Origin: Siphonodentalium dalli
Taxonomy: Eukaryota > Mollusca > Scaphopoda > Gadilida > Siphonodentaliidae
Length of the DNA stretch: 64,000 nucleotides
Assembly (NCBI GenBank): GCA_032622095.1
Contig: CP136061.1
Location: 87,102,983-87,166,982, forward strand
Reading direction: 5' to 3'
This document shows positions 1 to 64,000 of this stretch, piece by piece. Below the pieces are notes generated by a model, which worked only from the letters and a program-made list of their open reading frames with translations, was not told the origin of the DNA and made no database searches. Numbering within the stretch: position 1 is the first letter of the stretch; the number at the start of each line of letters is the position of its first letter. The position numbers were made by a program, and so were the translations under genes.

Positions 1-45
1 CATTTTCATATACATGTATATGCAAGGCTCCCTGTGGGATACAGC

Positions 46-69
46 ATAGGATAGGATAGGATAGGATAT
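46..69. repeat. (ATAGG)n microsatellite
   Basis: About five consecutive pentanucleotide units are visible. It is a simple repeat with no coding potential. Confidence 0.8.
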
Positions 70-276
70 TTTATTTCAATCCACATACATATTACATAAT
101 AATGATAACAATTATGGATAATTCTGTCGTATATTGTGGGGGATGGCATAATCTGGCAAGACTGTCTTCCTGCCATCCCCAGGATCTTAAGTTTAATGCT
201 GCACCAGCGTGGCTCCCATCATGAAAGGGATATCTACAGGTATTAAACATGGACTCCCATAGCAGTTGAGGCATCA

Positions 277-866
277 GCAGAATGAGGTTCCCAGAGGGTG
301 AATTGTGACACCAGCCCACCGTGCGGGATAGTGTCACTAAATTCACCCTCTGGGGACCTCATTCTGCAAATAACACACTATATCCAGACTTGGACTGCTT
401 TTGCCTCATCTTCTCTGGAAAGTTTCTTTATTATCAAATTTCTATAGAAACTTCTTCACATAGATTCTATTTCTTTTTTAGTTTAGTTTCTCTATATATA
501 AATATATATAACTACAATATTATGTGCGACATACTGTGTCTTATGAATACATGTTCTTTCAATACACTGTTATAAATTATGTTTCTATATTATATATGTA
601 TACACTTGACTATATTTGGTGTAAAAGTATATTAAATTGAATTGAATTGAATATATCCACAAATTGGCAGACGACACATTACATAATCGAGGTTCACAAT
701 GGGTATACATCACTATAATCACCATTTGGGAACTTCAATCTAAGTCTATGTCTCCCACAGCTCATGAAGCCATGCAGAATGAGGTTCCCAGAGGGGGAAT
801 TGGGTGATACCAGCCCACCATGCGGTATAGAGCCACTAAATTCATCATCTGGAGACCTCATTGGAG
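277..866. repeat. Palindromic MITE-like repeat, family A, diverged copy
   Basis: Two hairpin blocks (277-367 and 774-862) each read GCAGAATGAGGT..CCCAGAGGG..GAATT, then the reverse complement ending ACCTCATTCTGC. The stretch between them matches, in inverted orientation and with divergence, the interior of the 4763-5113 element: a fibre of homology around TTTCTATAGAAACTTCTTCA and around the TTGGCAGACGACACATTACATAA segment. The family is non-coding and built of nested inverted repeats, as in MITEs or foldback elements. The superfamily cannot be assigned from this copy. Confidence 0.6.
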
Positions 867-1042
867 GCAACAGCTAAAATGAGTGGACTGGCTCGATTAC
901 CATCATTTCAAAAGTCATGGATTTCCAATTGCCATGTCACAAGTATTGGTATAAATACATGTGGTTGGAAAATCTATGATAAAAGGACATTCTCATAATG
1001 GGAACAATACAAAAGTATAGCAAGGAGGTGCTGAAGATGCTT

Positions 1043-1393
1043 TTAAGGGGGAGGTCAATTTTTAATGGGGATTTCCATGCAAATCTCGAGAACAAAAAGT
1101 TATGTATAATCAGATGTCCTGGAAACAAAGCAGGCATGTCACTGAACAGTTTGAATATTTAACTGCTTGTGTGTTAAATAAATTATAAAAATTTGCAATA
1201 AATGTTAGAAATCAATAGAAAATAAAAAATAATTAATACACCAACATTATAATGGAACATGTTTCAAGCAGACCCGCCAGATGAATACCTGTTGTTTCCA
1301 ATACCACATCAAGTCACACTGACAGTGTGTGCAACTCTGTAAATTTTGCATGGAAATCCCCATTAAAAACTGGTCACTTGACTTCCCCCTTAA
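1043..1393. mobile_element. TTAA-bounded MITE with TIRs, family B
   Basis: The element begins TTAAGGGGGAGGTCAA and ends with the inverse TTGACTTCCCCCTTAA. The inverted ends continue inward through an AATGGGGATTTCCATGCAAA block. It is 351 bp with no ORF. TTAA at both borders fits the target site of piggyBac-type transposases, which is an inference from the border alone. A second diverged, incomplete copy lies at about 50,106-50,400. Confidence 0.7.
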
Positions 1394-1636
1394 TGACAGA
1401 CTCAAGTGGGTGTGAATGAAACCTGAACCTTAAAAATAGATGGCAATTATCTCCAACAGGATTTACAAAGATAATTTTAGATATCCACTCAAAACACTAG
1501 ATTTTTATTTTATGTGTGCTGTGCATATATACCCATTATAACCTGGTCACATTCAAATCTAATAATTCATAATAGAATCATACTAATGATACTATATGGT
1601 TCACATTTTACAATTTTGATGATAGTTATTCAGTCC

Positions 1637-1904
1637 TTAACCCTTTGAGTGCCATATACCCTGTGCCAATGCATTCTCGCATATATAAGAGAATGCATTG
1701 GCCTAACAATTTTTCATCATTTGTTATTATTTTTTACAATTTTAATAATTTTTTCTATTCTTTAACAGGCTTATTTTGTAGGTTTAGTGCCAGGGAATCT
1801 TACGTTTTTCATGGGCATCAAAATTATTACTATGAATACTTGGTGATAGTTTTGAGTTATAACACGGGGCTATGGTTTTATCCAGTTTGTTTTTAAAGAG
1901 TTAA
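1637..1904. mobile_element. TTAA-bounded MITE carrying the CATTCTCTTATATA hairpin
   Basis: The left border is TTAACCCTTTGAGTGCC and the right border is AAAGAGTTAA. TTAA followed by CCCTTT is a common terminus of piggyBac-like elements. Inside lies the hairpin motif GCCAATGCATTCTC / GAGAATGCATTGGC shared with the elements at 2468, 2790, 3470, 6959 and 62619. It is non-coding. Confidence 0.6.
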
Positions 1905-2467
1905 CATCAAAGCTACAATGAAAGTGTAATTTTCTATATCTTCACAGCTATAGTGTTGGATAACGATTATTATCAGTTGGTGATTTCTTCTATAATCGAT
2001 TGTTGAGCATATAATAAATTCAGTTACTGGTAATCTCTTCACCACTGTGACCACATGCTTCATATTTTAAATATATGTGGGAAGGGTTCCTAAACCAGGC
2101 TATTACTTATTATAAAAACAAAACAAAAACACATGTGGCACATCAGCCTCTTAACTGACAAAAACCCACATGGAATATCCCAGATGATTTTGTCCAGCAG
2201 ATATCTTTGTAACTGGTCAATCCCCTGCTGATTGTGAAATTATTTCCTTAAAAAAAGCTGCTGACAAACTGTGAATGCTCATTTACACAGAGAAAATCCA
2301 GATTAATACATGTCAGTGATTATTTTTACCTTATCTGGTACATCTATACATGTATACTATGGGAACTTACCAATTTACTTTGGTGAATAACTTCATTTTT
2401 AACCATTTAATGACCTGAGCTGCACTGGTGCAGCATTAAAGATCCTGTGCCTGACTGCCTGTGCATT

Positions 2468-2918
2468 CTCTTATATATGTGACCCGCCATATCAAATCCA
2501 GTCGGAAGTCGGGATTTTTTTACCCTGTGCCAATGCATTCTCTTATATAGGTCGCCTCGCATATATAAGAGAATGCATTGGCCTAACAATTTTTTATCAA
2601 TTTTTTTAAATAAATGTTTCTTACAATTTTTAGGACATAAAATAAAAAACATCCATTACCCTGCAGGGAGCCCCACACATATATAGAAGCATATAGAAGA
2701 GTGTCGTCTGCTCATGTTTTTCTGGGGCTCTGTATGGGTGCAATTATAAAATTGTTAAAGAATACAAGAAAAAATTATTAAAATTGTTAGGCCAATGAAT
2801 TCTCTTATATATGCGAGGCGACCTATGGTCGACTCGCATATATAAGAGAATGCATTGGCACAGGGTGAAAAAATCCCGACTTACAACTGGATTTGATATG
2901 GCGGGTCACATATGTGAG
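2468..2918. repeat. Inverted-repeat element with CATTCTCTTATATA hairpins
   Basis: The left part (ATATGTGACCCGCCATATC, then a CCCGAC-type block, then ACCCTGTGCCAATGCATTC) recurs in reverse complement at 2850-2918. Two internal hairpins built from CATTCTCTTATATA and TATATAAGAGAATG sit at 2535-2592 and 2785-2862. The whole is a foldback structure of about 450 bp. No coding region was seen. Confidence 0.65.
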
Positions 2919-3078
2919 TCTCCCATACTATGTTAGGGAACCTCGCATCTGGAACCAGCCTAGATGTTCCAAATTGGGAGAAGTCACTTTTCCCTGTTTG
3001 GTTATTAAGGAGAAGTGGACTGTAATCAGGGAGAAGTAACAATGGCTGAAGTTCAATTTACATCCAAACGTTATCAAT

Positions 3079-3132
3079 CAAGCCTTGAAATAGTGTGTCT
3101 GTCATTTGACAGACACACTATTTCAAGGCTTG
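3079..3132. repeat. 54-bp perfect palindrome (fused TIR pair)
   Basis: The sequence CAAGCCTTGAAATAGTGTG..TGTCATT is followed directly by its reverse complement with no spacer. The same arm occurs as the outer end of the family-A repeat at 9,660-9,690, so this looks like two element ends joined tail to tail with the interior lost. Confidence 0.8.
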
Positions 3133-3469
3133 TTATCATTCTATGATCCAAAAATTATTTTTCAACACAAGAGCCCATTTGTAAAACAATTGGAGTGAGT
3201 AAACAGACCATTATATTCATTAAAATTACTTTGAATATGCTGTTGGGACATACATGTACAGTAATGCCCTGAATGGCAACAAGCCATATTTCCGACTAAA
3301 TCCTGAAAAGTTACCCATAATTCTGCTGTAGTTAAAGAGTCGATTACTTATGGCATTACTGTATGCATACTCATATATGAGAGAAGTCACTTCTCCCAGA
3401 GACAAAATGAGGGAGAAGTGGCACATTTTAGGGAGAAGATGTCTCCCAAGTCGCCCTCTAGGCTGGTCC

Positions 3470-3612
3470 CTGCCTTGCATATATAAGAGAATGCACTGGC
3501 TTACAAGGTCAAGGTAAATAATGTTAGGCCAATGTATTCTTTTATATACATGTATGCGAGGCTCCATATGGGAGACTCACATAATATATATAACAGAATG
3601 CATTGACACAGG
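3470..3612. repeat. Diverged copy of the CATTCTCTTATATA hairpin repeat
   Basis: The blocks TGCATATATAAGAGAATGCA, GTTAGGCCAATGTATTC and AACAGAATGCATTGACACAG follow in the order seen in the 2468 and 6959 elements, with mutations. It is non-coding repeat debris. Confidence 0.55.
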
Positions 3613-3826
3613 GTTTTCGCAAATTTTCAGTAAGCTCCAGTTAATTTCTCCAAAAGGTTAATTTCTCCAAAGAATACATGTACTAGTAGTTAAACAAATT
3701 TTGAAGGACCCAAATATTTTACTTCAAGAGTGGCCTGAAATAATTCCAGATGCTCTGGACACTATGTAACCATTAATCGGTACATGTATATACTTGTATG
3801 CCAGTGTCGTATACCAGCATACCCTG

Positions 3827-4191
3827 CTGGACAAAACAAGTGTCCACTTAACCGCGGTGCAGTTAGCGTTGCCACCACAGCCGAAATGCAATTACACCGC
3901 GGCTCCACCGGCTAACTACAGTTGGGCCGCTGTTTACTTGCTATTTGGCATGGTGTAGTTGCTGCGGTGTACTTTCATTAAACTGAAAAAAGACGATACT
4001 AACCAGAAATATAACCACGGTGAAAATGTCATTCGGCCGCAAGGGTAGTTGCCGTTCGGCCGCAATGAACTTGCCGTTTGGCCGCAGTGTACTTGCTGTT
4101 CGGCCGCGGTGCTCAACTGCAGCTACAAACTCTGACACTGCGGTCGAACGGCAAATACACCGCGGTGCCAATGGACACTTGTTTTGTCCAG
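3827..4191. mobile_element. 365-bp MITE with GC-rich CGGCCGC interior
   Basis: Terminal inverted repeats CTGGACAAAACAAGTGTCCA and its reverse complement sit at the exact ends. The interior contains six or more copies of a motif like TTCGGCCGCGGTGTACTTGC in both orientations and is much richer in GC than its surroundings. Short ORFs on both strands here are by-products of the repeats. The superfamily is unknown. Confidence 0.7.
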
Positions 4192-4762
4192 ATGGGTACA
4201 TAAATACCAGGTTATCTTTACTGATCATTCATGTGACTTTTTGTTAATACATGTACTATATACCGGTACAAGGCTCTAAGGACAATCTTGCTGTTGCTCT
4301 AAAATGAAATTTGCCTCAATCATTTCTGAAAATGACGGAAAATCAAATTTGCTTAATTGAGCAGTAAAACATGAAACGAGGTGCTGTAAAATATATTCAT
4401 GAATGTTTAAAATCAATACAGAGAGAATATCAATTGAAGGAGATAAATTAATTTATCATATGACTGTCTGTAGCTATTGAAATATGATATTTGAGGGAAT
4501 TCTAAGTTACATTGCGGTTGATAAACCTATCACTGTGCTAGAAATATCCTATTCAAATAACAAATGGATCATTTTGACATGTATTTCAAAACCTAGCATA
4601 TTGGTAGTAAATCAAACCTGGCATACAAGCAGGAAATCATGACTTAGTCTAATCTGGATCATTATATGCTAATCACAATTAATTAGTAGTAATTTGTTAG
4701 ATTCAAGACTTCAAGTCTGTTCCTGGTATCTTGTGAACTCTGCAATCAATTTGTGATTGAAT

Positions 4763-5113
4763 CAAGTCTGAGTTTAGTGTGCCTGTCATTTTCAGAATGA
4801 GCATCACCAAATTCACCCTCTGGGGATCTGATTCTGCATGGCCTCGTCTGCTATGGAAGATATAGACTCAGACTGAAGTTCCCAAATGGTGAATATTGTG
4901 ATTTACACCCATTGGGAACCTCAATTATGCAATGTGTCTTCTGCCAATTTGGGGATATAGAAAAGAAATAGAAGCTATGTGAAGAAGTTTCTATAGAAAT
5001 GTGATAATAAAGAAACTTTCCAGAGAAGATGCGGCCAAAGCAGAATGAGATCCCCAGAGGGTGAATTTGGGGACCTCATTCTGAAAATGACAGGCACACT
5101 AAACTCAGGCTTG
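4763..5113. mobile_element. 351-bp MITE with TIRs, family A
   Basis: The left end, CAAGTCTGAGTTTAGTGTGC and on through TGTCATTTTCAGAATGAG, is repeated in reverse complement at 5072-5113 with about one mismatch in 40. The interior holds the CCCAGAGGGTGAATT motif and a segment shared in inverted orientation with 360-860. It is non-coding and is the best delimited copy of family A. Confidence 0.7.
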
Positions 5114-5167
5114 GATGGAATATCACTGACTCAGGAACATGACTGGAAATAGTCTGTCTGACATTTG

Positions 5168-5692
5168 CAGAATGAGGTCCCCCAGAGGGTGAATTTAGTG
5201 ATGATAGCATGCTGTGTCAAATTCACCCTCTGTGAACCTCATTCTGCTGAGGTTTCTACTGCTATGGGAGACCTTGGACCAGATTGAAGTTCCCCAGTTG
5301 AAGTTGGTACTATAGTATGGTATGTTTACCCATTAGTCGATGTAAACATATTTATTTGCATCCAAATTAAATGAATGGGACAACGTAAAAAACTTATCTT
5401 GTGCTCACTACCGACAATAATATAAAGAACATAATATTTACATAAGTATAATGTATTCTATGATTCACATGTAACAGTCATTTCGATTTTGCATTTTATC
5501 TTCTGCAAATTATGGAGATATAGAAACTAAACAGAAGGGAAAAAGTAACTAAAAACAATGTTAATTTGAGACTATACTTCCCAGAAGATGAGGCCTAAGC
5601 AGCATGATGTCCCCCGAGTGAGAATTTGGTGATGCTAGACCTCTTGACAGGGTAGCGTCGTTAAATTCAACCTCTGGGGACCTCATTCTGTT
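5168..5692. repeat. Family-A repeat copy, two hairpin blocks
   Basis: Hairpin blocks at 5168-5255 and about 5598-5692 carry the GCAGAATGAGGTCCCC / GGGGACCTCATTCTGC arms with mutations. The interior around 5510-5560 (GGAGATATAGAAACTAAAC) matches the interior of the 277-866 copy. It is non-coding. Confidence 0.55.
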
Positions 5693-5784
5693 CATGTCAG
5701 ACATACATGTACTAATTCCAGGCTGTCTCGGGAACATGAGCTTCTGGGATTTTTTAACCCATTTTGATAAAGGGTCCTGGGTCC

Positions 5785-6427
5785 AGATACATACAATCTA
5801 GGAAATACATTTAAAAATACATTAAACTGTTCGATTACTCTGAACTCTGAATTGAACTTGACTTGAATTTGAAAAAGCTTGTTCCTATATTCCCAGTTAC
5901 ACTGCTTTGGATAATTACAGCATTTGTTTGATGTTACATGTGTATGTAAATATACCATCAATCAGTTTATAGTGATCAAAGAGTTTGGATGGATGTTGGG
6001 TAAATGATAATTTATTCATCACATTTTACGAAGACAGGCAGTACACAATCTTTTTTATTTTTTCTGATACATTAATTTACCAATCAATATTTAGTGTCAA
6101 GTGTTGTGGTTATAGACCAAGAAGTGAATATATATGAATGTTTTATCAAATGGGTTCCTGTTGGAAAATATCACGAGTATAGGAAGTGTTGATTTGACTT
6201 TTTCTAACAGTTGTGAAAGATTGACAATTGTACACCCACTAGTCCTTGCTCTGGGATTTTTTTACAAAAATGGTAGGGGCCGAAAATGGACCCCGTTACC
6301 AGTTACATTCCTGTAACTGGGAATATATAGAGAATATAGGAACAAGCTTTTTCAAATTCAAGTCAAGTTCAATTCAGAGTTCAGAGTAATCATGCAAACA
6401 GTTTAATGTATTTCTTAGATTGTATGT
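5785..6427. repeat. Inverted repeat with arms of about 120 bp
   Basis: The arm at 5785-5905 (including TTGAATTTGAAAAAGCTTG and ATATTCCCAGTTACA) recurs as reverse complement at about 6303-6427. It is nested inside the larger inverted repeat of 5898-7742. Confidence 0.65.
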
Positions 6428-7742
6428 TTCTATTTTATGCTCAAGAAGGAAGATGACAATAAAATATTCATAGAAACGAGGGGTATATACCGGGTATATA
6501 GTCCTGTGTTTTGTTCACAAAACAAGAGTTTTATTAGAAATTTCAGATTGAGAAATTTGGAACAGGCCTGCAGATTTCAAAATTCATGTGTTTCCTATTT
6601 TTCCTTCGCCTGGATTGTGCTTAGGTAACCCATACCATAGGTTAGCAGAAGAGTTACCCAAACTGTTATAATCACTACAACTGGTATTATTAACTACATA
6701 TGGGCAACTCATTGAAATACTGTAATAATTTTGAATGTCTCAAATAAAGTTGAGAATCAGTTTTTGTGAGACCTACATAAAACTTTGGCTCGACCTGTTT
6801 TTCGTTCGCGGCATTTTCATTTTAGATAACCTCCAGGTGAACTGAACAGTCATTCGCCTCTAATTTGCCTGTGGAACAAAACATGACTATTTCCCATTTG
6901 GAACAGGGTCATTTTGCCATTTTTCCACTTCCCATGCATTAGAATTATTCAATAGATATTAACCCTTTACCCAACAAAACGGCCAAAAACCGGCCCAAAT
7001 AAAGCTTCAACAGCCTAAAATATCTTCGGTCTGTCTCAATAACACCATACAAATATGGATATCATTGGAACCGGTTCATTGACCACGGTGTGATGGTTAC
7101 AGTTATGCCCTGTGCCAATACATTCTCTTATATATGCGAGTCGACCATAGGTCGCCTTGCATATATAAGAGAATGCATTGGCCTAAAAAAATCTTTTTTG
7201 AACACTTTTTACCATTTTTTCTTACATTCTTTAACAATTTTATAATTTTTTCTTACATTTTTAAAAATATTTTTCTACATTCTTTGACAATTTTATCATT
7301 TTTAATATGTGATAAGCCAATGCATTCTCTTATATATGCGAGGCTACCTATGGTCGACTCGCATATATAAGAGAATGCATTGGCACAGGGCCGTTCTGTT
7401 GGGTAAAGGGTTAACCCATATATTCCAACTATTAGAAAAGGTCAAACCAACACTTCCTATACTCGCGATATTTTCCAACAGGAACCTTTTTGATCAAACA
7501 TTCATATATATTCACTTCTTGGTCCATAACCACAAATTTGATACTAAATATTGATTGGTAAATTAATGTATGAGAACAATTAAATTAAGATTATGAACTT
7601 TGAAAAATGTGATGAATAAACTATCATTTACCCAACATCCATCCAAACTCTTTATAAACTGATAAACTGATTGATGGGTATACATGTATACATACACAGG
7701 TAACATCAAACTAATGCTGTAGTTATCTAAAGCAGTGTGGAT
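5898..7742. repeat. Large inverted repeat, arms of about 300 bp
   Basis: The segment 5898-6205 (landmarks GGATGTTGGGTAAATGATA, AGACCAAGAAGTGAATATAT and CCTGTTGGAAAATATCACG) returns in reverse complement at about 7432-7742, with roughly 10% differences. The 1.2 kb between the arms contains a smaller inverted-repeat arm and a TTAA MITE. It may be a foldback element later invaded by the MITE. No convincing ORF lies inside. Confidence 0.7.
6959..7414. mobile_element. TTAA-bounded piggyBac-like MITE, long copy
   Basis: It begins TTAACCCTTTACCCAACA and ends TGTTGGGTAAAGGGTTAA, an 18-bp perfect TIR including the TTAA target. The interior contains two CATTCTCTTATATA hairpins separated by T-rich sequence. 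A shorter relative with the same ends lies at 62,619-62,847. There is no transposase ORF, so it would be mobilised in trans if active. Confidence 0.8.
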
Positions 7743-8013
7743 CATATAGACCAATAAATAGCTTGGCAAACAGTTTGTGAAATGGGCATTTGGTCAAAAG
7801 GTCAGTAGGTCATAACATGAACCACTGTTACCAGTACACTTTATACACACAGGTAGATGTAACTAGTGCTTCACTAAGAAATTGGTGCCTTGGAACCGGT
7901 GAAACTCTTAAGTTTGAAACAGTATATAATGTAGAAATTAATGTTCTGTGTTTTATATAATATCCTTTGCACGAAGTTAGTTTTACCAGTATGGTGTTTG
8001 AGATGTTCACTCT

Positions 8014-8514
8014 CTATTTTGTCACTGAACTGAAAATTGGCAATAACTTCAACATCCCAGTACAATGCATAGTACTAGTAGCATCATTCAGCAGTGAAGT
8101 AGTTAACCATTTTTTAACTAAATACTCATTGACGAGTAGTTTCCTAAGGCAATGTTCAGATAATAAGTTCAACAAATGACAACATTTCCCACAAGTTAAT
8201 AGAAATCCTTCTGCACTTGTATTATCTTTTTGTACATGTATGTCTGTCATCTGCTTATAACACCTGAGTAACCCTTCCAGGTGAATAATAAACCATTCCA
8301 ATGTACATTTTATAACTGAATGGGAGAATTCATTTAGTATCGACAGGTTTGATGACTTCTCACTATACTGAAGTGAGCAGGCATTTTGAGATTCATAAAT
8401 ATGGAATTCGTAGCTAGTGCTGTCTTTATAAACAAGACAGTCAATGACTGTGGGGTCGCTCACCAGACTGCAAAGACTGGGACTCTGGAGACCAAAACAG
8501 TCAGCACTTTTCAT
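8014..8514 (-). CDS. Possible exon of an unrecognised host gene
   Basis: A 166-codon open stretch stands out in AT-rich, stop-rich surroundings. The product is rich in Leu, Ser and Cys and looks helical (for example CGKCCHLLNLLSEHCLRKLL near the middle). I do not recognise a family and cannot place splice sites with confidence. The ATG at the 5' end may be internal to a longer exon. It could be a chance ORF. Protein homology and RNA evidence would decide. Confidence 0.25.
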   Translation of the reverse strand: MKSADCFGLQSPSLCSLVSDPTVIDCLVYKDSTSYEFHIYESQNACSLQYSEKSSNLSILNEFSHSVIKCTLEWFIIHLEGLLRCYKQMTDIHVQKDNTSAEGFLLTCGKCCHLLNLLSEHCLRKLLVNEYLVKKWLTTSLLNDATSTMHCTGMLKLLPIFSSVTK

Positions 8515-9029
8515 AATAACTTTAAAAGAAGTAGATTTAAACAGGATATGTGGCTAGAGAGACTTCAAGTATGTAGATTGGTGAAAATCCACCTTGAAAT
8601 TTCCAACTGTACACTACTGATCACCCCCTTCCTCCAGCTCAACAAGTCCCCTCCTGACCGGGCTCCAGACTCCCAAGTCTTAGGTTGGAATTTCACAACT
8701 GACACCTCAAACTTTCTCAATTGTTGGAAATTTCCAATCTCACAAGCGCCTTTTTCTAAAACCATTTAGATATGTTTGAAGCCCAATTATCCATGGACCC
8801 AAAACACAATACATGTACATGTATGTCAGACCAATCAGTCAGGTGGTTCCAAGGTAGATGTTTTAATGAATTTGGTATTTCGATGATTTTATTAGACACA
8901 AAAGTGTTAACTCCCCATAGCCTGCCATTTCTTGACAGGTTGACCTCATTTTAACAAATCTGAATCTAGTATGAACCAATTCGGTCCAATGGAACTTAAG
9001 AAGAAGATGTTCAAAGAATTGTTGACGGA

Positions 9030-9613
9030 CGGATGGACGGACGGACGAACAAATGGGTAGATATGTGGCTCCGACCTATGTGGCTAGAAATGGTAATGTG
9101 GCTTTAGTTTTTATGTGGCTTCTCAAGTAGCCATAAAATTTTATGTGGCTATCATGTAGTAGATAGTGATAAAACTCCAGATTATGGATTCATAACATGT
9201 TGGAATTATAGCAGAAGAAGCTGATTAAAACTCAAAAACTTGCACACAGCAACTGGGACAGTGGAATAGGAGAAACTGACAGGTCCGTGATTGGGTGGCT
9301 AGCCACATAAATGTCAGTCAGTGTCCAACATCTCTTATTGGCAGGTCATGGATGTCTAAATCGATGGATTTTTTGTTTCCAAATTTTGAGTGACTACAAA
9401 ATTAAATAAGCTGATTAGGCCAAATAGATCATTTTTGAACGTCCATCTGAAAGCTGTTACGTGGCTAGCCACGCAACGGAAGTTATGCACATAAATATCC
9501 ATTTTACACAATCTTAGCCACATAAGTAGTCATTAGTAAAGACGGACGGACGGACGACGGACGAGGAGTGATGACTATAGCTCCACCGGAGACTTCGTCT
9601 CAGGTGAGCTAAA
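9030..9613. repeat. Repeat with GGAC microsatellites and a foldback tail
   Basis: GGACGGACG-type microsatellites at 9030-9050 and 9540-9565 flank a segment with many ATGTGGCT copies. The tail at 9576-9613 (ATAGCTCCACCGGAG..CTCAGGTGAGCTAAAA) can form a short hairpin. It resembles the 3' end of repeats I associate with bivalve genomes; that resemblance is from memory and was not checked. Confidence 0.45.
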
Positions 9614-9660
9614 AAGGCCACACGTCCCCAGAATAAGGTGGCTTTATTTGACGGGTGGCA

Positions 9661-9846
9661 AGCCTTGAAATAGTGTGTCTGTCATTTGCAGAATGAGGTC
9701 CCCAGAGGGAGAATTTAGTGATGCTACCCCGCATAGCAGGCTAGCATCACCAAATTCACCCTCTGGGGACCTCATTCTGCTTACACCTCAGCAGAATGAG
9801 GTTCCCAGAGGGTGAATTTGGTGATGCTAGCCTGCTATGCGGGTTA
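9661..9846. repeat. Family-A palindromes, one and a half copies
   Basis: The arm CAAGCCTTGAAATAGTGTG leads into a near-perfect 92-bp palindrome at 9690-9781 (GCAGAATGAGGTCCCC..GGGGACCTCATTCTGC, with a loop around GCATAGCAGGC). A second half palindrome follows at 9789-9846. The arms are far better preserved than in the 277 and 774 copies, so this is the youngest member seen. Confidence 0.7.
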
Positions 9847-9849
9847 CAA

Positions 9850-11885
9850 AGGTTTTGAAAATGTGTTGAAGGGTATATATATGGGTTGTGATCGGCAGTA
9901 TGGCTGAAGGGGTCACTGTCACCAAAAACAGCACTGAAGGTTACATAGGTTTTGAAATGTGATGAAGGGTACACAGGTTTTGAAATCTCGTAATAAATGA
10001 TGTTTAGTTTTCGTGTCTGCCGTGGTTTCTGTTAGTGAATAATTGATTACATTCCAATGAAAATTAAAATGAACTGAACACAAACTGCTGAATGCTGATG
10101 GGGGCCAGACCTCAGGAACACAGTTGAAGTAATTGCGTTAGTACTACATATAAGAAAATTATTAAGTTCTAAATCCTGCATACACTTTAACTACATTTCA
10201 AATGTATAACAGTATTTGGCTAAACATGAACCCATTGAACAATCACAATTATTTTCCTGGAAAGAATAAACCTACAAATAGCATTTGAATTCCTCTGTAC
10301 TAGTATAAATTTACTAACTTTCCACTAGTATTAGTAAAAGCAACCTGTATTGCCATTTTTTCAAGGACAAATTCGATCATCTCAAACATTTTATAATTCA
10401 ATTCTGATAATGGATACCAGTAACATTATGGTGTTAGTGGACTAATTTTAATAAATATACTAAAAGACCCAAATAAGGACCAGGATGGATCTTTCCTGAA
10501 AATTAATAAACATAGGGGTATGTTTGTTTGGATCCCAAAAGTAAGTCAACAGTCATAACTCTGGTGAAAATGAGTAGACCGAATATACCAAATTTGAAGC
10601 TAAAATAATTGACAAAATTCTAAGTCTTCAAGGAGCCAACATTCAGTTAAAAATGGGTGGACCTCACCCAAATTTGAACATTCGAACATGAACTGTATTT
10701 CCATGTGAGAAATCCATATACCAATTTGAAAACAATGTTTACATTAAGCAGCAATAATTTTAGATGGAATTTTTAAAAACAATTTACTTCTATTAAAATA
10801 CATGTCCATTTGTGGTTGCAGATGAATCCCAATCTCACCAATAAATCTGCAGTCTTTAAAACCTGCCTGTGGCTAATCTTGTTTGTTCAACTCCCATGTC
10901 TTGCAAGAAGAAGTCTTATCTGTTAGAGAGCAATATACATGTGGAAAACTTTCTATATCAGAATTTAAAGTTCCTCTCCACAGTCAATGAAGGATTGATA
11001 GTGTTCATGCATAGTTACTAGTACATGTATGTATACAGGCAGTATAAAGATGACTGCATGCCTACCATATCAAACACCCTTCTGGGATGGGCACTAAGAA
11101 AGGCACATGAAATTATCTACTGGTTTGTTTGGGTGTATCAAACTTACAAGCATGCATATGCCAGTGTGTATAAGGAACTTCAAAGTTGGGGGCAATTTGA
11201 ATGGTGAGGTGTGGTACCTCAGTCAAGGTGTGACCTGTGATACCATTTTCAGTGTGGTGTGGGACTTTATATTTCAATGCAATTGAGGGTTGTCTGAGGA
11301 ACATTTACACCCTGTGCAATGTGTCTGAGGCACATGTGATAAATCCTGCCAGTGGAGGTGTGTCTTAGGTCCTGAGGTGTATGACCAAATATTTAAGTGA
11401 GGTTTGAATTAATATCATACAAGTTATGTTATTATAAAGTCATAGAAAAGCCCTATTATGGCCTGTTGATATGTCAATATTGTGCTCTGAGGAAATTGTG
11501 CCACCACATCTGAGAGAATAGTTACAAGAGAGCTGCATACCGGGTAGTTGAGTGCCTGGGAGGCATTTGTTTGTCCACATTGACAATACTTATCATATTA
11601 TTGTGCAACATTAACTGTTTACTTGCAATATAGATGGACAGCCTTAACACAAGTATGAAGAGTAAGCATTAATGTACTTCTTAACTGTTCGGGAAAAAAT
11701 AAAAAAATATTACCAAAAAAAAAAAAATCCCTACTTACCTACCTGGAATTTTTTGGCACCGTAATAGGAAACAATTAAGTTTTATTTTTTGGCCTAGATA
11801 TAAAACAATTTCTTATTTTACTTATTTATGATTCACTTGACAGAAAACAGATTCATTCTGAACAGGGTTCAAAGCCAGACAATCT
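9850..11885. other. Gene-free AT-rich stretch
   Basis: No credible ORF, RNA gene or strong repeat was found. Short poly-A and poly-T runs and scattered TACATGTA words are the only pattern noted. Confidence 0.5.
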
Positions 11886-11891
11886 GATATC

Positions 11892-12030
11892 ACTTTTATA
11901 TATGGCACACATACCCGGTACATGTGAGCATACCGGTATGTATACCATATATAAAAACCTGTTTATCACTTTTATATATGGTACACATGCGTGTGAGCAC
12001 ATGTATATGTATATGTACCATATATAAAAG
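11892..12030. repeat. Two tandem TATATAAAA palindromes
   Basis: Two successive palindromic units (11892-11957 and 11968-12030) each begin ACTTTTATATATGG and end with the inverse CCATATATAAAAG. Short CATGTA-rich centres separate the arms. The origin is unknown. Confidence 0.65.
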
Positions 12031-12032
12031 CA

Positions 12033-15000
12033 CTTGTAGCTATGATTGAAGCTCAATGTAAACATGTATGTACACCAAAATAGATATCGGTACATGTACA
12101 CCAAAAAAATACCCCCCCCCCCAAATTTCAGGATATACATAAATTGACAACACGGGGAAATTGTATTGTGACTATTGTCATACATGTACTAGTAAGTATG
12201 TTTATTGCAAAATCACAAAAGTCACCGTAATCATGAAATCTTAAGCTGGAACCTCCAGGTATTGTGAAATATATTAGATTAGAATTTCATTTCAGTCTGC
12301 ATTAAGATTCTCTATACATATAAAACTGATCAGAAAATCCTCAAAATAACGAGGTGCCTTTAATGCATTACTCTCAGGTGCCAGATAAACGTGATGGCTG
12401 AATAAACGTGCTGGTTTACAACTTTACATTTACCCCTAAAATTATTAATAGTGCTGGCATTTTCACTATATATATCATGACCAAATAATAGTGATGGCCA
12501 GCATATTCTTCCAAAATTAATAAGCGTGCCAGCACGTTTATTTGGTACCCAAGAGTAAAGATCTGGAACATCTCTGCAAAGCTATCGCTCATTTTTACAC
12601 CGCTCAGCTTCAACTATCACTGCTCACTCACCATATAGAGATACATCCCAGAGGATCCTGCACTTAACAAAATACATGTACATATACTTTATCTACATGT
12701 AGTCTCTGGATTCGTAATTTTACAGGTTTTGATAATCTGCAAAAGAGGTGATGTTGACCTACTGTACATGTACCGGTATTGTATATAGCAGATTCTCATG
12801 TCATATGTTATGATATACACATGTACATGTACATGTAATGGATATACCAGTACCATTAGTTAAATGACAACTCCATTATAATCACCATCATTCCACTGAA
12901 GTTGAACTGACCCCTTCCAAAATTCTTTATAATTTGCATATCTACCGTACCAAACACTCAAACTACTTAATTGTTTCCCAGTTGACATTGTGACAATCCA
13001 ATAAAATACTGTATGTATACATGTAGTTAAAAGTTCATGTATGTCCCAAAACAGTCTGCCGACAGTATCCAGATCAATAATAGATACATGTATAACAAAG
13101 TTTCACAATTATAAATAAAACAGCCGACATGTTGACGAAAGTAAAATGCGGTTCATGGCTTCGCGTGACAGGTTAATAAGCCAAAGAGATAACCCGTGCA
13201 CTTTTCGGTTGGAAGTTTGGCCCGTTAATTGGGTCACACGCAGGAAAGGTAATGTGAAGCTGGGGTAAAATCCCCAGGTTATTTGGGATTAGAAAAGGAT
13301 TTTCTGAAACAAGTACATGTTAGGATATAAATGTAGTTTTTGTGGACATGAGTAGGTCTACGCACCAACATTGTTCGACAATATGGTAACATCTCCTTTC
13401 ACATTGGCACCATTTTATTGCACCTAACAGTTCTAAATCTAATTTATAATTACGCCTTCTACTATATACGGTACATACATCATGTACGCCACCTTCGAGG
13501 TTGACATTGGACACCATACCATTTGAGGTGGCAACATCAATATACTGCTGCTGTATACATGTACAAGTACATGTACTGTATTGTCTGTATATGCAGTGAA
13601 TTATAGACCATTTAGATAATATATCGTTTACGTTATAGCGACCTTAAGTGTCCTTACTAGTAAGTTGAAGCCCTAAGGCCTAACCAGCTGCTAACCTTTT
13701 TATTTATCGCAGTTTATATTTCAAACAACTTCCATCAGATCTTTCAATCTGAAACTTTGGCACTGTGAAATTTTGTGGCATGATAATAAATACCTGGAGA
13801 GCTTGCTATTTGATAACACGGTTGACATTAAAGCTAAACCCCCTAAATTGTCCCATGTGGATTTTTTTTTTCAACGAATCACCACTTCCACTTGTGCCAG
13901 TGCCCAAACATTGGCAAAACAGAAAAAGTCAAAGCATGTCATTGACACTGAGCGAAACACTCCGGTGAAAAATCATTAAAATGAGTAAACATACCTTGGC
14001 CTTCACTCTGATAACTTCTCTATTTTCCATGCCGTAAAAACTAGCCATTTTGGCATATGATGATGTATGCTAAATATCGATTTTTCATCTCATTTCCGAT
14101 TTCGAGAAAATCTCCACTTCCAGCTGATCCGACGAACCAAGGGAGGTAATTCATCGCACATTGATTGGATTATTTCAAATTTGTGTGGGGGTGTTCAAGA
14201 CACAGAGCTATATTTTAGTTTATGCATCGACGTATATATAGATCGATGGTTTATGTTTAGAACTGTTCGATATTTCAACATGGGATTTCTCAAAATCTAT
14301 CCAGAAAAAAAAACTCTTGGTGTTCATATAAATGATAAAATCTCCAATAATATTTACAATTTATATAGTTTCATGACATAAAAATAAAGTACAATGTATT
14401 CATGCAGGTATACCATATGATATAAATTTTAATATGCAAGATTGTCAATGTCATGCACGGTCTTTATAATTTTTCATAAAAGCATGGTATATCGGGAGGG
14501 GTGGTCATGAGAGGGAACTTTCTTTATGATCCTTTATATTTATCGTTACAAGCAACTATTTTATATGTTATTCATTGAGAAAGACAATACCAAATACTCT
14601 AAGAATCTCATGTAAGAGAATCCGTAAAGTTTAAAATTAATAATGAAATGTTTTTTTTATGTATGTGCCAAAACGTCATATACGACATTTGAGAAGTCCA
14701 CAGACCGTTTGTAGTAATGAATTCCTGAGAACAATATTATATCCCCACTTGTTTTAAATGAATGAAATTGTGTTGGCTCTATAATTATTAAGACTGCTTT
14801 CAAAAGAGGGCCAAAATGACGTTGCTCGCGATTTCCATTCTAGAATTTTCATTCTTTGTTTTTCTTGATGGGGGGGGGGGGTGTCCATCCCTGCAAATAT
14901 ATCAGCTATATTATGGGTTTTCGGATCTTAGTAAAATTTGGTATGGAGCGCCATCATGCCTCCATTCAAAAGAGGGGCAAATGACGTTGATCGCGTATCG

Positions 15001-17030
15001 ATTCAGCAGTTATCCTTCTTTGTTTATTCTAAATTTGGTTTCCGTCCTGCCCATGTTTGTATGCATGTATGGTGGATGTCAGTACCCGAGATGTACTTCT
15101 TGTTGTACATGAGAGTATTTTCAATTATAGGGTACTAATTTTGATTATTGATCTTGCCCAAGTATTCTGGATTATGTTTTAGATTATTTAAAAGTACTCA
15201 CTCCGATTCGATGGTCCCCATATCATCAGATTCAATAACAAAAATAAAATTGCCCAAACCGTGTTATTTATAAACATTTTGTTCAACGAAATCTGGCGGT
15301 ATATAATTGTCAAATATCTAACACCAAATGCCACTTGATTTTAGATGGAGTTATCCATCTTCATTCGCAATTTTGTCCGAGACCGTCGGCTTGAGTAATA
15401 TTTGCCAGGCCGCCAAATTAACATATCTCGGGAAACAACAAATTTCTAAAATCGATATTTGATCACTCTGAGCTTTGATGGGTGGGTTCCTCTACTCGAA
15501 TCAAATATGTTTTACACCCGATGCCAAAGAAATTGCAATTTGGGAGCGTTAATTCGGATATGCATCTTTAAACTGTTCATGCATGTACACGTGGGTGTAA
15601 TGTGGATAGATATTATTTTTATTATTTGCATTGATCCGTGCTTTTAATAATGTTGCATGTATGATTTATTTGTTAACAATATGCGATTGTTACATATTAA
15701 TCAATTTATTTGCAATAATATTCACCCGTGGATATGACGTCATATACATGACGTATACTCTATGGCAAGCCGTGTTCACATTTTCGATTTATTAAATGCA
15801 AATCCTAAGTATGGTATGAACTAGATGACTGTTTATCCTATATATACCTATCCATGCCATAAATGTAGTAATGACGATACATGAACATGCATGGTCCTTT
15901 CACTATTTGCAGGGGAGTAGCCTATCAATTTAAGACTGAAACCCCATGCATGACATATATACCCTCAGGGCCGGGACCAATTTCCTACTTACTACCCAGG
16001 CCTATGGGTATCCATATGGGTCCATGGCCATCCCGATCATATTGGGTCGTCAGTCATATCTGTCTTTAACAGTGGAGAAGAACGTGTATGAATTTGGTGG
16101 AAACTGGAGCTAAAGTTGTATATCACAGTCAGTTTTGGTGCCCCTCCCCTCCAATTCATGACTCGAACGGCACGAAGTTGACTTCCATTTCTTATTCCTT
16201 ATTCGAACTTTTTCTATTTAGGTCAAACAAAGGGTGTTGTATGGTGGCCCACAAGTAGACCCCGAAGCCACGACAAATAGTTTTCGCGGCTGGCTCAACC
16301 GGATTTCGTGGCTGGTTAGCTAGCTGAGCCGGCTCAGTCGCTACGTTCGTGGCTGACGAAATGTGGCGGCTCAGCCGGCTGAGATTTTATCAGTCAGCGT
16401 ATTTTCGTTTCCGAAATGTTCCAAATCCCCGGTTATAGACCCCGTTTGTTTTAGCGTTTGTGGTGAACCCGTATAATTCAATATCACACGTAATCTTTTG
16501 ATGTTGGGCTTTTCTATTATGGCGAAAATACACGAAGGACTGGCATGGATATACTATGTAGTTTCCCATCTAATCGGTATAAGTTACATTGGGACTTTTG
16601 TCGACTTCAGACTGATATCATCACTGGCATCTTGCGATATATGCATGCATCATTGAATGATGAACCCGATAGTAATGATATATAATATTTCAAACTATTG
16701 TCTATTCTTATGTGTATATATTGACAAATGCCAGCGATGTCTGAGACTGGGTCGTGTTGATATAAACAATTTATATTTTAACCCTTCCAATACCGAATGG
16801 ATGCGTCCATTCAGTTATATGAAAGCATGCATTGGGATAGTCTATTCCACATTAAGGGGCCCGGTGTTCTGATAACATAACAACCATGCCGTGCCCATGC
16901 GATTATGCCAATATTAGGCAATGCGGTTTAGTTCTTTGCGATTCACAGTACACTTGTGCTTGACATATAAGCCCATGCATGCAGACCACACGGCTCAGCC
17001 ATTTTACAATTCCGGCGGCGGAGATTTTTA
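12033..17030. other. Gene-free region with minor internal duplications
   Basis: No convincing gene was found. A poly-C tract lies at about 12,112-12,122. A segment around 14,800-14,870 (AAAGAGGGCCAAAATGACGT) is repeated, diverged, about 165 bp later near 14,965. GC-rich GGCTCAGCCGGCTGAG-type short palindromes lie at 16,320-16,385. ORFs here are short and low-complexity. Confidence 0.45.
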
Positions 17031-17144
17031 AATGTGGCTGGCGTTAGAGATAATATGGCTGGCGGCGGATTGTGGCCAATATGGCTGGCGGCGGCGGCGT
17101 GCGATGGCGGCTTCGGGCTCTACCCACAAGGCACTCTTTCCACA

Positions 17145-17575
17145 CACCCACCCCGATCCAAAATGGCCACCGTCCAGAAGGGTTCAAATAGGGCACCCAT
17201 GTCAATCTCGGCCCCTTGACCGATTTAGGTTAAACAAATGGTGTTGTAGGATGGACCCCAAACCAATCTAAATATTCACCTCGTTCACCCCGATCCAAAA
17301 TGGCCGCCGCCCAGATGGGTTCAAATAGGGCACCAATGTCATTTATCGCGGTCCCTTGACCGATTTAGGTAAAAAAAAAATTGTAGGTCGACCCCAAATC
17401 ATTCTAAATATTCATCCCGCATACCCACCCCGATCCAAAATGGCCACCGTCCAGAGGGGTCCATGGGCACCCATGCCTTTTTCTGCCCCTTGGCCGATTT
17501 AGATCAAACAAAGGGTGGTGTGTGGTGGCCCCAAGCAATATAAATATTCAACATATATACACCATGCCCCGATCC
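17145..17575. repeat. Diverged tandem repeat of about 138 bp, about 3 copies
   Basis: The landmark CCCCGATCCAAAATGGCC occurs at about 17,151, 17,288 and 17,428, with a truncated start near 17,567. Each is followed by CCGTCCAG and, about 50 bp on, CCTTGACCGATTTAG. A related fragment lies near 16,215-16,262. Non-coding. Confidence 0.65.
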
Positions 17576-18065
17576 GTATACAACGATCGCTGGGTTTGGT
17601 GAAAATAATTATACATGGAGTATTTCATCATTACGAAATCAACCAACTGATATGTTATATGTAAATAACATGGAAATATCGTACATTGACATAGTCTTCG
17701 TCGCGTATAAATTAGACTGCATTGATTTCCAGAAAATAGGTATATATTATAGTATATATGTATACGCATACATATAGAGTGCATATATAAGGCTAGAAAT
17801 CATAAATGATGCATGAAGAATTAGCTGGAGATAAATAGATATGTCTGTTGTCATGATGGACGTGATGTGTGGTGAAGGAAACGTAGAAGGCGAGAAAAAG
17901 ACTCAAAAATAAAAGATAAGAGGTGGTTAGTGAAAAATGCTGCGGTGCCAATCAAATAGTCACCACTATTTGTTTTCAAAGCAAATTGGGTATCATGAAC
18001 TCTACCAGCATTATACCTATATAATTATAGGGTACCGCGTATGGAAGGCAAATTCACATTTAACA

Positions 18066-18240
18066 GCTAATTACACTTAAGCGTAATGCAATTATGCTTA
18101 AGCATAATGCCAGTATACTTAAGCGTATTGCTATTACGCTTAAAGGCGTAATGTCATTATGCTTAAGCGTGATTGCCTCACTCACACACAAATCCATTAT
18201 GCTTAAGCGTAAAGCCATTATCTTATAAGTGTAATAGGTT
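18066..18240. repeat. Alternating-orientation CTTAAGCGTAATG array
   Basis: About eight variants of a word like TTATGCTTAAGCGTAATG recur every 20-30 bp. CTTAAG is itself palindromic, so the array reads similarly on both strands. No ORF-like constraint was seen. Confidence 0.7.
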
Positions 18241-18569
18241 TGCATAGCCTTACTACCTATATAATTGTATCATCTATATAAGGTAAATATAATTATGTCA
18301 AAAGTTACTAGCATCAATAATGGCTGCATCCATTTTAGTTCCAGGGGAGTTTTGAGATATTGAATTTGAGTACGCTTAAATGTGAATTTGGCCTCCCATA
18401 ACCCTGCACACTGAAGTATTTACCAATGCATTTGATAATATTATGTATACTGTTTTTGAAATTGTACATGCACATTCGGTTTCGATCAATAGCGTGCACG
18501 AATCTAGTGCCTCTGTTGGGCGAACGCTCAGTTGACATCTGGTCTCAATCACAGGGGCCTGTGCATGAC

Positions 18570-18742
18570 GCGCTCCGCTGTCCGCCCCCTTTTGCAATGC
18601 CCATATACGCCGCCTCTATATACGCGCCTTCTTCGCGTTAATGGAACATTATGTCTATATAATGTTCCATTAACGCGAAGAAGGCGCGTATATAGAGGCG
18701 GCGTATATGGGCAGTGCAAAAGGGGGGCGGACAGCGGAGCGC
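18570..18742. repeat. Near-perfect palindrome with 80-bp arms, GC-rich
   Basis: The arm from GCGCTCCGCTGTCCGCCCC to AATGGAACATTAT is followed after 6 bp by its reverse complement, with only a couple of differences near AATGCCC/GGGCAGTG. The arms include TATACGCCGCCTCTATATACGC. It would fold into a long hairpin. It may be a foldback MITE, and the short direct words GGTCTCAAT flank both sides. Confidence 0.8.
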
Positions 18743-18788
18743 GTGGCCTGTGGTCTCAATGATATTTTTACAATGACAGGAGGTAATA

Positions 18789-18858
18789 TTTGGGAAAATT
18801 GGGTAAAATATACAATTTATATATAAATTGCATATTTTATACCCAATTTTCGCAAATG
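18789..18858. repeat. Palindrome around AATTTATATATAAATT
   Basis: The arm GGGAAAATTGGGTAAAATAT is mirrored by ATATTTTATACCCAATTTTC with few changes. AT-rich centre; no coding signal. Confidence 0.65.
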
Positions 18859-19103
18859 TATTTTACAAAATTCACCAATGATGCAGCTGGGTTTATGTAA
18901 TTATTTCTGCAAAGAACTCTCTTTTTCAATTATTTCCTGATAAATCCATAATTTTAACACTCATGTGTGCACATATAGTGCACATTGTTTCAGTGCAGAT
19001 TTAAAAAAAGATACCTCCATGGAAGCTACCGGTATAGCTGTATCAGTGTTTACTCAGATCACCACCGATTAACGTTGGATGGTTTACTCAATGACATGTC
19101 ATG

Positions 19104-19569
19104 AGTAGTAATGGGGGGCACTATGGCCCAGTACCCCCCAGTGGGGGGCACTATGGCCCAGTACCCCCCAGTGGGGGGCACTATGGCCCAGTACCCCCCA
19201 GTGGGGGGCACTATGGCCCAGTACCCCCCAGTGGGGGGCACTATGGCCCAGTATCGAATACTGGACCATAGATCGTCCAGTATTCGATACTGGGCCATAG
19301 TGCCCCCCAGTGGGGGCACTATGGCCCAGTATCGAATACTGGACGATCTATGGTCCAGTATTCGATACTGGGCCATAGTGCCCCCCACTGGGGGGTACTG
19401 GGCCATAGTGCCCCCCACTGGGGGGTACTGGGCCATAGTGCCCCACTGGGGGGTACTGGGCCATAGTGCCCCCACTGATGGGTACTGGGCCATAGTTCCC
19501 CCCCTGAGGATAGATATTCCTGTCATTGATGTGATATTTCTGATCGGAAAAAATGAAAATGGACTTAGA
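19104..19569. repeat. Left TIR of the Polinton, palindromic 30-bp tandem units
   Basis: Five units of 30 bp (core GGGGGGCACTATGGCCCAGT followed by ACCCCCC) lead into a central inverted block with CAGTATCGAATACTGG. Units then run in the opposite orientation, followed by about 65 bp of unique sequence ending GGACTTAGA. The TIR is therefore itself a hairpin-forming palindrome. It differs from the right TIR by about two single-base indels. The long ORFs reading through it on both strands are repeat artefacts, since 30 is divisible by three. Confidence 0.93.
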
Positions 19570-19684
19570 ATTATTTTTTTTCAAAAGGAAAATCTCACTT
19601 TGGAAAATATCAATTAGCAATCAAGAGTTTTTCTTTTCGAATATTTGGTGGCCCTGAAAAGGGCCGTTTTATTTTTGTTATAGT
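19570..19684. other. TIR-to-gene spacer
   Basis: T-rich sequence that contains the 3' end signals of the first minus-strand gene. The left edge of the duplicated cassette lies near 19,613. Confidence 0.5.
19650..19665 (-). terminator. Histone-type 3' stem-loop, gene 1
   Basis: On the minus strand this reads GGCCCTTTTCAGGGCC followed by ACCA. It is a 6-bp stem with loop UUUC, fitting the metazoan histone mRNA consensus GGYYYU-HHUH-ARRRCC. It lies 19 nt after the stop codon of the minus gene. A purine-rich tract, AAAAGAAAAA (plus-strand 19,625-19,639), follows about 11 nt downstream, like a histone downstream element. Confidence 0.8.
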
Positions 19685-20152
19685 TTAGAATCCGCCACAT
19701 TGAACTTCTTTGTTCGCCAAAACTTCAATTGATTTGTCTCCTCGCCTCATCCATATTTCGCATTCACAATAATGCTCGTGGCAAACGTGTGGGATCCACA
19801 CTAGAGTTATTGATGACTTGAATCTTGGTGTTGATTTGTAGCCGCCTTTGGTAGCATCAAACATGACGATAGGTCGCTGTATAACAGTCGCCGCTAATTC
19901 AACCATCAATCTTGATTCAGCCAAAAGTGGTGTGCGCCGTAAATCTTGTGCCGACGCACCAAGTTCGTCACTCTCTGCGTAGTACAGGTCAACTGCCGCA
20001 TCTCTCAGAACCATCCATCCATCGGTCGTCCCGTAAACCGCAACGCTGAGTGCCCTCCAAAACAGAGATATTTCTTCGCCGCCGCACACTGCTTTACAGT
20101 ATACCCCCTGTACCATTATCTCGTCAAGATCTGTTATGTTTACAGCAGTCAT
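19685..20152 (-). CDS. OTU-like protein with substituted catalytic cysteine (putative)
   Basis: 155 residues. The pattern SLFWRALSVAVYG (29-41), a LRDAAVDL helix (49-56), an ELAATVIQRPIVMFD strand (85-99) and a late HxHY (125-128) resembles the OTU cysteine-protease fold, in which a DGxC-LFRAL helix carries the catalytic Cys and a late HY the His. Ser29 sits where Cys is expected, so activity is doubtful. OTU proteins remove ubiquitin; any such role here is inference from a motif-level match. The start ATG lies at the conserved edge of the bidirectional promoter, about 45 nt from a TATATG box. It diverges from the gene at 20,776 and ends in a histone-type stem-loop. Confidence 0.6.
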   Translation of the reverse strand: MTAVNITDLDEIMVQGVYCKAVCGGEEISLFWRALSVAVYGTTDGWMVLRDAAVDLYYAESDELGASAQDLRRTPLLAESRLMVELAATVIQRPIVMFDATKGGYKSTPRFKSSITLVWIPHVCHEHYCECEIWMRRGDKSIEVLANKEVQCGGF

Positions 20153-20775
20153 CTTTGAATGTAGAATAAGTCAGAAGATCCGTCTTGAACATATATTACG
20201 ATTGTGCGGGCGGTAGAGAAAGCACATAATACTTTGACGTTAAAAATGACAAATGCTTCTTGACGTTGTGTTTCTTTACAGTGCATTATCTGTAGTTTTC
20301 ACTATTTCGATATGTTATAGATTAAATTCATGATAGTATATGCAATTAATTAAGATGTTTTAACATATGAATTCATCTTCGTTCATAAACGATGACCAAG
20401 TAAAGTTATCGATTGTAATGATGAAGAAAAATGTTCAGTATGTTTTCTTGTGTTCAGTTTTATGTATAAAATATGTACATCTCCAAAAACAAAACTAGAA
20501 AAACATTCCATATTTTCCTAACGAGGTAACAAATATATCAATCATGTGTACCAAATAATAGATAATGATCTAACGAAATAAAAAACATTTGTTTGATCGC
20601 TATGCAATAATGATCAAGAAAAATATGAATGCTGATCCGTCTCTGAAAAAACACAATGCCAGGAAACATTTGTCAATTTTAACGTCAATGCGACATGTGA
20701 TTTCATTGACGCCCGTGTCAAATGTATAAAAATATTTTCGAATTTGATCAACGTTACATTGCATTGCTATCAAAG
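20153..20775. promoter_or_regulatory. Bidirectional promoter A with symmetric arms
   Basis: A TATAAAAAT box at 20,725 lies about 50 nt before the plus-gene ATG. In the minus direction a TATATG box near 20,191-20,197 lies about 45 nt before the other ATG. The outer 60-90 bp on each side are inverted copies of one another (GGGCGGTAGAGAAA, TTGACGTTAA and TGACAAATG words). The central 390 bp is AT-rich. The region is nearly identical to promoter B. Confidence 0.75.
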
Positions 20776-21264
20776 ATGGATCCGTTAACAGAATTTCTTC
20801 AGAGTGAGATATACAGTAATCCTGTTGTACAGAATACATATGCGGCACCACAGTCAACAGGCCAAGCTAATACGACAATGACTATAGGTGGAGATACACT
20901 CATTTTAAAAGCGATTTTAGATGAACTGAGATGTCTTCGCAGGGATATTGACGTGAAAACACAAGTAACGCATCAAGAAGTAAAAGTGAATCTTCGTTTC
21001 GTTGCAGAAGAGATAGATATACCAATCAGGGTTCATGATGTTCAGAAATCGAAAGAACAGAAACAGATCAAAAAAGAAAAAATATTGGCTGCGAAAGAAA
21101 AAGAACCTAAAAGTATCATGAAGCCTTCTACTGAGACAAAAGTCAGATTTCGTCTTCCTTGTAAAGAATCTAAAGATACAGAGAAAAGTGATGAATTCGC
21201 AAAAGCTATTGGTTCTCATGGGAAAGATATGTCAAGATATAAGAAAAACACAAAACGATGTTAA
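20776..21264 (+). CDS. Polinton accessory protein, unknown, coiled/charged
   Basis: 162 residues starting MDPLTEFLQSE. The in-frame ATG at 20,722 lies upstream of the TATA box and cannot be used if that box is real, so the start is set at 20,776. The N-terminal half is polar with a predicted helix (LKAILDELRCLRRDI). The C-terminal half is highly basic and acidic by turns (KSKEQKQIKKEKILAAKEKE), suggesting coiled coil or disorder. No family recognised. The gene is divergent from the OTU-like gene and ends in a histone-type stem-loop 22 nt after the stop. A regulatory or host-interaction role is only a guess from its place among accessory genes. Confidence 0.75.
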   Translation: MDPLTEFLQSEIYSNPVVQNTYAAPQSTGQANTTMTIGGDTLILKAILDELRCLRRDIDVKTQVTHQEVKVNLRFVAEEIDIPIRVHDVQKSKEQKQIKKEKILAAKEKEPKSIMKPSTETKVRFRLPCKESKDTEKSDEFAKAIGSHGKDMSRYKKNTKRC

Positions 21265-21286
21265 AGTCAGATGATAATTTTAAAAC

Positions 21287-21302
21287 GGCCCTTTTCAGGG
21301 CC
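21287..21302 (+). terminator. Histone-type 3' stem-loop, gene 2
   Basis: GGCCCTTTTCAGGGCC, preceded by AAAAC and followed by ACACACA, sits 22 nt after the stop codon. Stem and UUUC loop are identical to the others. The downstream sequence CCCAAAAGGTTACTC is shared with gene 4 and could be the U7-pairing element. Confidence 0.8.
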
Positions 21303-21371
21303 ACACACATTTCCCAAAAGGTTACTCTTTCATTGCTGAAAAAATCAAAAACACGATTGTTCAATTTATAT

Positions 21372-21377
21372 TTTATT
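21372..21377 (-). terminator. Orphan AATAAA (minus strand)
   Basis: This polyA signal has no minus-strand gene upstream of it. It lies in the block homologous to the 3' end of the zinc-knuckle gene and appears to be a relic of the cassette duplication. Confidence 0.5.
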
Positions 21378-21513
21378 CAACAACAAATATTTGCAAGTAT
21401 ATTTTGTTTTAAATTATTCGTGGCGTGATTTTTTCAAAACAAAACATAGGGTACAAAGAACATTATTAGTTATTAAGCAATGCTAAAAGTTTTTCTTTTT
21501 GAAAAAATTGGTT

Positions 21514-21529
21514 GGTCCTGAAAAGGACC
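21514..21529 (-). terminator. Histone-type 3' stem-loop, gene 3, distal copy
   Basis: On the minus strand this reads GGTCCTTTTCAGGACC followed by AACCA. Compared with the other stems one pair has changed from C-G to T-A on both sides, so pairing is kept. The UUUC loop is unchanged. A purine tract, AAAAAGAAAAAC (plus-strand 21,489-21,501), follows. Confidence 0.8.
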
Positions 21530-21541
21530 GTTTTTGTTTTT

Positions 21542-21557
21542 GGCCCTGAAAAGGGCC
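21542..21557 (-). terminator. Histone-type 3' stem-loop, gene 3, proximal copy
   Basis: On the minus strand this reads GGCCCTTTTCAGGGCC, 13 nt after the stop codon of the 62-codon gene. It is followed by AAAAAC rather than ACCCA, and a second stem-loop lies 12 nt further on. This tandem arrangement is unusual. Confidence 0.75.
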
Positions 21558-21570
21558 GTTTTGTATGGCA

Positions 21571-21759
21571 TCAAAGTTCACGCCACGATTTTCTTTTGAG
21601 ACTTTTGCTTTTGTTCCAACGCTGTTGTTTTTTGCATATTTGCATAACCAGTTTTGCACTGGCGGTTACTTCTTTTGCGTGTTCGCCCCGCATTATCTGG
21701 GGTGTTAGCCCTATCGTTCCTCTTAGTATAGACATCAACGGTTCGGGGGTTTCGGACAT
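21571..21759 (-). CDS. Short accessory ORF of cassette B, unknown
   Basis: 62 residues (MSETPEPLMS..., basic C-terminus KSKSLKRKSWREL). It is annotated because its ATG occupies exactly the position of the OTU-like gene's ATG in cassette A relative to the shared promoter (CATCTTTGAATG on the plus strand at both), and its stop is followed by two histone-type stem-loops. An overlapping frame at 21,578-21,838 encodes a more basic 86-residue product, but its ATG would lie inside the promoter arm. No family recognised. It could be a decayed remnant. Confidence 0.5.
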   Translation of the reverse strand: MSETPEPLMSILRGTIGLTPQIMRGEHAKEVTASAKLVMQICKKQQRWNKSKSLKRKSWREL

Positions 21760-22374
21760 CTTTGAATGCAGAATAAAAATTGTTCACGGCCGTGTTTGAA
21801 CATATATTACGATTGCGCGGGCGGTAGAGAAAGCACATGTCGCATTGACGTTAAAATGACAAATGCTCCCTGACGTTGTGTTTCTTTTCAGTGCATTATC
21901 TGTTAGTTTCACCATTTCGATATGATATAGATTAAATTCATGATAGTATATGCAATTAATTAAGATATTTTAACATATGAATTCATCTTCGTTCATAAAC
22001 GATGACCAAGTAAAGTTATCGATTGTAATGATGAAGAAAAATGTTCAGTATGTTTTCTTGTGTTCAGTTTTATGTATAAAATATGTACATCTCCAAAAAC
22101 AAAACTAGAAAAACATTCCATATTTTCCTAACGAGGTAACAAATATATCAATCATGTGTACCAAATAATAGATAATGATCTAACGAAATAAAAAACATTT
22201 GTTTGATCGCTATGCAATAATGATCAAGAAAAATATGAATGCTGATCCGTCTCTGAAAAAACACAACGCCAGGAAACATTTGTCAATTTTAACGTCAATG
22301 CGACATGTGATTTCTCTACCGCCCGTGTCAAATGTATAAAAATATTTTCACTTTTTCAGTGAACTTCATTCATT
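21760..22374. promoter_or_regulatory. Bidirectional promoter B with symmetric arms
   Basis: A TATAAA box at 22,335 lies 40 nt before the plus ATG. The arms 21,815-21,882 and 22,261-22,326 are inverted copies with few mismatches (words CGGGCGGTAGAGAAA, CACATGTCGCATTGACGTT and TGACAAATG). GCGCGGGC at about 21,816 resembles part of an E2F-type site, a weak suggestion of S-phase control. The central sequence matches promoter A. Confidence 0.75.
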
Positions 22375-22725
22375 ATGCCGTCTCTAAAGAAATTTTTCAA
22401 GAAGCTATGGAGGAAGAGAGATTCGTCAGAGGAGACGAAAATCAGAACCTATAGGAAATGGCAGGATTCTCCTGAACAAAAGGTGGTGCAGAAACAGATG
22501 TTAACAGATTTTCTGGCTCGGCGACGACCATCGGCTGAAGTATGTGATCAAGAACCAAGCAATCTTGATCTCGTGGAGATCTTGTCACAGATCTCGAAGA
22601 AAGATCTGTGCAATGCAGCAATTGACAGCTTCGCTCAGGCTGCTGCGGCGCACAGATCAAACCCTACTTGGTCTGTGACAATTAATCCCAACGGGATATA
22701 TCCTGATTTGGCAGAATTTTTATGA
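22375..22725 (+). CDS. Polinton accessory protein, unknown
   Basis: 116 residues. The N-terminus MPSLKKFFKKLWRKRD is a strongly basic amphipathic helix that could bind membrane or nucleic acid. A polar middle follows, then an acidic-helical part (NLDLVEILSQISKKDLCNAA) and a C-terminus ending YPDLAEFL. No family recognised. The start is the first ATG after the TATA box. The gene is divergent from the 62-codon ORF and carries a histone-type stem-loop 18 nt after its stop. Confidence 0.7.
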   Translation: MPSLKKFFKKLWRKRDSSEETKIRTYRKWQDSPEQKVVQKQMLTDFLARRRPSAEVCDQEPSNLDLVEILSQISKKDLCNAAIDSFAQAAAAHRSNPTWSVTINPNGIYPDLAEFL

Positions 22726-22743
22726 ATTCTGGAAAAGAAAAAC

Positions 22744-22759
22744 GGCCCTTTTCAGGGCC
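22744..22759 (+). terminator. Histone-type 3' stem-loop, gene 4
   Basis: GGCCCTTTTCAGGGCC preceded by AAAAAC and followed by ACCCACA. Relative to the classical metazoan histone signal it differs by one compensated base pair, and the ACCCA flank is exact. The downstream sequence CCCCAAAAAGGTTACTC is conserved with gene 2. This is the best match of the five. Confidence 0.85.
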
Positions 22760-22833
22760 ACCCACATTCCCCAAAAAGGTTACTCTTTCATAGCTGAAAA
22801 AAACAAAACAAAACACGATTGTTCAATTCATAA

Positions 22834-22839
22834 TTTATT
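22834..22839 (-). terminator. AATAAA polyA signal of the zinc-knuckle gene
   Basis: TTTATT on the plus strand lies about 30 nt beyond the stop of the minus-strand gene. It shows that this gene uses ordinary polyadenylation, unlike its four left-hand neighbours. Confidence 0.6.
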
Positions 22840-22870
22840 CACAATATAATTTTCAAATGTTTGTATCGAT

Positions 22871-23446
22871 TCATTTATCTGTTTTTGGAATGTAGAATTG
22901 TCTCAGCTTCTTTTTCTTGGAAGTTTTCTTGGAATTTTCAAAATCTGGATGCTTATCTTCAGATTTGTTCTGTGAATCATTCGTAGGATCAACAGGTCGG
23001 GGTTGTTTGAAAACATCTGATGTTGTAGACATCTCTTCAGTTTTGATAACTGCATTTTGTTCTTGTATTGTTACTGCTTGTAGACTTTTTTGTATAGTTT
23101 TCACATTTTTTTTGTCGTCGAAATCTGTTTTACATTGGAAGGACCAATGGGAGTCTTGTCCGCATTTGTAACAGTAACCATATGGTGGTTTCCAATTTTT
23201 ATCAGCTTTGTTTTTCTCTTTTTTCTCTTGCCATTGCATTTTGTTACAAAATTTAAACAAATCAGTAGAGATCTGTCTCAATTCGACAAGATTATCTTGA
23301 ATTTTTCTAGTCTGTAGTAGTGTAGATTCTTCTTTATGCAGCTCAATATAGCTCTCTTCAATAACTGCAGGCCTTGGTCTTTTTCTAACAATATCTTCTT
23401 CGCTGGCGGAGTCGTCTGAAACAGGTCTTTTGATTCTCTTAAACAT
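22871..23446 (-). CDS. CCHC zinc-knuckle protein sharing its N-terminus with the polymerase
   Basis: 191 residues. A retroviral-type zinc knuckle CX2CX4HX4C is formed by C92, C95, H100 and C105 (core CYKCGQDSHWSFQC). Such knuckles bind single-stranded nucleic acid, so packaging or replication roles are possible. Residues 1-32 (MFKRIKRPVSDD..., with a RKRPRP basic patch that could be a nuclear signal) are identical to the start of the polymerase, because both genes lie in the arms of an inverted repeat. The C-terminus is Lys-rich. Gag-like knuckles are not part of the core Polinton gene set I know, so this is an accessory gene. Confidence 0.8.
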   Translation of the reverse strand: MFKRIKRPVSDDSASEEDIVRKRPRPAVIEESYIELHKEESTLLQTRKIQDNLVELRQISTDLFKFCNKMQWQEKKEKNKADKNWKPPYGYCYKCGQDSHWSFQCKTDFDDKKNVKTIQKSLQAVTIQEQNAVIKTEEMSTTSDVFKQPRPVDPTNDSQNKSEDKHPDFENSKKTSKKKKLRQFYIPKTDK

Positions 23447-23752
23447 TTTTGTCTTGAGTTTTTGTCAGCAAAAAATATTGCGACTGGCTTCTTCGGAGTT
23501 GAAGTGTAAAGTGTATAATTACACAATTTTAACACCTGCTTTTATAGCAGTGACTGCTATAAAAGCAAGTGTAAAATTGTGTAATTATACACTTTACACT
23601 TCAACTCCGAAGAAGCCAGTCGCAATATTTTTTGCTGACAAAAACTCAAGACAAAAATGTTTAAGAGAATCAAAAGACCTGTTTCAGACGACTCCGCCAG
23701 CGAAGAAGATATTGTTAGAAAAAGACCAAGGCCTGCAGTTATTGAAGAGAGC
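23351..23752. repeat. Inverted repeat, 200-bp arms, divergent promoter plus shared coding start
   Basis: Arms 23,351-23,551 and 23,553-23,752 differ by about one substitution and one indel. Each contains a TATAAAAGC box close to the centre, about 95 bp of leader and the first 32 codons of a gene. Identity stops at the same codon on both sides. The centre CTGCTATAAAAGC is mirrored around a single base, so the two TATA boxes lie only about 10 bp apart. Confidence 0.9.
23447..23656. promoter_or_regulatory. Symmetric divergent promoter of the zinc-knuckle and polymerase genes
   Basis: TATAAAA at 23,557-23,563 faces right and its mirror image at 23,541-23,546 faces left. Leaders of about 95 nt follow in both directions and contain ACACTTTACACTTC and ACTCCGAAGAAGCC. 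The sequence is unrelated to promoters A and B, consistent with a second expression class. Confidence 0.75.
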
Positions 23753-26700
23753 GAAATGGAAACTGATGAGGCAGAAAGTGAAGAGAGCGATATGGAAACT
23801 GATGAGGCAGAAAGTGAAGAGAGCGATATGGAAACTGATGAGGCAGAAAGTGAAGAGAGCGATATGGAAACTGATGGAGGCGAAAGTGAAGAAAGTTCTA
23901 GTGATGGTCAGATTGGACGCGGTCGAAGACAGAATAGAGAAATTGGTGGGAAGAGAAAGAGAAGTCTGGCTAGAGAGCGTGTTGTGTTCAATCCAACAAA
24001 ATATTTCAAATTGGAGCTGAACTCGGAGAAATTTTCCAGAAAATTTAAATCAGCATCACGACAATTTGGTGTGAAATTCGAGAAATTTACAGATCCAATC
24101 GAAAACATTCCAGAGATATTTGAGAAGTTGACAGAAGAATTGAAACAGAAATGTTCAGCAAATGAGAAGACAAGAATCAGAGTTACGATAAATCATCCAG
24201 GACTTGATATGAACATTTTCATTCCATTCACAAAAGCCAGTGAATTGAATGGTGAGACACTCATGGATAATATTCAAAATGTGGTTCAATCAAATGCAGA
24301 CTTTACAATTCATGACGGTGCACTCAATTTCGAAATCTTCGTTACAGATATTCCGGAAGGTGGTACACGACACTCACTACATTATGGACCATTTGCAGAC
24401 AAGAACAAGCTTACAAAAGTGAAAAGAAGTATTGTCCGGATTGAAAATGCTGATGATGTTATGTGTATGGCAAGATCTATTGTCGTCGGAATGTGTAAGG
24501 CAGATAGTGATGGATCTGCGTGCTGGTCAAAGAAATGGAAAAGAATAAGACAATCAATATACACAGCACAAACAGATGCAGCAAAAAATCTACTCAACCG
24601 TGCTGGTATTCCACACGATACAGTTTGCAGTATCAATGAGTTCCACAAGATTCAAGAAATATTGTATCCAGAATATGTTGTGAAAATTCACAATGAATTT
24701 GCTGGCGCTGGATTTCTATTTGAACCTGCAGAAATGTGTTCGGAGAGCAAATGTGTACACATCTACTACAACAACAATCACTTCGACACCATAACATCAA
24801 TCAAAGGATTTCTAGGCACCAGCTACTACTGCGAATTCTGTGACATTGGATTCAAAAGTCGTGGCGATCATCGATGCAGATTTGTTTGTGCATGCTGGTC
24901 ATTGACACAGTGTAATTTCACAAATTTGGTGAAGTGTAGAACGTGTCGACGATCATTCAGAAGTAAATCTTGTTTCGACAACCATTTGAAGACGGAAGGA
25001 AAACAGAAAAGAAAAATATGTGATTTGGTTCAACTATGCAACATTTGTGATGAAGAATTTCTCATCAATAAATCAAACAGACATATATGTGCGGGGTTGA
25101 AGAAATGCAAACATTGCAAAGAAATCGTTGAAGCAGATCACAGGTGCTACATTCCAAAATATGAATCACCGGAAAAGAAACCTGCAAAGATTCCATATGT
25201 ATTCTTTGACTTTGAATGCAGACAAGACACAGGTGTTCATATTCCAAACTTCTGTGTTGCACATACCGCTTGTGGAGATTGCATGTGCAAACCAATCGAA
25301 GAAAAATGTGAAACATGCGGACCGGATTCCAGAGAATTTGTATTCAAGGGTGACAACGTTTTAACAGACTTCACAAACTGGTTATTCCATCAAGATCACA
25401 AAGGATGTGTTGCAATAGCACATAATGCTCAGGGGTACGATGCACAGTTTCTACTTCAAGCACTCATACAAAGTGGAATTCATAAACCAGAACTGATCAT
25501 GAATGGAAACAAAATTCTCAGTTTAAAATGCAACAGCGTGAAAGTTATTGATTCTCTGAGTTTTCTGATGATGCCGCTTTCAAAATTTCCACAAACTTTT
25601 CAGCTGAATGAGATGGCAAAAGGACACTTTCCACATTGGGCGAATTCACCAAAGTTTCAAAATTACATTGGACATTACTTGGCTTCTGATTACTACAAAC
25701 CAGACATGATGAGCGTGGAAAATCGAGAGAAATTCTTTGAATGGTACAATGAGAAAATAGAAAATTATGCGATATTCAACTTCCAAGAAGAGATAGAGAA
25801 GTACTGCAAATCAGACGTGGATATTCTTCGCCGTGGATGTGGAAAATTCAGGAAATACATATTGGAAACAGAACAGATTGACCCGTTCATTGAGTCAATA
25901 ACATTGGCACAAGTTTGCAATTTGGCATGGAGGAAGAATTCAATGCCAGAGAAAACAATTGGAATCATTCCAGATGGTGGATACCCATGTGCTAAAAACT
26001 ATTCCATGAAAGCGATACGTTGGCTTCAACATATATCATTGTCACGTATGATAACAATCAAGCATGCTTTGAATGGAGGAGAAATCAAGATTGGTGGACA
26101 CTACGTCGATGGATATGAGGAAGCCACAAGAACAGTTTTTGAGATGAATGGATGTCTGTTTCATGGATGTCCAAAATGTTACAACAACAGACAATACAAG
26201 AATCCCTATACGATGCTCACCATGGAAGAATTATATACAAGAACCCAACAGAAGAAAGATGAACTGGAAAGTCTTGGTTACAGAGTTGAATCAATTTGGG
26301 AGCATCAGATCGACGAAAGAATGAAATCGGATGTGAAATTCAAACAACAAATGGAATCTTTCTACAAACATCGAGACCCTATTTTGCCAAGAGAAGCATT
26401 GTTTGGTGGACGTACAAATGCCATCAAATTGTACGAGGAAATTGATCAAGATTCCACAAAAGAAATCAAGTTCATCGATGTGTGTTCGTTGTATCCATTT
26501 TGCAACAAATATAAATTCTACCCTGTTGGACATCCAGAAATTTTGAGCCAAGAGCAGATCGATCAAGAACACATTAGAGACTATGCGGGGCTTGTTAAAT
26601 GTACAATTTTACCATCATCGAAATTGTATATTCCAGTTCTACCGATTCATTGTAACAAGAAAATGGTTTTTACTCTGTGCAACACTTGTGCCATCAATGA

Positions 26701-27730
26701 GAACGAGGCATGTAACCATTCAGAAGAAGATCGAGCTATAACCGGAGTGTGGACCACGCCAGAATTATTCAAAGCAATGGATGTTGGCTACAAAATACTT
26801 GATGTGTACCAAATTTGGCATTGGACAGATTGGACAGATGAAATATACAAATCCTATATCGATAAACATCTAAAGATCAAACAGGAATGTAGTGGTTATC
26901 CATTTGGTGTTGAGACAGAAGAACAGAAACAAAAGTTTGTACAGGATTATTATGCAGCTGAGGGTATAAATTTGGAGAACATCGAGAAGAATCCAGGAAA
27001 ACGTCAAATATCTAAAATTATGATTAATTGTATATGGGGTAAGAATGCACAAAGAAATCTTATGTCAAAAACAGAGTATGTGGATAAACCATCACGTTAT
27101 TTTGAATTGCTTACTAGTAACAATATAATTGTTCAAAATGTTACACTTCTTGATGGTGACAAATTCATTCTGGTAAATTATGTTGACATCTTAGATAATA
27201 TTGAACCTCATCATTCAGCAAATGTTGTTGTTGCTTCTTTTGTTACAGCGTATGCAAGATTACAATTGTATAAAGTTTTAGAAAAACTTGGAGATAGAGT
27301 GCTGTATTTTGATACAGACAGCTGTATGTATGTCAGTGATCCATCAAAGAAGAACATCAAAACTATCGAAGGAAGATTGGGGAAATGGAGCGACGAACAT
27401 CCAGATGCAAAGATTGTCAAATTTGTTGGACTTGGGCCAAAGAACTACGGATATGAATACATCAAAGATGGGGTAAGATACACCAAATGTAAGGTAAAAG
27501 GTATCACTCTTGATTACAGCACAAGTCAAAAAGTTAATTTTGAAACAATGGTACAATGTGTTAATGATCGTGAAAATTTCAAAACTGTTGTTGAGTATCC
27601 TTCCAGAATTAAAAGACAAAAGAACCATCAATTGATTAGTGAGTGTCAAACCAAAACTTTCAGATCGGTGTACACAAAACGAAAACTCGTCAATGGTATT
27701 CATACATACCCATACGGATGGAGATGTTGA
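23657..27730 (+). CDS. PolB: Protein-primed family B DNA polymerase (pPolB)
   Basis: 1357 residues, full length. Residues 32-79 hold four 12-residue acidic repeats (SDMETDEAESEE). A Cys/His-rich zone with many CxxC pairs spans about 390-505. The 3'-5' exonuclease starts with FFDFEC (D518, E520); ExoII is HNAQGYD and ExoIII is YCKSDVD. Polymerase motif A is D941-VCSLYP, motif B is SKIMINCIWGK, motif C is YFDTDS (D1219-T-D1221), followed by KCKVKG. These motifs mark an active protein-primed polymerase that copies the linear element. The start is the ATG 95 nt after the TATA box, within the inverted repeat. The coding frame continues to RWC and ends 16 nt before the next ATG. Confidence 0.96.
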   Translation: MFKRIKRPVSDDSASEEDIVRKRPRPAVIEESEMETDEAESEESDMETDEAESEESDMETDEAESEESDMETDGGESEESSSDGQIGRGRRQNREIGGKRKRSLARERVVFNPTKYFKLELNSEKFSRKFKSASRQFGVKFEKFTDPIENIPEIFEKLTEELKQKCSANEKTRIRVTINHPGLDMNIFIPFTKASELNGETLMDNIQNVVQSNADFTIHDGALNFEIFVTDIPEGGTRHSLHYGPFADKNKLTKVKRSIVRIENADDVMCMARSIVVGMCKADSDGSACWSKKWKRIRQSIYTAQTDAAKNLLNRAGIPHDTVCSINEFHKIQEILYPEYVVKIHNEFAGAGFLFEPAEMCSESKCVHIYYNNNHFDTITSIKGFLGTSYYCEFCDIGFKSRGDHRCRFVCACWSLTQCNFTNLVKCRTCRRSFRSKSCFDNHLKTEGKQKRKICDLVQLCNICDEEFLINKSNRHICAGLKKCKHCKEIVEADHRCYIPKYESPEKKPAKIPYVFFDFECRQDTGVHIPNFCVAHTACGDCMCKPIEEKCETCGPDSREFVFKGDNVLTDFTNWLFHQDHKGCVAIAHNAQGYDAQFLLQALIQSGIHKPELIMNGNKILSLKCNSVKVIDSLSFLMMPLSKFPQTFQLNEMAKGHFPHWANSPKFQNYIGHYLASDYYKPDMMSVENREKFFEWYNEKIENYAIFNFQEEIEKYCKSDVDILRRGCGKFRKYILETEQIDPFIESITLAQVCNLAWRKNSMPEKTIGIIPDGGYPCAKNYSMKAIRWLQHISLSRMITIKHALNGGEIKIGGHYVDGYEEATRTVFEMNGCLFHGCPKCYNNRQYKNPYTMLTMEELYTRTQQKKDELESLGYRVESIWEHQIDERMKSDVKFKQQMESFYKHRDPILPREALFGGRTNAIKLYEEIDQDSTKEIKFIDVCSLYPFCNKYKFYPVGHPEILSQEQIDQEHIRDYAGLVKCTILPSSKLYIPVLPIHCNKKMVFTLCNTCAINENEACNHSEEDRAITGVWTTPELFKAMDVGYKILDVYQIWHWTDWTDEIYKSYIDKHLKIKQECSGYPFGVETEEQKQKFVQDYYAAEGINLENIEKNPGKRQISKIMINCIWGKNAQRNLMSKTEYVDKPSRYFELLTSNNIIVQNVTLLDGDKFILVNYVDILDNIEPHHSANVVVASFVTAYARLQLYKVLEKLGDRVLYFDTDSCMYVSDPSKKNIKTIEGRLGKWSDEHPDAKIVKFVGLGPKNYGYEYIKDGVRYTKCKVKGITLDYSTSQKVNFETMVQCVNDRENFKTVVEYPSRIKRQKNHQLISECQTKTFRSVYTKRKLVNGIHTYPYGWRC
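23750..23893 (+). repeat. 36-bp coding minisatellite in the polymerase N-terminus
   Basis: Four units of 36 bp encode the acidic 12-residue repeat. The array begins exactly where the inverted repeat ends, so the polymerase-specific sequence starts with it. Confidence 0.85.
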
Positions 27731-27746
27731 GTCATTTCATGTCAAG

Positions 27747-28343
27747 ATGTTGGCAGGAGTAGTACCTCCAGAAATTGCTGAGAAGATTTATGGATATTTG
27801 GTGGCACAGTCAACGCTTATTCCAGAGATAAAGAAGGAATTACAAGAAGTCTGGTTTGAAAGAGAAAAGAAAGCAATACTACGATGCTGTGATGTCGGCG
27901 AATGTTTACAGAGATTGGCCTATCTTGAGTCAAGTATATCTTCTCATTTCTCTCAAAAATATATTGAATCATTTATTAAATTCAAAACATTTTTTCTCAT
28001 TGAAAAAATATCTGATTTTTGGACATTTGGTGCTGATCAACACCATTTAGATATAGATTTAGGAACTTTTGATGAACATGACTATATTCATTATACAAAG
28101 TATGATGATCATTTACCTCTTGATGGGGGAACTTTTGAATCAGTTCCTAGGATCTATGGGTATTTGTTAACAAAAAAAATGTCAACATATGCAAAAATTA
28201 AAAACATTTTGGGGGATGATTTTTTTATTTACAGAACAAAGCACAGAAGAATAGAAGACTATGATGATTGGATTATTGAAATGTATGGAAATATTTACAG
28301 CTTTGGAGATTTCGGTTTAAAAACTAAATTCACACGTCGTTAA
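27747..28343 (+). CDS. Polinton protein of unknown function downstream of pPolB
   Basis: 198 residues from MLAGVVPPEIAEKIYGYL. Upstream in-frame ATGs exist at 27,639 and 27,693, but they overlap the polymerase frame, and the product before MLAG reads like out-of-frame polymerase. The N-terminal PPEIAEKIYGYL helix recalls F-box or ankyrin-tail starts but is too short to call. The rest is rich in aromatic and acidic residues (YDDHLPLDGGTF, RRIEDYDDWIIEMYG). No family recognised. The position between polymerase and ATPase suggests a conserved element gene rather than cargo. Confidence 0.75.
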   Translation: MLAGVVPPEIAEKIYGYLVAQSTLIPEIKKELQEVWFEREKKAILRCCDVGECLQRLAYLESSISSHFSQKYIESFIKFKTFFLIEKISDFWTFGADQHHLDIDLGTFDEHDYIHYTKYDDHLPLDGGTFESVPRIYGYLLTKKMSTYAKIKNILGDDFFIYRTKHRRIEDYDDWIIEMYGNIYSFGDFGLKTKFTRR

Positions 28344-28376
28344 GTTCACTCTCTGATTAGACATCAAAGTGACAAC

Positions 28377-29027
28377 ATGGAAGAATCTTTACTTTTCCAA
28401 CATCCGTGTAATTTCTTTATCAGCGGACCTAGTGGATCAGGTAAAACAGAATTTGTTAAAAAAGTTATTGAATTTAAACACGATTTATTCCAAACACCAC
28501 CAAAGAAAATAGTTTGGTGTTACAAAGAATGGCAAGACACATACAATCGTATAAAAGAAATTGATAACGTTAAGTTTATCGATGGTATTCCAGACGATGA
28601 TGAGGAAATTGTATCAGATAAATCATTTCCTCATCTTGTTGTTTTCGATGACATGATGGGGGAACAAGATGAAGACAAAATAATGCTTTGGTTTACTAGA
28701 AAAGGTCATCATCGAAATGCTTCAATAATTTACATTACTCAAAACATGTTCCAAAAATCAAAAAGTAGCAGAACTATAAGTTTGAATGCACACTACATGG
28801 TTTTATTTCAAAGCGTTCGAGATAAAAATCAAATAAAAGTTTTGGCTCATCAAATGCAAACCAATCATTTGAAACAAGCATACGAAGATGCAACTTCAAT
28901 AAATCATGGATATATTTTAGTAGATTTTCATCCTAGAACAGAAAATTATTTGCGAATTAGAACTGATATTTTCCATAAATGGTTGACAGCTAATGACCGA
29001 GGTCCTGTCATATATTCAAAAGTATAA
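28377..29027 (+). CDS. FtsK/HerA-type genome-packaging ATPase
   Basis: 216 residues. Walker A GPSGSGKT is at 17-24, Walker B HLVVFDD at 86-92, and a sensor-like IIYITQN motif is near 123-129. Length and motif order match the A32-like packaging ATPases of Polintons and related viruses, which pump DNA into preformed capsids. It follows the previous gene by 33 nt on the same strand. All key residues are present. Confidence 0.93.
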   Translation: MEESLLFQHPCNFFISGPSGSGKTEFVKKVIEFKHDLFQTPPKKIVWCYKEWQDTYNRIKEIDNVKFIDGIPDDDEEIVSDKSFPHLVVFDDMMGEQDEDKIMLWFTRKGHHRNASIIYITQNMFQKSKSSRTISLNAHYMVLFQSVRDKNQIKVLAHQMQTNHLKQAYEDATSINHGYILVDFHPRTENYLRIRTDIFHKWLTANDRGPVIYSKV

Positions 29028-29061
29028 ATTCAGTTGTTGTTATTTTTTTCATTTTAGAACC

Positions 29062-29649
29062 ATGTCGTCCACCGAGATGTTTAGTCGTGATGAACTGTCA
29101 CAAATTATAAATTTCTTCACTTTTGCAGCTGAATTATTTCTTGAAAATGATTGGAAATTACCATCACAGACAAAAAAGTTTTTTCAGAGAAATAAAAATG
29201 TTCTTAAAAAAATCTCTGATCGATCAACTGATATGGAAACAAAACGCAAATTAATTTTACAACGAGGTGGTAGTGGGTTTCTTGGAGGAGTTTTAATTAG
29301 AAGTCTTTTGAAAAATTCATTTGAACAAACTGGTAGACAATCTAAAAGTAAATCAAAGGTTTCTCCAAAACGTTCAAAGATTACTCGGAAGCAAACACAA
29401 CAAAGAGGTAATCAAAAAGAATCTAAACGTAAAACAAAGCTTTCTCTAAATCATTCAAAGTTTACACCGATGCAAACTCAACAAAATCAACATTCTAAAT
29501 TTACACCTATACCTTCTCAGCAGAACCCTCAACATCAACCGTTACAAAAAAAACCAGTTATTGATCTTGAATTTTCAAAATTTATGCCGTTGTCTGATGC
29601 ATCGAAATCTGCATTCGAAGCTTTAGAATGGTTCAATCCGAAAAGATAA
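29062..29649 (+). CDS. Basic Gln/Lys-rich Polinton protein with Gly-Gly motif
   Basis: 195 residues from MSSTEMFSRDEL. The ATG at 28,993 overlaps the ATPase end, and its extra residues look non-coding. A helical N-terminus is followed by RKLILQRGGSGFLGG (62-76) and a hydrophobic stretch, then a long low-complexity region rich in Lys, Gln, Ser and Pro with repeats like HSKFTPMQTQQN and HSKFTPIPSQQN. The Gly-rich site resembles maturation sites cut by adenain-type proteases (inference), which would fit a core or scaffold protein. Unrecognised otherwise. Confidence 0.75.
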   Translation: MSSTEMFSRDELSQIINFFTFAAELFLENDWKLPSQTKKFFQRNKNVLKKISDRSTDMETKRKLILQRGGSGFLGGVLIRSLLKNSFEQTGRQSKSKSKVSPKRSKITRKQTQQRGNQKESKRKTKLSLNHSKFTPMQTQQNQHSKFTPIPSQQNPQHQPLQKKPVIDLEFSKFMPLSDASKSAFEALEWFNPKR

Positions 29650-29705
29650 AAGATGAAACATATAATTTTTCTGCTCATTTTGAGACAACTACTTAGACTG
29701 TGAAG

Positions 29706-30068
29706 ATGCCTTCAAAAACTAAGAGCCGGAAAGCACCGCTGATAAAAAAATATGGTGAGTTGATTGTTGCAATGAGTAAAGTTCCATCTGCATATAAAAA
29801 GAAAATGATCAACGATGCTCCGAAACAAGTGATGGATTGCATTTCAGAATGTTGTCAAAATCTTTTAAAAGGTAATGTAAAACTGAATGAAGCTCAGAAC
29901 CGCAAGTTACATTCGAAGCGTAAACATATCAGATATCTTGCAGACAAGAACAAACCTTTGCAACAAAAGAAGAAAATTTTGAATCAAAAAGGTGGCTTTT
30001 TACCATTATTATTTCTTGCTCCATTGATTAGCAAAACATTAGGTGCAGTTGTTAAAAATATTTTGTAA
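29706..30068 (+). CDS. Small basic Polinton protein with hydrophobic C-terminus
   Basis: 120 residues from MPSKTKSRKAP; the codon two before it is GTG, so the ATG at 29,706 is taken. A basic helical body (KLHSKRKHIRYLADKNK) is followed by KKKILNQKGG and a hydrophobic tail (FLPLLFLAPLISKTLG). The K-x-IL-x-Q-K/R-GG motif plus hydrophobic segment is shared with the upstream gene. Proteins of this layout recur in Polintons as far as I recall. They could be DNA-condensing or capsid-associated proteins processed at GG. Function not established. Confidence 0.8.
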   Translation: MPSKTKSRKAPLIKKYGELIVAMSKVPSAYKKKMINDAPKQVMDCISECCQNLLKGNVKLNEAQNRKLHSKRKHIRYLADKNKPLQQKKKILNQKGGFLPLLFLAPLISKTLGAVVKNIL

Positions 30069-30088
30069 AAACTAAATCTCAAATAAAT

Positions 30089-30796
30089 ATGAAGAAAATG
30101 GTTATTGTACCATTCAGAATGTTGGAAGATTTCAAACAATGGGAAATGTCAGAAATGAATAAACCTCAATTACCTCCTGATCCTGCAATTTCAAATGTTT
30201 CAGATTCTTACAAAGAATTGAAATCAGTTTATGATAAAAATATTTCTGAATCAGAAAAGTCACAGTTATTTGGAGAAAATTTGTACAAATTGAAAACTTC
30301 ACAAAAATCTTTAAATTCAAAATTCAGATTACCTGAACAAAAGTTATCTGAAAACTTTGGGAAAATGAGTGACCATATATTGGAAAGTGTGCCATCTAAA
30401 TTTCGTGGTAAAGCACAACAAATTTTATCATTGTTGTCAACTAATCCTAAACTTAGATGGGATGATCGTGGACAATTAATTTATGGAACAGAAACAGTTA
30501 CTGGATCAAATATAATTGATTTGATAAACGATGTTGTTCGTCACCGAAAAGGTTTTAACCCAGTTGGTTATGAAACATTCCTACGTGGATTGGGGGAACT
30601 TAATATACCACAAGATTATGTAGGTAACAGGGATCGATGGCTGTGGATGCAAAGACATTTAAAAGGTCACACTGGTGATGAGTTTCATACACCTCATGCA
30701 ACTCCTATCAGTGGCAAGTCAAGAAAACGTTCAGTTGATATTTTAACACCAGAAACCAGAAAAACTATTTTGAAAGGATGGTCCTCACTTACATAA
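30089..30796 (+). CDS. Conserved Polinton-associated protein, function unknown
   Basis: 235 residues from MKKMVIVPFRMLEDF. A coiled N-terminal half is followed by a compact block ILESVPSKFRGKAQQILSLL (about 115-134), then NPKLRWDDRGQLIYGTE, an IIDLINDVVRHRK helix and LNIPQDYVGNRDRW. I recall similar proteins, always uncharacterised, in invertebrate Polintons; this is memory, not a search. The C-terminus overlaps the integrase start by 19 nt in another frame, so the two are closely linked in expression. Confidence 0.8.
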   Translation: MKKMVIVPFRMLEDFKQWEMSEMNKPQLPPDPAISNVSDSYKELKSVYDKNISESEKSQLFGENLYKLKTSQKSLNSKFRLPEQKLSENFGKMSDHILESVPSKFRGKAQQILSLLSTNPKLRWDDRGQLIYGTETVTGSNIIDLINDVVRHRKGFNPVGYETFLRGLGELNIPQDYVGNRDRWLWMQRHLKGHTGDEFHTPHATPISGKSRKRSVDILTPETRKTILKGWSSLT

Positions 30797-31872
30797 AATT
30801 TGACAAACTTCTAACTGAAATTTACTACAATCCAAAAGAAGTTGGTGGTTTCAGTGGAGCAAATCAACTTTTTAAAAATGCAAAAGAAACAAATAACAAA
30901 ATTAAACTTTCAGATGTTAAAAAATGGTTACAATGGCAAAAAACATATACTTTGCACAAACCAATTGTTCGGAAATTTCGCAGACGTAAAACTATTGTTG
31001 CAGGAATTGATATTCAGTGGCAAGCTGATCTGGCAGATTTGCAAACTTTGCAAAAGCACAATGACAATTACAGATATTTACTTTGTGTTATTGATGTGTT
31101 CTCAAAATTTGCATGGGTTGAAAAAATTAAAGATAAAACTGGTAAAACTTTAGTTAAAACATTTCAGAAAATTCTAAAATCATCAAAACGAAAACCAGCT
31201 TCATTTCAATCTGACAAAGGTTCAGAATTCAAAAATAAATTATTTTTACAATTTTTGAAATCTAAGAAAATTCATTTTTTCACAACAGAGAATCCAGAGA
31301 CAAAAGCAAGTATAGTTGAACGTTTTCAACGGACATTGAAAACAAAGATGTGGAAATATTTTACACATAATCAAACTTTGAAATACGTTGATGTTTTGCA
31401 CGATTTTGTGAATTCTTACAACAAAAGTTTTCATAGAAGTATTAAGATGGCACCAGTTTTAGTAACTCGAGAAAATGAAATTGAAGTTTCCAGAAATCTT
31501 TATGGAAAGTTAAAAACGAAAAAAGATAAGATGTTGAAAGTTGGAGATTTTGTTAGAATAAATAAAACAAAGAGAACTTTTGATAAAGGATATCTTCCAA
31601 ATTGGACAAAAGAAATTTTCAAAATTAGTAGAGTTTGTAAAAGTACACCATTAACTTACAAATTAGTAGATTTAGATGGTGAAAACATCGCAGGATCATT
31701 TTATGGTAAAGAAATTCAACATATAAAAGATAATAAAGTTTACGAAATTGAATCAGTTGTTGGTAAACGTTCAAGAAAAGTTGCTGGTAAATCAGTTAGA
31801 GAAATTAAAGTTCATTGGGCTGGTTATCCTAAAAAATTTGACAGTTGGATACCTGCCACAAATTTGGTATAA
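30778..31872 (+). CDS. INT: Retroviral-type integrase with C-terminal chromodomain
   Basis: 364 residues. The rve core carries the DDE triad D84 (QADLADL), D146 (QSDKGSEF) and E181 (SIVERFQ), with 34 residues between the last two. The fold inserts element ends into host DNA. Residues about 322-364 form a chromodomain (YEIESVVGKR, then VHWAGYPKKFDSWIP), which in other integrases directs insertion to modified histones. An obvious HHCC zinc domain is not seen at the N-terminus. The start overlaps the preceding gene by 19 nt. Confidence 0.95.
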   Translation: MVLTYIKFDKLLTEIYYNPKEVGGFSGANQLFKNAKETNNKIKLSDVKKWLQWQKTYTLHKPIVRKFRRRKTIVAGIDIQWQADLADLQTLQKHNDNYRYLLCVIDVFSKFAWVEKIKDKTGKTLVKTFQKILKSSKRKPASFQSDKGSEFKNKLFLQFLKSKKIHFFTTENPETKASIVERFQRTLKTKMWKYFTHNQTLKYVDVLHDFVNSYNKSFHRSIKMAPVLVTRENEIEVSRNLYGKLKTKKDKMLKVGDFVRINKTKRTFDKGYLPNWTKEIFKISRVCKSTPLTYKLVDLDGENIAGSFYGKEIQHIKDNKVYEIESVVGKRSRKVAGKSVREIKVHWAGYPKKFDSWIPATNLV

Positions 31873-31882
31873 AACTTTTAAC

Positions 31883-32146
31883 ATGTCTCAAAATGGTTCA
31901 GTTGGTCTCGATGCTCCATCACAATTTCAAATCTGTGGAGAAAAAATTGCAAAAAATCAAGTAACATATTTTACACAAATTATTATAATTGTTGGTATAA
32001 TCGCTACAGCAATTGTTCATTTAAGTTTACAAAGTGAAAATAACGAACTGTGGTTAATTTTACTCAGTAGTTCTTTGGGGTACATTTTACCAACACCGCG
32101 TTTGAAATATTTGAAAAATCAGTCGGCAGAAATTTTGAAAGTATGA
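31883..32146 (+). CDS. Small two-helix membrane protein of Polintons
   Basis: 87 residues from MSQNGSVGLDAPSQF. Two hydrophobic segments are visible: TQIIIIVGIIATAIVHLSL (about 31-49) and LWLILLSSSLGYILPTP (about 57-73). The ATG lies 10 nt after the integrase stop; the longer upstream frame is out-of-frame integrase. Its stop overlaps the next start (ATGA). Two-TM proteins of this size sit between INT and the penton gene in other Polintons as I recall. A membrane-penetration or virion role is inference. Confidence 0.8.
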   Translation: MSQNGSVGLDAPSQFQICGEKIAKNQVTYFTQIIIIVGIIATAIVHLSLQSENNELWLILLSSSLGYILPTPRLKYLKNQSAEILKV

Positions 32147-32994
32147 ATCCTTTCTACATTACAATTCCGAGCGACAGTTCGATGGTAATGTATCCAAACA
32201 ATACTCAATGTTGTTTTACTGTACAATTACCAAAACCAGTTCAAATTGATAAAGAAAAATGGGAAGTTGCATTAGCCGAACTGATAACACCTTCAGAAAC
32301 ATACAATGTTACAGGGGATTCGTGTAAATTCAATTTGATTACAACTGATGCAATATTACTGTCTGTTCTTCAAAATCGTTTTGAAGAAAAGATATTTAAG
32401 AGACCTGATGGCGTTCATGCACTTGAAATACAGATACAAAATGGTTCGTATACCTCTGCGACAGATTTAGTTGATACAATGCAAGATGTAATTGATGAAA
32501 CACTTGGAGAAGCAATGCAAAACGAATACGGATTTCACATCGGGTACTCAAAAGGTACAAAACGTGTGAAAATTATTCGCAAGAGTTTAAGTAACACAAA
32601 ACTAGGAATTGAATTACCACAATGTCTTTTGCACAAGTTGGGTTACAAAACTGAAAACGCTTCTGAAGATTTTTATTCAAATAATAGATTTCCGTTTGGT
32701 GTAGATTTGAATGTTGGTCATAATCTAATGTTTGTTTATTCTGATATTGCCGATTACACATTTGTTGGAAATGTTGAAGTACAAATTTTACGAGTTGTTT
32801 CTTTCAGAAGTAAAAGAGATATCGACGGATTACATGTAAAACATGAATTTTTAAATTTACATTATGTTCCAGTTTCAAAGTCATACTTTGACAAAATTAG
32901 TGTAAATATAAGTGGCGACACAGGAAAATCAATTCAGTTTATCGGTGGTAAGTCTTTGGTGAAGCTACATTTCAGAAAACGAGAGGAGTTCTAA
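32143..32994 (+). CDS. mCP: Minor capsid (penton-like) protein
   Basis: 283 residues. The N-terminus MNPFYITIPSDSSMVMYPNN, followed by a FTVQLPKPVQIDKEKWEVALAE strand pattern, is typical of the single jelly-roll minor capsid protein of Polintons, which would form the vertices. Position directly upstream of the pVI-like and MCP genes supports this. Beta-rich throughout, no signal peptide. It overlaps the TM gene by 4 nt. Confidence 0.8.
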   Translation: MNPFYITIPSDSSMVMYPNNTQCCFTVQLPKPVQIDKEKWEVALAELITPSETYNVTGDSCKFNLITTDAILLSVLQNRFEEKIFKRPDGVHALEIQIQNGSYTSATDLVDTMQDVIDETLGEAMQNEYGFHIGYSKGTKRVKIIRKSLSNTKLGIELPQCLLHKLGYKTENASEDFYSNNRFPFGVDLNVGHNLMFVYSDIADYTFVGNVEVQILRVVSFRSKRDIDGLHVKHEFLNLHYVPVSKSYFDKISVNISGDTGKSIQFIGGKSLVKLHFRKREEF

Positions 32995-32999
32995 AAACA

Positions 33000-33374
33000 A
33001 TGTTCCCCGTGTATAGAGGCGTACCACGGCAATATGGTAATGGTATTGGTTCAATTTTCAAATCAGTTATGAGATCTGCTATACCATTTCTAAAACCGCT
33101 TGGTCGGACAGCTTTACAACTTGCGAAAAAACACACTTTTGGTGTTGCAGATGAAATTATTAATCAAGGTAAAAGTCCGAAAGAAGCGTTGATGTCTGAA
33201 GGTAAAAAAGCTTTAAAATCTTTTGGCACACAAGCTAAAAATCAAATTTTGAACTCGAGAAAAAAACCTAGAAAAAGAGTAGCGACTTCAAAAATGAATC
33301 ATTCAGCTGTCAAACGCCGAAAAAGTCAGTCGAAAAATCATCCTAGCAGTCGAGCTCTTGATATTTTTGATTAA
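33000..33374 (+). CDS. Small basic capsid-associated protein, pVI-like (putative)
   Basis: 124 residues. The N-terminus contains QYGNGIGSIFKSVMRSAIPF, an amphipathic helix behind a GNGIG site that resembles an adenain cleavage site. The rest is basic (RKKPRKRVATSK, KRRKSQSKN). Adenovirus pVI has the same plan (cleaved leader, lytic helix, basic part) and is encoded near hexon, as here, 3 nt before MCP. The assignment rests on layout and context, not on an alignment. Confidence 0.65.
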   Translation: MFPVYRGVPRQYGNGIGSIFKSVMRSAIPFLKPLGRTALQLAKKHTFGVADEIINQGKSPKEALMSEGKKALKSFGTQAKNQILNSRKKPRKRVATSKMNHSAVKRRKSQSKNHPSSRALDIFD

Positions 33375-33376
33375 TC

Positions 33377-34681
33377 ATGGCACAAATGGTAAATGGATCA
33401 TGCGAATGCAATAAATCGGAACTTGATATAACACATGTTCCACCAACGGTGGCTACAATGTCAGAATCGCAGTGGATCGAAAATCATCCTATTGCACCGC
33501 TGAATAATTCTGCTCCGATAGAGTTTGTCATACCATCTCAAACCGAAAAGTGGACAGATATTAATCAATCTTATCTTTATGTGAAATTCAAAATTACAAA
33601 AAAAGATGGAACTAATTTGGTAGCTGCTACGGAATTAGCACCTGTTAACAATTTCTTTCATAGCATGTTCAGCAGTATCGATGTTTACTTGAACAACAAA
33701 TTGATAACTTCGAATTCTGACACTTACCCATACCGAGCATATTTCGAAAATCTGTTGGGATACTCTCAAGAATATAAAGATAATCAATTAGCAAATTTAG
33801 AAATGTGGTATGGCGATACAGCAGAACAATTTGAAGAGAGCACCAAAGGTGGTACTAATGCTGGATTAACTTCTAGAGAAAGTTTGATCACTGGTAGTAA
33901 ATTTGTTGAACTATGCGGACGCTTACACACCGATCTGTTTCTTCAAGAAAAATATTTACCAAATGGAATTGAAATTCGTATCAGATTAAACAGATCACCA
34001 TCAAAATTTTGCCTCATTGGCTCCGAGGATGGACAAATTGTTTTCGAATCAGCAGTGTTCCATGTCAGAACAGTTAGTCTCTTTCCAGCGGTCTCAAATA
34101 AATTAAATCAAGAAATTGCCCAGTCAAAAATGAAACTACCTATCAGACGAGTAGAAATAAAAACTTTCACAATTAGTACTGGACTTAGATCAAAAATTGA
34201 AGACCACTTATTTCAAGGACAATTACCAAAGAGACTTTTTATTGCGTTGGTCGAAAATAAAGATATGAATGGAGATTTGGGTACCAATCCATTCCACTTC
34301 AAACATTTCAGTTTGAATAAATTGGAAGTTAGTCAAGACGGTCATACAATACATAACCGTCCATTTGAACCAAACTTCGCAACAAAACAATGTCTCAGAT
34401 CATATTTATCTTTGTATCAATCTTTAGGAATGTTTGGTGTTAACAAATCAATTGGCATTAATTTAAAAGAATATATGAATGGATATTGTTTGTGGGGTTT
34501 CGACTTGACACCGGACCAAGGAAGCGACGAGGGACATCTACATCCTATAAAGACAGGGAACCTGCGTTTGGAGCTTCAGTTCTTGACAGCTCTCACTACA
34601 GCCGTCAACGTTTTGGTGTATGCTGAATTCGACAGTGAAATAGAGATCACAGCTTTGAGAGAAGTGCTTACTGACTATTAG
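33377..34681 (+). CDS. MCP: Major capsid protein, double jelly-roll
   Basis: 434 residues. Landmarks are FVIPSQTEKWTDINQSYLYV, PVNNFFHSMFSSIDVYLNNK (near 90-110), TYPYRAYFENLLGYS and LEMWYGDT, which characterise Polinton hexon-like proteins. Trimers would form the pseudo-hexameric capsomers of an icosahedral particle. Full length, no breaks. The gene follows the pVI-like gene by 2 nt and precedes the next by 1 nt. Confidence 0.93.
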   Translation: MAQMVNGSCECNKSELDITHVPPTVATMSESQWIENHPIAPLNNSAPIEFVIPSQTEKWTDINQSYLYVKFKITKKDGTNLVAATELAPVNNFFHSMFSSIDVYLNNKLITSNSDTYPYRAYFENLLGYSQEYKDNQLANLEMWYGDTAEQFEESTKGGTNAGLTSRESLITGSKFVELCGRLHTDLFLQEKYLPNGIEIRIRLNRSPSKFCLIGSEDGQIVFESAVFHVRTVSLFPAVSNKLNQEIAQSKMKLPIRRVEIKTFTISTGLRSKIEDHLFQGQLPKRLFIALVENKDMNGDLGTNPFHFKHFSLNKLEVSQDGHTIHNRPFEPNFATKQCLRSYLSLYQSLGMFGVNKSIGINLKEYMNGYCLWGFDLTPDQGSDEGHLHPIKTGNLRLELQFLTALTTAVNVLVYAEFDSEIEITALREVLTDY

Positions 34682-34682
34682 G

Positions 34683-35141
34683 ATGGAGTTCACAACACAG
34701 CTATGGAACTACTATGAAGAATACCGACGTTCACAACACGTTGCTCCGAGATTAAAACTGATCTTGGACACACTCAACAACGCTACGATTGAAGAACTAC
34801 AAGAAATTATTCGCAAGGAAGTGTCAGCAAACTGTGAAGGATGTAAAATAGAACATCCTAGTCAACGTGAACATGTTCTGTGTTTGTTCTCTACAACTGA
34901 TGATTGGACAAACCAGTTTATCGACTTAGCGCTGATTAAAATTGACATATACAATGTTATGGAAAGATGGTTCCCGAAGCTGATGGAGTTAAACCCACAC
35001 TGCAAGGAGAAGTTCGAAGCATACCTTATGTGGGATCATCTGAGAAACAGTTTGGAGCTCAACCGCAAAAAATTCGATGCAGAGTGGACTCTGATGTGGT
35101 CACAGCGAGTCAAAGAGAATTACAACGATGCAGACAGCTGA
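34683..35141 (+). CDS. Polinton-conserved protein with CxxC..H..H..C motif
   Basis: 152 residues. A motif CEGCKIEHPSQREHVLCL (about 50-67) could bind zinc (C, C, H, H, C). The remainder is helical. I recall this motif in proteins encoded between MCP and protease in other Polintons, without known function. It overlaps the protease start by 14 nt. Possibly a late regulatory or assembly factor; that is inference. Confidence 0.8.
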   Translation: MEFTTQLWNYYEEYRRSQHVAPRLKLILDTLNNATIEELQEIIRKEVSANCEGCKIEHPSQREHVLCLFSTTDDWTNQFIDLALIKIDIYNVMERWFPKLMELNPHCKEKFEAYLMWDHLRNSLELNRKKFDAEWTLMWSQRVKENYNDADS

Positions 35142-35601
35142 ACTTCAATATATTCTGGACAATTCCTGGTTGTGTAAACTTAACACACATGTTTGTGCTA
35201 GAGATCTGTTACCAGAGAAGAAACCACAGCATATTCAAGCATATATTGTGAACACGCACTCATCGGATCAGCCAGGAGAACACTGGACATTGATGTTATT
35301 CAAGGGAAGATCAGCTGTATACTTCGACTCATTTGGACTACCACCACCGAGACGATATATGTTACCATTCATAAAAAGGAACTCATCAGCATGGACTATG
35401 AATACAACACGATATCAACATCGTGCGACAAATGTGTGTGGATTATATTGTATATTCGCACTCCACCACATGATGAAAGGAAAGAGGATGAAAATATTAT
35501 TCAATTCTCGGGATTTCTTCAAGAATGACAGAACAATAGTTCGATGGTTTGGAAAGCACTATGGTCGATTATACAGAAAAGCAAATTTGCTGTTGAATTA
35601 A
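35128..35601 (+). CDS. PRO: Adenain-type maturation cysteine protease
   Basis: 157 residues. The catalytic set is visible: H52 (GEHWTL), D67 (YFDSFG), Q97 and C104 (TNVCGLYC). The Q-to-C spacing of 7 equals that of adenovirus protease. It would process capsid and core precursors; Gly-Gly sites in the 29,062, 29,706 and 33,000 genes are candidate targets. It is the last gene of the plus-strand block. The long C-terminal basic tail (GKHYGRLYRKANLL) is intact. Confidence 0.92.
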   Translation: MQTAELQYILDNSWLCKLNTHVCARDLLPEKKPQHIQAYIVNTHSSDQPGEHWTLMLFKGRSAVYFDSFGLPPPRRYMLPFIKRNSSAWTMNTTRYQHRATNVCGLYCIFALHHMMKGKRMKILFNSRDFFKNDRTIVRWFGKHYGRLYRKANLLLN

Positions 35602-35981
35602 ACTTCACCAGGACATCGACGGCTGATATACATACAACGCAAAGAAGACGAAGATAACAACGAATGTGTCAACAACTCCACAAAATAGACTCTTTTGTTA
35701 TTGATTCAGCGTAGGATGTTGTAGGATGTTGTAGGATGTTCAATTAAGTTTCTTCAAATCTGAGACCTTGTTTTGTACATAAATTATTGTTCTTTGTTAA
35801 TATTATTGATGTATAATAATATATTATTGTTCATTGTTCTTGTTCTTGTTTTTGAAAAATAAATGATAAATTTCAACAAAATCGTTTTCACTGTAGGATC
35901 CCCACCAATTGATTCTGTTCGTGTCGATGTGTCATCTCTGGTCAGAATTATACAAACTTTAAAATTAGTAATGAAAAAATG
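35602..35981. other. 3' non-coding region of the late gene block
   Basis: It contains three tandem GTAGGATGTT units at about 35,711-35,741 and then AT-rich sequence. AATAAA at 35,858-35,863 is a likely polyA signal for the plus-strand block. No histone-type stem-loop is present here. Confidence 0.6.
35858..35863 (+). terminator. AATAAA polyA signal after the protease gene
   Basis: Hexamer 257 nt after the protease stop, in AT-rich sequence and immediately before the right TIR. It could serve one or several plus-strand transcripts. Confidence 0.5.
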
Positions 35982-36447
35982 TCTAAGTCCATTTTCATTT
36001 TTTCCGATCAGAAATATCACATCAATGACAGGAATATCTATCCTCAGGGGGGAACTATGGCCCAGTACCCATCAGTGGGGGGCACTATGGCCCAGTACCC
36101 CCCAGTGGGGCACTATGGCCCAGTACCCCCCAGTGGGGGGCACTATGGCCCAGTACCCCCCAGTGGGGGGCACTATGGCCCAGTATCGAATACTGGACCA
36201 TAGATCGTCCAGTATTCGATACTGGGCCATAGTGCCCCCACTGGGGGGCACTATGGCCCAGTATCGAATACTGGACGATCTATGGTCCAGTATTCGATAC
36301 TGGGCCATAGTGCCCCCCACTGGGGGGTACTGGGCCATAGTGCCCCCCACTGGGGGGTACTGGGCCATAGTGCCCCCCACTGGGGGGTACTGGGCCATAG
36401 TGCCCCCCACTGGGGGGTACTGGGCCATAGTGCCCCCCATTACTACT
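35982..36447. repeat. Right TIR of the Polinton
   Basis: Reverse complement of 19,104-19,569 with the same 466-bp length. Two runs (a C7/C6 run and a C6/C5 run) differ by one base each. It ends ATTACTACT followed by host CATATT. Confidence 0.93.
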
Positions 36448-36719
36448 CATATTCATTTGGAATTTGGCGGAATCAAATTAAAGTGAATTGAATCACGTCT
36501 TCAATAAATAATGCCAGTTTTCCTTACATTCTGTATATATGTGGTGGCAGTGGTCTGAACAGCGTAGCGACCGGACTGACTCTGCATTGCAGTTTCAGGC
36601 CAGGAACCTATATATACGTCACAATTTTAAGTCTCTAACCCAAAGTGGTTTTGATTTTAAATCTGTTTAAAACACACATACACGTTTGTTTGACGGGATA
36701 AACTAGTACATGAGCTGTG
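36448..36719. other. Short gene-free flank
   Basis: Host sequence right of the Polinton with no repeat or ORF of note. Confidence 0.5.
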
Positions 36720-37139
36720 GAAATTCACAATGTATACATTCCAAAATCAGTAATCGATAAAAATTAATATTTATAACTGAAATTCACAATGTATACATTC
36801 CAAAATCATTAATCGTTAACAATTAATATTTATAACTGAAATTCACAATGTATACATTCCAAAATCAGTAATCGTTAAAAATTAATATTTATAACTGAAA
36901 TTCACAATGTATACATTCCAAAATCAGTAATCGTTAAAAATTTATATTTATAACTGAAATTCACAATGTATACATTCCAAAATCAGTAATCGTTAAAAAT
37001 TAATATTTATAACTGAATTTCACAATGTATACATTCCAAAATCAGTAATCGTTAAAAATTAATATTTATAACTGAAATTCACAATGTATACATTCCAAAA
37101 TCAGTAATCGTTAAAAATTAATATTTATAACTGAAATTT
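36720..37139. repeat. 59-60-bp tandem repeat, 7 copies
   Basis: The unit contains AATTCACAATGTATACATTC, CAGTAATCGTTAAAAATTAA and TATTTATAACTG. Copies differ by about one base each, so the array is young. AT-rich and non-coding. Confidence 0.9.
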
Positions 37140-37489
37140 ACAAGGAAAATATGTAATGATTGTGTCCAGATTTTGAAAATCAAACACGCCTAAACTCTTA
37201 AATAGATATTCGACGACGATGAGGGTGACAACAATGGTGATGATGATGATGACGACGACAATAATTACACACACAACGGTCCCCGAATTCGATAGCCAAA
37301 TGTCACTTTATGTACATACATTTAAATGGAGAGGAGGGTATTCTAAGTGATTTAGCACTTGTCCTCCAGTCCCTTTTGTCATAAACTAATTTAATTTATG
37401 AACAAATAAAATATGTTTAAACTAATAAATTTATATAACTCTATATTTAGTGCATACTAGTACTATTGAGTTATCATTAAAGTATCAAC

Positions 37490-37612
37490 GCGCAGGTTCC
37501 TGGACGTCTGAAGTGACGGTTTAGAGATTACGTTACTGACGTATAGGTTCCTGAACGTCTGAAGCGACGGGTTAGAGATTACATTAGTGACGTACAGGTT
37601 CCTGATCCTGTG
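37490..37612. repeat. 52-bp tandem repeat, about 2.3 copies
   Basis: CAGGTTCCTGGACGTCTGAA recurs as TAGGTTCCTGAACGTCTGAA 52 bp later and begins a third time. Each is followed by GTTTAGAGATTACGT-like sequence. Confidence 0.8.
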
Positions 37613-39320
37613 TTGGTAATTGGACATTTGAAGCTCGTGGGTTTCTTTATCATGTGACCCTTTCTTCACCGACCAGTGCGTCTGTGTGTAATTGGTCCAT
37701 GAAAACAGAACATGACTTCGCATGTACGGTATGTTTTCTTTGTGGATAAAACAGGATCATAGGGGAAACAATTCCGAGCGTGTTTTGTCTGGTATAGCAT
37801 TAGTTCACACGAAGAGATTGTTTTCTTAACCAATTACCATTGCATTATCAAATCCGATTTCGCTCAAAAACTATCATAAAAGCGAAGTAAAAGATAGAAT
37901 ATTTGAAAGGTCTCTTTGAATAAATATTTATATAGCGTGATCGATGGCGTGAGGATGCAAGCGATAGGCCAATCGACTTAAAGGATAACTTCAGCTCGAT
38001 GCAAATTAATTCACGATGATAGAGTCAACCCTGTAATTCGTTTAATGGCAGTTATTTCACAGATAGCGGTGGAAACAGATTTGTCACGTCACTTAGGCGA
38101 TGGCGGCGCGCGCGCTGGTAATGGGTGATTGTCACAGAAATAGATGACTTCCATCATGGAATAGATGACACCATCACCACGGGGAGGCGATCAGAATAAA
38201 TAACGATGCTCCAGTGTGAGATGTGATTTGTCTTATGCAACCAGGGGAACCATATGGCTTTTAAAACAAGATATGTGTGGAGCTCACACAACGTCCCTAT
38301 ACCATCGCACGACTATTCATCTTCATTTATTTCGAGAACAAGTCTAGTGGCTCTTAGTCCCCGTCCGATATATACATGAATATGTTCAACACTACCACAA
38401 TAATTTATTTCCGTTCTACGATGCGATATTTGAAAATATCTTTTGGGATTAGCATTTTTCAATCGTTTCAGTTCTATTCTCAGGTAACAGTTGTAAATTT
38501 GTTCTAAATCTCCTTGAAAAACGTTCCTTGTTGCTGGACGTCCTGTTTGCTTAAAACATGTTTTTTTTACGAACAGAGCCACCGTGGACCCATGAGTTAG
38601 GCGACACTATTATGCGATGATGTTCGAGATATATGAGTTAGCCTCCGAATGTGTGATGTATATATCACGAAAATGATGCCAAAGAACACGAAGAAACAAA
38701 CGTTCGGGACGTGGCTATAGAGGGTCTCCGTTGGGGGTGTCCACTTTGGGGAATTCCAATTGCACCCCCCCCCTGAATCCGACCAAACACAAGATTTGCA
38801 TAATGGAATTGCACCCCTTGCATCTCAATGCTCAGGCCTAATAGCCTATATATTCATAAACCATGGTTCTATATACCGTTATGAGAACATTCAGATATTT
38901 ATTTGAACCTGAAAATTGCATAAATGCTAACATCTAGTGGTCCAACTCCAGACAAATGCACACGGATACGGACAAGAGACAACAGGGCCACCGCGGGCCG
39001 ACCATGGTTGCTCGGCCCGGTGTGAGAAAGTTTTGAAATCTAAACAAGAAAATCGCTAAATCCTATAGCATCTAGACTGGCCTCAAGCTTTCCTATATAG
39101 TGTTGGAAATTTCAAACCTCATACACTCCCTTAGGTTGAAAATTTTGACAAAAGTTGGAGGGGGTGAGACACCCCAACTCCACCTGTCTCTGCCTACGTC
39201 ACGTGAAAAAAAGATGCCTTCCATCATGGAATATATCACATTGTAATTCAATTGAGTATTTGTCACTAAAATCAAGCATTCTGATTGGCCGAGAGCGGCT
39301 AACTTTCGTTTTCGATTCAC
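37613..39320. other. Gene-free region
   Basis: No convincing ORF. There is a short GCGCGCGC run near 38,105. A single copy of the word ACCAGGGGAACCATATGG near 38,242 is related to the array at 39,860. Otherwise nothing notable. Confidence 0.45.
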
Positions 39321-39530
39321 CGACATCGGCCGCTTCAGCGTGCATCAAATCTGAATGTAGCACGGTCAAATGTAATCGGCGCAGAACGAGTAGCGAAACG
39401 AGCACACCCGCGCGTTGTTGTCTATAGATACCGTCCATCGGCCGCTTCAGCGTGCATCAAATCTGAATGTGGTACGGTACAATTTGATCGGCGCAGTACG
39501 GAGTAGCGAAACGAGCCAACCCGCCCCACA
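39321..39530. repeat. Tandem duplication of about 113 bp
   Basis: CATCGGCCGCTTCAGCGTGC starts at 39,324 and again at about 39,437. The match continues through ATCAAATCTGAATGT and GTAGCGAAACGAGC with about 10% differences. Confidence 0.8.
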
Positions 39531-39697
39531 GGAAATGGTTACGGAGCAGTGTTCCGAGTAACGCAATGGACACACCCAATGATTTGTGCACGGTGACAAC
39601 GGCGAAATGAAAGTCTCGATTCGTGTCATGAAAATGACTAAATGATACTTTTTATACATTTTTTTTTGCAAATTTCTTGCTAGATAGAATTACAATG

Positions 39698-39843
39698 GAG
39701 ATAAACGTACCCTGTTTCGTTGTACATTCTGGGATTCGAGCATGAAAACAGTTTGTGAACTCGCCGGCAAGCCGGCCTCGTTCCCAAACTGTTTTCATGC
39801 TCGAATCCCAGAATGTACAACTCAACAGGGTATGTTTATCTCC
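39698..39843. repeat. Inverted repeat with near-perfect 37-bp inner arms
   Basis: GTTGTACATTCTGGGATTCG and on to AAACAGTTT is mirrored at 39,786-39,822. The symmetry extends outward, with gaps, to GAGATAAACGTACCC / GGGTATGTTTATCTC. The loop holds GCCGGCAAGCCGGC, itself a small hairpin. Confidence 0.8.
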
Positions 39844-39854
39844 TAACTATCAAA

Positions 39855-39966
39855 CAGGGAAACCATGTGGCTTTTTAACAACCAGGGGAACCACATGGAT
39901 TTTAAACAACCAGGGGGACCACATGGATTTTAAACAACCATGTAGGGGAACCACATGGATTATTGA
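39855..39966. repeat. Short tandem repeat with ACCACATGGATTTTAAACA
   Basis: Four diverged copies of about 28-33 bp contain ACCAGGGGAACCACATGG. The frame happens to stay open, but this is not evidence of coding. Confidence 0.75.
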
Positions 39967-40867
39967 AACTAGATCAGTGTCAAGCTCGCCCATGCAATGT
40001 GGCTATCATCTCACGATTATTGAAGCTGTTCAAACACATATTTACTACAAGATTCATTCAGGGTATAATACAGATTCAATACGATGTTCACAATCGCGAC
40101 TGTACAATTAAGATTTTGTCTAACTGTTCTTAAAACCAGAACGTATTTTTCTTCACACGCCTCAACCCTGCAGCATGGTGTTTTCAAACAGTGGTTAGTT
40201 AGTCCACGCTAAGATACTACGCATACGTGCTCCACGTAAAACTAGCCACATAATCTACGTTGTCAGTTTCTGGTATGCATTCAGATTGTCCAGATATCAC
40301 CGTTTTCCTTGGTTGCAACGAATACTATAGGACTTCATGTGGGTATAGTCCTATCTTATGTTCCTCGTTAACCAGATATAATTTAGGTCAGTTACGAAAA
40401 GGTTATGTCCACTCGTTTTAAAACCTATTTATGCTGTTAGGGAACGTATGGACAGTCAGACTGTAGTTGCAGTCCACACAATACCTCTCACTTCTATGTG
40501 TATTGCCTGTCGCTATGCCAGTATATTCCTGTGTGAATGACGCGAGTTGATCAAATAAATAATATAGTCTGTATATAGTAACCGGCACACACACCCTGGC
40601 TTGGTCTTTATCCTTTTATTCAATGATTATTTTTCTATTTTTGTTATTTTGTCCAATGATTCCAAATCAGCACCTTTGCGATATATATTCACAGTGAACA
40701 CCATTGGAATAGAAATTGACCTGTTTCGGGTTAGTGCTGTCGAATAGGTTCCTGTTCTCAGAGAAGAGTTTCACTCACACTTGATGGTTTCATGATATAA
40801 GTTCTGGGTGGATGTGCCCTCAATGCATAACTTAATATTACAAATACTATTATATAATTCTGTACCT

Positions 40868-41270
40868 GTTAAAGTGATTTGTAACACTCCGGTAGGGTGA
40901 CCAAATAGAAATGTAGATTAATCTTGTTCAAAGTTGGTATTTTTACAAATATTATATCCAAATTAACAATGAACACCGTCATTCTTATATATTAATTATA
41001 AATGCAGTGACTCTCGATGGCGAAATCATTTTCGTCAGTTTATCGCCGATTGATGCGTCCCGAATCGAGTAGTAAATATTTACAATTGAGCGTTGTTCAG
41101 ACGATGTTTTCTATGGAGTGGTACAGTCGATTTGCCTCAGATTTACGGTGATGTTATAGTAGAATGCTAAATTCCTACAGTTGGCATGGCTCCTGGATAC
41201 TATCTTATCAGTTTCACGTACCCGAACAAGTACATAATATGTTTTTAAATGTGCTTTTGTCGTGTATTAG
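40868..41270. repeat. Dispersed repeat, copy 1 (paralogue at 62932-63312)
   Basis: Shared landmarks with the second copy are AACACTCCGGTAG, CACCGTCATTCTTATATATT, TGACTCTCGATGGCGAAATC, GATGCGTCCCGAATCGAGTA and AACAAGTACATAATATG. Several indels separate the two copies. Non-coding; class unknown. Confidence 0.8.
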
Positions 41271-41337
41271 TATTTAAATATGTACATCTCACATACCATA
41301 TTTATTAGTTTATTTAGATTAAAGAATTGAAATATTG

Positions 41338-41455
41338 TCCCCGGATAGAACAGGACCACCACCCCACTGCGAGGGGTATAAAGAGTCCCATGTCCCCAGA
41401 TAGAATATATATAACCACCGCCCCACTGAAAAGGGTATAAGAGTCCCCTAATGTG
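41338..41455. repeat. Tandem duplication of about 58 bp
   Basis: CCCGGATAGAACAGGACCACC..CACTGCGAGGGGTATAA is followed by a diverged copy starting CCCAGATAGAATATATATAA. Confidence 0.7.
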
Positions 41456-44430
41456 GCACCCTATTTGCCGTGGGATGCATCGTGAAGGTGGTGTGGGAGC
41501 AGTGTTGGTAACCGTGTGACCATATCGCGCGAGGCATCAAATGGACGGCCCGGCTCATGGCCCACTCTGGTCCTATATGCACATCGCTTCAAGGCGGGTA
41601 GTTGTGTTGACCCGGCTCATTCAATCCATTAGTCAAGCATATTCACAGTGTATTAAATTTAATCTATGTTATCTGTTGTATTGGTTTTCTGTTTGAGGTT
41701 TTGTTTTCTGTCCATTAATGTTATGTCATCACTCGTTTATTTGAATTTAATCTGGCTGATTGTTGGATATTCCAATCTAGTTCTGTTGGCGCCTATCTCA
41801 AATGTGCACGAAAATGCACCGTGATGCTGGTATATGCAATGGCTAGACGGTTAACCGATTCAGCTATATACCAGTGAACCAGTCGTTGGCCCGACCAATA
41901 ATTTAAGGGTTCTCCGAGGCGGCTTCTGGGCTAGTTGTCGAATATTTGTCATACGGCAACTCAATCCAAACATAACGCACTAGTGATGATCCGGTAATGA
42001 TTTTCAATGTTACTGAAGATTTTCCTCAGTACCTGATTTTCAACTTGGACCAAATGCGAGTAAAAGGTCATTTGGTCACAAGACCCATGAAAAGTGTGGG
42101 TTTTTGGCCGGTGGGATTTTTAGAACCGACACTGAAAACAAAATCAGTAAATTTCAAGTCTAAAATGGGCATATCTCTTAGAATATTTTTGGGCCGTGCC
42201 AAAATTCAATTTGTGTTTTCAAGTGATACACATACTAAATAATTGAAAGCCATCGGAAAATAATAACTTGAGTTGTCATTCGGACAACAAAATAATGAGC
42301 GAATTCTAATTCGAAAACGGACACAATGACTCAAATTGTATACCATGTCTTTGTGGCACTTGTATCATTAATTGTGTATACATACTGTCATGTGCGTACT
42401 GTCATGTTGGCTAAACTGTTTGCCTACCTGTATAAGTTTTGATGAAACTCTTCAATTATGAAGGACAATAAAGATATATATTATAGGATCAATATAGGTG
42501 TTTCGTATATTTTTATTGTATACCATTACTTGCTATGTTAATGCGGTGTGTTCTGAACTTATTCAGCATTGCAAACATGGCACTCTTATAGCCTGAACAG
42601 ATCTCTTGTCTCGAAGAGGTTACACAAGAGGGCATGAGGCGGTCCATTGAAAATTGAGAAAACAAGTGAACAATGATCTCCAAGGTAAACGTCAGGCACT
42701 CTGTGGCATTTTGTGTATATTTGTAGTACTCCTTGGCAAGGATCATTTTTTGGATATAGCTGCTGACGGTCCATCGTTCCGATAAATAGAACATTTTCTT
42801 CCCCCGAAAATTTATTCCAGATAATGAGTATATCATTGTGGCAGCGATTTAAAAATCTACAATTGATTTTTTCAAAAACTCGACTTATGGTTTGACGAGG
42901 GACGGTTGGCGGGCGGCGGCGGGCGGACCTAAATAATGCCTTATAACTTTGACATTTGTGAACGGATTCAAAAACATTTTGGTATGTGATTTGCTCCCAA
43001 TGACTATTTACTGCCTGTAGAAAATGGATCACGTCCGAACTTTTTGACAAGAGTTATCCATCTTTGATGACTTTTTTTTGCAATTTCATCAACTGTTAGC
43101 GCGATAACTCAATCAAATATTAACTGATTACATCCATATTTGATATATGAGTCTCTTGCAACAATATCTCGGACGAGTTCGAAAAACAGGTTTGTCCGAA
43201 TTTTTTCCCCGGAGTTATGGGCCTTAGTTTGTCTATTTTTAGCATTTTTTTGTTGTTGCAACAATGCATTTATGTCTTGGTGAGCATATTATAATCGCCC
43301 TAACCAATGCGCCCATTCATAAAAATCGATATTATATACTAACTGGCTTCTCCGGCATATTTTCAATTCTGTGACTTAAAAAAAAAACTTCCACAAATAT
43401 AAAATAAGCTCTTAGAGACTTCAGCTTGTCTCTCTGAGGACGTCGATCCGCTGAGAGGAGGATTTTAGTTTATGCGGGGTGAACGTAGCGTGATGGCACG
43501 TAATTTGCAAGCTTCCATGAAATGACATTTCGACGAGACTACGATAGACTCAGTTTGTGGGTATGACTCAAACTCCAGACAGCGCCCTCTACGCTATCAC
43601 TGCGCGATATAGCACTGCCACAATGATGTTACTTTGCAGACGATAAATCTATTTTTACATATCTTCGCGGAACTGTATTATGTCACCTATTATCTTGTTT
43701 TGATCACCATTTTTTTTTTTAAGTTTGCAATAATGGTAATTCTTTCGGTATTGATAAGAACAATATGAACTGAGCCAGCCATAGACAATTTTAATCCTAA
43801 AACATGAGAACTAAAAACACGTAAGAATTCCTTCCCAATTCAGGGGGGGGGGGGGTCTGGAAAAAAATTGCACATATAGGGCCCAAAAAGTTTTTTCCCG
43901 ACCTCGAGGGACCCACCACCCCATTTTTGCAAAAAAAATATTTTTTTCCTCCAAAATTTTGGGGACCCACCCCCTGTTTCTCATGTTTTTATCAAAATTT
44001 CAGAGGTTTTTTTTAGGCGTTCTTCAATAACTGTGTTAACTGCATTACTAATTGGTAAACACAGATCAGACAAACGAAAAATATACTGTATTTCCATGTG
44101 TTTCCTGGTGTTTTCAGTAACTAACAACAATATTAATTAAGCATTGTGTATATAGGTACACTATATGTCACAAATTGCCCTAGACCCCATTATAGCCTTA
44201 ATATATCGAGTGTGTTGTGTCTGACAGAGAACACTGGCCAGTGTAAATAGTGGTAAACAGGTCAGGGGTTCCACAATTATATGTGCATGATCAAAGAACT
44301 CTTTAGTCTTATCCAACGGGATGGGGTGGGGAGGGGAATTGTTTTTTGGTTAGGTATACACATAGATATATGGTTATTATACTGCCCGATATTAGTCGGC
44401 GGGTATATAGTTGACGTCTCGAGCCGTCTG
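41456..44430. other. Gene-free region
   Basis: No supported gene. A minus-strand open stretch at 42,586-43,050 has no recognisable domain. A poly-G tract lies at about 43,843-43,855, and the sequence around 43,900-44,000 is low-complexity T/A-rich. Confidence 0.4.
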
Positions 44431-44435
44431 TCCGT

Positions 44436-44680
44436 ACAAACATTTTGAATTTTAACTCAAGAGTCGGTTGTCATATTTTGATGCCCAACGGCATGGTGAC
44501 GGACCAGAAATGGGGGACGAATATGCATAATATCGCGGGTTGTGATCACCAATGCCTACCAGAGTTATGGGCCCTGTTCGACTTTATGAAATTCAGTCCA
44601 TACAAAGATTTTGCAATATAAGTTAAGTGTCGGTTGTCAAATTTTGATGTGGTTTGGTATGGTGATAGACCAGAATGAAG
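44436..44680. repeat. Diverged tandem duplication of about 165 bp
   Basis: GTCGGTTGTCATATTTTGATG..GGTGACGGACCAGAA at 44,460-44,510 recurs as GTCGGTTGTCAAATTTTGATG..GGTGATAGACCAGAA near 44,630-44,675. The upstream TACAAACATTTTGAATTT is also repeated. Origin unknown. Confidence 0.65.
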
Positions 44681-45787
44681 AATTGAATGTCATTTCTCAA
44701 TGCATCTGAATGCATCACATTATTTCAGTTCATCTATTTGTAAGTGATAACAGTATACAATTAGTATTTTCGTCTTGTTGAGTAGTAAAGCTCCCAGATG
44801 AAGTTCGGAAATTCAATGAGAATAGCGTCACCTTCATTTGGGATTGTCTGAGCAGTAAACAGTAATGTCATACATCATAACCAATTCAGTTTTATTTGGA
44901 TAATTGTTGCAAATTAACATTATACTAGCAATCATTCAAGATGAGAAATAACCAGAAGAAATTAATTTGATTACATGCCAGAACAAGACAGTATTTCAGA
45001 CATTAGAAACTTATGAGATACCCTTTTCAATTTCATGTTATGCAACAATCAGGTTAATGATATCTACTAGTAGTCATCATTGAGTATTCACCATGTAGTA
45101 TCCAATTTGTGATAAAGAGTTTTTTTGTTTTATTACTTTTATTCAGAGAATACAACTGGGTAATATATTAATTTTGTTACTAAATATTTCTTCCGTTGAT
45201 CATAAGTTTCCTGAACGTTAATACGGTGGTCCACTGTGAAGTGCATGGTCCGGGATACTGTGAAATCCAGAATGTTGCTAAATCTGAGGCTAAAGAGTCA
45301 CTTTAACTGCCTATATAGCCCTATACCAACAAGCATGGTACTAACATGCTTACAAACAACATTACATGGTCAGTACTTGTAAATTGTTTGAAAAAAAACC
45401 ATTTTGGAAAAAAATTACAAGCACCATTTTTTCCGCCTCTGGACCACCCACCCACCCCGGCTCTATATACGGAATTTTTTTGCAGACCCCCCCCTGCCCA
45501 ATTAATGTAATTATGGCAGTGGTATCTCAGCGGAGCGATGGGAGATAACTCTGCCTGGAGTTTGGGTATGACTCTGAGTGTATATGTTTACATGTGCAGA
45601 CTGGTCGATGTGACAAAAACATCCAATATAATACAGCAAAAAATAAGTATCAAACCGCATAATTTGGTAACAAATAAATAAGCGGATAGGGATTCTTCTA
45701 GGGGAAATTCTGCCTTGTAGGGCCTAACTCTTTATCGGAAAGCCGATAGTTGAAAGTGTAAGATTGCAACATTTTCTCGAGCAAATT

Positions 45788-45858
45788 GGTTCATATTCAA
45801 CCTAAATATTTACATCGGTTCATATTCAACCTAAATATCGACATTGGTTCATATTGAC
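45788..45858. repeat. 32-bp tandem repeat, 2.3 copies
   Basis: GGTTCATATTCAACCTAAAT is repeated with the same spacing and a third partial start. Confidence 0.75.
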
Positions 45859-46094
45859 TGTCTGATTCTGGAATAAGTCCATAGTACAAAACACATATCC
45901 ATTATTCCGTTGAATGGCGCGGGCCACAGTGAAAACACATTAGCACGGTAAATAGGCTGGGATAGAACCTATTATTCAAATAGTGTCATATTGGACTGAT
46001 TTCGTTTTGAAATTCCTCCATATTTAACCTTTTTCGATCCCCTGATGTTTATATCGAGCTTATTATTTAGGAGAACAGGGTGAAGCCTGACATA

Positions 46095-46634
46095 AAAGGC
46101 TACATGTAGGTCCAATCCCATCATAAAGGCTACATGTAGGTCCAATCCCATCATAAAGGCTACATGTAGGTCCAATCCCATCATAAAGGCTACATGTAGG
46201 TCCAATCCCATCATAAAGGCTACATGTAGGTCCAATCCCATCATAAAGGCTACATGTAGGTCCAATCCCATCATAAAGGCTACATGTAGGTCCAATCCCA
46301 TCATAAAGGCTACATGTAGGTCCAATCCCATCATAAAGGCTACATGTAGGTCCAATCCCATCATAAAGGCTACATGTAGGTCCAATCCCATCATAAAGGC
46401 TACATGTAGGTCCAATCCCATCATAAAGGCTACATGTAGGTCCAATCCCATCATAAAGGCTACATGTAGGTCCAATCCCATCATAAAGGCTACATGTAGG
46501 TCCAATCCCATCATAAAGGCTACATGTAGGTCCAATCCCATCATAAAGGCTACATGTAGGTCCAATCCCATCATAAAGGCTACATGTAGGTCCAATCCCA
46601 TCATAAAGGCTACATGTAGGTCCAATCCCATCAT
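46095..46634. repeat. 30-bp minisatellite, 18 essentially perfect copies
   Basis: The unit AAAGGCTACATGTAGGTCCA followed by ATCCCATCAT repeats exactly 18 times with no visible substitutions. Because 30 is a multiple of three, two minus-strand frames stay open for about 200 codons with a 10-residue repeat. There is no independent evidence that these are translated. Confidence 0.95.
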
Positions 46635-46894
46635 TTACTTTGACCGTAAGAAACGTAGACATATAAACATGTCCTGTGATGTCAACACGCCGGATTGGGG
46701 AAAACTTTAATTAGAAGGGTTAAATCCATTCGATTAGTGACTTGTAACCTTGTTAAGCCCCCAACATCGAACACAATAATGTGAGGGCTGTCCCTCGACA
46801 TGGGGAAATGAGTTTTCAATAGTTGTCTAGCAGAGACGGTAATCTCCAATGAATAGTTGGCGTTGTAACTAATGCCAGAAATCTCCACAATTTA

Positions 46895-49800
46895 CGCTTC
46901 ATTTAGCGTTGATGGAATCAATTTCGTTCCTCTCGCACCGATACCGATAATGGAAATTCCGCTTGGAAACTTTCTCTCTTCTCCAGCTACTGAGGAAAAA
47001 GCTGTCATTGCTTAACACATCGCGGGATCTCCCGGGGTTCATGTCCCTAAAGGGACGATGTTATCTGTCAATATTCACTTAGATATTCCATTCAGATTTC
47101 TCTTGTTTGAAACTATCAATAGCGAAGTTAATTTGCATCAAAATGAAACGCCACCGCCATCACAATACCGTTGGAAATGTGACAGTTGACAATTTATCCT
47201 GCCGAGATTGTTTTGAATAGTGTGTTGAAAAATATGTCATAAGAGCGTCATCTCAATGACATCAAAGACAATCTAAATCTTAATCGAATAAGACGAAGTT
47301 TTTGAACCTACTTAATTTGGAAGGTAATATATAAGTAGATAAGTACACAACATAAAACCATCTACTGGATTTATACTCCGAAAAACTCTCCCAATTCCTA
47401 GCAACTTTCCAGCTGTTTCTGACTGTTTTAAATGTTTCGCACAGAAGTGAGAGAGACGCTATTTATTATAACCATATCAGGAATAGACTATAACAATGAA
47501 CGCTGTTTATTTCGCGTTGATAATCAATTTAGTTCCTCTCGCGCCGATACCGATAATGGAAATTTCGCTTGGAAACTTTCTCTCAAGAACTACTGAGGAA
47601 AAAGCTGTCACTGCTTAACACATCGCGAGATCGCCCGGGGTTCATGTCCCTAAAGGGACGATGTTATCTGTCAATATTCACTTAGAGATTCTATTCAGAT
47701 TTCTGTTGTTTGAAACTATCAATAGCGAAGTTAATTTGCATCAAAATGAAACGCCACCGCCATCACACATATGCGCACTCACTTTGTGCAATTTTATTAC
47801 TGTTGGAAGTGTGACAGTTGACAATTTGTCCTGCCGATGTTTTTTTGAATAGTGTGTTTGAGGGCTGAAAAATATGTCACAAGAGCGTCATCTCACTGAC
47901 ATCAAAGAAAATCTAAATCTTAAACGAATATGGCGAAGTTTTTGAACCTACTTAATTTGGAAGGTAATAAATAGGTAGATAATAAATGCACACAATAACC
48001 ATCTTCTGCATGGATTTATACTCCGAACAAAACCCTCCCAAGTCCTAGCAACTTTCCAGCTGTTTCTGAATGGTTTAAATGATTCGCACAGAAGTGAGAG
48101 AAACGCTCTTTAATATAACCATATAAGGAATATACTATAACAATGAACGCTCTTTATTTCGCGTTGGTGGATCAATTTAGTTCCTCTCGCGCCGATACCG
48201 ATAATGGAAATTCCGATTGGAAACTTTCTCTAAAGAACTACTGAGGAAAAAGCTGTCACTGCTTATCACATCGTGAGATTTCCCGGTATTCGTGTCCATA
48301 AAGGGACGATGTTATCTGTCAATATTCACTTTGGGATTCCATTCAGATTTCTCTTCGCTATCAATAGCGAAGTTAATTTGCATCAAAATGAAACGCCACC
48401 GCCATCACACACATGCGCGCTCACTTTGTGCAATTTTAATTACTGTTGGAAATGTGACATTTGACAATTTGTCCTGCCGAGGTTTTTTTGAATAGTGTGT
48501 TTGTCACAAGAGCGTCATCCCAATGACATCAAAGAAAATCTAAATCTTAATCGAACATGACGAAGTTTTTATACCTATACATGATTTGGGAGGTAATAAT
48601 AGGTAGATAAATGCACACAATAACCATCTACTGGATTTATACTCCGAAAAAAAAAACCTCCCAAGTACTAGCAAATTTCCAGCTGTTTCTGACTTTTAAC
48701 CATATCAGGAATGGAATAACGATGAACGCTCTTCATTAGCGTTGATGGAATCAATTTGATTCCGCTCGCGCCGATTCCCATAATGGAAATTCGGCTTGGA
48801 AACTTTCTCTCAAGAACTACTGAGGAAAAAGCTGTCACACATCGCGAGATCTCCCAGGGCTCATGTCCCTAAAGGGTAGATAATATTTTGTTTATTCTCA
48901 AACTATTATATAAAGCATTAGAGAACACAATCTGCCAATATTCACCTAGAGATTCTATTCAGATTTCTGTTGTTTGAAACTATCAATAGCGAAGTTAATT
49001 TGCATCAAAATGGAACAACCACCGCCATCACACATATGCGCACTCACTTTGTGCAATTTGAATTACTATTGGAAGTGTGACAGTTGACAATTTGTCCTGC
49101 CGAGATTTTTTGAATAGTGTGTTTGGTGGCTGAAAAATATGTCTTAAGAGCGTCATCTCACTGACATCAAAGGAAATCTAAATCATAATCGAATATGACG
49201 AAGTTTTTGAACCTGCTTAATTTGGAAGGTAATATATAGGTAGATTAGAGTACACAATATATAACCATCTAGCTGGATTTATATTCCGAAAAACTCTCCC
49301 AAGTCCTAGCAAATTTCCAGCCGTTTCTGACTTTTAAATGTTTCGCACAGAAGTGAGAGAATCGCTCTTTATTTTAACCATATCAGGAATGGAATAACGA
49401 TGAACGCTCTTCATTTGCGTTGATATAGATAATTTCGTTCCTCTCGTTCCGATTCCGATAATGGAAATTGCGCTTGGAATCTTTCTCTCAAGATCTACAG
49501 AGGAAAAAGCTGTCACACATCGCGAGATCTCCCGGGGTTCATGTCACTAAAGGGACGATGTTATATGTCAATATTCAATTAGAGATTCCACTCAGATTTC
49601 TGTTGTTTGAAACTATTGATAGCGAAGTTAATTTGCATCAAAACTAAACGCCGCCGCCATCACACCTATTCGCACTCACTTTGTGCAATTAGAATTACCT
49701 TTGGAAATGTGACAGTTGAGATTTTAATCCTGCCGAGACCGAAGACCTTTTTGAATAATTATAGCGTGTAGAATGGCGGGGGAAAATGCCATTATAGAGC

Positions 49801-50104
49801 GTCATAAAAGAAAATCTAAATTTTAACCGAATATATTTATACTCCGATAAAACCTCCCCACAATAATCATTTACAGGATTTATACTCCGAAAAAACCTCC
49901 CGGTATCTAGCTGAAACAGGATCCCTTTTATTCAACATCGGAAGAAGTCGTCGCAATTTCCCATCTTGTTTCTCGTTGTTTTGTATTTTTCTTATAGAAG
50001 TGAGACAAACGCTCTTTATTTTAAACATATAAGGAATAGAGTATCAATTATCGCTCTTTATTTAGCGTTGATGAAATCAATTTGGTTCCGCTCTCGTCGA
50101 TTCC
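46895..50104. repeat. Diverged tandem array, unit about 0.58-0.67 kb, 5+ copies
   Basis: The landmark CGATACCGATAATGGAAATT occurs near 46,940, 47,545, 48,192, 48,775 (CGATTCCCATAATGG) and 49,450, with a broken start at about 50,098. Other shared blocks are AAAAAGCTGTCA, CCCTAAAGGGACGATGTTAT, AGCGAAGTTAATTTGCATC and CTCCGAAAAACTCTCCC. Copies differ by roughly 5-15% plus indels. No ORF is preserved across copies, so it is non-coding. Confidence 0.88.
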
Positions 50105-50105
50105 G

Positions 50106-50400
50106 TTAAGTGGGAGGTCAAATGAACAATTCTGAATGGGGATTTCCATGCAAATCTGCGGAGCAAAAGTTAGAGTTGCACATACTTCTGAATGTGACTT
50201 GATGTGGTATTGCAAACAACAATTATTTATCTGGCGGGTCCGCTTTGTAAATTATAAAATTTTGCAATAAATATATTTTTGAGAATTTTTTTCTGGAATT
50301 ACATCACTTGACCTACATTTGAAAAATCTATATAAAATTCAAAAATAATTACACCAACGTTATAATGGAACAAGTTCCATCAAGTTATCAAGAGCGAATT
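50106..50400. repeat. Diverged, truncated family-B TTAA element
   Basis: TTAAGTGGGAGGTCAA, then ATGGGGATTTCCATGCAAAT and ACCACATCAAGTCAC-type words (here in the other orientation), match the 1,043-1,393 element. It interrupts the last unit of the preceding array. The right terminus is not clear. Confidence 0.55.
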
Positions 50401-51003
50401 TAATTTGTATCAAAACGAAACGCCGCCGCTATCACATCTATTCGCACTCACTTTGAATGAAAGACTTCGATTGGTTGCTCAGGCCCCAGACCACACATTT
50501 TGTGTACATGTGAAAATGGGTCCCGTACGCGCAATCCCAATCTCATTATTACGCAGAATTTTACTAAAATGGATATTGGCTTATTTGAACCTCCAAATTA
50601 TTTTGAAAGGATATGTCGATCGATACACGAAATATCGATCTATAGTGGCTAAAATATAACTCTACGAACATCCACTCAAAGTCATGTGTATATATATACA
50701 TTGTATATAGCCATTATCAATTTTTCGCACACAGGTGAGGTAATATCGCTTTATGTTTTACCGGGAATAGACAAATATTGAACGCTGATTTTTCAACATA
50801 ATCTAATATTGCTACCACTTTCTTCTTCAGCATGTAACAATAAAGCGCATTCACTGTTAATCTCTTCCTAATATGGTAAAAATAAAGAGCGTCTGTTGGT
50901 AGTCTACGTGGTGAATATAAAGAGCGTTTATCTTATTTTATGTGCGGAAAAGTTTGTGACTTTTTAAAGAGTATATTGGTATTTCATGTAATTATTGACA
51001 TAT
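50401..51003. other. Spacer between two arrays
   Basis: A fragment of the previous array (TTTGTATCAAAACGAAACGC) lies at its start. Several AATAAAGAGCG words occur near 50,850-50,935. No gene. Confidence 0.5.
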
Positions 51004-54000
51004 GGTGACACTCCACAGTTTGGAATGATCAGTAGGGGTAAATTTCTTAGAACAGAGTACCAGTGTTTTCTGTCACCATGGGTGTGGTATGTTTATTGAG
51101 AGAAGGTTAGTTATGAATTTGTGGATTTTTAGAGGATGTCTTTGAGTTTTGAAAAATATTGTTTCAGGTGACCTTGACCCCACCAGTATGAAGTAGTAGC
51201 GATTTATGCGAAACAGTGGCTCCAGACACCAGCGTGACTTTTTAGCTCCTAAAATTTGTCATCTGCATGAAAAATATTTTTTAAAAACTTACAGTGGTGA
51301 GAAGTTTGAAATTTTTTGATATTATTGTGAGGAAACGGTGTTCTTCCAGACAACATAGGCGGCTATACCATAGATTTTCTGGTTTTTGTGTCCCACGGGC
51401 CTGAAAATCGCTTATTTTGGCCATTTTTGCATCAAAATTTCATTTTTCAGGCACACAATCAAGGGGCATAACTCTTGCTACCCCCATTAAAATGACAATT
51501 CTGTACCAAAATCTTTAAGTCTAGTATGTGCTCAACCCAGGTATATATACATTGTATATGTGTTGTGGGATAACATTTCAGTTATTTTTCATTGAATTGA
51601 TGCCCCCCTTATTTTGCACCAATCCCTGCAGAAACTGTGGTAGACCAGCAAATAGCACCATTTTCATCTGTCAACTTGACAAATATTGTTACTGAAAATC
51701 ATTTTTTAGCAAATCTGTTCAGTTAGAAGGAACATTTTATGGTAGATACACCATTATTCTATGAATATTCCAATACAGGTTGACTTTAGTTATATAAATT
51801 GGTGGGGATATGGAGTCTTGGATCAGTGGGGGGGGGGGGGGGGGGGGGGGTGGTGGTTCATGTATATGGTTATTGGTGATTTTTCAGATGATGGGTACTT
51901 CTTCATGACATCATATGCTCCTTTAATCTTAGCTGAAAAGGCTGATATTGTGACATTACACAGTATACAATAAGATTAGATATTCAGTCTTTCTTATTCA
52001 CAAGTGTGAAATATAATAATTCAGGTTCCCTTGGTCATATTTCACTTGACAACATATTGTTCATGTGATGTCATAACCTTGTAAAGCTTTCCCTTAATGC
52101 TAAATAAGACTTGGAATTTTTTATACCCATAGTTTTGGGAGAGTATTAAAGATAGTTGTTGTATGAAATATTATGTTTTATTTTGATATCTGAGGAAATA
52201 AGCATCTCATAATATATTTTATACAACATTTTAGCATTTCAGACCTTTTTCAAACCATAGATGATGGTTGAATATATCCATTTTGTCACTACGTCAAGCA
52301 TAACGTCATTGGGTTCTGAAAGACCCAAAAGGGGTTAAATCATGGGGGTGCATGTAAATCCCCACACAATCTGGCTGCCTGTGATTGCAATAACGCATGG
52401 GGTGTAATATATCATTTTAAGCGGTATAATGCAGAGAATATGGAGGTGTGGTCCCTATTAAAGATTAATAAAATTGCATTTCCCGTAAGGTGACACTCCA
52501 CAGTTTCGAATGATCAGTAGGGGTAAATTTCTTAGAACAGAGTACCAGTGTTTTCTGTCACCATGGGTGTGGTATGTTTATTGAGAGAAGGTTAGTTATG
52601 AATTTGTGGATTTTTAGAGGATGTCTTTGAGTTTTGAAAAATATTGTTTCAGGTGACCTTAACCCCACCAGTATGAAGTAGTAGCGATTTATGCGAAACA
52701 GTGGCTCCAGACACCAGCGTGACTTTTTAGCACCTAAAATTTGTCATCTGCATGAAAGATATTTAAAAAATACTTACAGTGGTGAGAAGTTTGAATTTTT
52801 TTGATATTATTGTGAGGAAACGGTGTTCTTCCAGACAACATAGGCGGCTATACCATAGATTTTCTGGTTTTTGTGTCCCACGGGCCTGAAAATCGCTTAT
52901 TTTGGCCATTTTTGCATCAAAATTTCATTTTTCAGGCACACAATCAAGGGGCATAACTCTTGCTACCCCCATTAAAATGACAATTCTGTACCAAAATCTT
53001 TAAGTCTAGTATGTGCTCAACCCAGGTATATATACATTGTATATGTGTTGTGGGATAACATTTCAGTTATTTTTCATTGAATTGATGCCCCCCCCCCTTA
53101 TTTTGCAACAATCCCTGCAGAAACTGTGGAGTGTCACCTTCAAGACCAGCAAATAGCACCATTTTCATCTGTCAACTTGACAAATATTGTTACTGAAAAT
53201 CATTTTTTAGCAAATCTGTTCAGTTAGAAGGAACATTTTATGGTAGATACACCATTCTTCTATGAATATTCCAATACAGGTTGTCTTTAGTCATATAAAT
53301 TGGTGGGGATTTGGAGTCTTGGATCAGTGGGGGGGGGGGGGGTGGGTGGTGGTTCATGTATATGGTTATTGGTGATTTTTCAGATGATGGGTACTTCTTC
53401 ATGACATCATATGCTCCTTGAATCTTAGCTGAAAAGGCTGATATTGTGACATTACACAGTATACAATAAGATTAGATATTCAGTCTTTCTTATTCACAAG
53501 TGTGAAATATAATAATTCAGGTTCCCTTGGTCATATTTCACTTGACAACATATTGTTCATGTGATGTCATAACCTTGTAAAGCTTTCCCTTAATGCTAAA
53601 TAAGACTTGGAATTTTGTATACCCATAGTTTTGGGAGAGTATTAAAGATAGTTGTTGTATGAAATATTATGTTTTATTTTGATATCTGAGGAAATAAGCA
53701 TCTCATAATATATTTTATACAACATTTTAGCATTTCAGACCTTTTTCAAACCATAGATGATGGTTGAATATATCCATTTTGTCACTACGTCAAGCATAAC
53801 GTCATTGGGTTCTGAAAGACCAAAAAGGGGTTAAATCATGGGGGTGCATGTAAATCCCCACACAATCTGGCTGCCTGTGATTGCAATAACGCATGGGGTG
53901 TAATATATCATTTTAAGCGGTATAATGCAGAGAATATGGAGGTGTGGTCCCTATTAAAGATTAATAAAATTGCATTTCCCGTAAGGTGACACTCCACAGT

Positions 54001-57000
54001 TTGGAATGATCAGTAGGGGTAAATTTCTTAGAACAGAGTACCAGTGTTTTCTGTCACCATGGGTGTGGTATGTTTATTGAGAGAAGGTTAGTTATGAATT
54101 TGTGGATTTTTAGAGGATGTCTTTGAGTTTTGAAAAATGTTGTTTCAGGTGACCTTAACCCCACCAGTATGAAGTAGTAGCGATTTATGCGAAACAGTGG
54201 CTCCAGACACCAGCGTGACTTTTTAGCACCTAAAATTTGTCATCTGCATGAAAAATATTTAAAAAAAACTTACAGTGGTGAGAAGTTTGAAATTTTTGGA
54301 TATTATTGTGAGGAAACGGTGTTCTTCCAGACAACATAGGCGGCTATACCATAGATTTTCTGGTTTTTGTGTCCCACGGGCCTGAAAATCGCTTATTTTG
54401 GCCATTTTTGCATCAAAATTTCATTTTTCAGGCACACAAATCAAGGGGCATAACTCTTGCTACCCCCATTAAAATGACAATTCTGTACCAAAATCTTTAA
54501 GTCTAGTATGTGCTCAACCCAGGTATATATACATTGTATATGTGTTGTGGGATAACATTTCAGTTATTTTTCATTGAATTGATGCCCCCACTTATTTTGC
54601 ACCAATCCCTGCAGAAACTGTGGAGTGTCACCTTCAAGACCAGCAAATAGCACCATTTTCATCTGTCAACTTGACAAATATTGTTACTGAAAATCATTTT
54701 TTAGCAAATCTGTTCAGTTAGAAGGAACATTTTATGGTAGATACACCATTCTTCTATGGATATTCCAATACAGGTTGTCTTTAGTCATATAAATTGGTGG
54801 GGATTTGGAGTCTTGGATCAGTGGGGGGGGGGGGGGGTGGGTGGTGGTTCATGTATATGGTTATTGGTGATTTTTCAGATGATGGGTACTTCTTCATGAC
54901 ATCATATGCTCCTTGAATCTTAGCTGAAAAGGCTGATATTGTGACATTACACCGTATACAATAAGATTAGATATTCAGTCTTTCTTATTCACAAGTGTGA
55001 AATATAATAATTCAGGTTCCCTTGGTCATATTTCACTTGACAACATATTGTTCATGTGATGTCATAACCTTGTAAAGCTTTCCCTTAATGCTAAATAAGA
55101 CTTGGAATTTTTTATACCCATAGTTTTGGGAGAGTATTAAAGATAGTTCTTGTATGAAATATTATGTTTTATTTTGATATCTGAGGAAATAAGCATCTCA
55201 TAATATATTTTATACAACATTTTAGCATTTCAGACCTTTTTCAAACCATAGATGATGGTTGAATATATCCATTTTGTCACTACGTCAAGCATAACGTCAT
55301 TGGGTTCTGAAAGACCCAAAAGGGGTTAAATCATGGGGGTGCATGTAAATCCCCACACAATCTGGCTGCCTGTGATTGCAATAACGCATGGGGTGTAATA
55401 TATCATTTTAAGCGGTATAATGCAGAGAATATGGAGGTGTGGTCCCTATTAAAGATTAATAAAATTGCATTTCCCGTAAGGTGACACTCCACAGTTTCGA
55501 ATGATCAGTAGGGGTAAATTTCTTAGAACAGAGTACCAGTGTTTTCTGTCACCATGGGTGTGGTATGTTTATTGAGAGAAGGTTAGTTATGAATTTGTGG
55601 ATTTTTAGAGGATGTCTTTGAGTTTTGAAAAATATTGTTTCAGGTGACCTTAACCCCACCAGTATGAAGTAGTAGCGATTTATGCGAAACAGTGGCTCCA
55701 GACACCAGCGTGACTTTTTAGCACCTAAAATTTGTCATCTGCATGAAAGATATTTAAAAAATACTTACAGTGGTGAGAAGTTTGAATTTTTTTGATATTA
55801 TTGTGAGGAAACGGTGTTCTTCCAGACAACATAGGCGGCTATACCATAGATTTTCTGGTTTTTGTGTCCCACGGGCCTGAAAATCGCTTATTTTGGCCAT
55901 TTTTGCATCAAAATTTCATTTTTCAGGCACACAATCAAGGGGCATAACTCTTGCTACCCCCATTAAAATGACAATTCTGTACCAAAATCTTTAAGTCTAG
56001 TATGTGCTCAACCCAGGTATATATACATTGTATATGTGTTGTGGGATAACATTTCAGTTATTTTTCATTGAATTGATGCCCCCCCCCCCCCTTATTTTGC
56101 ACCAATCCCTGCAGAAACTGTGGAGTGTCACCTTCAAGACCAGCAAATAGCACCATTTTCATCTGTCAACTTGACAAATATTGTTACTGAAAATCATTTT
56201 TTAGCAAATCTGTTCAGTTAGAAGGAACATTTTATGGTAGATACACCATTCTTCTATGGATATTCCAATACAGGTTGTCTTTAGTCATATAAATTGGTGG
56301 GGATTTGGAGTCTTGGATCAGTGGGGGGGGGGGGGGGGTGGGTGGTGGTTCATGTATATGGTTATTGGTGATTTTTCAGATGATGGGTACTTCTTCATGA
56401 CATCATATGCTCCTTGAATCTTAGCTGAAAAGGCTGATATTGTGACATTACACAGTATACAATAAGATTAGATATTCAGTCTTTCTTATTCACAAGTGTG
56501 AAATTTAATAATTCAGGTTCCCTTGGTCATATTTCACTTGACAACATATTGTTCATGTGATGTCATAACCTTGTAAAGCTTTCCCTTAATGCTAAATAAG
56601 ACTTGGAATTTTGTATACCCATAGTTTTGGGAGAGTATTAAAGATAGTTGTTGTATGAAATATTATGTTTTATTTTGATATCTGAGGAAATAAGCATCTC
56701 ATAATATATTTTATACAACATTTTAGCATTTCAGACCTTTTTCAAACCATAGATGATGGTTGAATATATCCATTTTGTCACTACGTCAAGCATAACGTCA
56801 TTGGGTTCTGAAAGACCCAAAAGGGGTTAAATCATGGGGGTGCATGTAAATCCCCACACAATCTGGCTGCCTGTGATTGCAATAACGCATGGGGTGTAAT
56901 ATATCATTTTAAGCGGTATAATGCAGAGAATATGGAGGTGTGATCCCTATTAAAGATTAATAAAATTGCATTTCCCGTAAGGTGACACTCCACAGTTTGG

Positions 57001-60000
57001 AATGATCAGTAGGGGTAAATTTCTTAGAACAGAGTACCAGTGTTTTCTGTCACCATGGGTGTGGTATGTTTATTGAGAGAAGGTTAGTTATGAATTTGTG
57101 GATTTTTAGAGGATGTCTTTGAGTTTTGAAAAATGTTGTTTCAGGTGACCTTAACCCCACCAGTATGAAGTAGTAGCGATTTATGCGAAACAGTGGCTCC
57201 AGACACCAGCGTGACTTTTTAGCACCTAAAATTTGTCATCTGCATGAAAAATATTTTTAAAAAACTTACAGTGGTGAGAAGTTTGAAATTTTTGGATATT
57301 ATTGTGAGGAAACGGTGTTCTTCCAGACAACATAGGCGGCTATACCATAGATTTTCTGGTTTTTGTGTCCCACGGGCCTGAAAATCGCTTATTTTGGCCA
57401 TTTTTGCATCAAAATTTCATTTTTCAGGCACACAAATCAAGGGGCATAACTCTTGCTACCCCCATTAAAATGACAATTCTGTACCAAAATCTTTAAGTCT
57501 AGTATGTGCTCAACCCAGGTATATATACATTGTATATGTGTTGTGGGATAACATTTCAGTTATTTTTCATTGAATTGATGCCCCCACTTATTTTGCACCA
57601 ATCCCTGCAGAAACTGTGGAGTGTCACCTTCAAGACCAGCAAATAGCACCATTTTCATCTGTCAACTTGACAAATATTGTTACTGAAAATCATTTTTTAG
57701 CAAATCTGTTCAGTTAGAAGGAACATTTTATGGTAGATACACCATTCTTCTATGGATATTCCAATACAGGTTGTCTTTAGTCATATAAATTGGTGGGGAT
57801 TTGGAGTCTTGGATCAGTGGGGGGGGGGGGGGTGGGTGGTGGTTCATGTATATGGTTATTGGTGATTTTTCAGATGATGGGTACTTCTTCATGACATCAT
57901 ATGCTCCTTGAATCTTAGCTGAAAAGGCTGATATTGTGACATTACACAGTATACAATAAGATTAGATATTCAGTCTTTCTTATTCACAAGTGTGAAATAT
58001 AATAATTCAGGTTCCCTTGGTCATATTTCACTTGACAACATATTGTTCATGTGATGTCATAACCTTGTAAAGCTTTCCCTTAATGCTAAATAAGACTTGG
58101 AATTTTTTATACCCATAGTTTTGGGAGAGTATTAAAGATAGTTGTTGTATGAAATATTATGTTTTATTTTGATATCTGAGGAAATAAGCATCTCATAATA
58201 TATTTTATACAACATTTTAGCATTTCAGACCTTTTTCAAACCATAGATGATGGTTGAATATATCCATTTTGTCACTACGTCAAGCATAACGTCATTGGGT
58301 TCTGAAAGACCCAAAAGGGGTTAAATCATGGGGGTGCATGTAAATCCCCACACAATCTGGCTGCCTGTGATTGCAATAACGCATGGGGTGTAATATATCA
58401 TTTTAAGCGGTATAATGCAGAGAATATGGAGGTGGGGTCCCTATTAAAGATTAATAAAATTGCATTTCCCGTAAGGTGACACTCCACAGTTTCGAATGAT
58501 CAGTAGGGGTAAATTTCTTAGAACAGAGTACCAGTGTTTTCTGTCACCATGGGTGTGGTATGTTTATTGAGAGAAGGTTAGTTATGAATTTGTGGATTTT
58601 TAGAGGATGTCTTTGAGTTTTGAAAAATATTGTTTCAGGTGACCTTAACCCCACCAGTATGAAGTAGTAGCGATTTATGCGAAACAGTGGCTCCAGACAC
58701 CAGCGTGACTTTTTACCACCTAAAATTTGTCATCTGCATGAAAAATATTTAAAAAAAACTTACAGTGGTGAGAAGTTTGAAATGTTTTGATATTATTGTG
58801 AGGAAACGGTGTTCTTCCAGACAACATAGGCGGCTATACCATAGATTTTCTGGTTTTTGTGTCCCACGGGCCTGAAAATCGCTTATTTTGGCCATTTTTG
58901 CATCAAAATTTCATTTTTCAGGCACACAATCAAGGGGCATAACTCTTGCTACCCCCATTAAAATGACAATTCTGTACCAAAATCTTTAAGTCTAGTATGT
59001 GCTCAACCCAGGTATATATACATTGTATATGTGTTGTGGGATAACATTTCAGTTATTTTTCATTGAATTGATGCCCCCCCCCCTTATTTTGCACCAATCC
59101 CTGCAGAAACTGTGGAGTGTCACCTTCAAGACCAGCAAATAGCACCATTTTCATCTGTCAACTTGACAAATATTGTTACTGAAAATCATTTTTTAGCAAA
59201 TCTGTTCAGTTAGAAGGAACATTTTATGGTAGATACACCATTCTTCTATGGATATTCCAATACAGGTTGTCTTTAGTCATATAAATTGGTGGGGATTTGG
59301 AGTCTTGGATCAGTGGGGGGGGGGGGGTGGGTGGTGGTTCATGTATATGGTTATTGGTGATTTTTCAGATGATGGGTACTTCTTCATGACATCATATGCT
59401 CCTTGAATCTTAGCTGAAAAGGCTGATATTGTGACATTACACAGTATACAATAAGATTAGATATTCAGTCTTTCTTATTCACAAGTGTGAAATATAATAA
59501 TTCAGGTTCCCTTGGTCATATTTCACTTGACAACATATTGTTCATGTGATGTCATAACCTTGTAAAGCTTTCCCTTAATGCTAAATAAGACTTGGAATTT
59601 TTTAACCCATAGTTTTGGGAGAGTATTAAAGATAGTTGTTGTATGAAATATTATGTTTTATTTTGATATCTGAGGAAATATGCATCTCATAATATATTTT
59701 ATACAACATTTTAGCATTTCAGACCTTTTTCAAACCATAGATGATGGTTGAATATATCCATTTTGTCACTACGTCAAGCATAACGTTATTGGGTTCTGAA
59801 AGACCCAAAAGGGGTGAAATCATGGGGGTGCATGTAAATCCCCACACAATCTGGCTGCCTGTGATTGCAATAACGCATGGGGTGTAATATATCATTTTAA
59901 GCGGTATAATGCAGAGAATATGGAGGTGTGGTCCCTATTAAAGATTAATAAAATTGCATTTCCCTTCAAGACCAGCAAATAGCACCATTTTCATCTGTCA

Positions 60001-61452
60001 ACTTGACAAATATTGTTACTGAAAATCATTTTTTAGCAAATCTGTTCAGTTAGAAGGAACATTTTATGGTAGATACACCATTCTTCTATGGATATTCCAA
60101 TACAGGTTGTCTTTAGTCATATAAATTGGTGGGGATATGGAGTCTTGGATCAGTGGGGGGGGGGGGGGGGTGGTGGTTCATGTATATGGTTATTGGTGAT
60201 TTTTCAGATGATGGGTACTTCTTCATGACATCATATGCTCCTTGAATCTTAGCTGAAAAGGCTGATATTGTGACATTACACAGTATACAATAAGATTAGA
60301 TATTCAGTCTTTCTTATTCACAAGTGTGAAATATAATAATTCAGGTTCCCTTGGTAATATTTCACTTGACAACATATTGTTCATGTGATGTCATAACCTT
60401 GTAAAGCTTTCCCTTAATGCTAAATAAGACTTGGAATGTTTTAACCCATAGTTTTGGGAGAGTATTAAAGCTAGTTGTTGTATGAAATATTATGTTTTAT
60501 TTTGATATCTGAGGAAATATGCATCTCATAATATATTTTATACAACATTTTAGCATTTCAGACCTTTTTCAAACCATAGATGATGGTTGAATATATCCAT
60601 TTTGTCACTACGCCAAGCATAACGTCATTGGGTTCTGAAAGACCCAAAAGGGGTGAAATCATGGGGGTGCATGTAAATCCCCACACAATCTGGCTGCCTG
60701 TGATTGCAATAACGCATGGGGTGTAATATATCATTTTAAGCGGTATAATGCCGAGAATATGGAGGTGTGGTCCCTATTAAAGATTAATAAAATTGCATTT
60801 CCCGTAAGGTGACACTCCACAGTTTGGAATGATCAGTAGGGGTAAATTTCTTAGAACAGAGTACCAGTGTTTTCTGTCACCATGGGTGTGGTATGTTTAT
60901 TGAGAGAAGGTTAGTTATGAATTTGTGGATTTTTAGAGGATGTCTTTGAGTTTTGAAAAATATTGTTTCAGGTGACCTTGACCCCACCAGTATGAAGTAG
61001 TAGCGATTTATGCGAAACAGTGGCTCCAGACACCAGCGTGACTTTTTAGCACCTAAAATTTGTCATCTGCATGAAAAATATTTTTAAAAAACTTACAGTG
61101 GTGAGAAGTTTGAAATTTTTTGATATTATTGAGAGAAACGGTGTTCTTCCAGACAACATAGGCGGCTATACCATATATTTTCTGGTTTTTGTGTCCCACG
61201 GGCCTGAATATCGCTTATTTTGGCCATTTTTGCATCAAAATTTCATTTTTCAGGCACACAATCAAGGGGCATAACTCTTGCTACCCCCATTAAAATGACA
61301 ATTCTGTACCAAAATCTTTAAGTCTAGTATGTGCTCAACCCAGGTATATATACATTGTATATGTGTTGTGGGATAACATTTCAGTTATTTTTCATTGAAT
61401 TGATGCCCCCCTTATTTTGCACCAATCCCTGCAGAAACTGTGGAGTGTCACC
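51004..61452. repeat. 10.4-kb tandem array, unit about 1.5 kb, containing a TIR element
   Basis: Units start at 51,004, 52,489, 53,985, 55,490, 56,991, 58,485 and 60,808 (GGTGACACTCCACAG). Each full unit is a segment of about 645 bp bounded by GGTGACACTCCACAGTTT and its reverse complement, then a spacer of about 840 bp with a variable poly-G tract. At about 59,964 a spacer follows a spacer directly, with the TIR segment missing. The array begins and ends exactly at the TIRs. Copies are about 97-99% alike. No ORF of note. Confidence 0.93.
60808..61452. mobile_element. TIR element of about 645 bp, last copy of the array
   Basis: Representative copy: starts GGTGACACTCCACAGTTTGG and ends CTGTGGAGTGTCACC. 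Other copies follow the unit starts listed for the array; the first (51,004-about 51,640) has lost about 13 bp of its right TIR. It is a non-autonomous element of unknown superfamily. Confidence 0.7.
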
Positions 61453-62500
61453 TATATTATCTAGCAGATTATGTATACTGTACATACATGTATATATCTC
61501 AGCTTCTCGCCTCATGTCGTTATAATGCTTGTGGATAATTGGCGATATTGGACAGTAATCCAACATATGTTGATAGCAATGGAAATCCTAATAGGGCATC
61601 ATATCTTAGTGGACCACCACAATTCGAATGTTAACTACTCACAACCAGTTAGTTATTTGATGAACATCCAAACCTGATGTATGGTGACATCTATTGGTTT
61701 TCGATTTGTCTGGGTCTATAGGGCACCATGGCGGCCGTTTTTTCTCTCAGCCAGACGATATAGAACACTTGTTCTCGAATCCTCTGGGATCTCGTGGGAT
61801 CTCGTGAGATAGCCTATTACTGAACAATTCTGATCAGACGTCTGTTGATCTGTATCTTTTGACAAGAGAAGAATTTACGAGCGGTCAAATATCGTTATTT
61901 CTCACAGACAACGAGAAGATGACGTGATATGTAACACTTTACCAGCAAGGACGCCGCTTGATGGTCTTCGTTTGTTGGGTGTCTAAATTTAGAGTTTTCA
62001 CCCGCACCCTTTCTAAACCCAACTTTGTTAATGGCATCGGTAGTAGGGCACGAAATTTCCAACTGTTGGGAATTTTGACAAGGATTTGAATCAGGATTTG
62101 GGCGGGGCGGATCGAGAGGGGGGGGGGGCGTGGTTCACTTTCACCGAGAGAGTATGGTGTATATTCTTATCAGTCATTTAATATTAATGAACGCAAATTG
62201 TCACTATTGTGATCGAGAATATTATATATCGTGTATCGGCATATTCATCGCGTGTATGGCATGGACCCCGAGAGTATGGCCTGGTCCCGGGGGTTCGGTT
62301 CCGTGCCTCACGCACCATAACCTCGCGTTAGAGGAACTCGCACTCAGTACCACATTTTCATTTCCGATATTGCTGTAAATATATTAAAATTGTGATTGGC
62401 CCAGCGTGATGCATTTCCGGTGGTTAAACATCGCCTGACGGAAACAACGCACGACCAGTGAGTATGACGACCAACCTTAATGGAAATTGGAAATGGATGA
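61453..62500. other. Gene-free region
   Basis: No supported gene. A poly-G tract lies near 62,120. Words GGGATCTCGTGGGATCTCGTGAGAT at 61,790 form a small direct repeat. Confidence 0.45.
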
Positions 62501-62509
62501 CATGGTCTA

Positions 62510-62930
62510 ACTGTCACCGTCAGGACAAATCCCTTGTGTGTAGGATTTATATTGGTTTGTGCTTTTATCTAATGTTATAGCACCCTGTATATTATGAGCA
62601 ATCGGTGTCATCGTTTTGTTAACCCTTTACCCAACAAAACGGCCCAAAACGCCCAAATAAAGCTTCAACAGCCTAAAATATCTTTTAACAATTTTTATAA
62701 TATTTTTCTACATTCTTTGACAATTTTATCATTTTTAATATGTGTTAAGCCAATGCATTCTCTTATATATGCGAGGCGACCTATGGTCGACTCGCATATA
62801 TAAGAGAATGCATTGGCACAGGGCCGTTCTGTTGGGTAAAGGGTTAAAGCGCCACATTATCATTAAGCCTCAGTATAAACGTACATAGTAATTGCTCGCC
62901 TTTTTTAAATTTATTTTTATGACAGCATAA
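62510..62930. repeat. Repeat interrupted by a TTAA MITE (paralogue at 63640-63790)
   Basis: TTTGTGCTTTTATCTAATGT, TATAGCACCCTG and AAGCGCCACATTATC match TTTGTGCTTTTATCTAATGT, TATAGCACCCTG and AAGCGCCGCATTATC of the second copy. Between them this copy carries the MITE at 62,619-62,847. Confidence 0.8.
62619..62847. mobile_element. TTAA-bounded piggyBac-like MITE, short copy
   Basis: It begins TTAACCCTTTACCCAACA and ends TGTTGGGTAAAGGGTTAA. It contains a single CATTCTCTTATATA hairpin. The paralogous empty site at 63,723-63,726 has one TTAA, so insertion duplicated TTAA, as piggyBac-type transposases do. Confidence 0.85.
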
Positions 62931-62931
62931 T

Positions 62932-63312
62932 TAAAGTGATGTGAAACACTCCGGTAGAGTGATCAAATAGAATAATCTTGTTCAAAGTAGTTTTTTTTTT
63001 TTTTTTACAAATATTATATCTAAATTGACAACACACACCGTCATTCTTATATATTAATTAAATGCAGTGACTCTCGATGGCGAAATCGTTTTCATTAGAT
63101 TATCACCGATAGATGCGTCCCGAATCGAGTAATAAATATATACAATTGAGCAAAGTTCAGACGATGTTTTCTATGGAGTGTTACGGTCGATTTGCCTGAA
63201 ATTTTCGGCGATGTTAGTAGAATGCTACACATCTCCAGAAACTGTTGGCATAGCAGTTTCACGCATACGAACAAGTACATAATATGTCTTTAAATTTGCA
63301 GCTGTAGTGGTA
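62932..63312. repeat. Dispersed repeat, copy 2 (paralogue at 40868-41270)
   Basis: Same landmarks as copy 1, in the same order, with more indels and a poly-T expansion near 62,990-63,006. Confidence 0.8.
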
Positions 63313-63639
63313 TTTTGCATTCCAGAAGGATAGCACATACGGGTTTAAGCTAGTCATGCTCGCCCAGCGTCGATATCTGCGCTTGACCAGCAGAACAAAA
63401 TGTCTTGCCATAATTAGACACTAAATTATATACGCATGTATGCTATAGATACTGTAAGAAATTAAATGAAAATGAGTAAATTTTTTAACTGAATACACTA
63501 TAGATAAATCTAAATTGCATACGGAAATTAATAACATGTACATGTTCACTCGTGACTGCCTGTATACATGAATTGTATATGTTATTTTTGGTCTACAATG
63601 TATTATGGATGTCATACAGCAAAGATGACGCAGATGATG

Positions 63640-63790
63640 CTGTCGCAGTGAGGACGAATCCCGTATGTGTATAGTATTAGTTTGTGCTTTTATCTAATGT
63701 TATAGCACCCTGCATCCCTGTGTTAAAGCGCCGCATTATCTTCCAAACTTCAAATTAAACGTATAGTAGTTGGTCGCTTTAAAACATTTC
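63640..63790. repeat. Repeat copy with empty TTAA site
   Basis: The second copy of the 62,510-62,930 repeat, without the MITE. A single TTAA stands at 63,723-63,726 at the insertion point. Confidence 0.8.
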
Positions 63791-64000
63791 TTAGATCAAA
63801 ATAGGTATATAAAACATAAAAATAATGTATAGCTATATTTTGACCACAATGCTTGGACATTCTATATTCGGCTGACATAATGTACTGCGTGGGCTAGTCT
63901 CAAATTCTCCGAAGATTTTGTAAATTTAAATAAAAATAGACTCAGCTTTGCGGTTCACACAATGTGACCCAACGACCACAGCGCGGTAACACGCGCACCA

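Follow-up and report, generated by a model that had tools for sequence, protein, structure and literature searches.

The closest described system for the gene ends analysed here is the 3'-UTR stem-loop of replication-dependent histone mRNAs (Rfam RF00032, Histone3), to which SLBP binds and where cleavage involves U7 snRNP. Replication-dependent histone mRNAs with this stem-loop have been reported in a bivalve (PMC6210712), and purine-rich elements are reported for only some of the histone genes of Lucina pectinata (PMC6210712). Histone pre-mRNA has been reported to undergo both its major and its minor cleavage within the sequence ACCCACA (PMC6303110), and bidirectional histone promoters have been reported in human and yeast (PMC1794435). 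Among the papers listed by our literature searches, no title or abstract opening described histone-type 3' ends for Polintons/Mavericks or adintoviruses.

The window (the whole 64-kb stretch of DNA that was analysed) carries an element resembling the Polintons/Mavericks and adintoviruses of animals in its terminal inverted repeats, DNA polymerase B, A32-type ATPase, chromodomain integrase, C5-type protease and capsid protein.

19101..36450, no strand: Polinton/Maverick element, bounded by the outer ends of the terminal inverted repeat arms
19101-19473 and 36078-36450: terminal inverted repeat arms, 373 nt each, 100% complementary
22871..23446, minus strand: zinc-knuckle gene, a neighbor without a stem-loop that serves as internal contrast; zf-CCHC_3 E 1e-4, below cut-off
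23657..27730, plus strand: DNA polymerase B; Pfam DNA_pol_B_2 7.4e-39
28377..29027, plus strand: A32-type packaging ATPase; Pfam Pox_A32 1.3e-8
30778..31872, plus strand: integrase with chromodomain; Pfam rve 1.3e-12, Chromo 1.7e-5
33377..34681, plus strand: presumed major capsid protein; homologues in bivalves, no Pfam match
35128..35601, plus strand: adenovirus-type C5 protease; Pfam Peptidase_C5 5e-4, just under cut-off

Judged by its gene content (polymerase, integrase, ATPase, protease and capsid) and its terminal inverted repeats, the element is a Polinton, as an earlier note had proposed. The polymerase, integrase and ATPase exceed their Pfam cut-offs, and the protease falls just short. 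The product of 33377..34681, which we take to be the capsid protein from its likeness to Polinton capsid proteins (double jelly-roll proteins in this group), has 1004 homologues at E<=0.001; among the matches listed (120 of 1004), the closest from a named organism is a Mercenaria mercenaria protein with 63% identity. Identical 6-bp flanks that would mark a target-site duplication were not seen by eye at the element ends.

At the left end of the Polinton lie four accessory ORFs, arranged as two divergent pairs (genes 1 and 2, genes 3 and 4).

19685..20152, minus strand: gene 1, accessory ORF of 155 aa without a known domain; of the six frames, the true one has the best codon usage
20776..21264, plus strand: gene 2, accessory ORF of 162 aa; LxCxE-type motif LPCKE at residue 127; the true frame has the best codon usage
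21571..21759, minus strand: gene 3, accessory ORF of 62 aa, a doubtful protein gene; start codon context ATTCAAAGATG, common to gene 1
22375..22725, plus strand: gene 4, accessory ORF of 116 aa without a known domain; the true frame leads in codon usage by a slight margin

The earlier note had counted four accessory genes. Codon usage upholds this for genes 1 and 2 and, marginally, for gene 4; the coding score of gene 3 is poorer than that of two other frames, leaving it with no coding signature, and this 62-aa ORF may be non-coding. None of the 39 protein database candidates for gene 1, and neither of the 2 for gene 4, was a homologue at E<=1, and a PHROGs search with genes 1-4 gave no match. 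None of the four ORFs has a histone match in Pfam at E<=0.1, and we do not regard them as histone coding sequence. The sole Pfam match for these genes, ASL_C for gene 2 (0.094), lies far under the cut-off. The best PDB sequence matches of gene 1 (ribosomal protein L3, 0.051) and of gene 2 (a viral chemokine inhibitor, 0.0088, over the lysine-rich residues 63-152) were not trusted, and the same search with gene 4 found no match. An alignment-free fold prediction for gene 1 (mean pLDDT 39.7) was set aside, and the idea that gene 1 might be OTU-like received no support from Pfam. Beyond the end of gene 1 there is only the terminal repeat, with a mechanical ORF built of repeat units.

Five 16-nt hairpins, all present where the earlier note had placed them, follow the stop codons of these ORFs.

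19650..19665, minus strand: histone-type stem-loop of gene 1, 19 nt past the stop; RF00032 41.8 bits over 19670-19624
21287..21302, plus strand: histone-type stem-loop of gene 2, 22 nt past the stop; RF00032 40.1 bits over 21282-21326
21542..21557, minus strand: proximal stem-loop of gene 3, 13 nt past the stop; RF00032 22.2 bits, E 0.12, below gathering score
21514..21529, minus strand: distal stem-loop of gene 3, 41 nt past the stop; RF00032 37.1 bits over 21534-21488; one compensated pair
22744..22759, plus strand: histone-type stem-loop of gene 4, 18 nt past the stop; RF00032 42.6 bits over 22739-22784; followed by ACCCACA

All five lie on the sense strand of their ORFs and fall within 3.2 kb of an element that is otherwise coherent and whose terminal repeats match. 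The first hairpin falls 13-22 nt past the stop in 4/4 ORFs, as the earlier note had stated, with gaps of 19, 22, 13 and 18 nt for genes 1-4. By comparison, 3.1% of strand-positions in the element interior fall 13-45 nt past the stop of an ATG ORF of at least 60 aa; we left this chance unmultiplied because the hairpin copies are non-independent.

The proposed fit to the histone consensus holds for four of the five hairpins. These pass the RF00032 gathering score of 34 bits, each over the full model (1-46 of 46), with 37.1-42.6 bits and E-values of 2.9e-9 to 3.4e-7. It fails for the proximal hairpin of gene 3, whose stem and loop are letter-for-letter those of genes 1, 2 and 4, yet whose score is ~15-20 bits lower, presumably due to ill-fitting flanks. 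We also looked for equal-scoring hairpins scattered through the element, a pattern that the earlier note had set against its own reading. They are absent: RF00032 matches occur only at the accessory gene ends, and the 64 kb contain no further match at E<=5 besides the five hairpins. Perfect hairpins with a 6-bp stem and a 4-nt loop number 49 in the window, 8 of them with at least four G/C pairs; within the element interior (19474-36047), those with at least four G/C pairs are these five only. A 21-base consensus pattern has five matches in the window and none in 100 shuffles.

The likeness to the histone stem-loop extends beyond the 6-bp stem and 4-nt loop to an A-rich sequence before the stem, an ACCA/ACCCA-like sequence after it, a downstream A-rich stretch, a position near the stop, the lack of a well-placed poly(A) signal and short genes of a single ORF. 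The Polinton differs from the histone system in that its genes are non-histone and reside in a mobile element, and in that gene 3 carries two tandem hairpins. The five bases 3' of the stems are ACCAA, ACACA, AACCA, AAAAA and ACCCA, such that the earlier statement that three hairpins are followed by ACCA or ACCCA is imprecise. We count the ACCCACA after the gene 4 hairpin in favor of a histone-type end, given the cleavage reported within that sequence (PMC6303110). An AAAA run 13-18 nt past the stem is common to the four high-scoring hairpins. A crude duplex test of pairing with the 5' end of human U7, which may differ from the U7 of the host, gave ordinary energies and no support, 49-68% of element 40-mers being at least as stable as the downstream stretches of four hairpins and 98% at least as stable as that of the proximal gene 3 hairpin. 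The compensated pair that had been read as a sign of selection is present, but as one change in one of the five sequences, equalled in 107 of 500 shuffles, it adds little.

AATAAA and ATTAAA, the only poly(A) signals sought, were mapped within 700 nt past each stop. Neither occurs less than 130 nt past the last hairpin of any of genes 1-4. Gene 1 has a single AATAAA, 12 nt past the stop and upstream of its hairpin; the first AATAAA/ATTAAA of gene 2 lies 508 nt past the stop, that of gene 3 lies 194 nt past the stop and ~137 nt beyond the distal hairpin, and gene 4 has none within the 700 nt. Elsewhere in the element, the zinc-knuckle gene has AATAAA 32 nt past its stop, and the late cluster has AATAAA downstream, at 35858, with no RF00032 match at its end.

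Each gene pair diverges from a shared promoter.

20153..20775, no strand: shared divergent promoter P1 of genes 1/2, internally an inverted repeat; TATAAAA at 20725
21760..22374, no strand: shared divergent promoter P2 of genes 3/4; TATAAAA at 22335

P1 and P2 are 94% identical over 594 columns and near-identical in the middle, whereas the four accessory proteins show no match to each other. This looks like a duplicated expression cassette, common to both pairs, whose coding content differs. The 3' ends of same-strand genes are likewise alike (genes 2 and 4, 104 of 120 columns identical; genes 1 and 3, 46 of 56); between plus- and minus-strand genes, alignable 3' sequence comprises the hairpin and its near flank, 22-65 nt. 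Being linked by duplications, the hairpins do not count as five separate occurrences, and their likeness could be maintained by duplication and gene conversion alone. Divergent histone gene pairs share with these pairs a back-to-back arrangement, a short common promoter and a stem-loop at each end; the Polinton pairs differ in lacking histone coding sequence and any CCAAT box that we could find. Searches of P1 and P2 for TTTSSCGC and CCAAT returned none, with one loose G/C core in P2 only.

Hairpins, flanks, placement, the likeness of promoters and 3' ends and the lack of a well-placed AATAAA/ATTAAA can all be read directly from the DNA. On this basis we consider it likely that the left-end accessory genes of this Polinton use the replication-dependent histone 3'-end pathway of the host, an SLBP/U7-dependent route to non-polyadenylated mRNA. 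The earlier histone-pathway reading thus gains support, at the level of sequence, from model scores, placement and restriction to accessory gene ends. We infer that the primary transcript of each accessory gene would terminate in the histone stem-loop and be bound there by host SLBP, that U7 snRNP would be recruited via the A-rich stretch starting ~13-14 nt past the stem, and that the RNA would be cleaved ~5 nt past the stem. The products would be short, apparently intronless, non-polyadenylated mRNAs, stable only during DNA replication, such that one gene set would be S-phase-gated while the polymerase and late genes would retain ordinary poly(A) signals. We further infer that the histone-type 3' end was probably acquired once, that an inverted duplication would then have produced two divergent genes sharing one promoter, and that a second duplication would have copied this pair, with coding regions swapped inside the conserved cassette.

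Much of the likeness among these ends would also arise if the Polinton had picked up a host histone end together with regulatory DNA and copied it by duplication and gene conversion, the end now lying idle and the mRNAs being polyadenylated. The agreement of the 3' ends (104/120 and 46/56 columns) and of the promoters fits such recent copying. We nonetheless regard an idle capture as rather unlikely, since the 3' likeness between plus- and minus-strand genes is limited to the hairpin and near flank, flank and downstream positions agree with the Rfam model, and all four genes lack AATAAA/ATTAAA within 130 nt past the last hairpin. Chance or an assembly artefact is very improbable. Only a single copy of the element was examined, but not one of 100 shuffles held even one match, the Rfam E-values are as low as 2.9e-9 and no higher than 3.4e-7, and the hairpins cluster in 3.2 kb of a coherent element whose terminal repeats match.

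The hairpins might instead serve SLBP in some other capacity (mRNA stability, export or translation), or they might mark termination points or boundaries where genes converge, in either case without U7 cleavage. Hairpins occupy the gaps between two converging pairs, gene 4 with the zinc-knuckle gene and gene 2 with gene 3, and both the low score of the proximal gene 3 hairpin and the duplex test with human U7 are compatible with such roles. Gene 1, however, bears a hairpin though it faces only the terminal repeat, the late-cluster end is without an RF00032 match, and the AAAA run is shared by all four high-scoring hairpins, so that we hold this explanation to be improbable.

Searches for relatives used the capsid, integrase and ATPase. 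In viral_contigs, neither the single capsid protein or integrase nor alignments of capsid (A1), integrase (A3) and ATPase (A6) found a relative, and two stem-loop patterns had no match. Alignment A1 comprised the capsid protein of the window and 37 of the 120 homologues listed (1004 found). Scanning genome_contigs with it found five Polinton-like loci, 3.6-21 kb long and with 24-41% capsid identity; they lie in MAGs, of symbionts or otherwise, and probably derive from host DNA. RF00032 at E<=1 matched none of these five partial and distant loci, a weak negative. ORFs were listed for two of them (L001 and L002); L001 begins in its polymerase gene, and its accessory region is therefore missing.

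Processing by the histone pathway would, to our knowledge, be the first case of SLBP/U7 use by non-histone genes of a mobile element. If genes of a virus-like element end in this way, the histone pathway would be open to parasites, and the accessory genes would serve as natural reporters of how SLBP/U7 works in a non-histone setting. Polinton expression would also be linked to the host cell cycle, which bears on when and where Polintons replicate. More tentatively, an animal Polinton lineage may have placed an early-type gene set under S-phase control by means of an exchangeable divergent-promoter cassette with histone 3' ends, and gene 2 might push cells toward S phase via LPCKE. The element would then help to bring about the very conditions that stabilize its own mRNAs. 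LxCxE is an Rb-binding motif. The 'Oncoid' class of animal DNA virus genes is defined by short linear motifs (PMC11071296), and gene 2 resembles it in its one LxCxE-type motif and in nothing else. LPCKE is the only motif of this type among the 18 ORFs examined, and such a motif arises by chance in 343 of 20000 shuffles of the gene 2 protein.

All five hairpins that the earlier note had reported behind four Polinton accessory genes are present as described. In a search with the Rfam model of the histone 3′-UTR stem-loop (RF00032), four of them exceeded the curated threshold of 34 bits with all 46 positions aligned.

Hairpins of accessory genes 1 to 4, with RF00032 scores
19650-19665, minus strand: gene 1 hairpin, 41.8 bits
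21287-21302, plus strand: gene 2 hairpin, 40.1 bits
21514-21529, minus strand: gene 3 distal hairpin, one stem pair different, 37.1 bits
21542-21557, minus strand: gene 3 proximal hairpin, 22.2 bits
22744-22759, plus strand: gene 4 hairpin, 42.6 bits

The low-scoring proximal hairpin of gene 3 is identical in its 16 letters to the hairpins of genes 1, 2 and 4, and serves as an internal control for the effect of sequence outside the stem and loop. With stem and loop identical, the flanks and downstream stretch are worth ∼18–20 bits; the gap to the distal hairpin, whose stem differs by one pair, is ∼15 bits. A search for the opposing case of scattered hairpins yielded no further RF00032 matches at E≤5 anywhere in the 64 kb. 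A 21-base consensus pattern matches five times in the window versus zero times in 100 shuffles. Perfect hairpins with six base pairs and a four-nucleotide loop number 49 in the window, eight of them with at least four G/C pairs, and the only ones of this latter type in the element interior are the five histone-type hairpins. The compensated pair change proposed earlier does exist (one in five sequences), but is uninformative as covariation, being equalled in 107 of 500 shuffles.

The first hairpin lies as near to the stop codon as had been claimed, with gaps of 19, 22, 13 and 18 nt for genes 1 to 4. In the interior, 3.1% of strand-positions fall 13–45 nt past the stop of an ATG-initiated ORF of at least 60 amino acids (n = 32 in the element interior). 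Poly(A) signals (AATAAA or ATTAAA) were sought up to 700 nt after each stop. The sole signal of gene 1 is 12 nt past the stop, hence upstream of the hairpin, and the nearest for gene 2 is at 508 nt; that of gene 3 is 194 nt from the stop, ∼137 nt beyond the distal hairpin, and gene 4 has none within this range. AATAAA occurs 32 nt past the stop of the zinc-knuckle gene, which has no hairpin, and at 35858 in the late cluster. Thus, with hairpins on genes 1 to 4 and AATAAA on these others, one element seems to employ two kinds of 3′ end.

In animals, SLBP is reported to bind such hairpins and U7 snRNP to recognize an element downstream (PMC5636114), with histone pre-mRNA cleaved 5 and 7 nt past the stem-loop (PMC6303110). 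In gene 4 the stem is followed by ACCCACA, the string to which the latter paper assigns the major and minor cleavage sites. About 13–18 nt past the stem, an AAAA run is common to the four high-scoring hairpins. Pairing with U7 gained no support from a test against the human U7 sequence, from which that of the host may differ: for these four, 49–68% of all 40-mers in the element form duplexes that are no less stable. The host should possess the histone 3′-end machinery, because histone mRNAs with the same stem-loop are reported for the bivalve Lucina pectinata, where purine-rich elements were found for only some histone genes (PMC6210712).

At the sequence level, the interpretation that these Polinton accessory genes bear histone-type 3′ ends is supported. 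The RNA element is of a known family and the Polinton of a known kind; their combination appears to be new. Among the papers listed by full-text searches, judged by title and opening of the abstract, we found no description of histone-type stem-loops in Polintons, Mavericks or adintoviruses, nor of such use of the histone stem-loop in viruses or transposable elements, although novelty in print is not proven because most subscription papers and the unlisted matches fell outside that set. The searched text of PMC11071308 contains neither “histone” nor “stem-loop”, and PMC11071296 mentions histone-like virus proteins but not stem-loops.

Genes 1 and 2 diverge from one promoter region (P1, 20153..20775), as do genes 3 and 4 from another (P2, 21760..22374). 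Aligned over 594 columns, P1 and P2 share 94% identity and are almost the same at the centre; internally, each forms an inverted repeat of 70–75 nt (77% and 91%, respectively). The four accessory proteins show no similarity to one another (blastp, E≤10). The start-codon context CAAAGATG is common to genes 1, 2 and 3, and differs in gene 4. At the 3′ ends, 104 of 120 columns agree between genes 2 and 4, and 46 of 56 between genes 1 and 3; when a plus-strand gene is compared with a minus-strand one, alignment is confined to the hairpin and near flank (stretches of 22–65 nt). The simplest history that we infer for the cassette would begin with a single acquisition of a histone-type 3′ end, followed by an inverted duplication creating a divergent gene pair. 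The whole pair would then have been duplicated again, with coding sequences differing between retained start and end signals. By this history, the five hairpins may amount to one acquisition.

Codon usage, scored in six frames after training on 12 core ORFs, places the true frame top for genes 1, 2 and 4 (the last by a small margin) and for the zinc-knuckle gene, as it does for 12 of 12 core ORFs in a leave-one-out control. The true frame is not top for gene 3, which may be non-coding or decayed. Domain-family searches gave no domains above cut-off in the proteins of genes 1 to 4, and the protein database yielded no homologues of the gene 1 and gene 4 proteins at E≤1. Gene 2 encodes one LxCxE-type motif, unique among 18 ORFs examined; it is a lead and nothing beyond, because 343 of 20000 shuffles of the protein also contain one.

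Related Polinton DNA turned up solely at five loci from MAGs, none of which matches RF00032 at E≤1; annotation covered two of them (L001 and L002), and the accessory region is missing from L001. These loci are contigs in symbiont or other bacterial MAGs bearing animal-type Polinton capsid genes, and are probably host contamination. Some hundreds of bases past its capsid match, L002 has a twister-P1 ribozyme match that stays below threshold (11740-11804, plus strand; 28.9 bits against a cut-off of 67.2).

The Polinton/Maverick itself is bounded by perfect 373-nt terminal inverted repeats (19101-19473 and 36078-36450); inspection of the repeat ends by eye revealed no matching 6-bp flanks. Within the repeats, 19113-19473 and 36078-36439 carry units of 30 nt (GGGGGGCACTATGGCCCAGTACCCCCCAGT) together with a mirrored centre, such that each repeat could self-fold.

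Core genes of the element, with E-values
Family B DNA polymerase: DNA_pol_B_2, 7.4e-39
A32-type ATPase: 1.3e-8
Integrase with chromodomain: 1.3e-12 (integrase) and 1.7e-5 (chromodomain)
C5-type protease: 5e-4, slightly short of cut-off

No Pfam family matches the capsid protein, for which a search gave 1004 homologues at E≤0.001. Among the 120 matches listed, the closest organism-named homologues are from Mercenaria mercenaria (63% identity), ahead of those from oysters and from the MAG of a Thiodiazotropha symbiont. Judged by these homologues, the host would probably be a bivalve. The DNA polymerase ORF carries acidic, in-frame 36-nt repeats near its start (23735-23914). A 189-nt inverted repeat (98%; 23343-23531 and 23572-23760) spans the starts of the zinc-knuckle and DNA polymerase genes, which thus diverge from one short promoter and have their first 32 amino acids in common, an arrangement resembling the build of the hairpin gene pairs.
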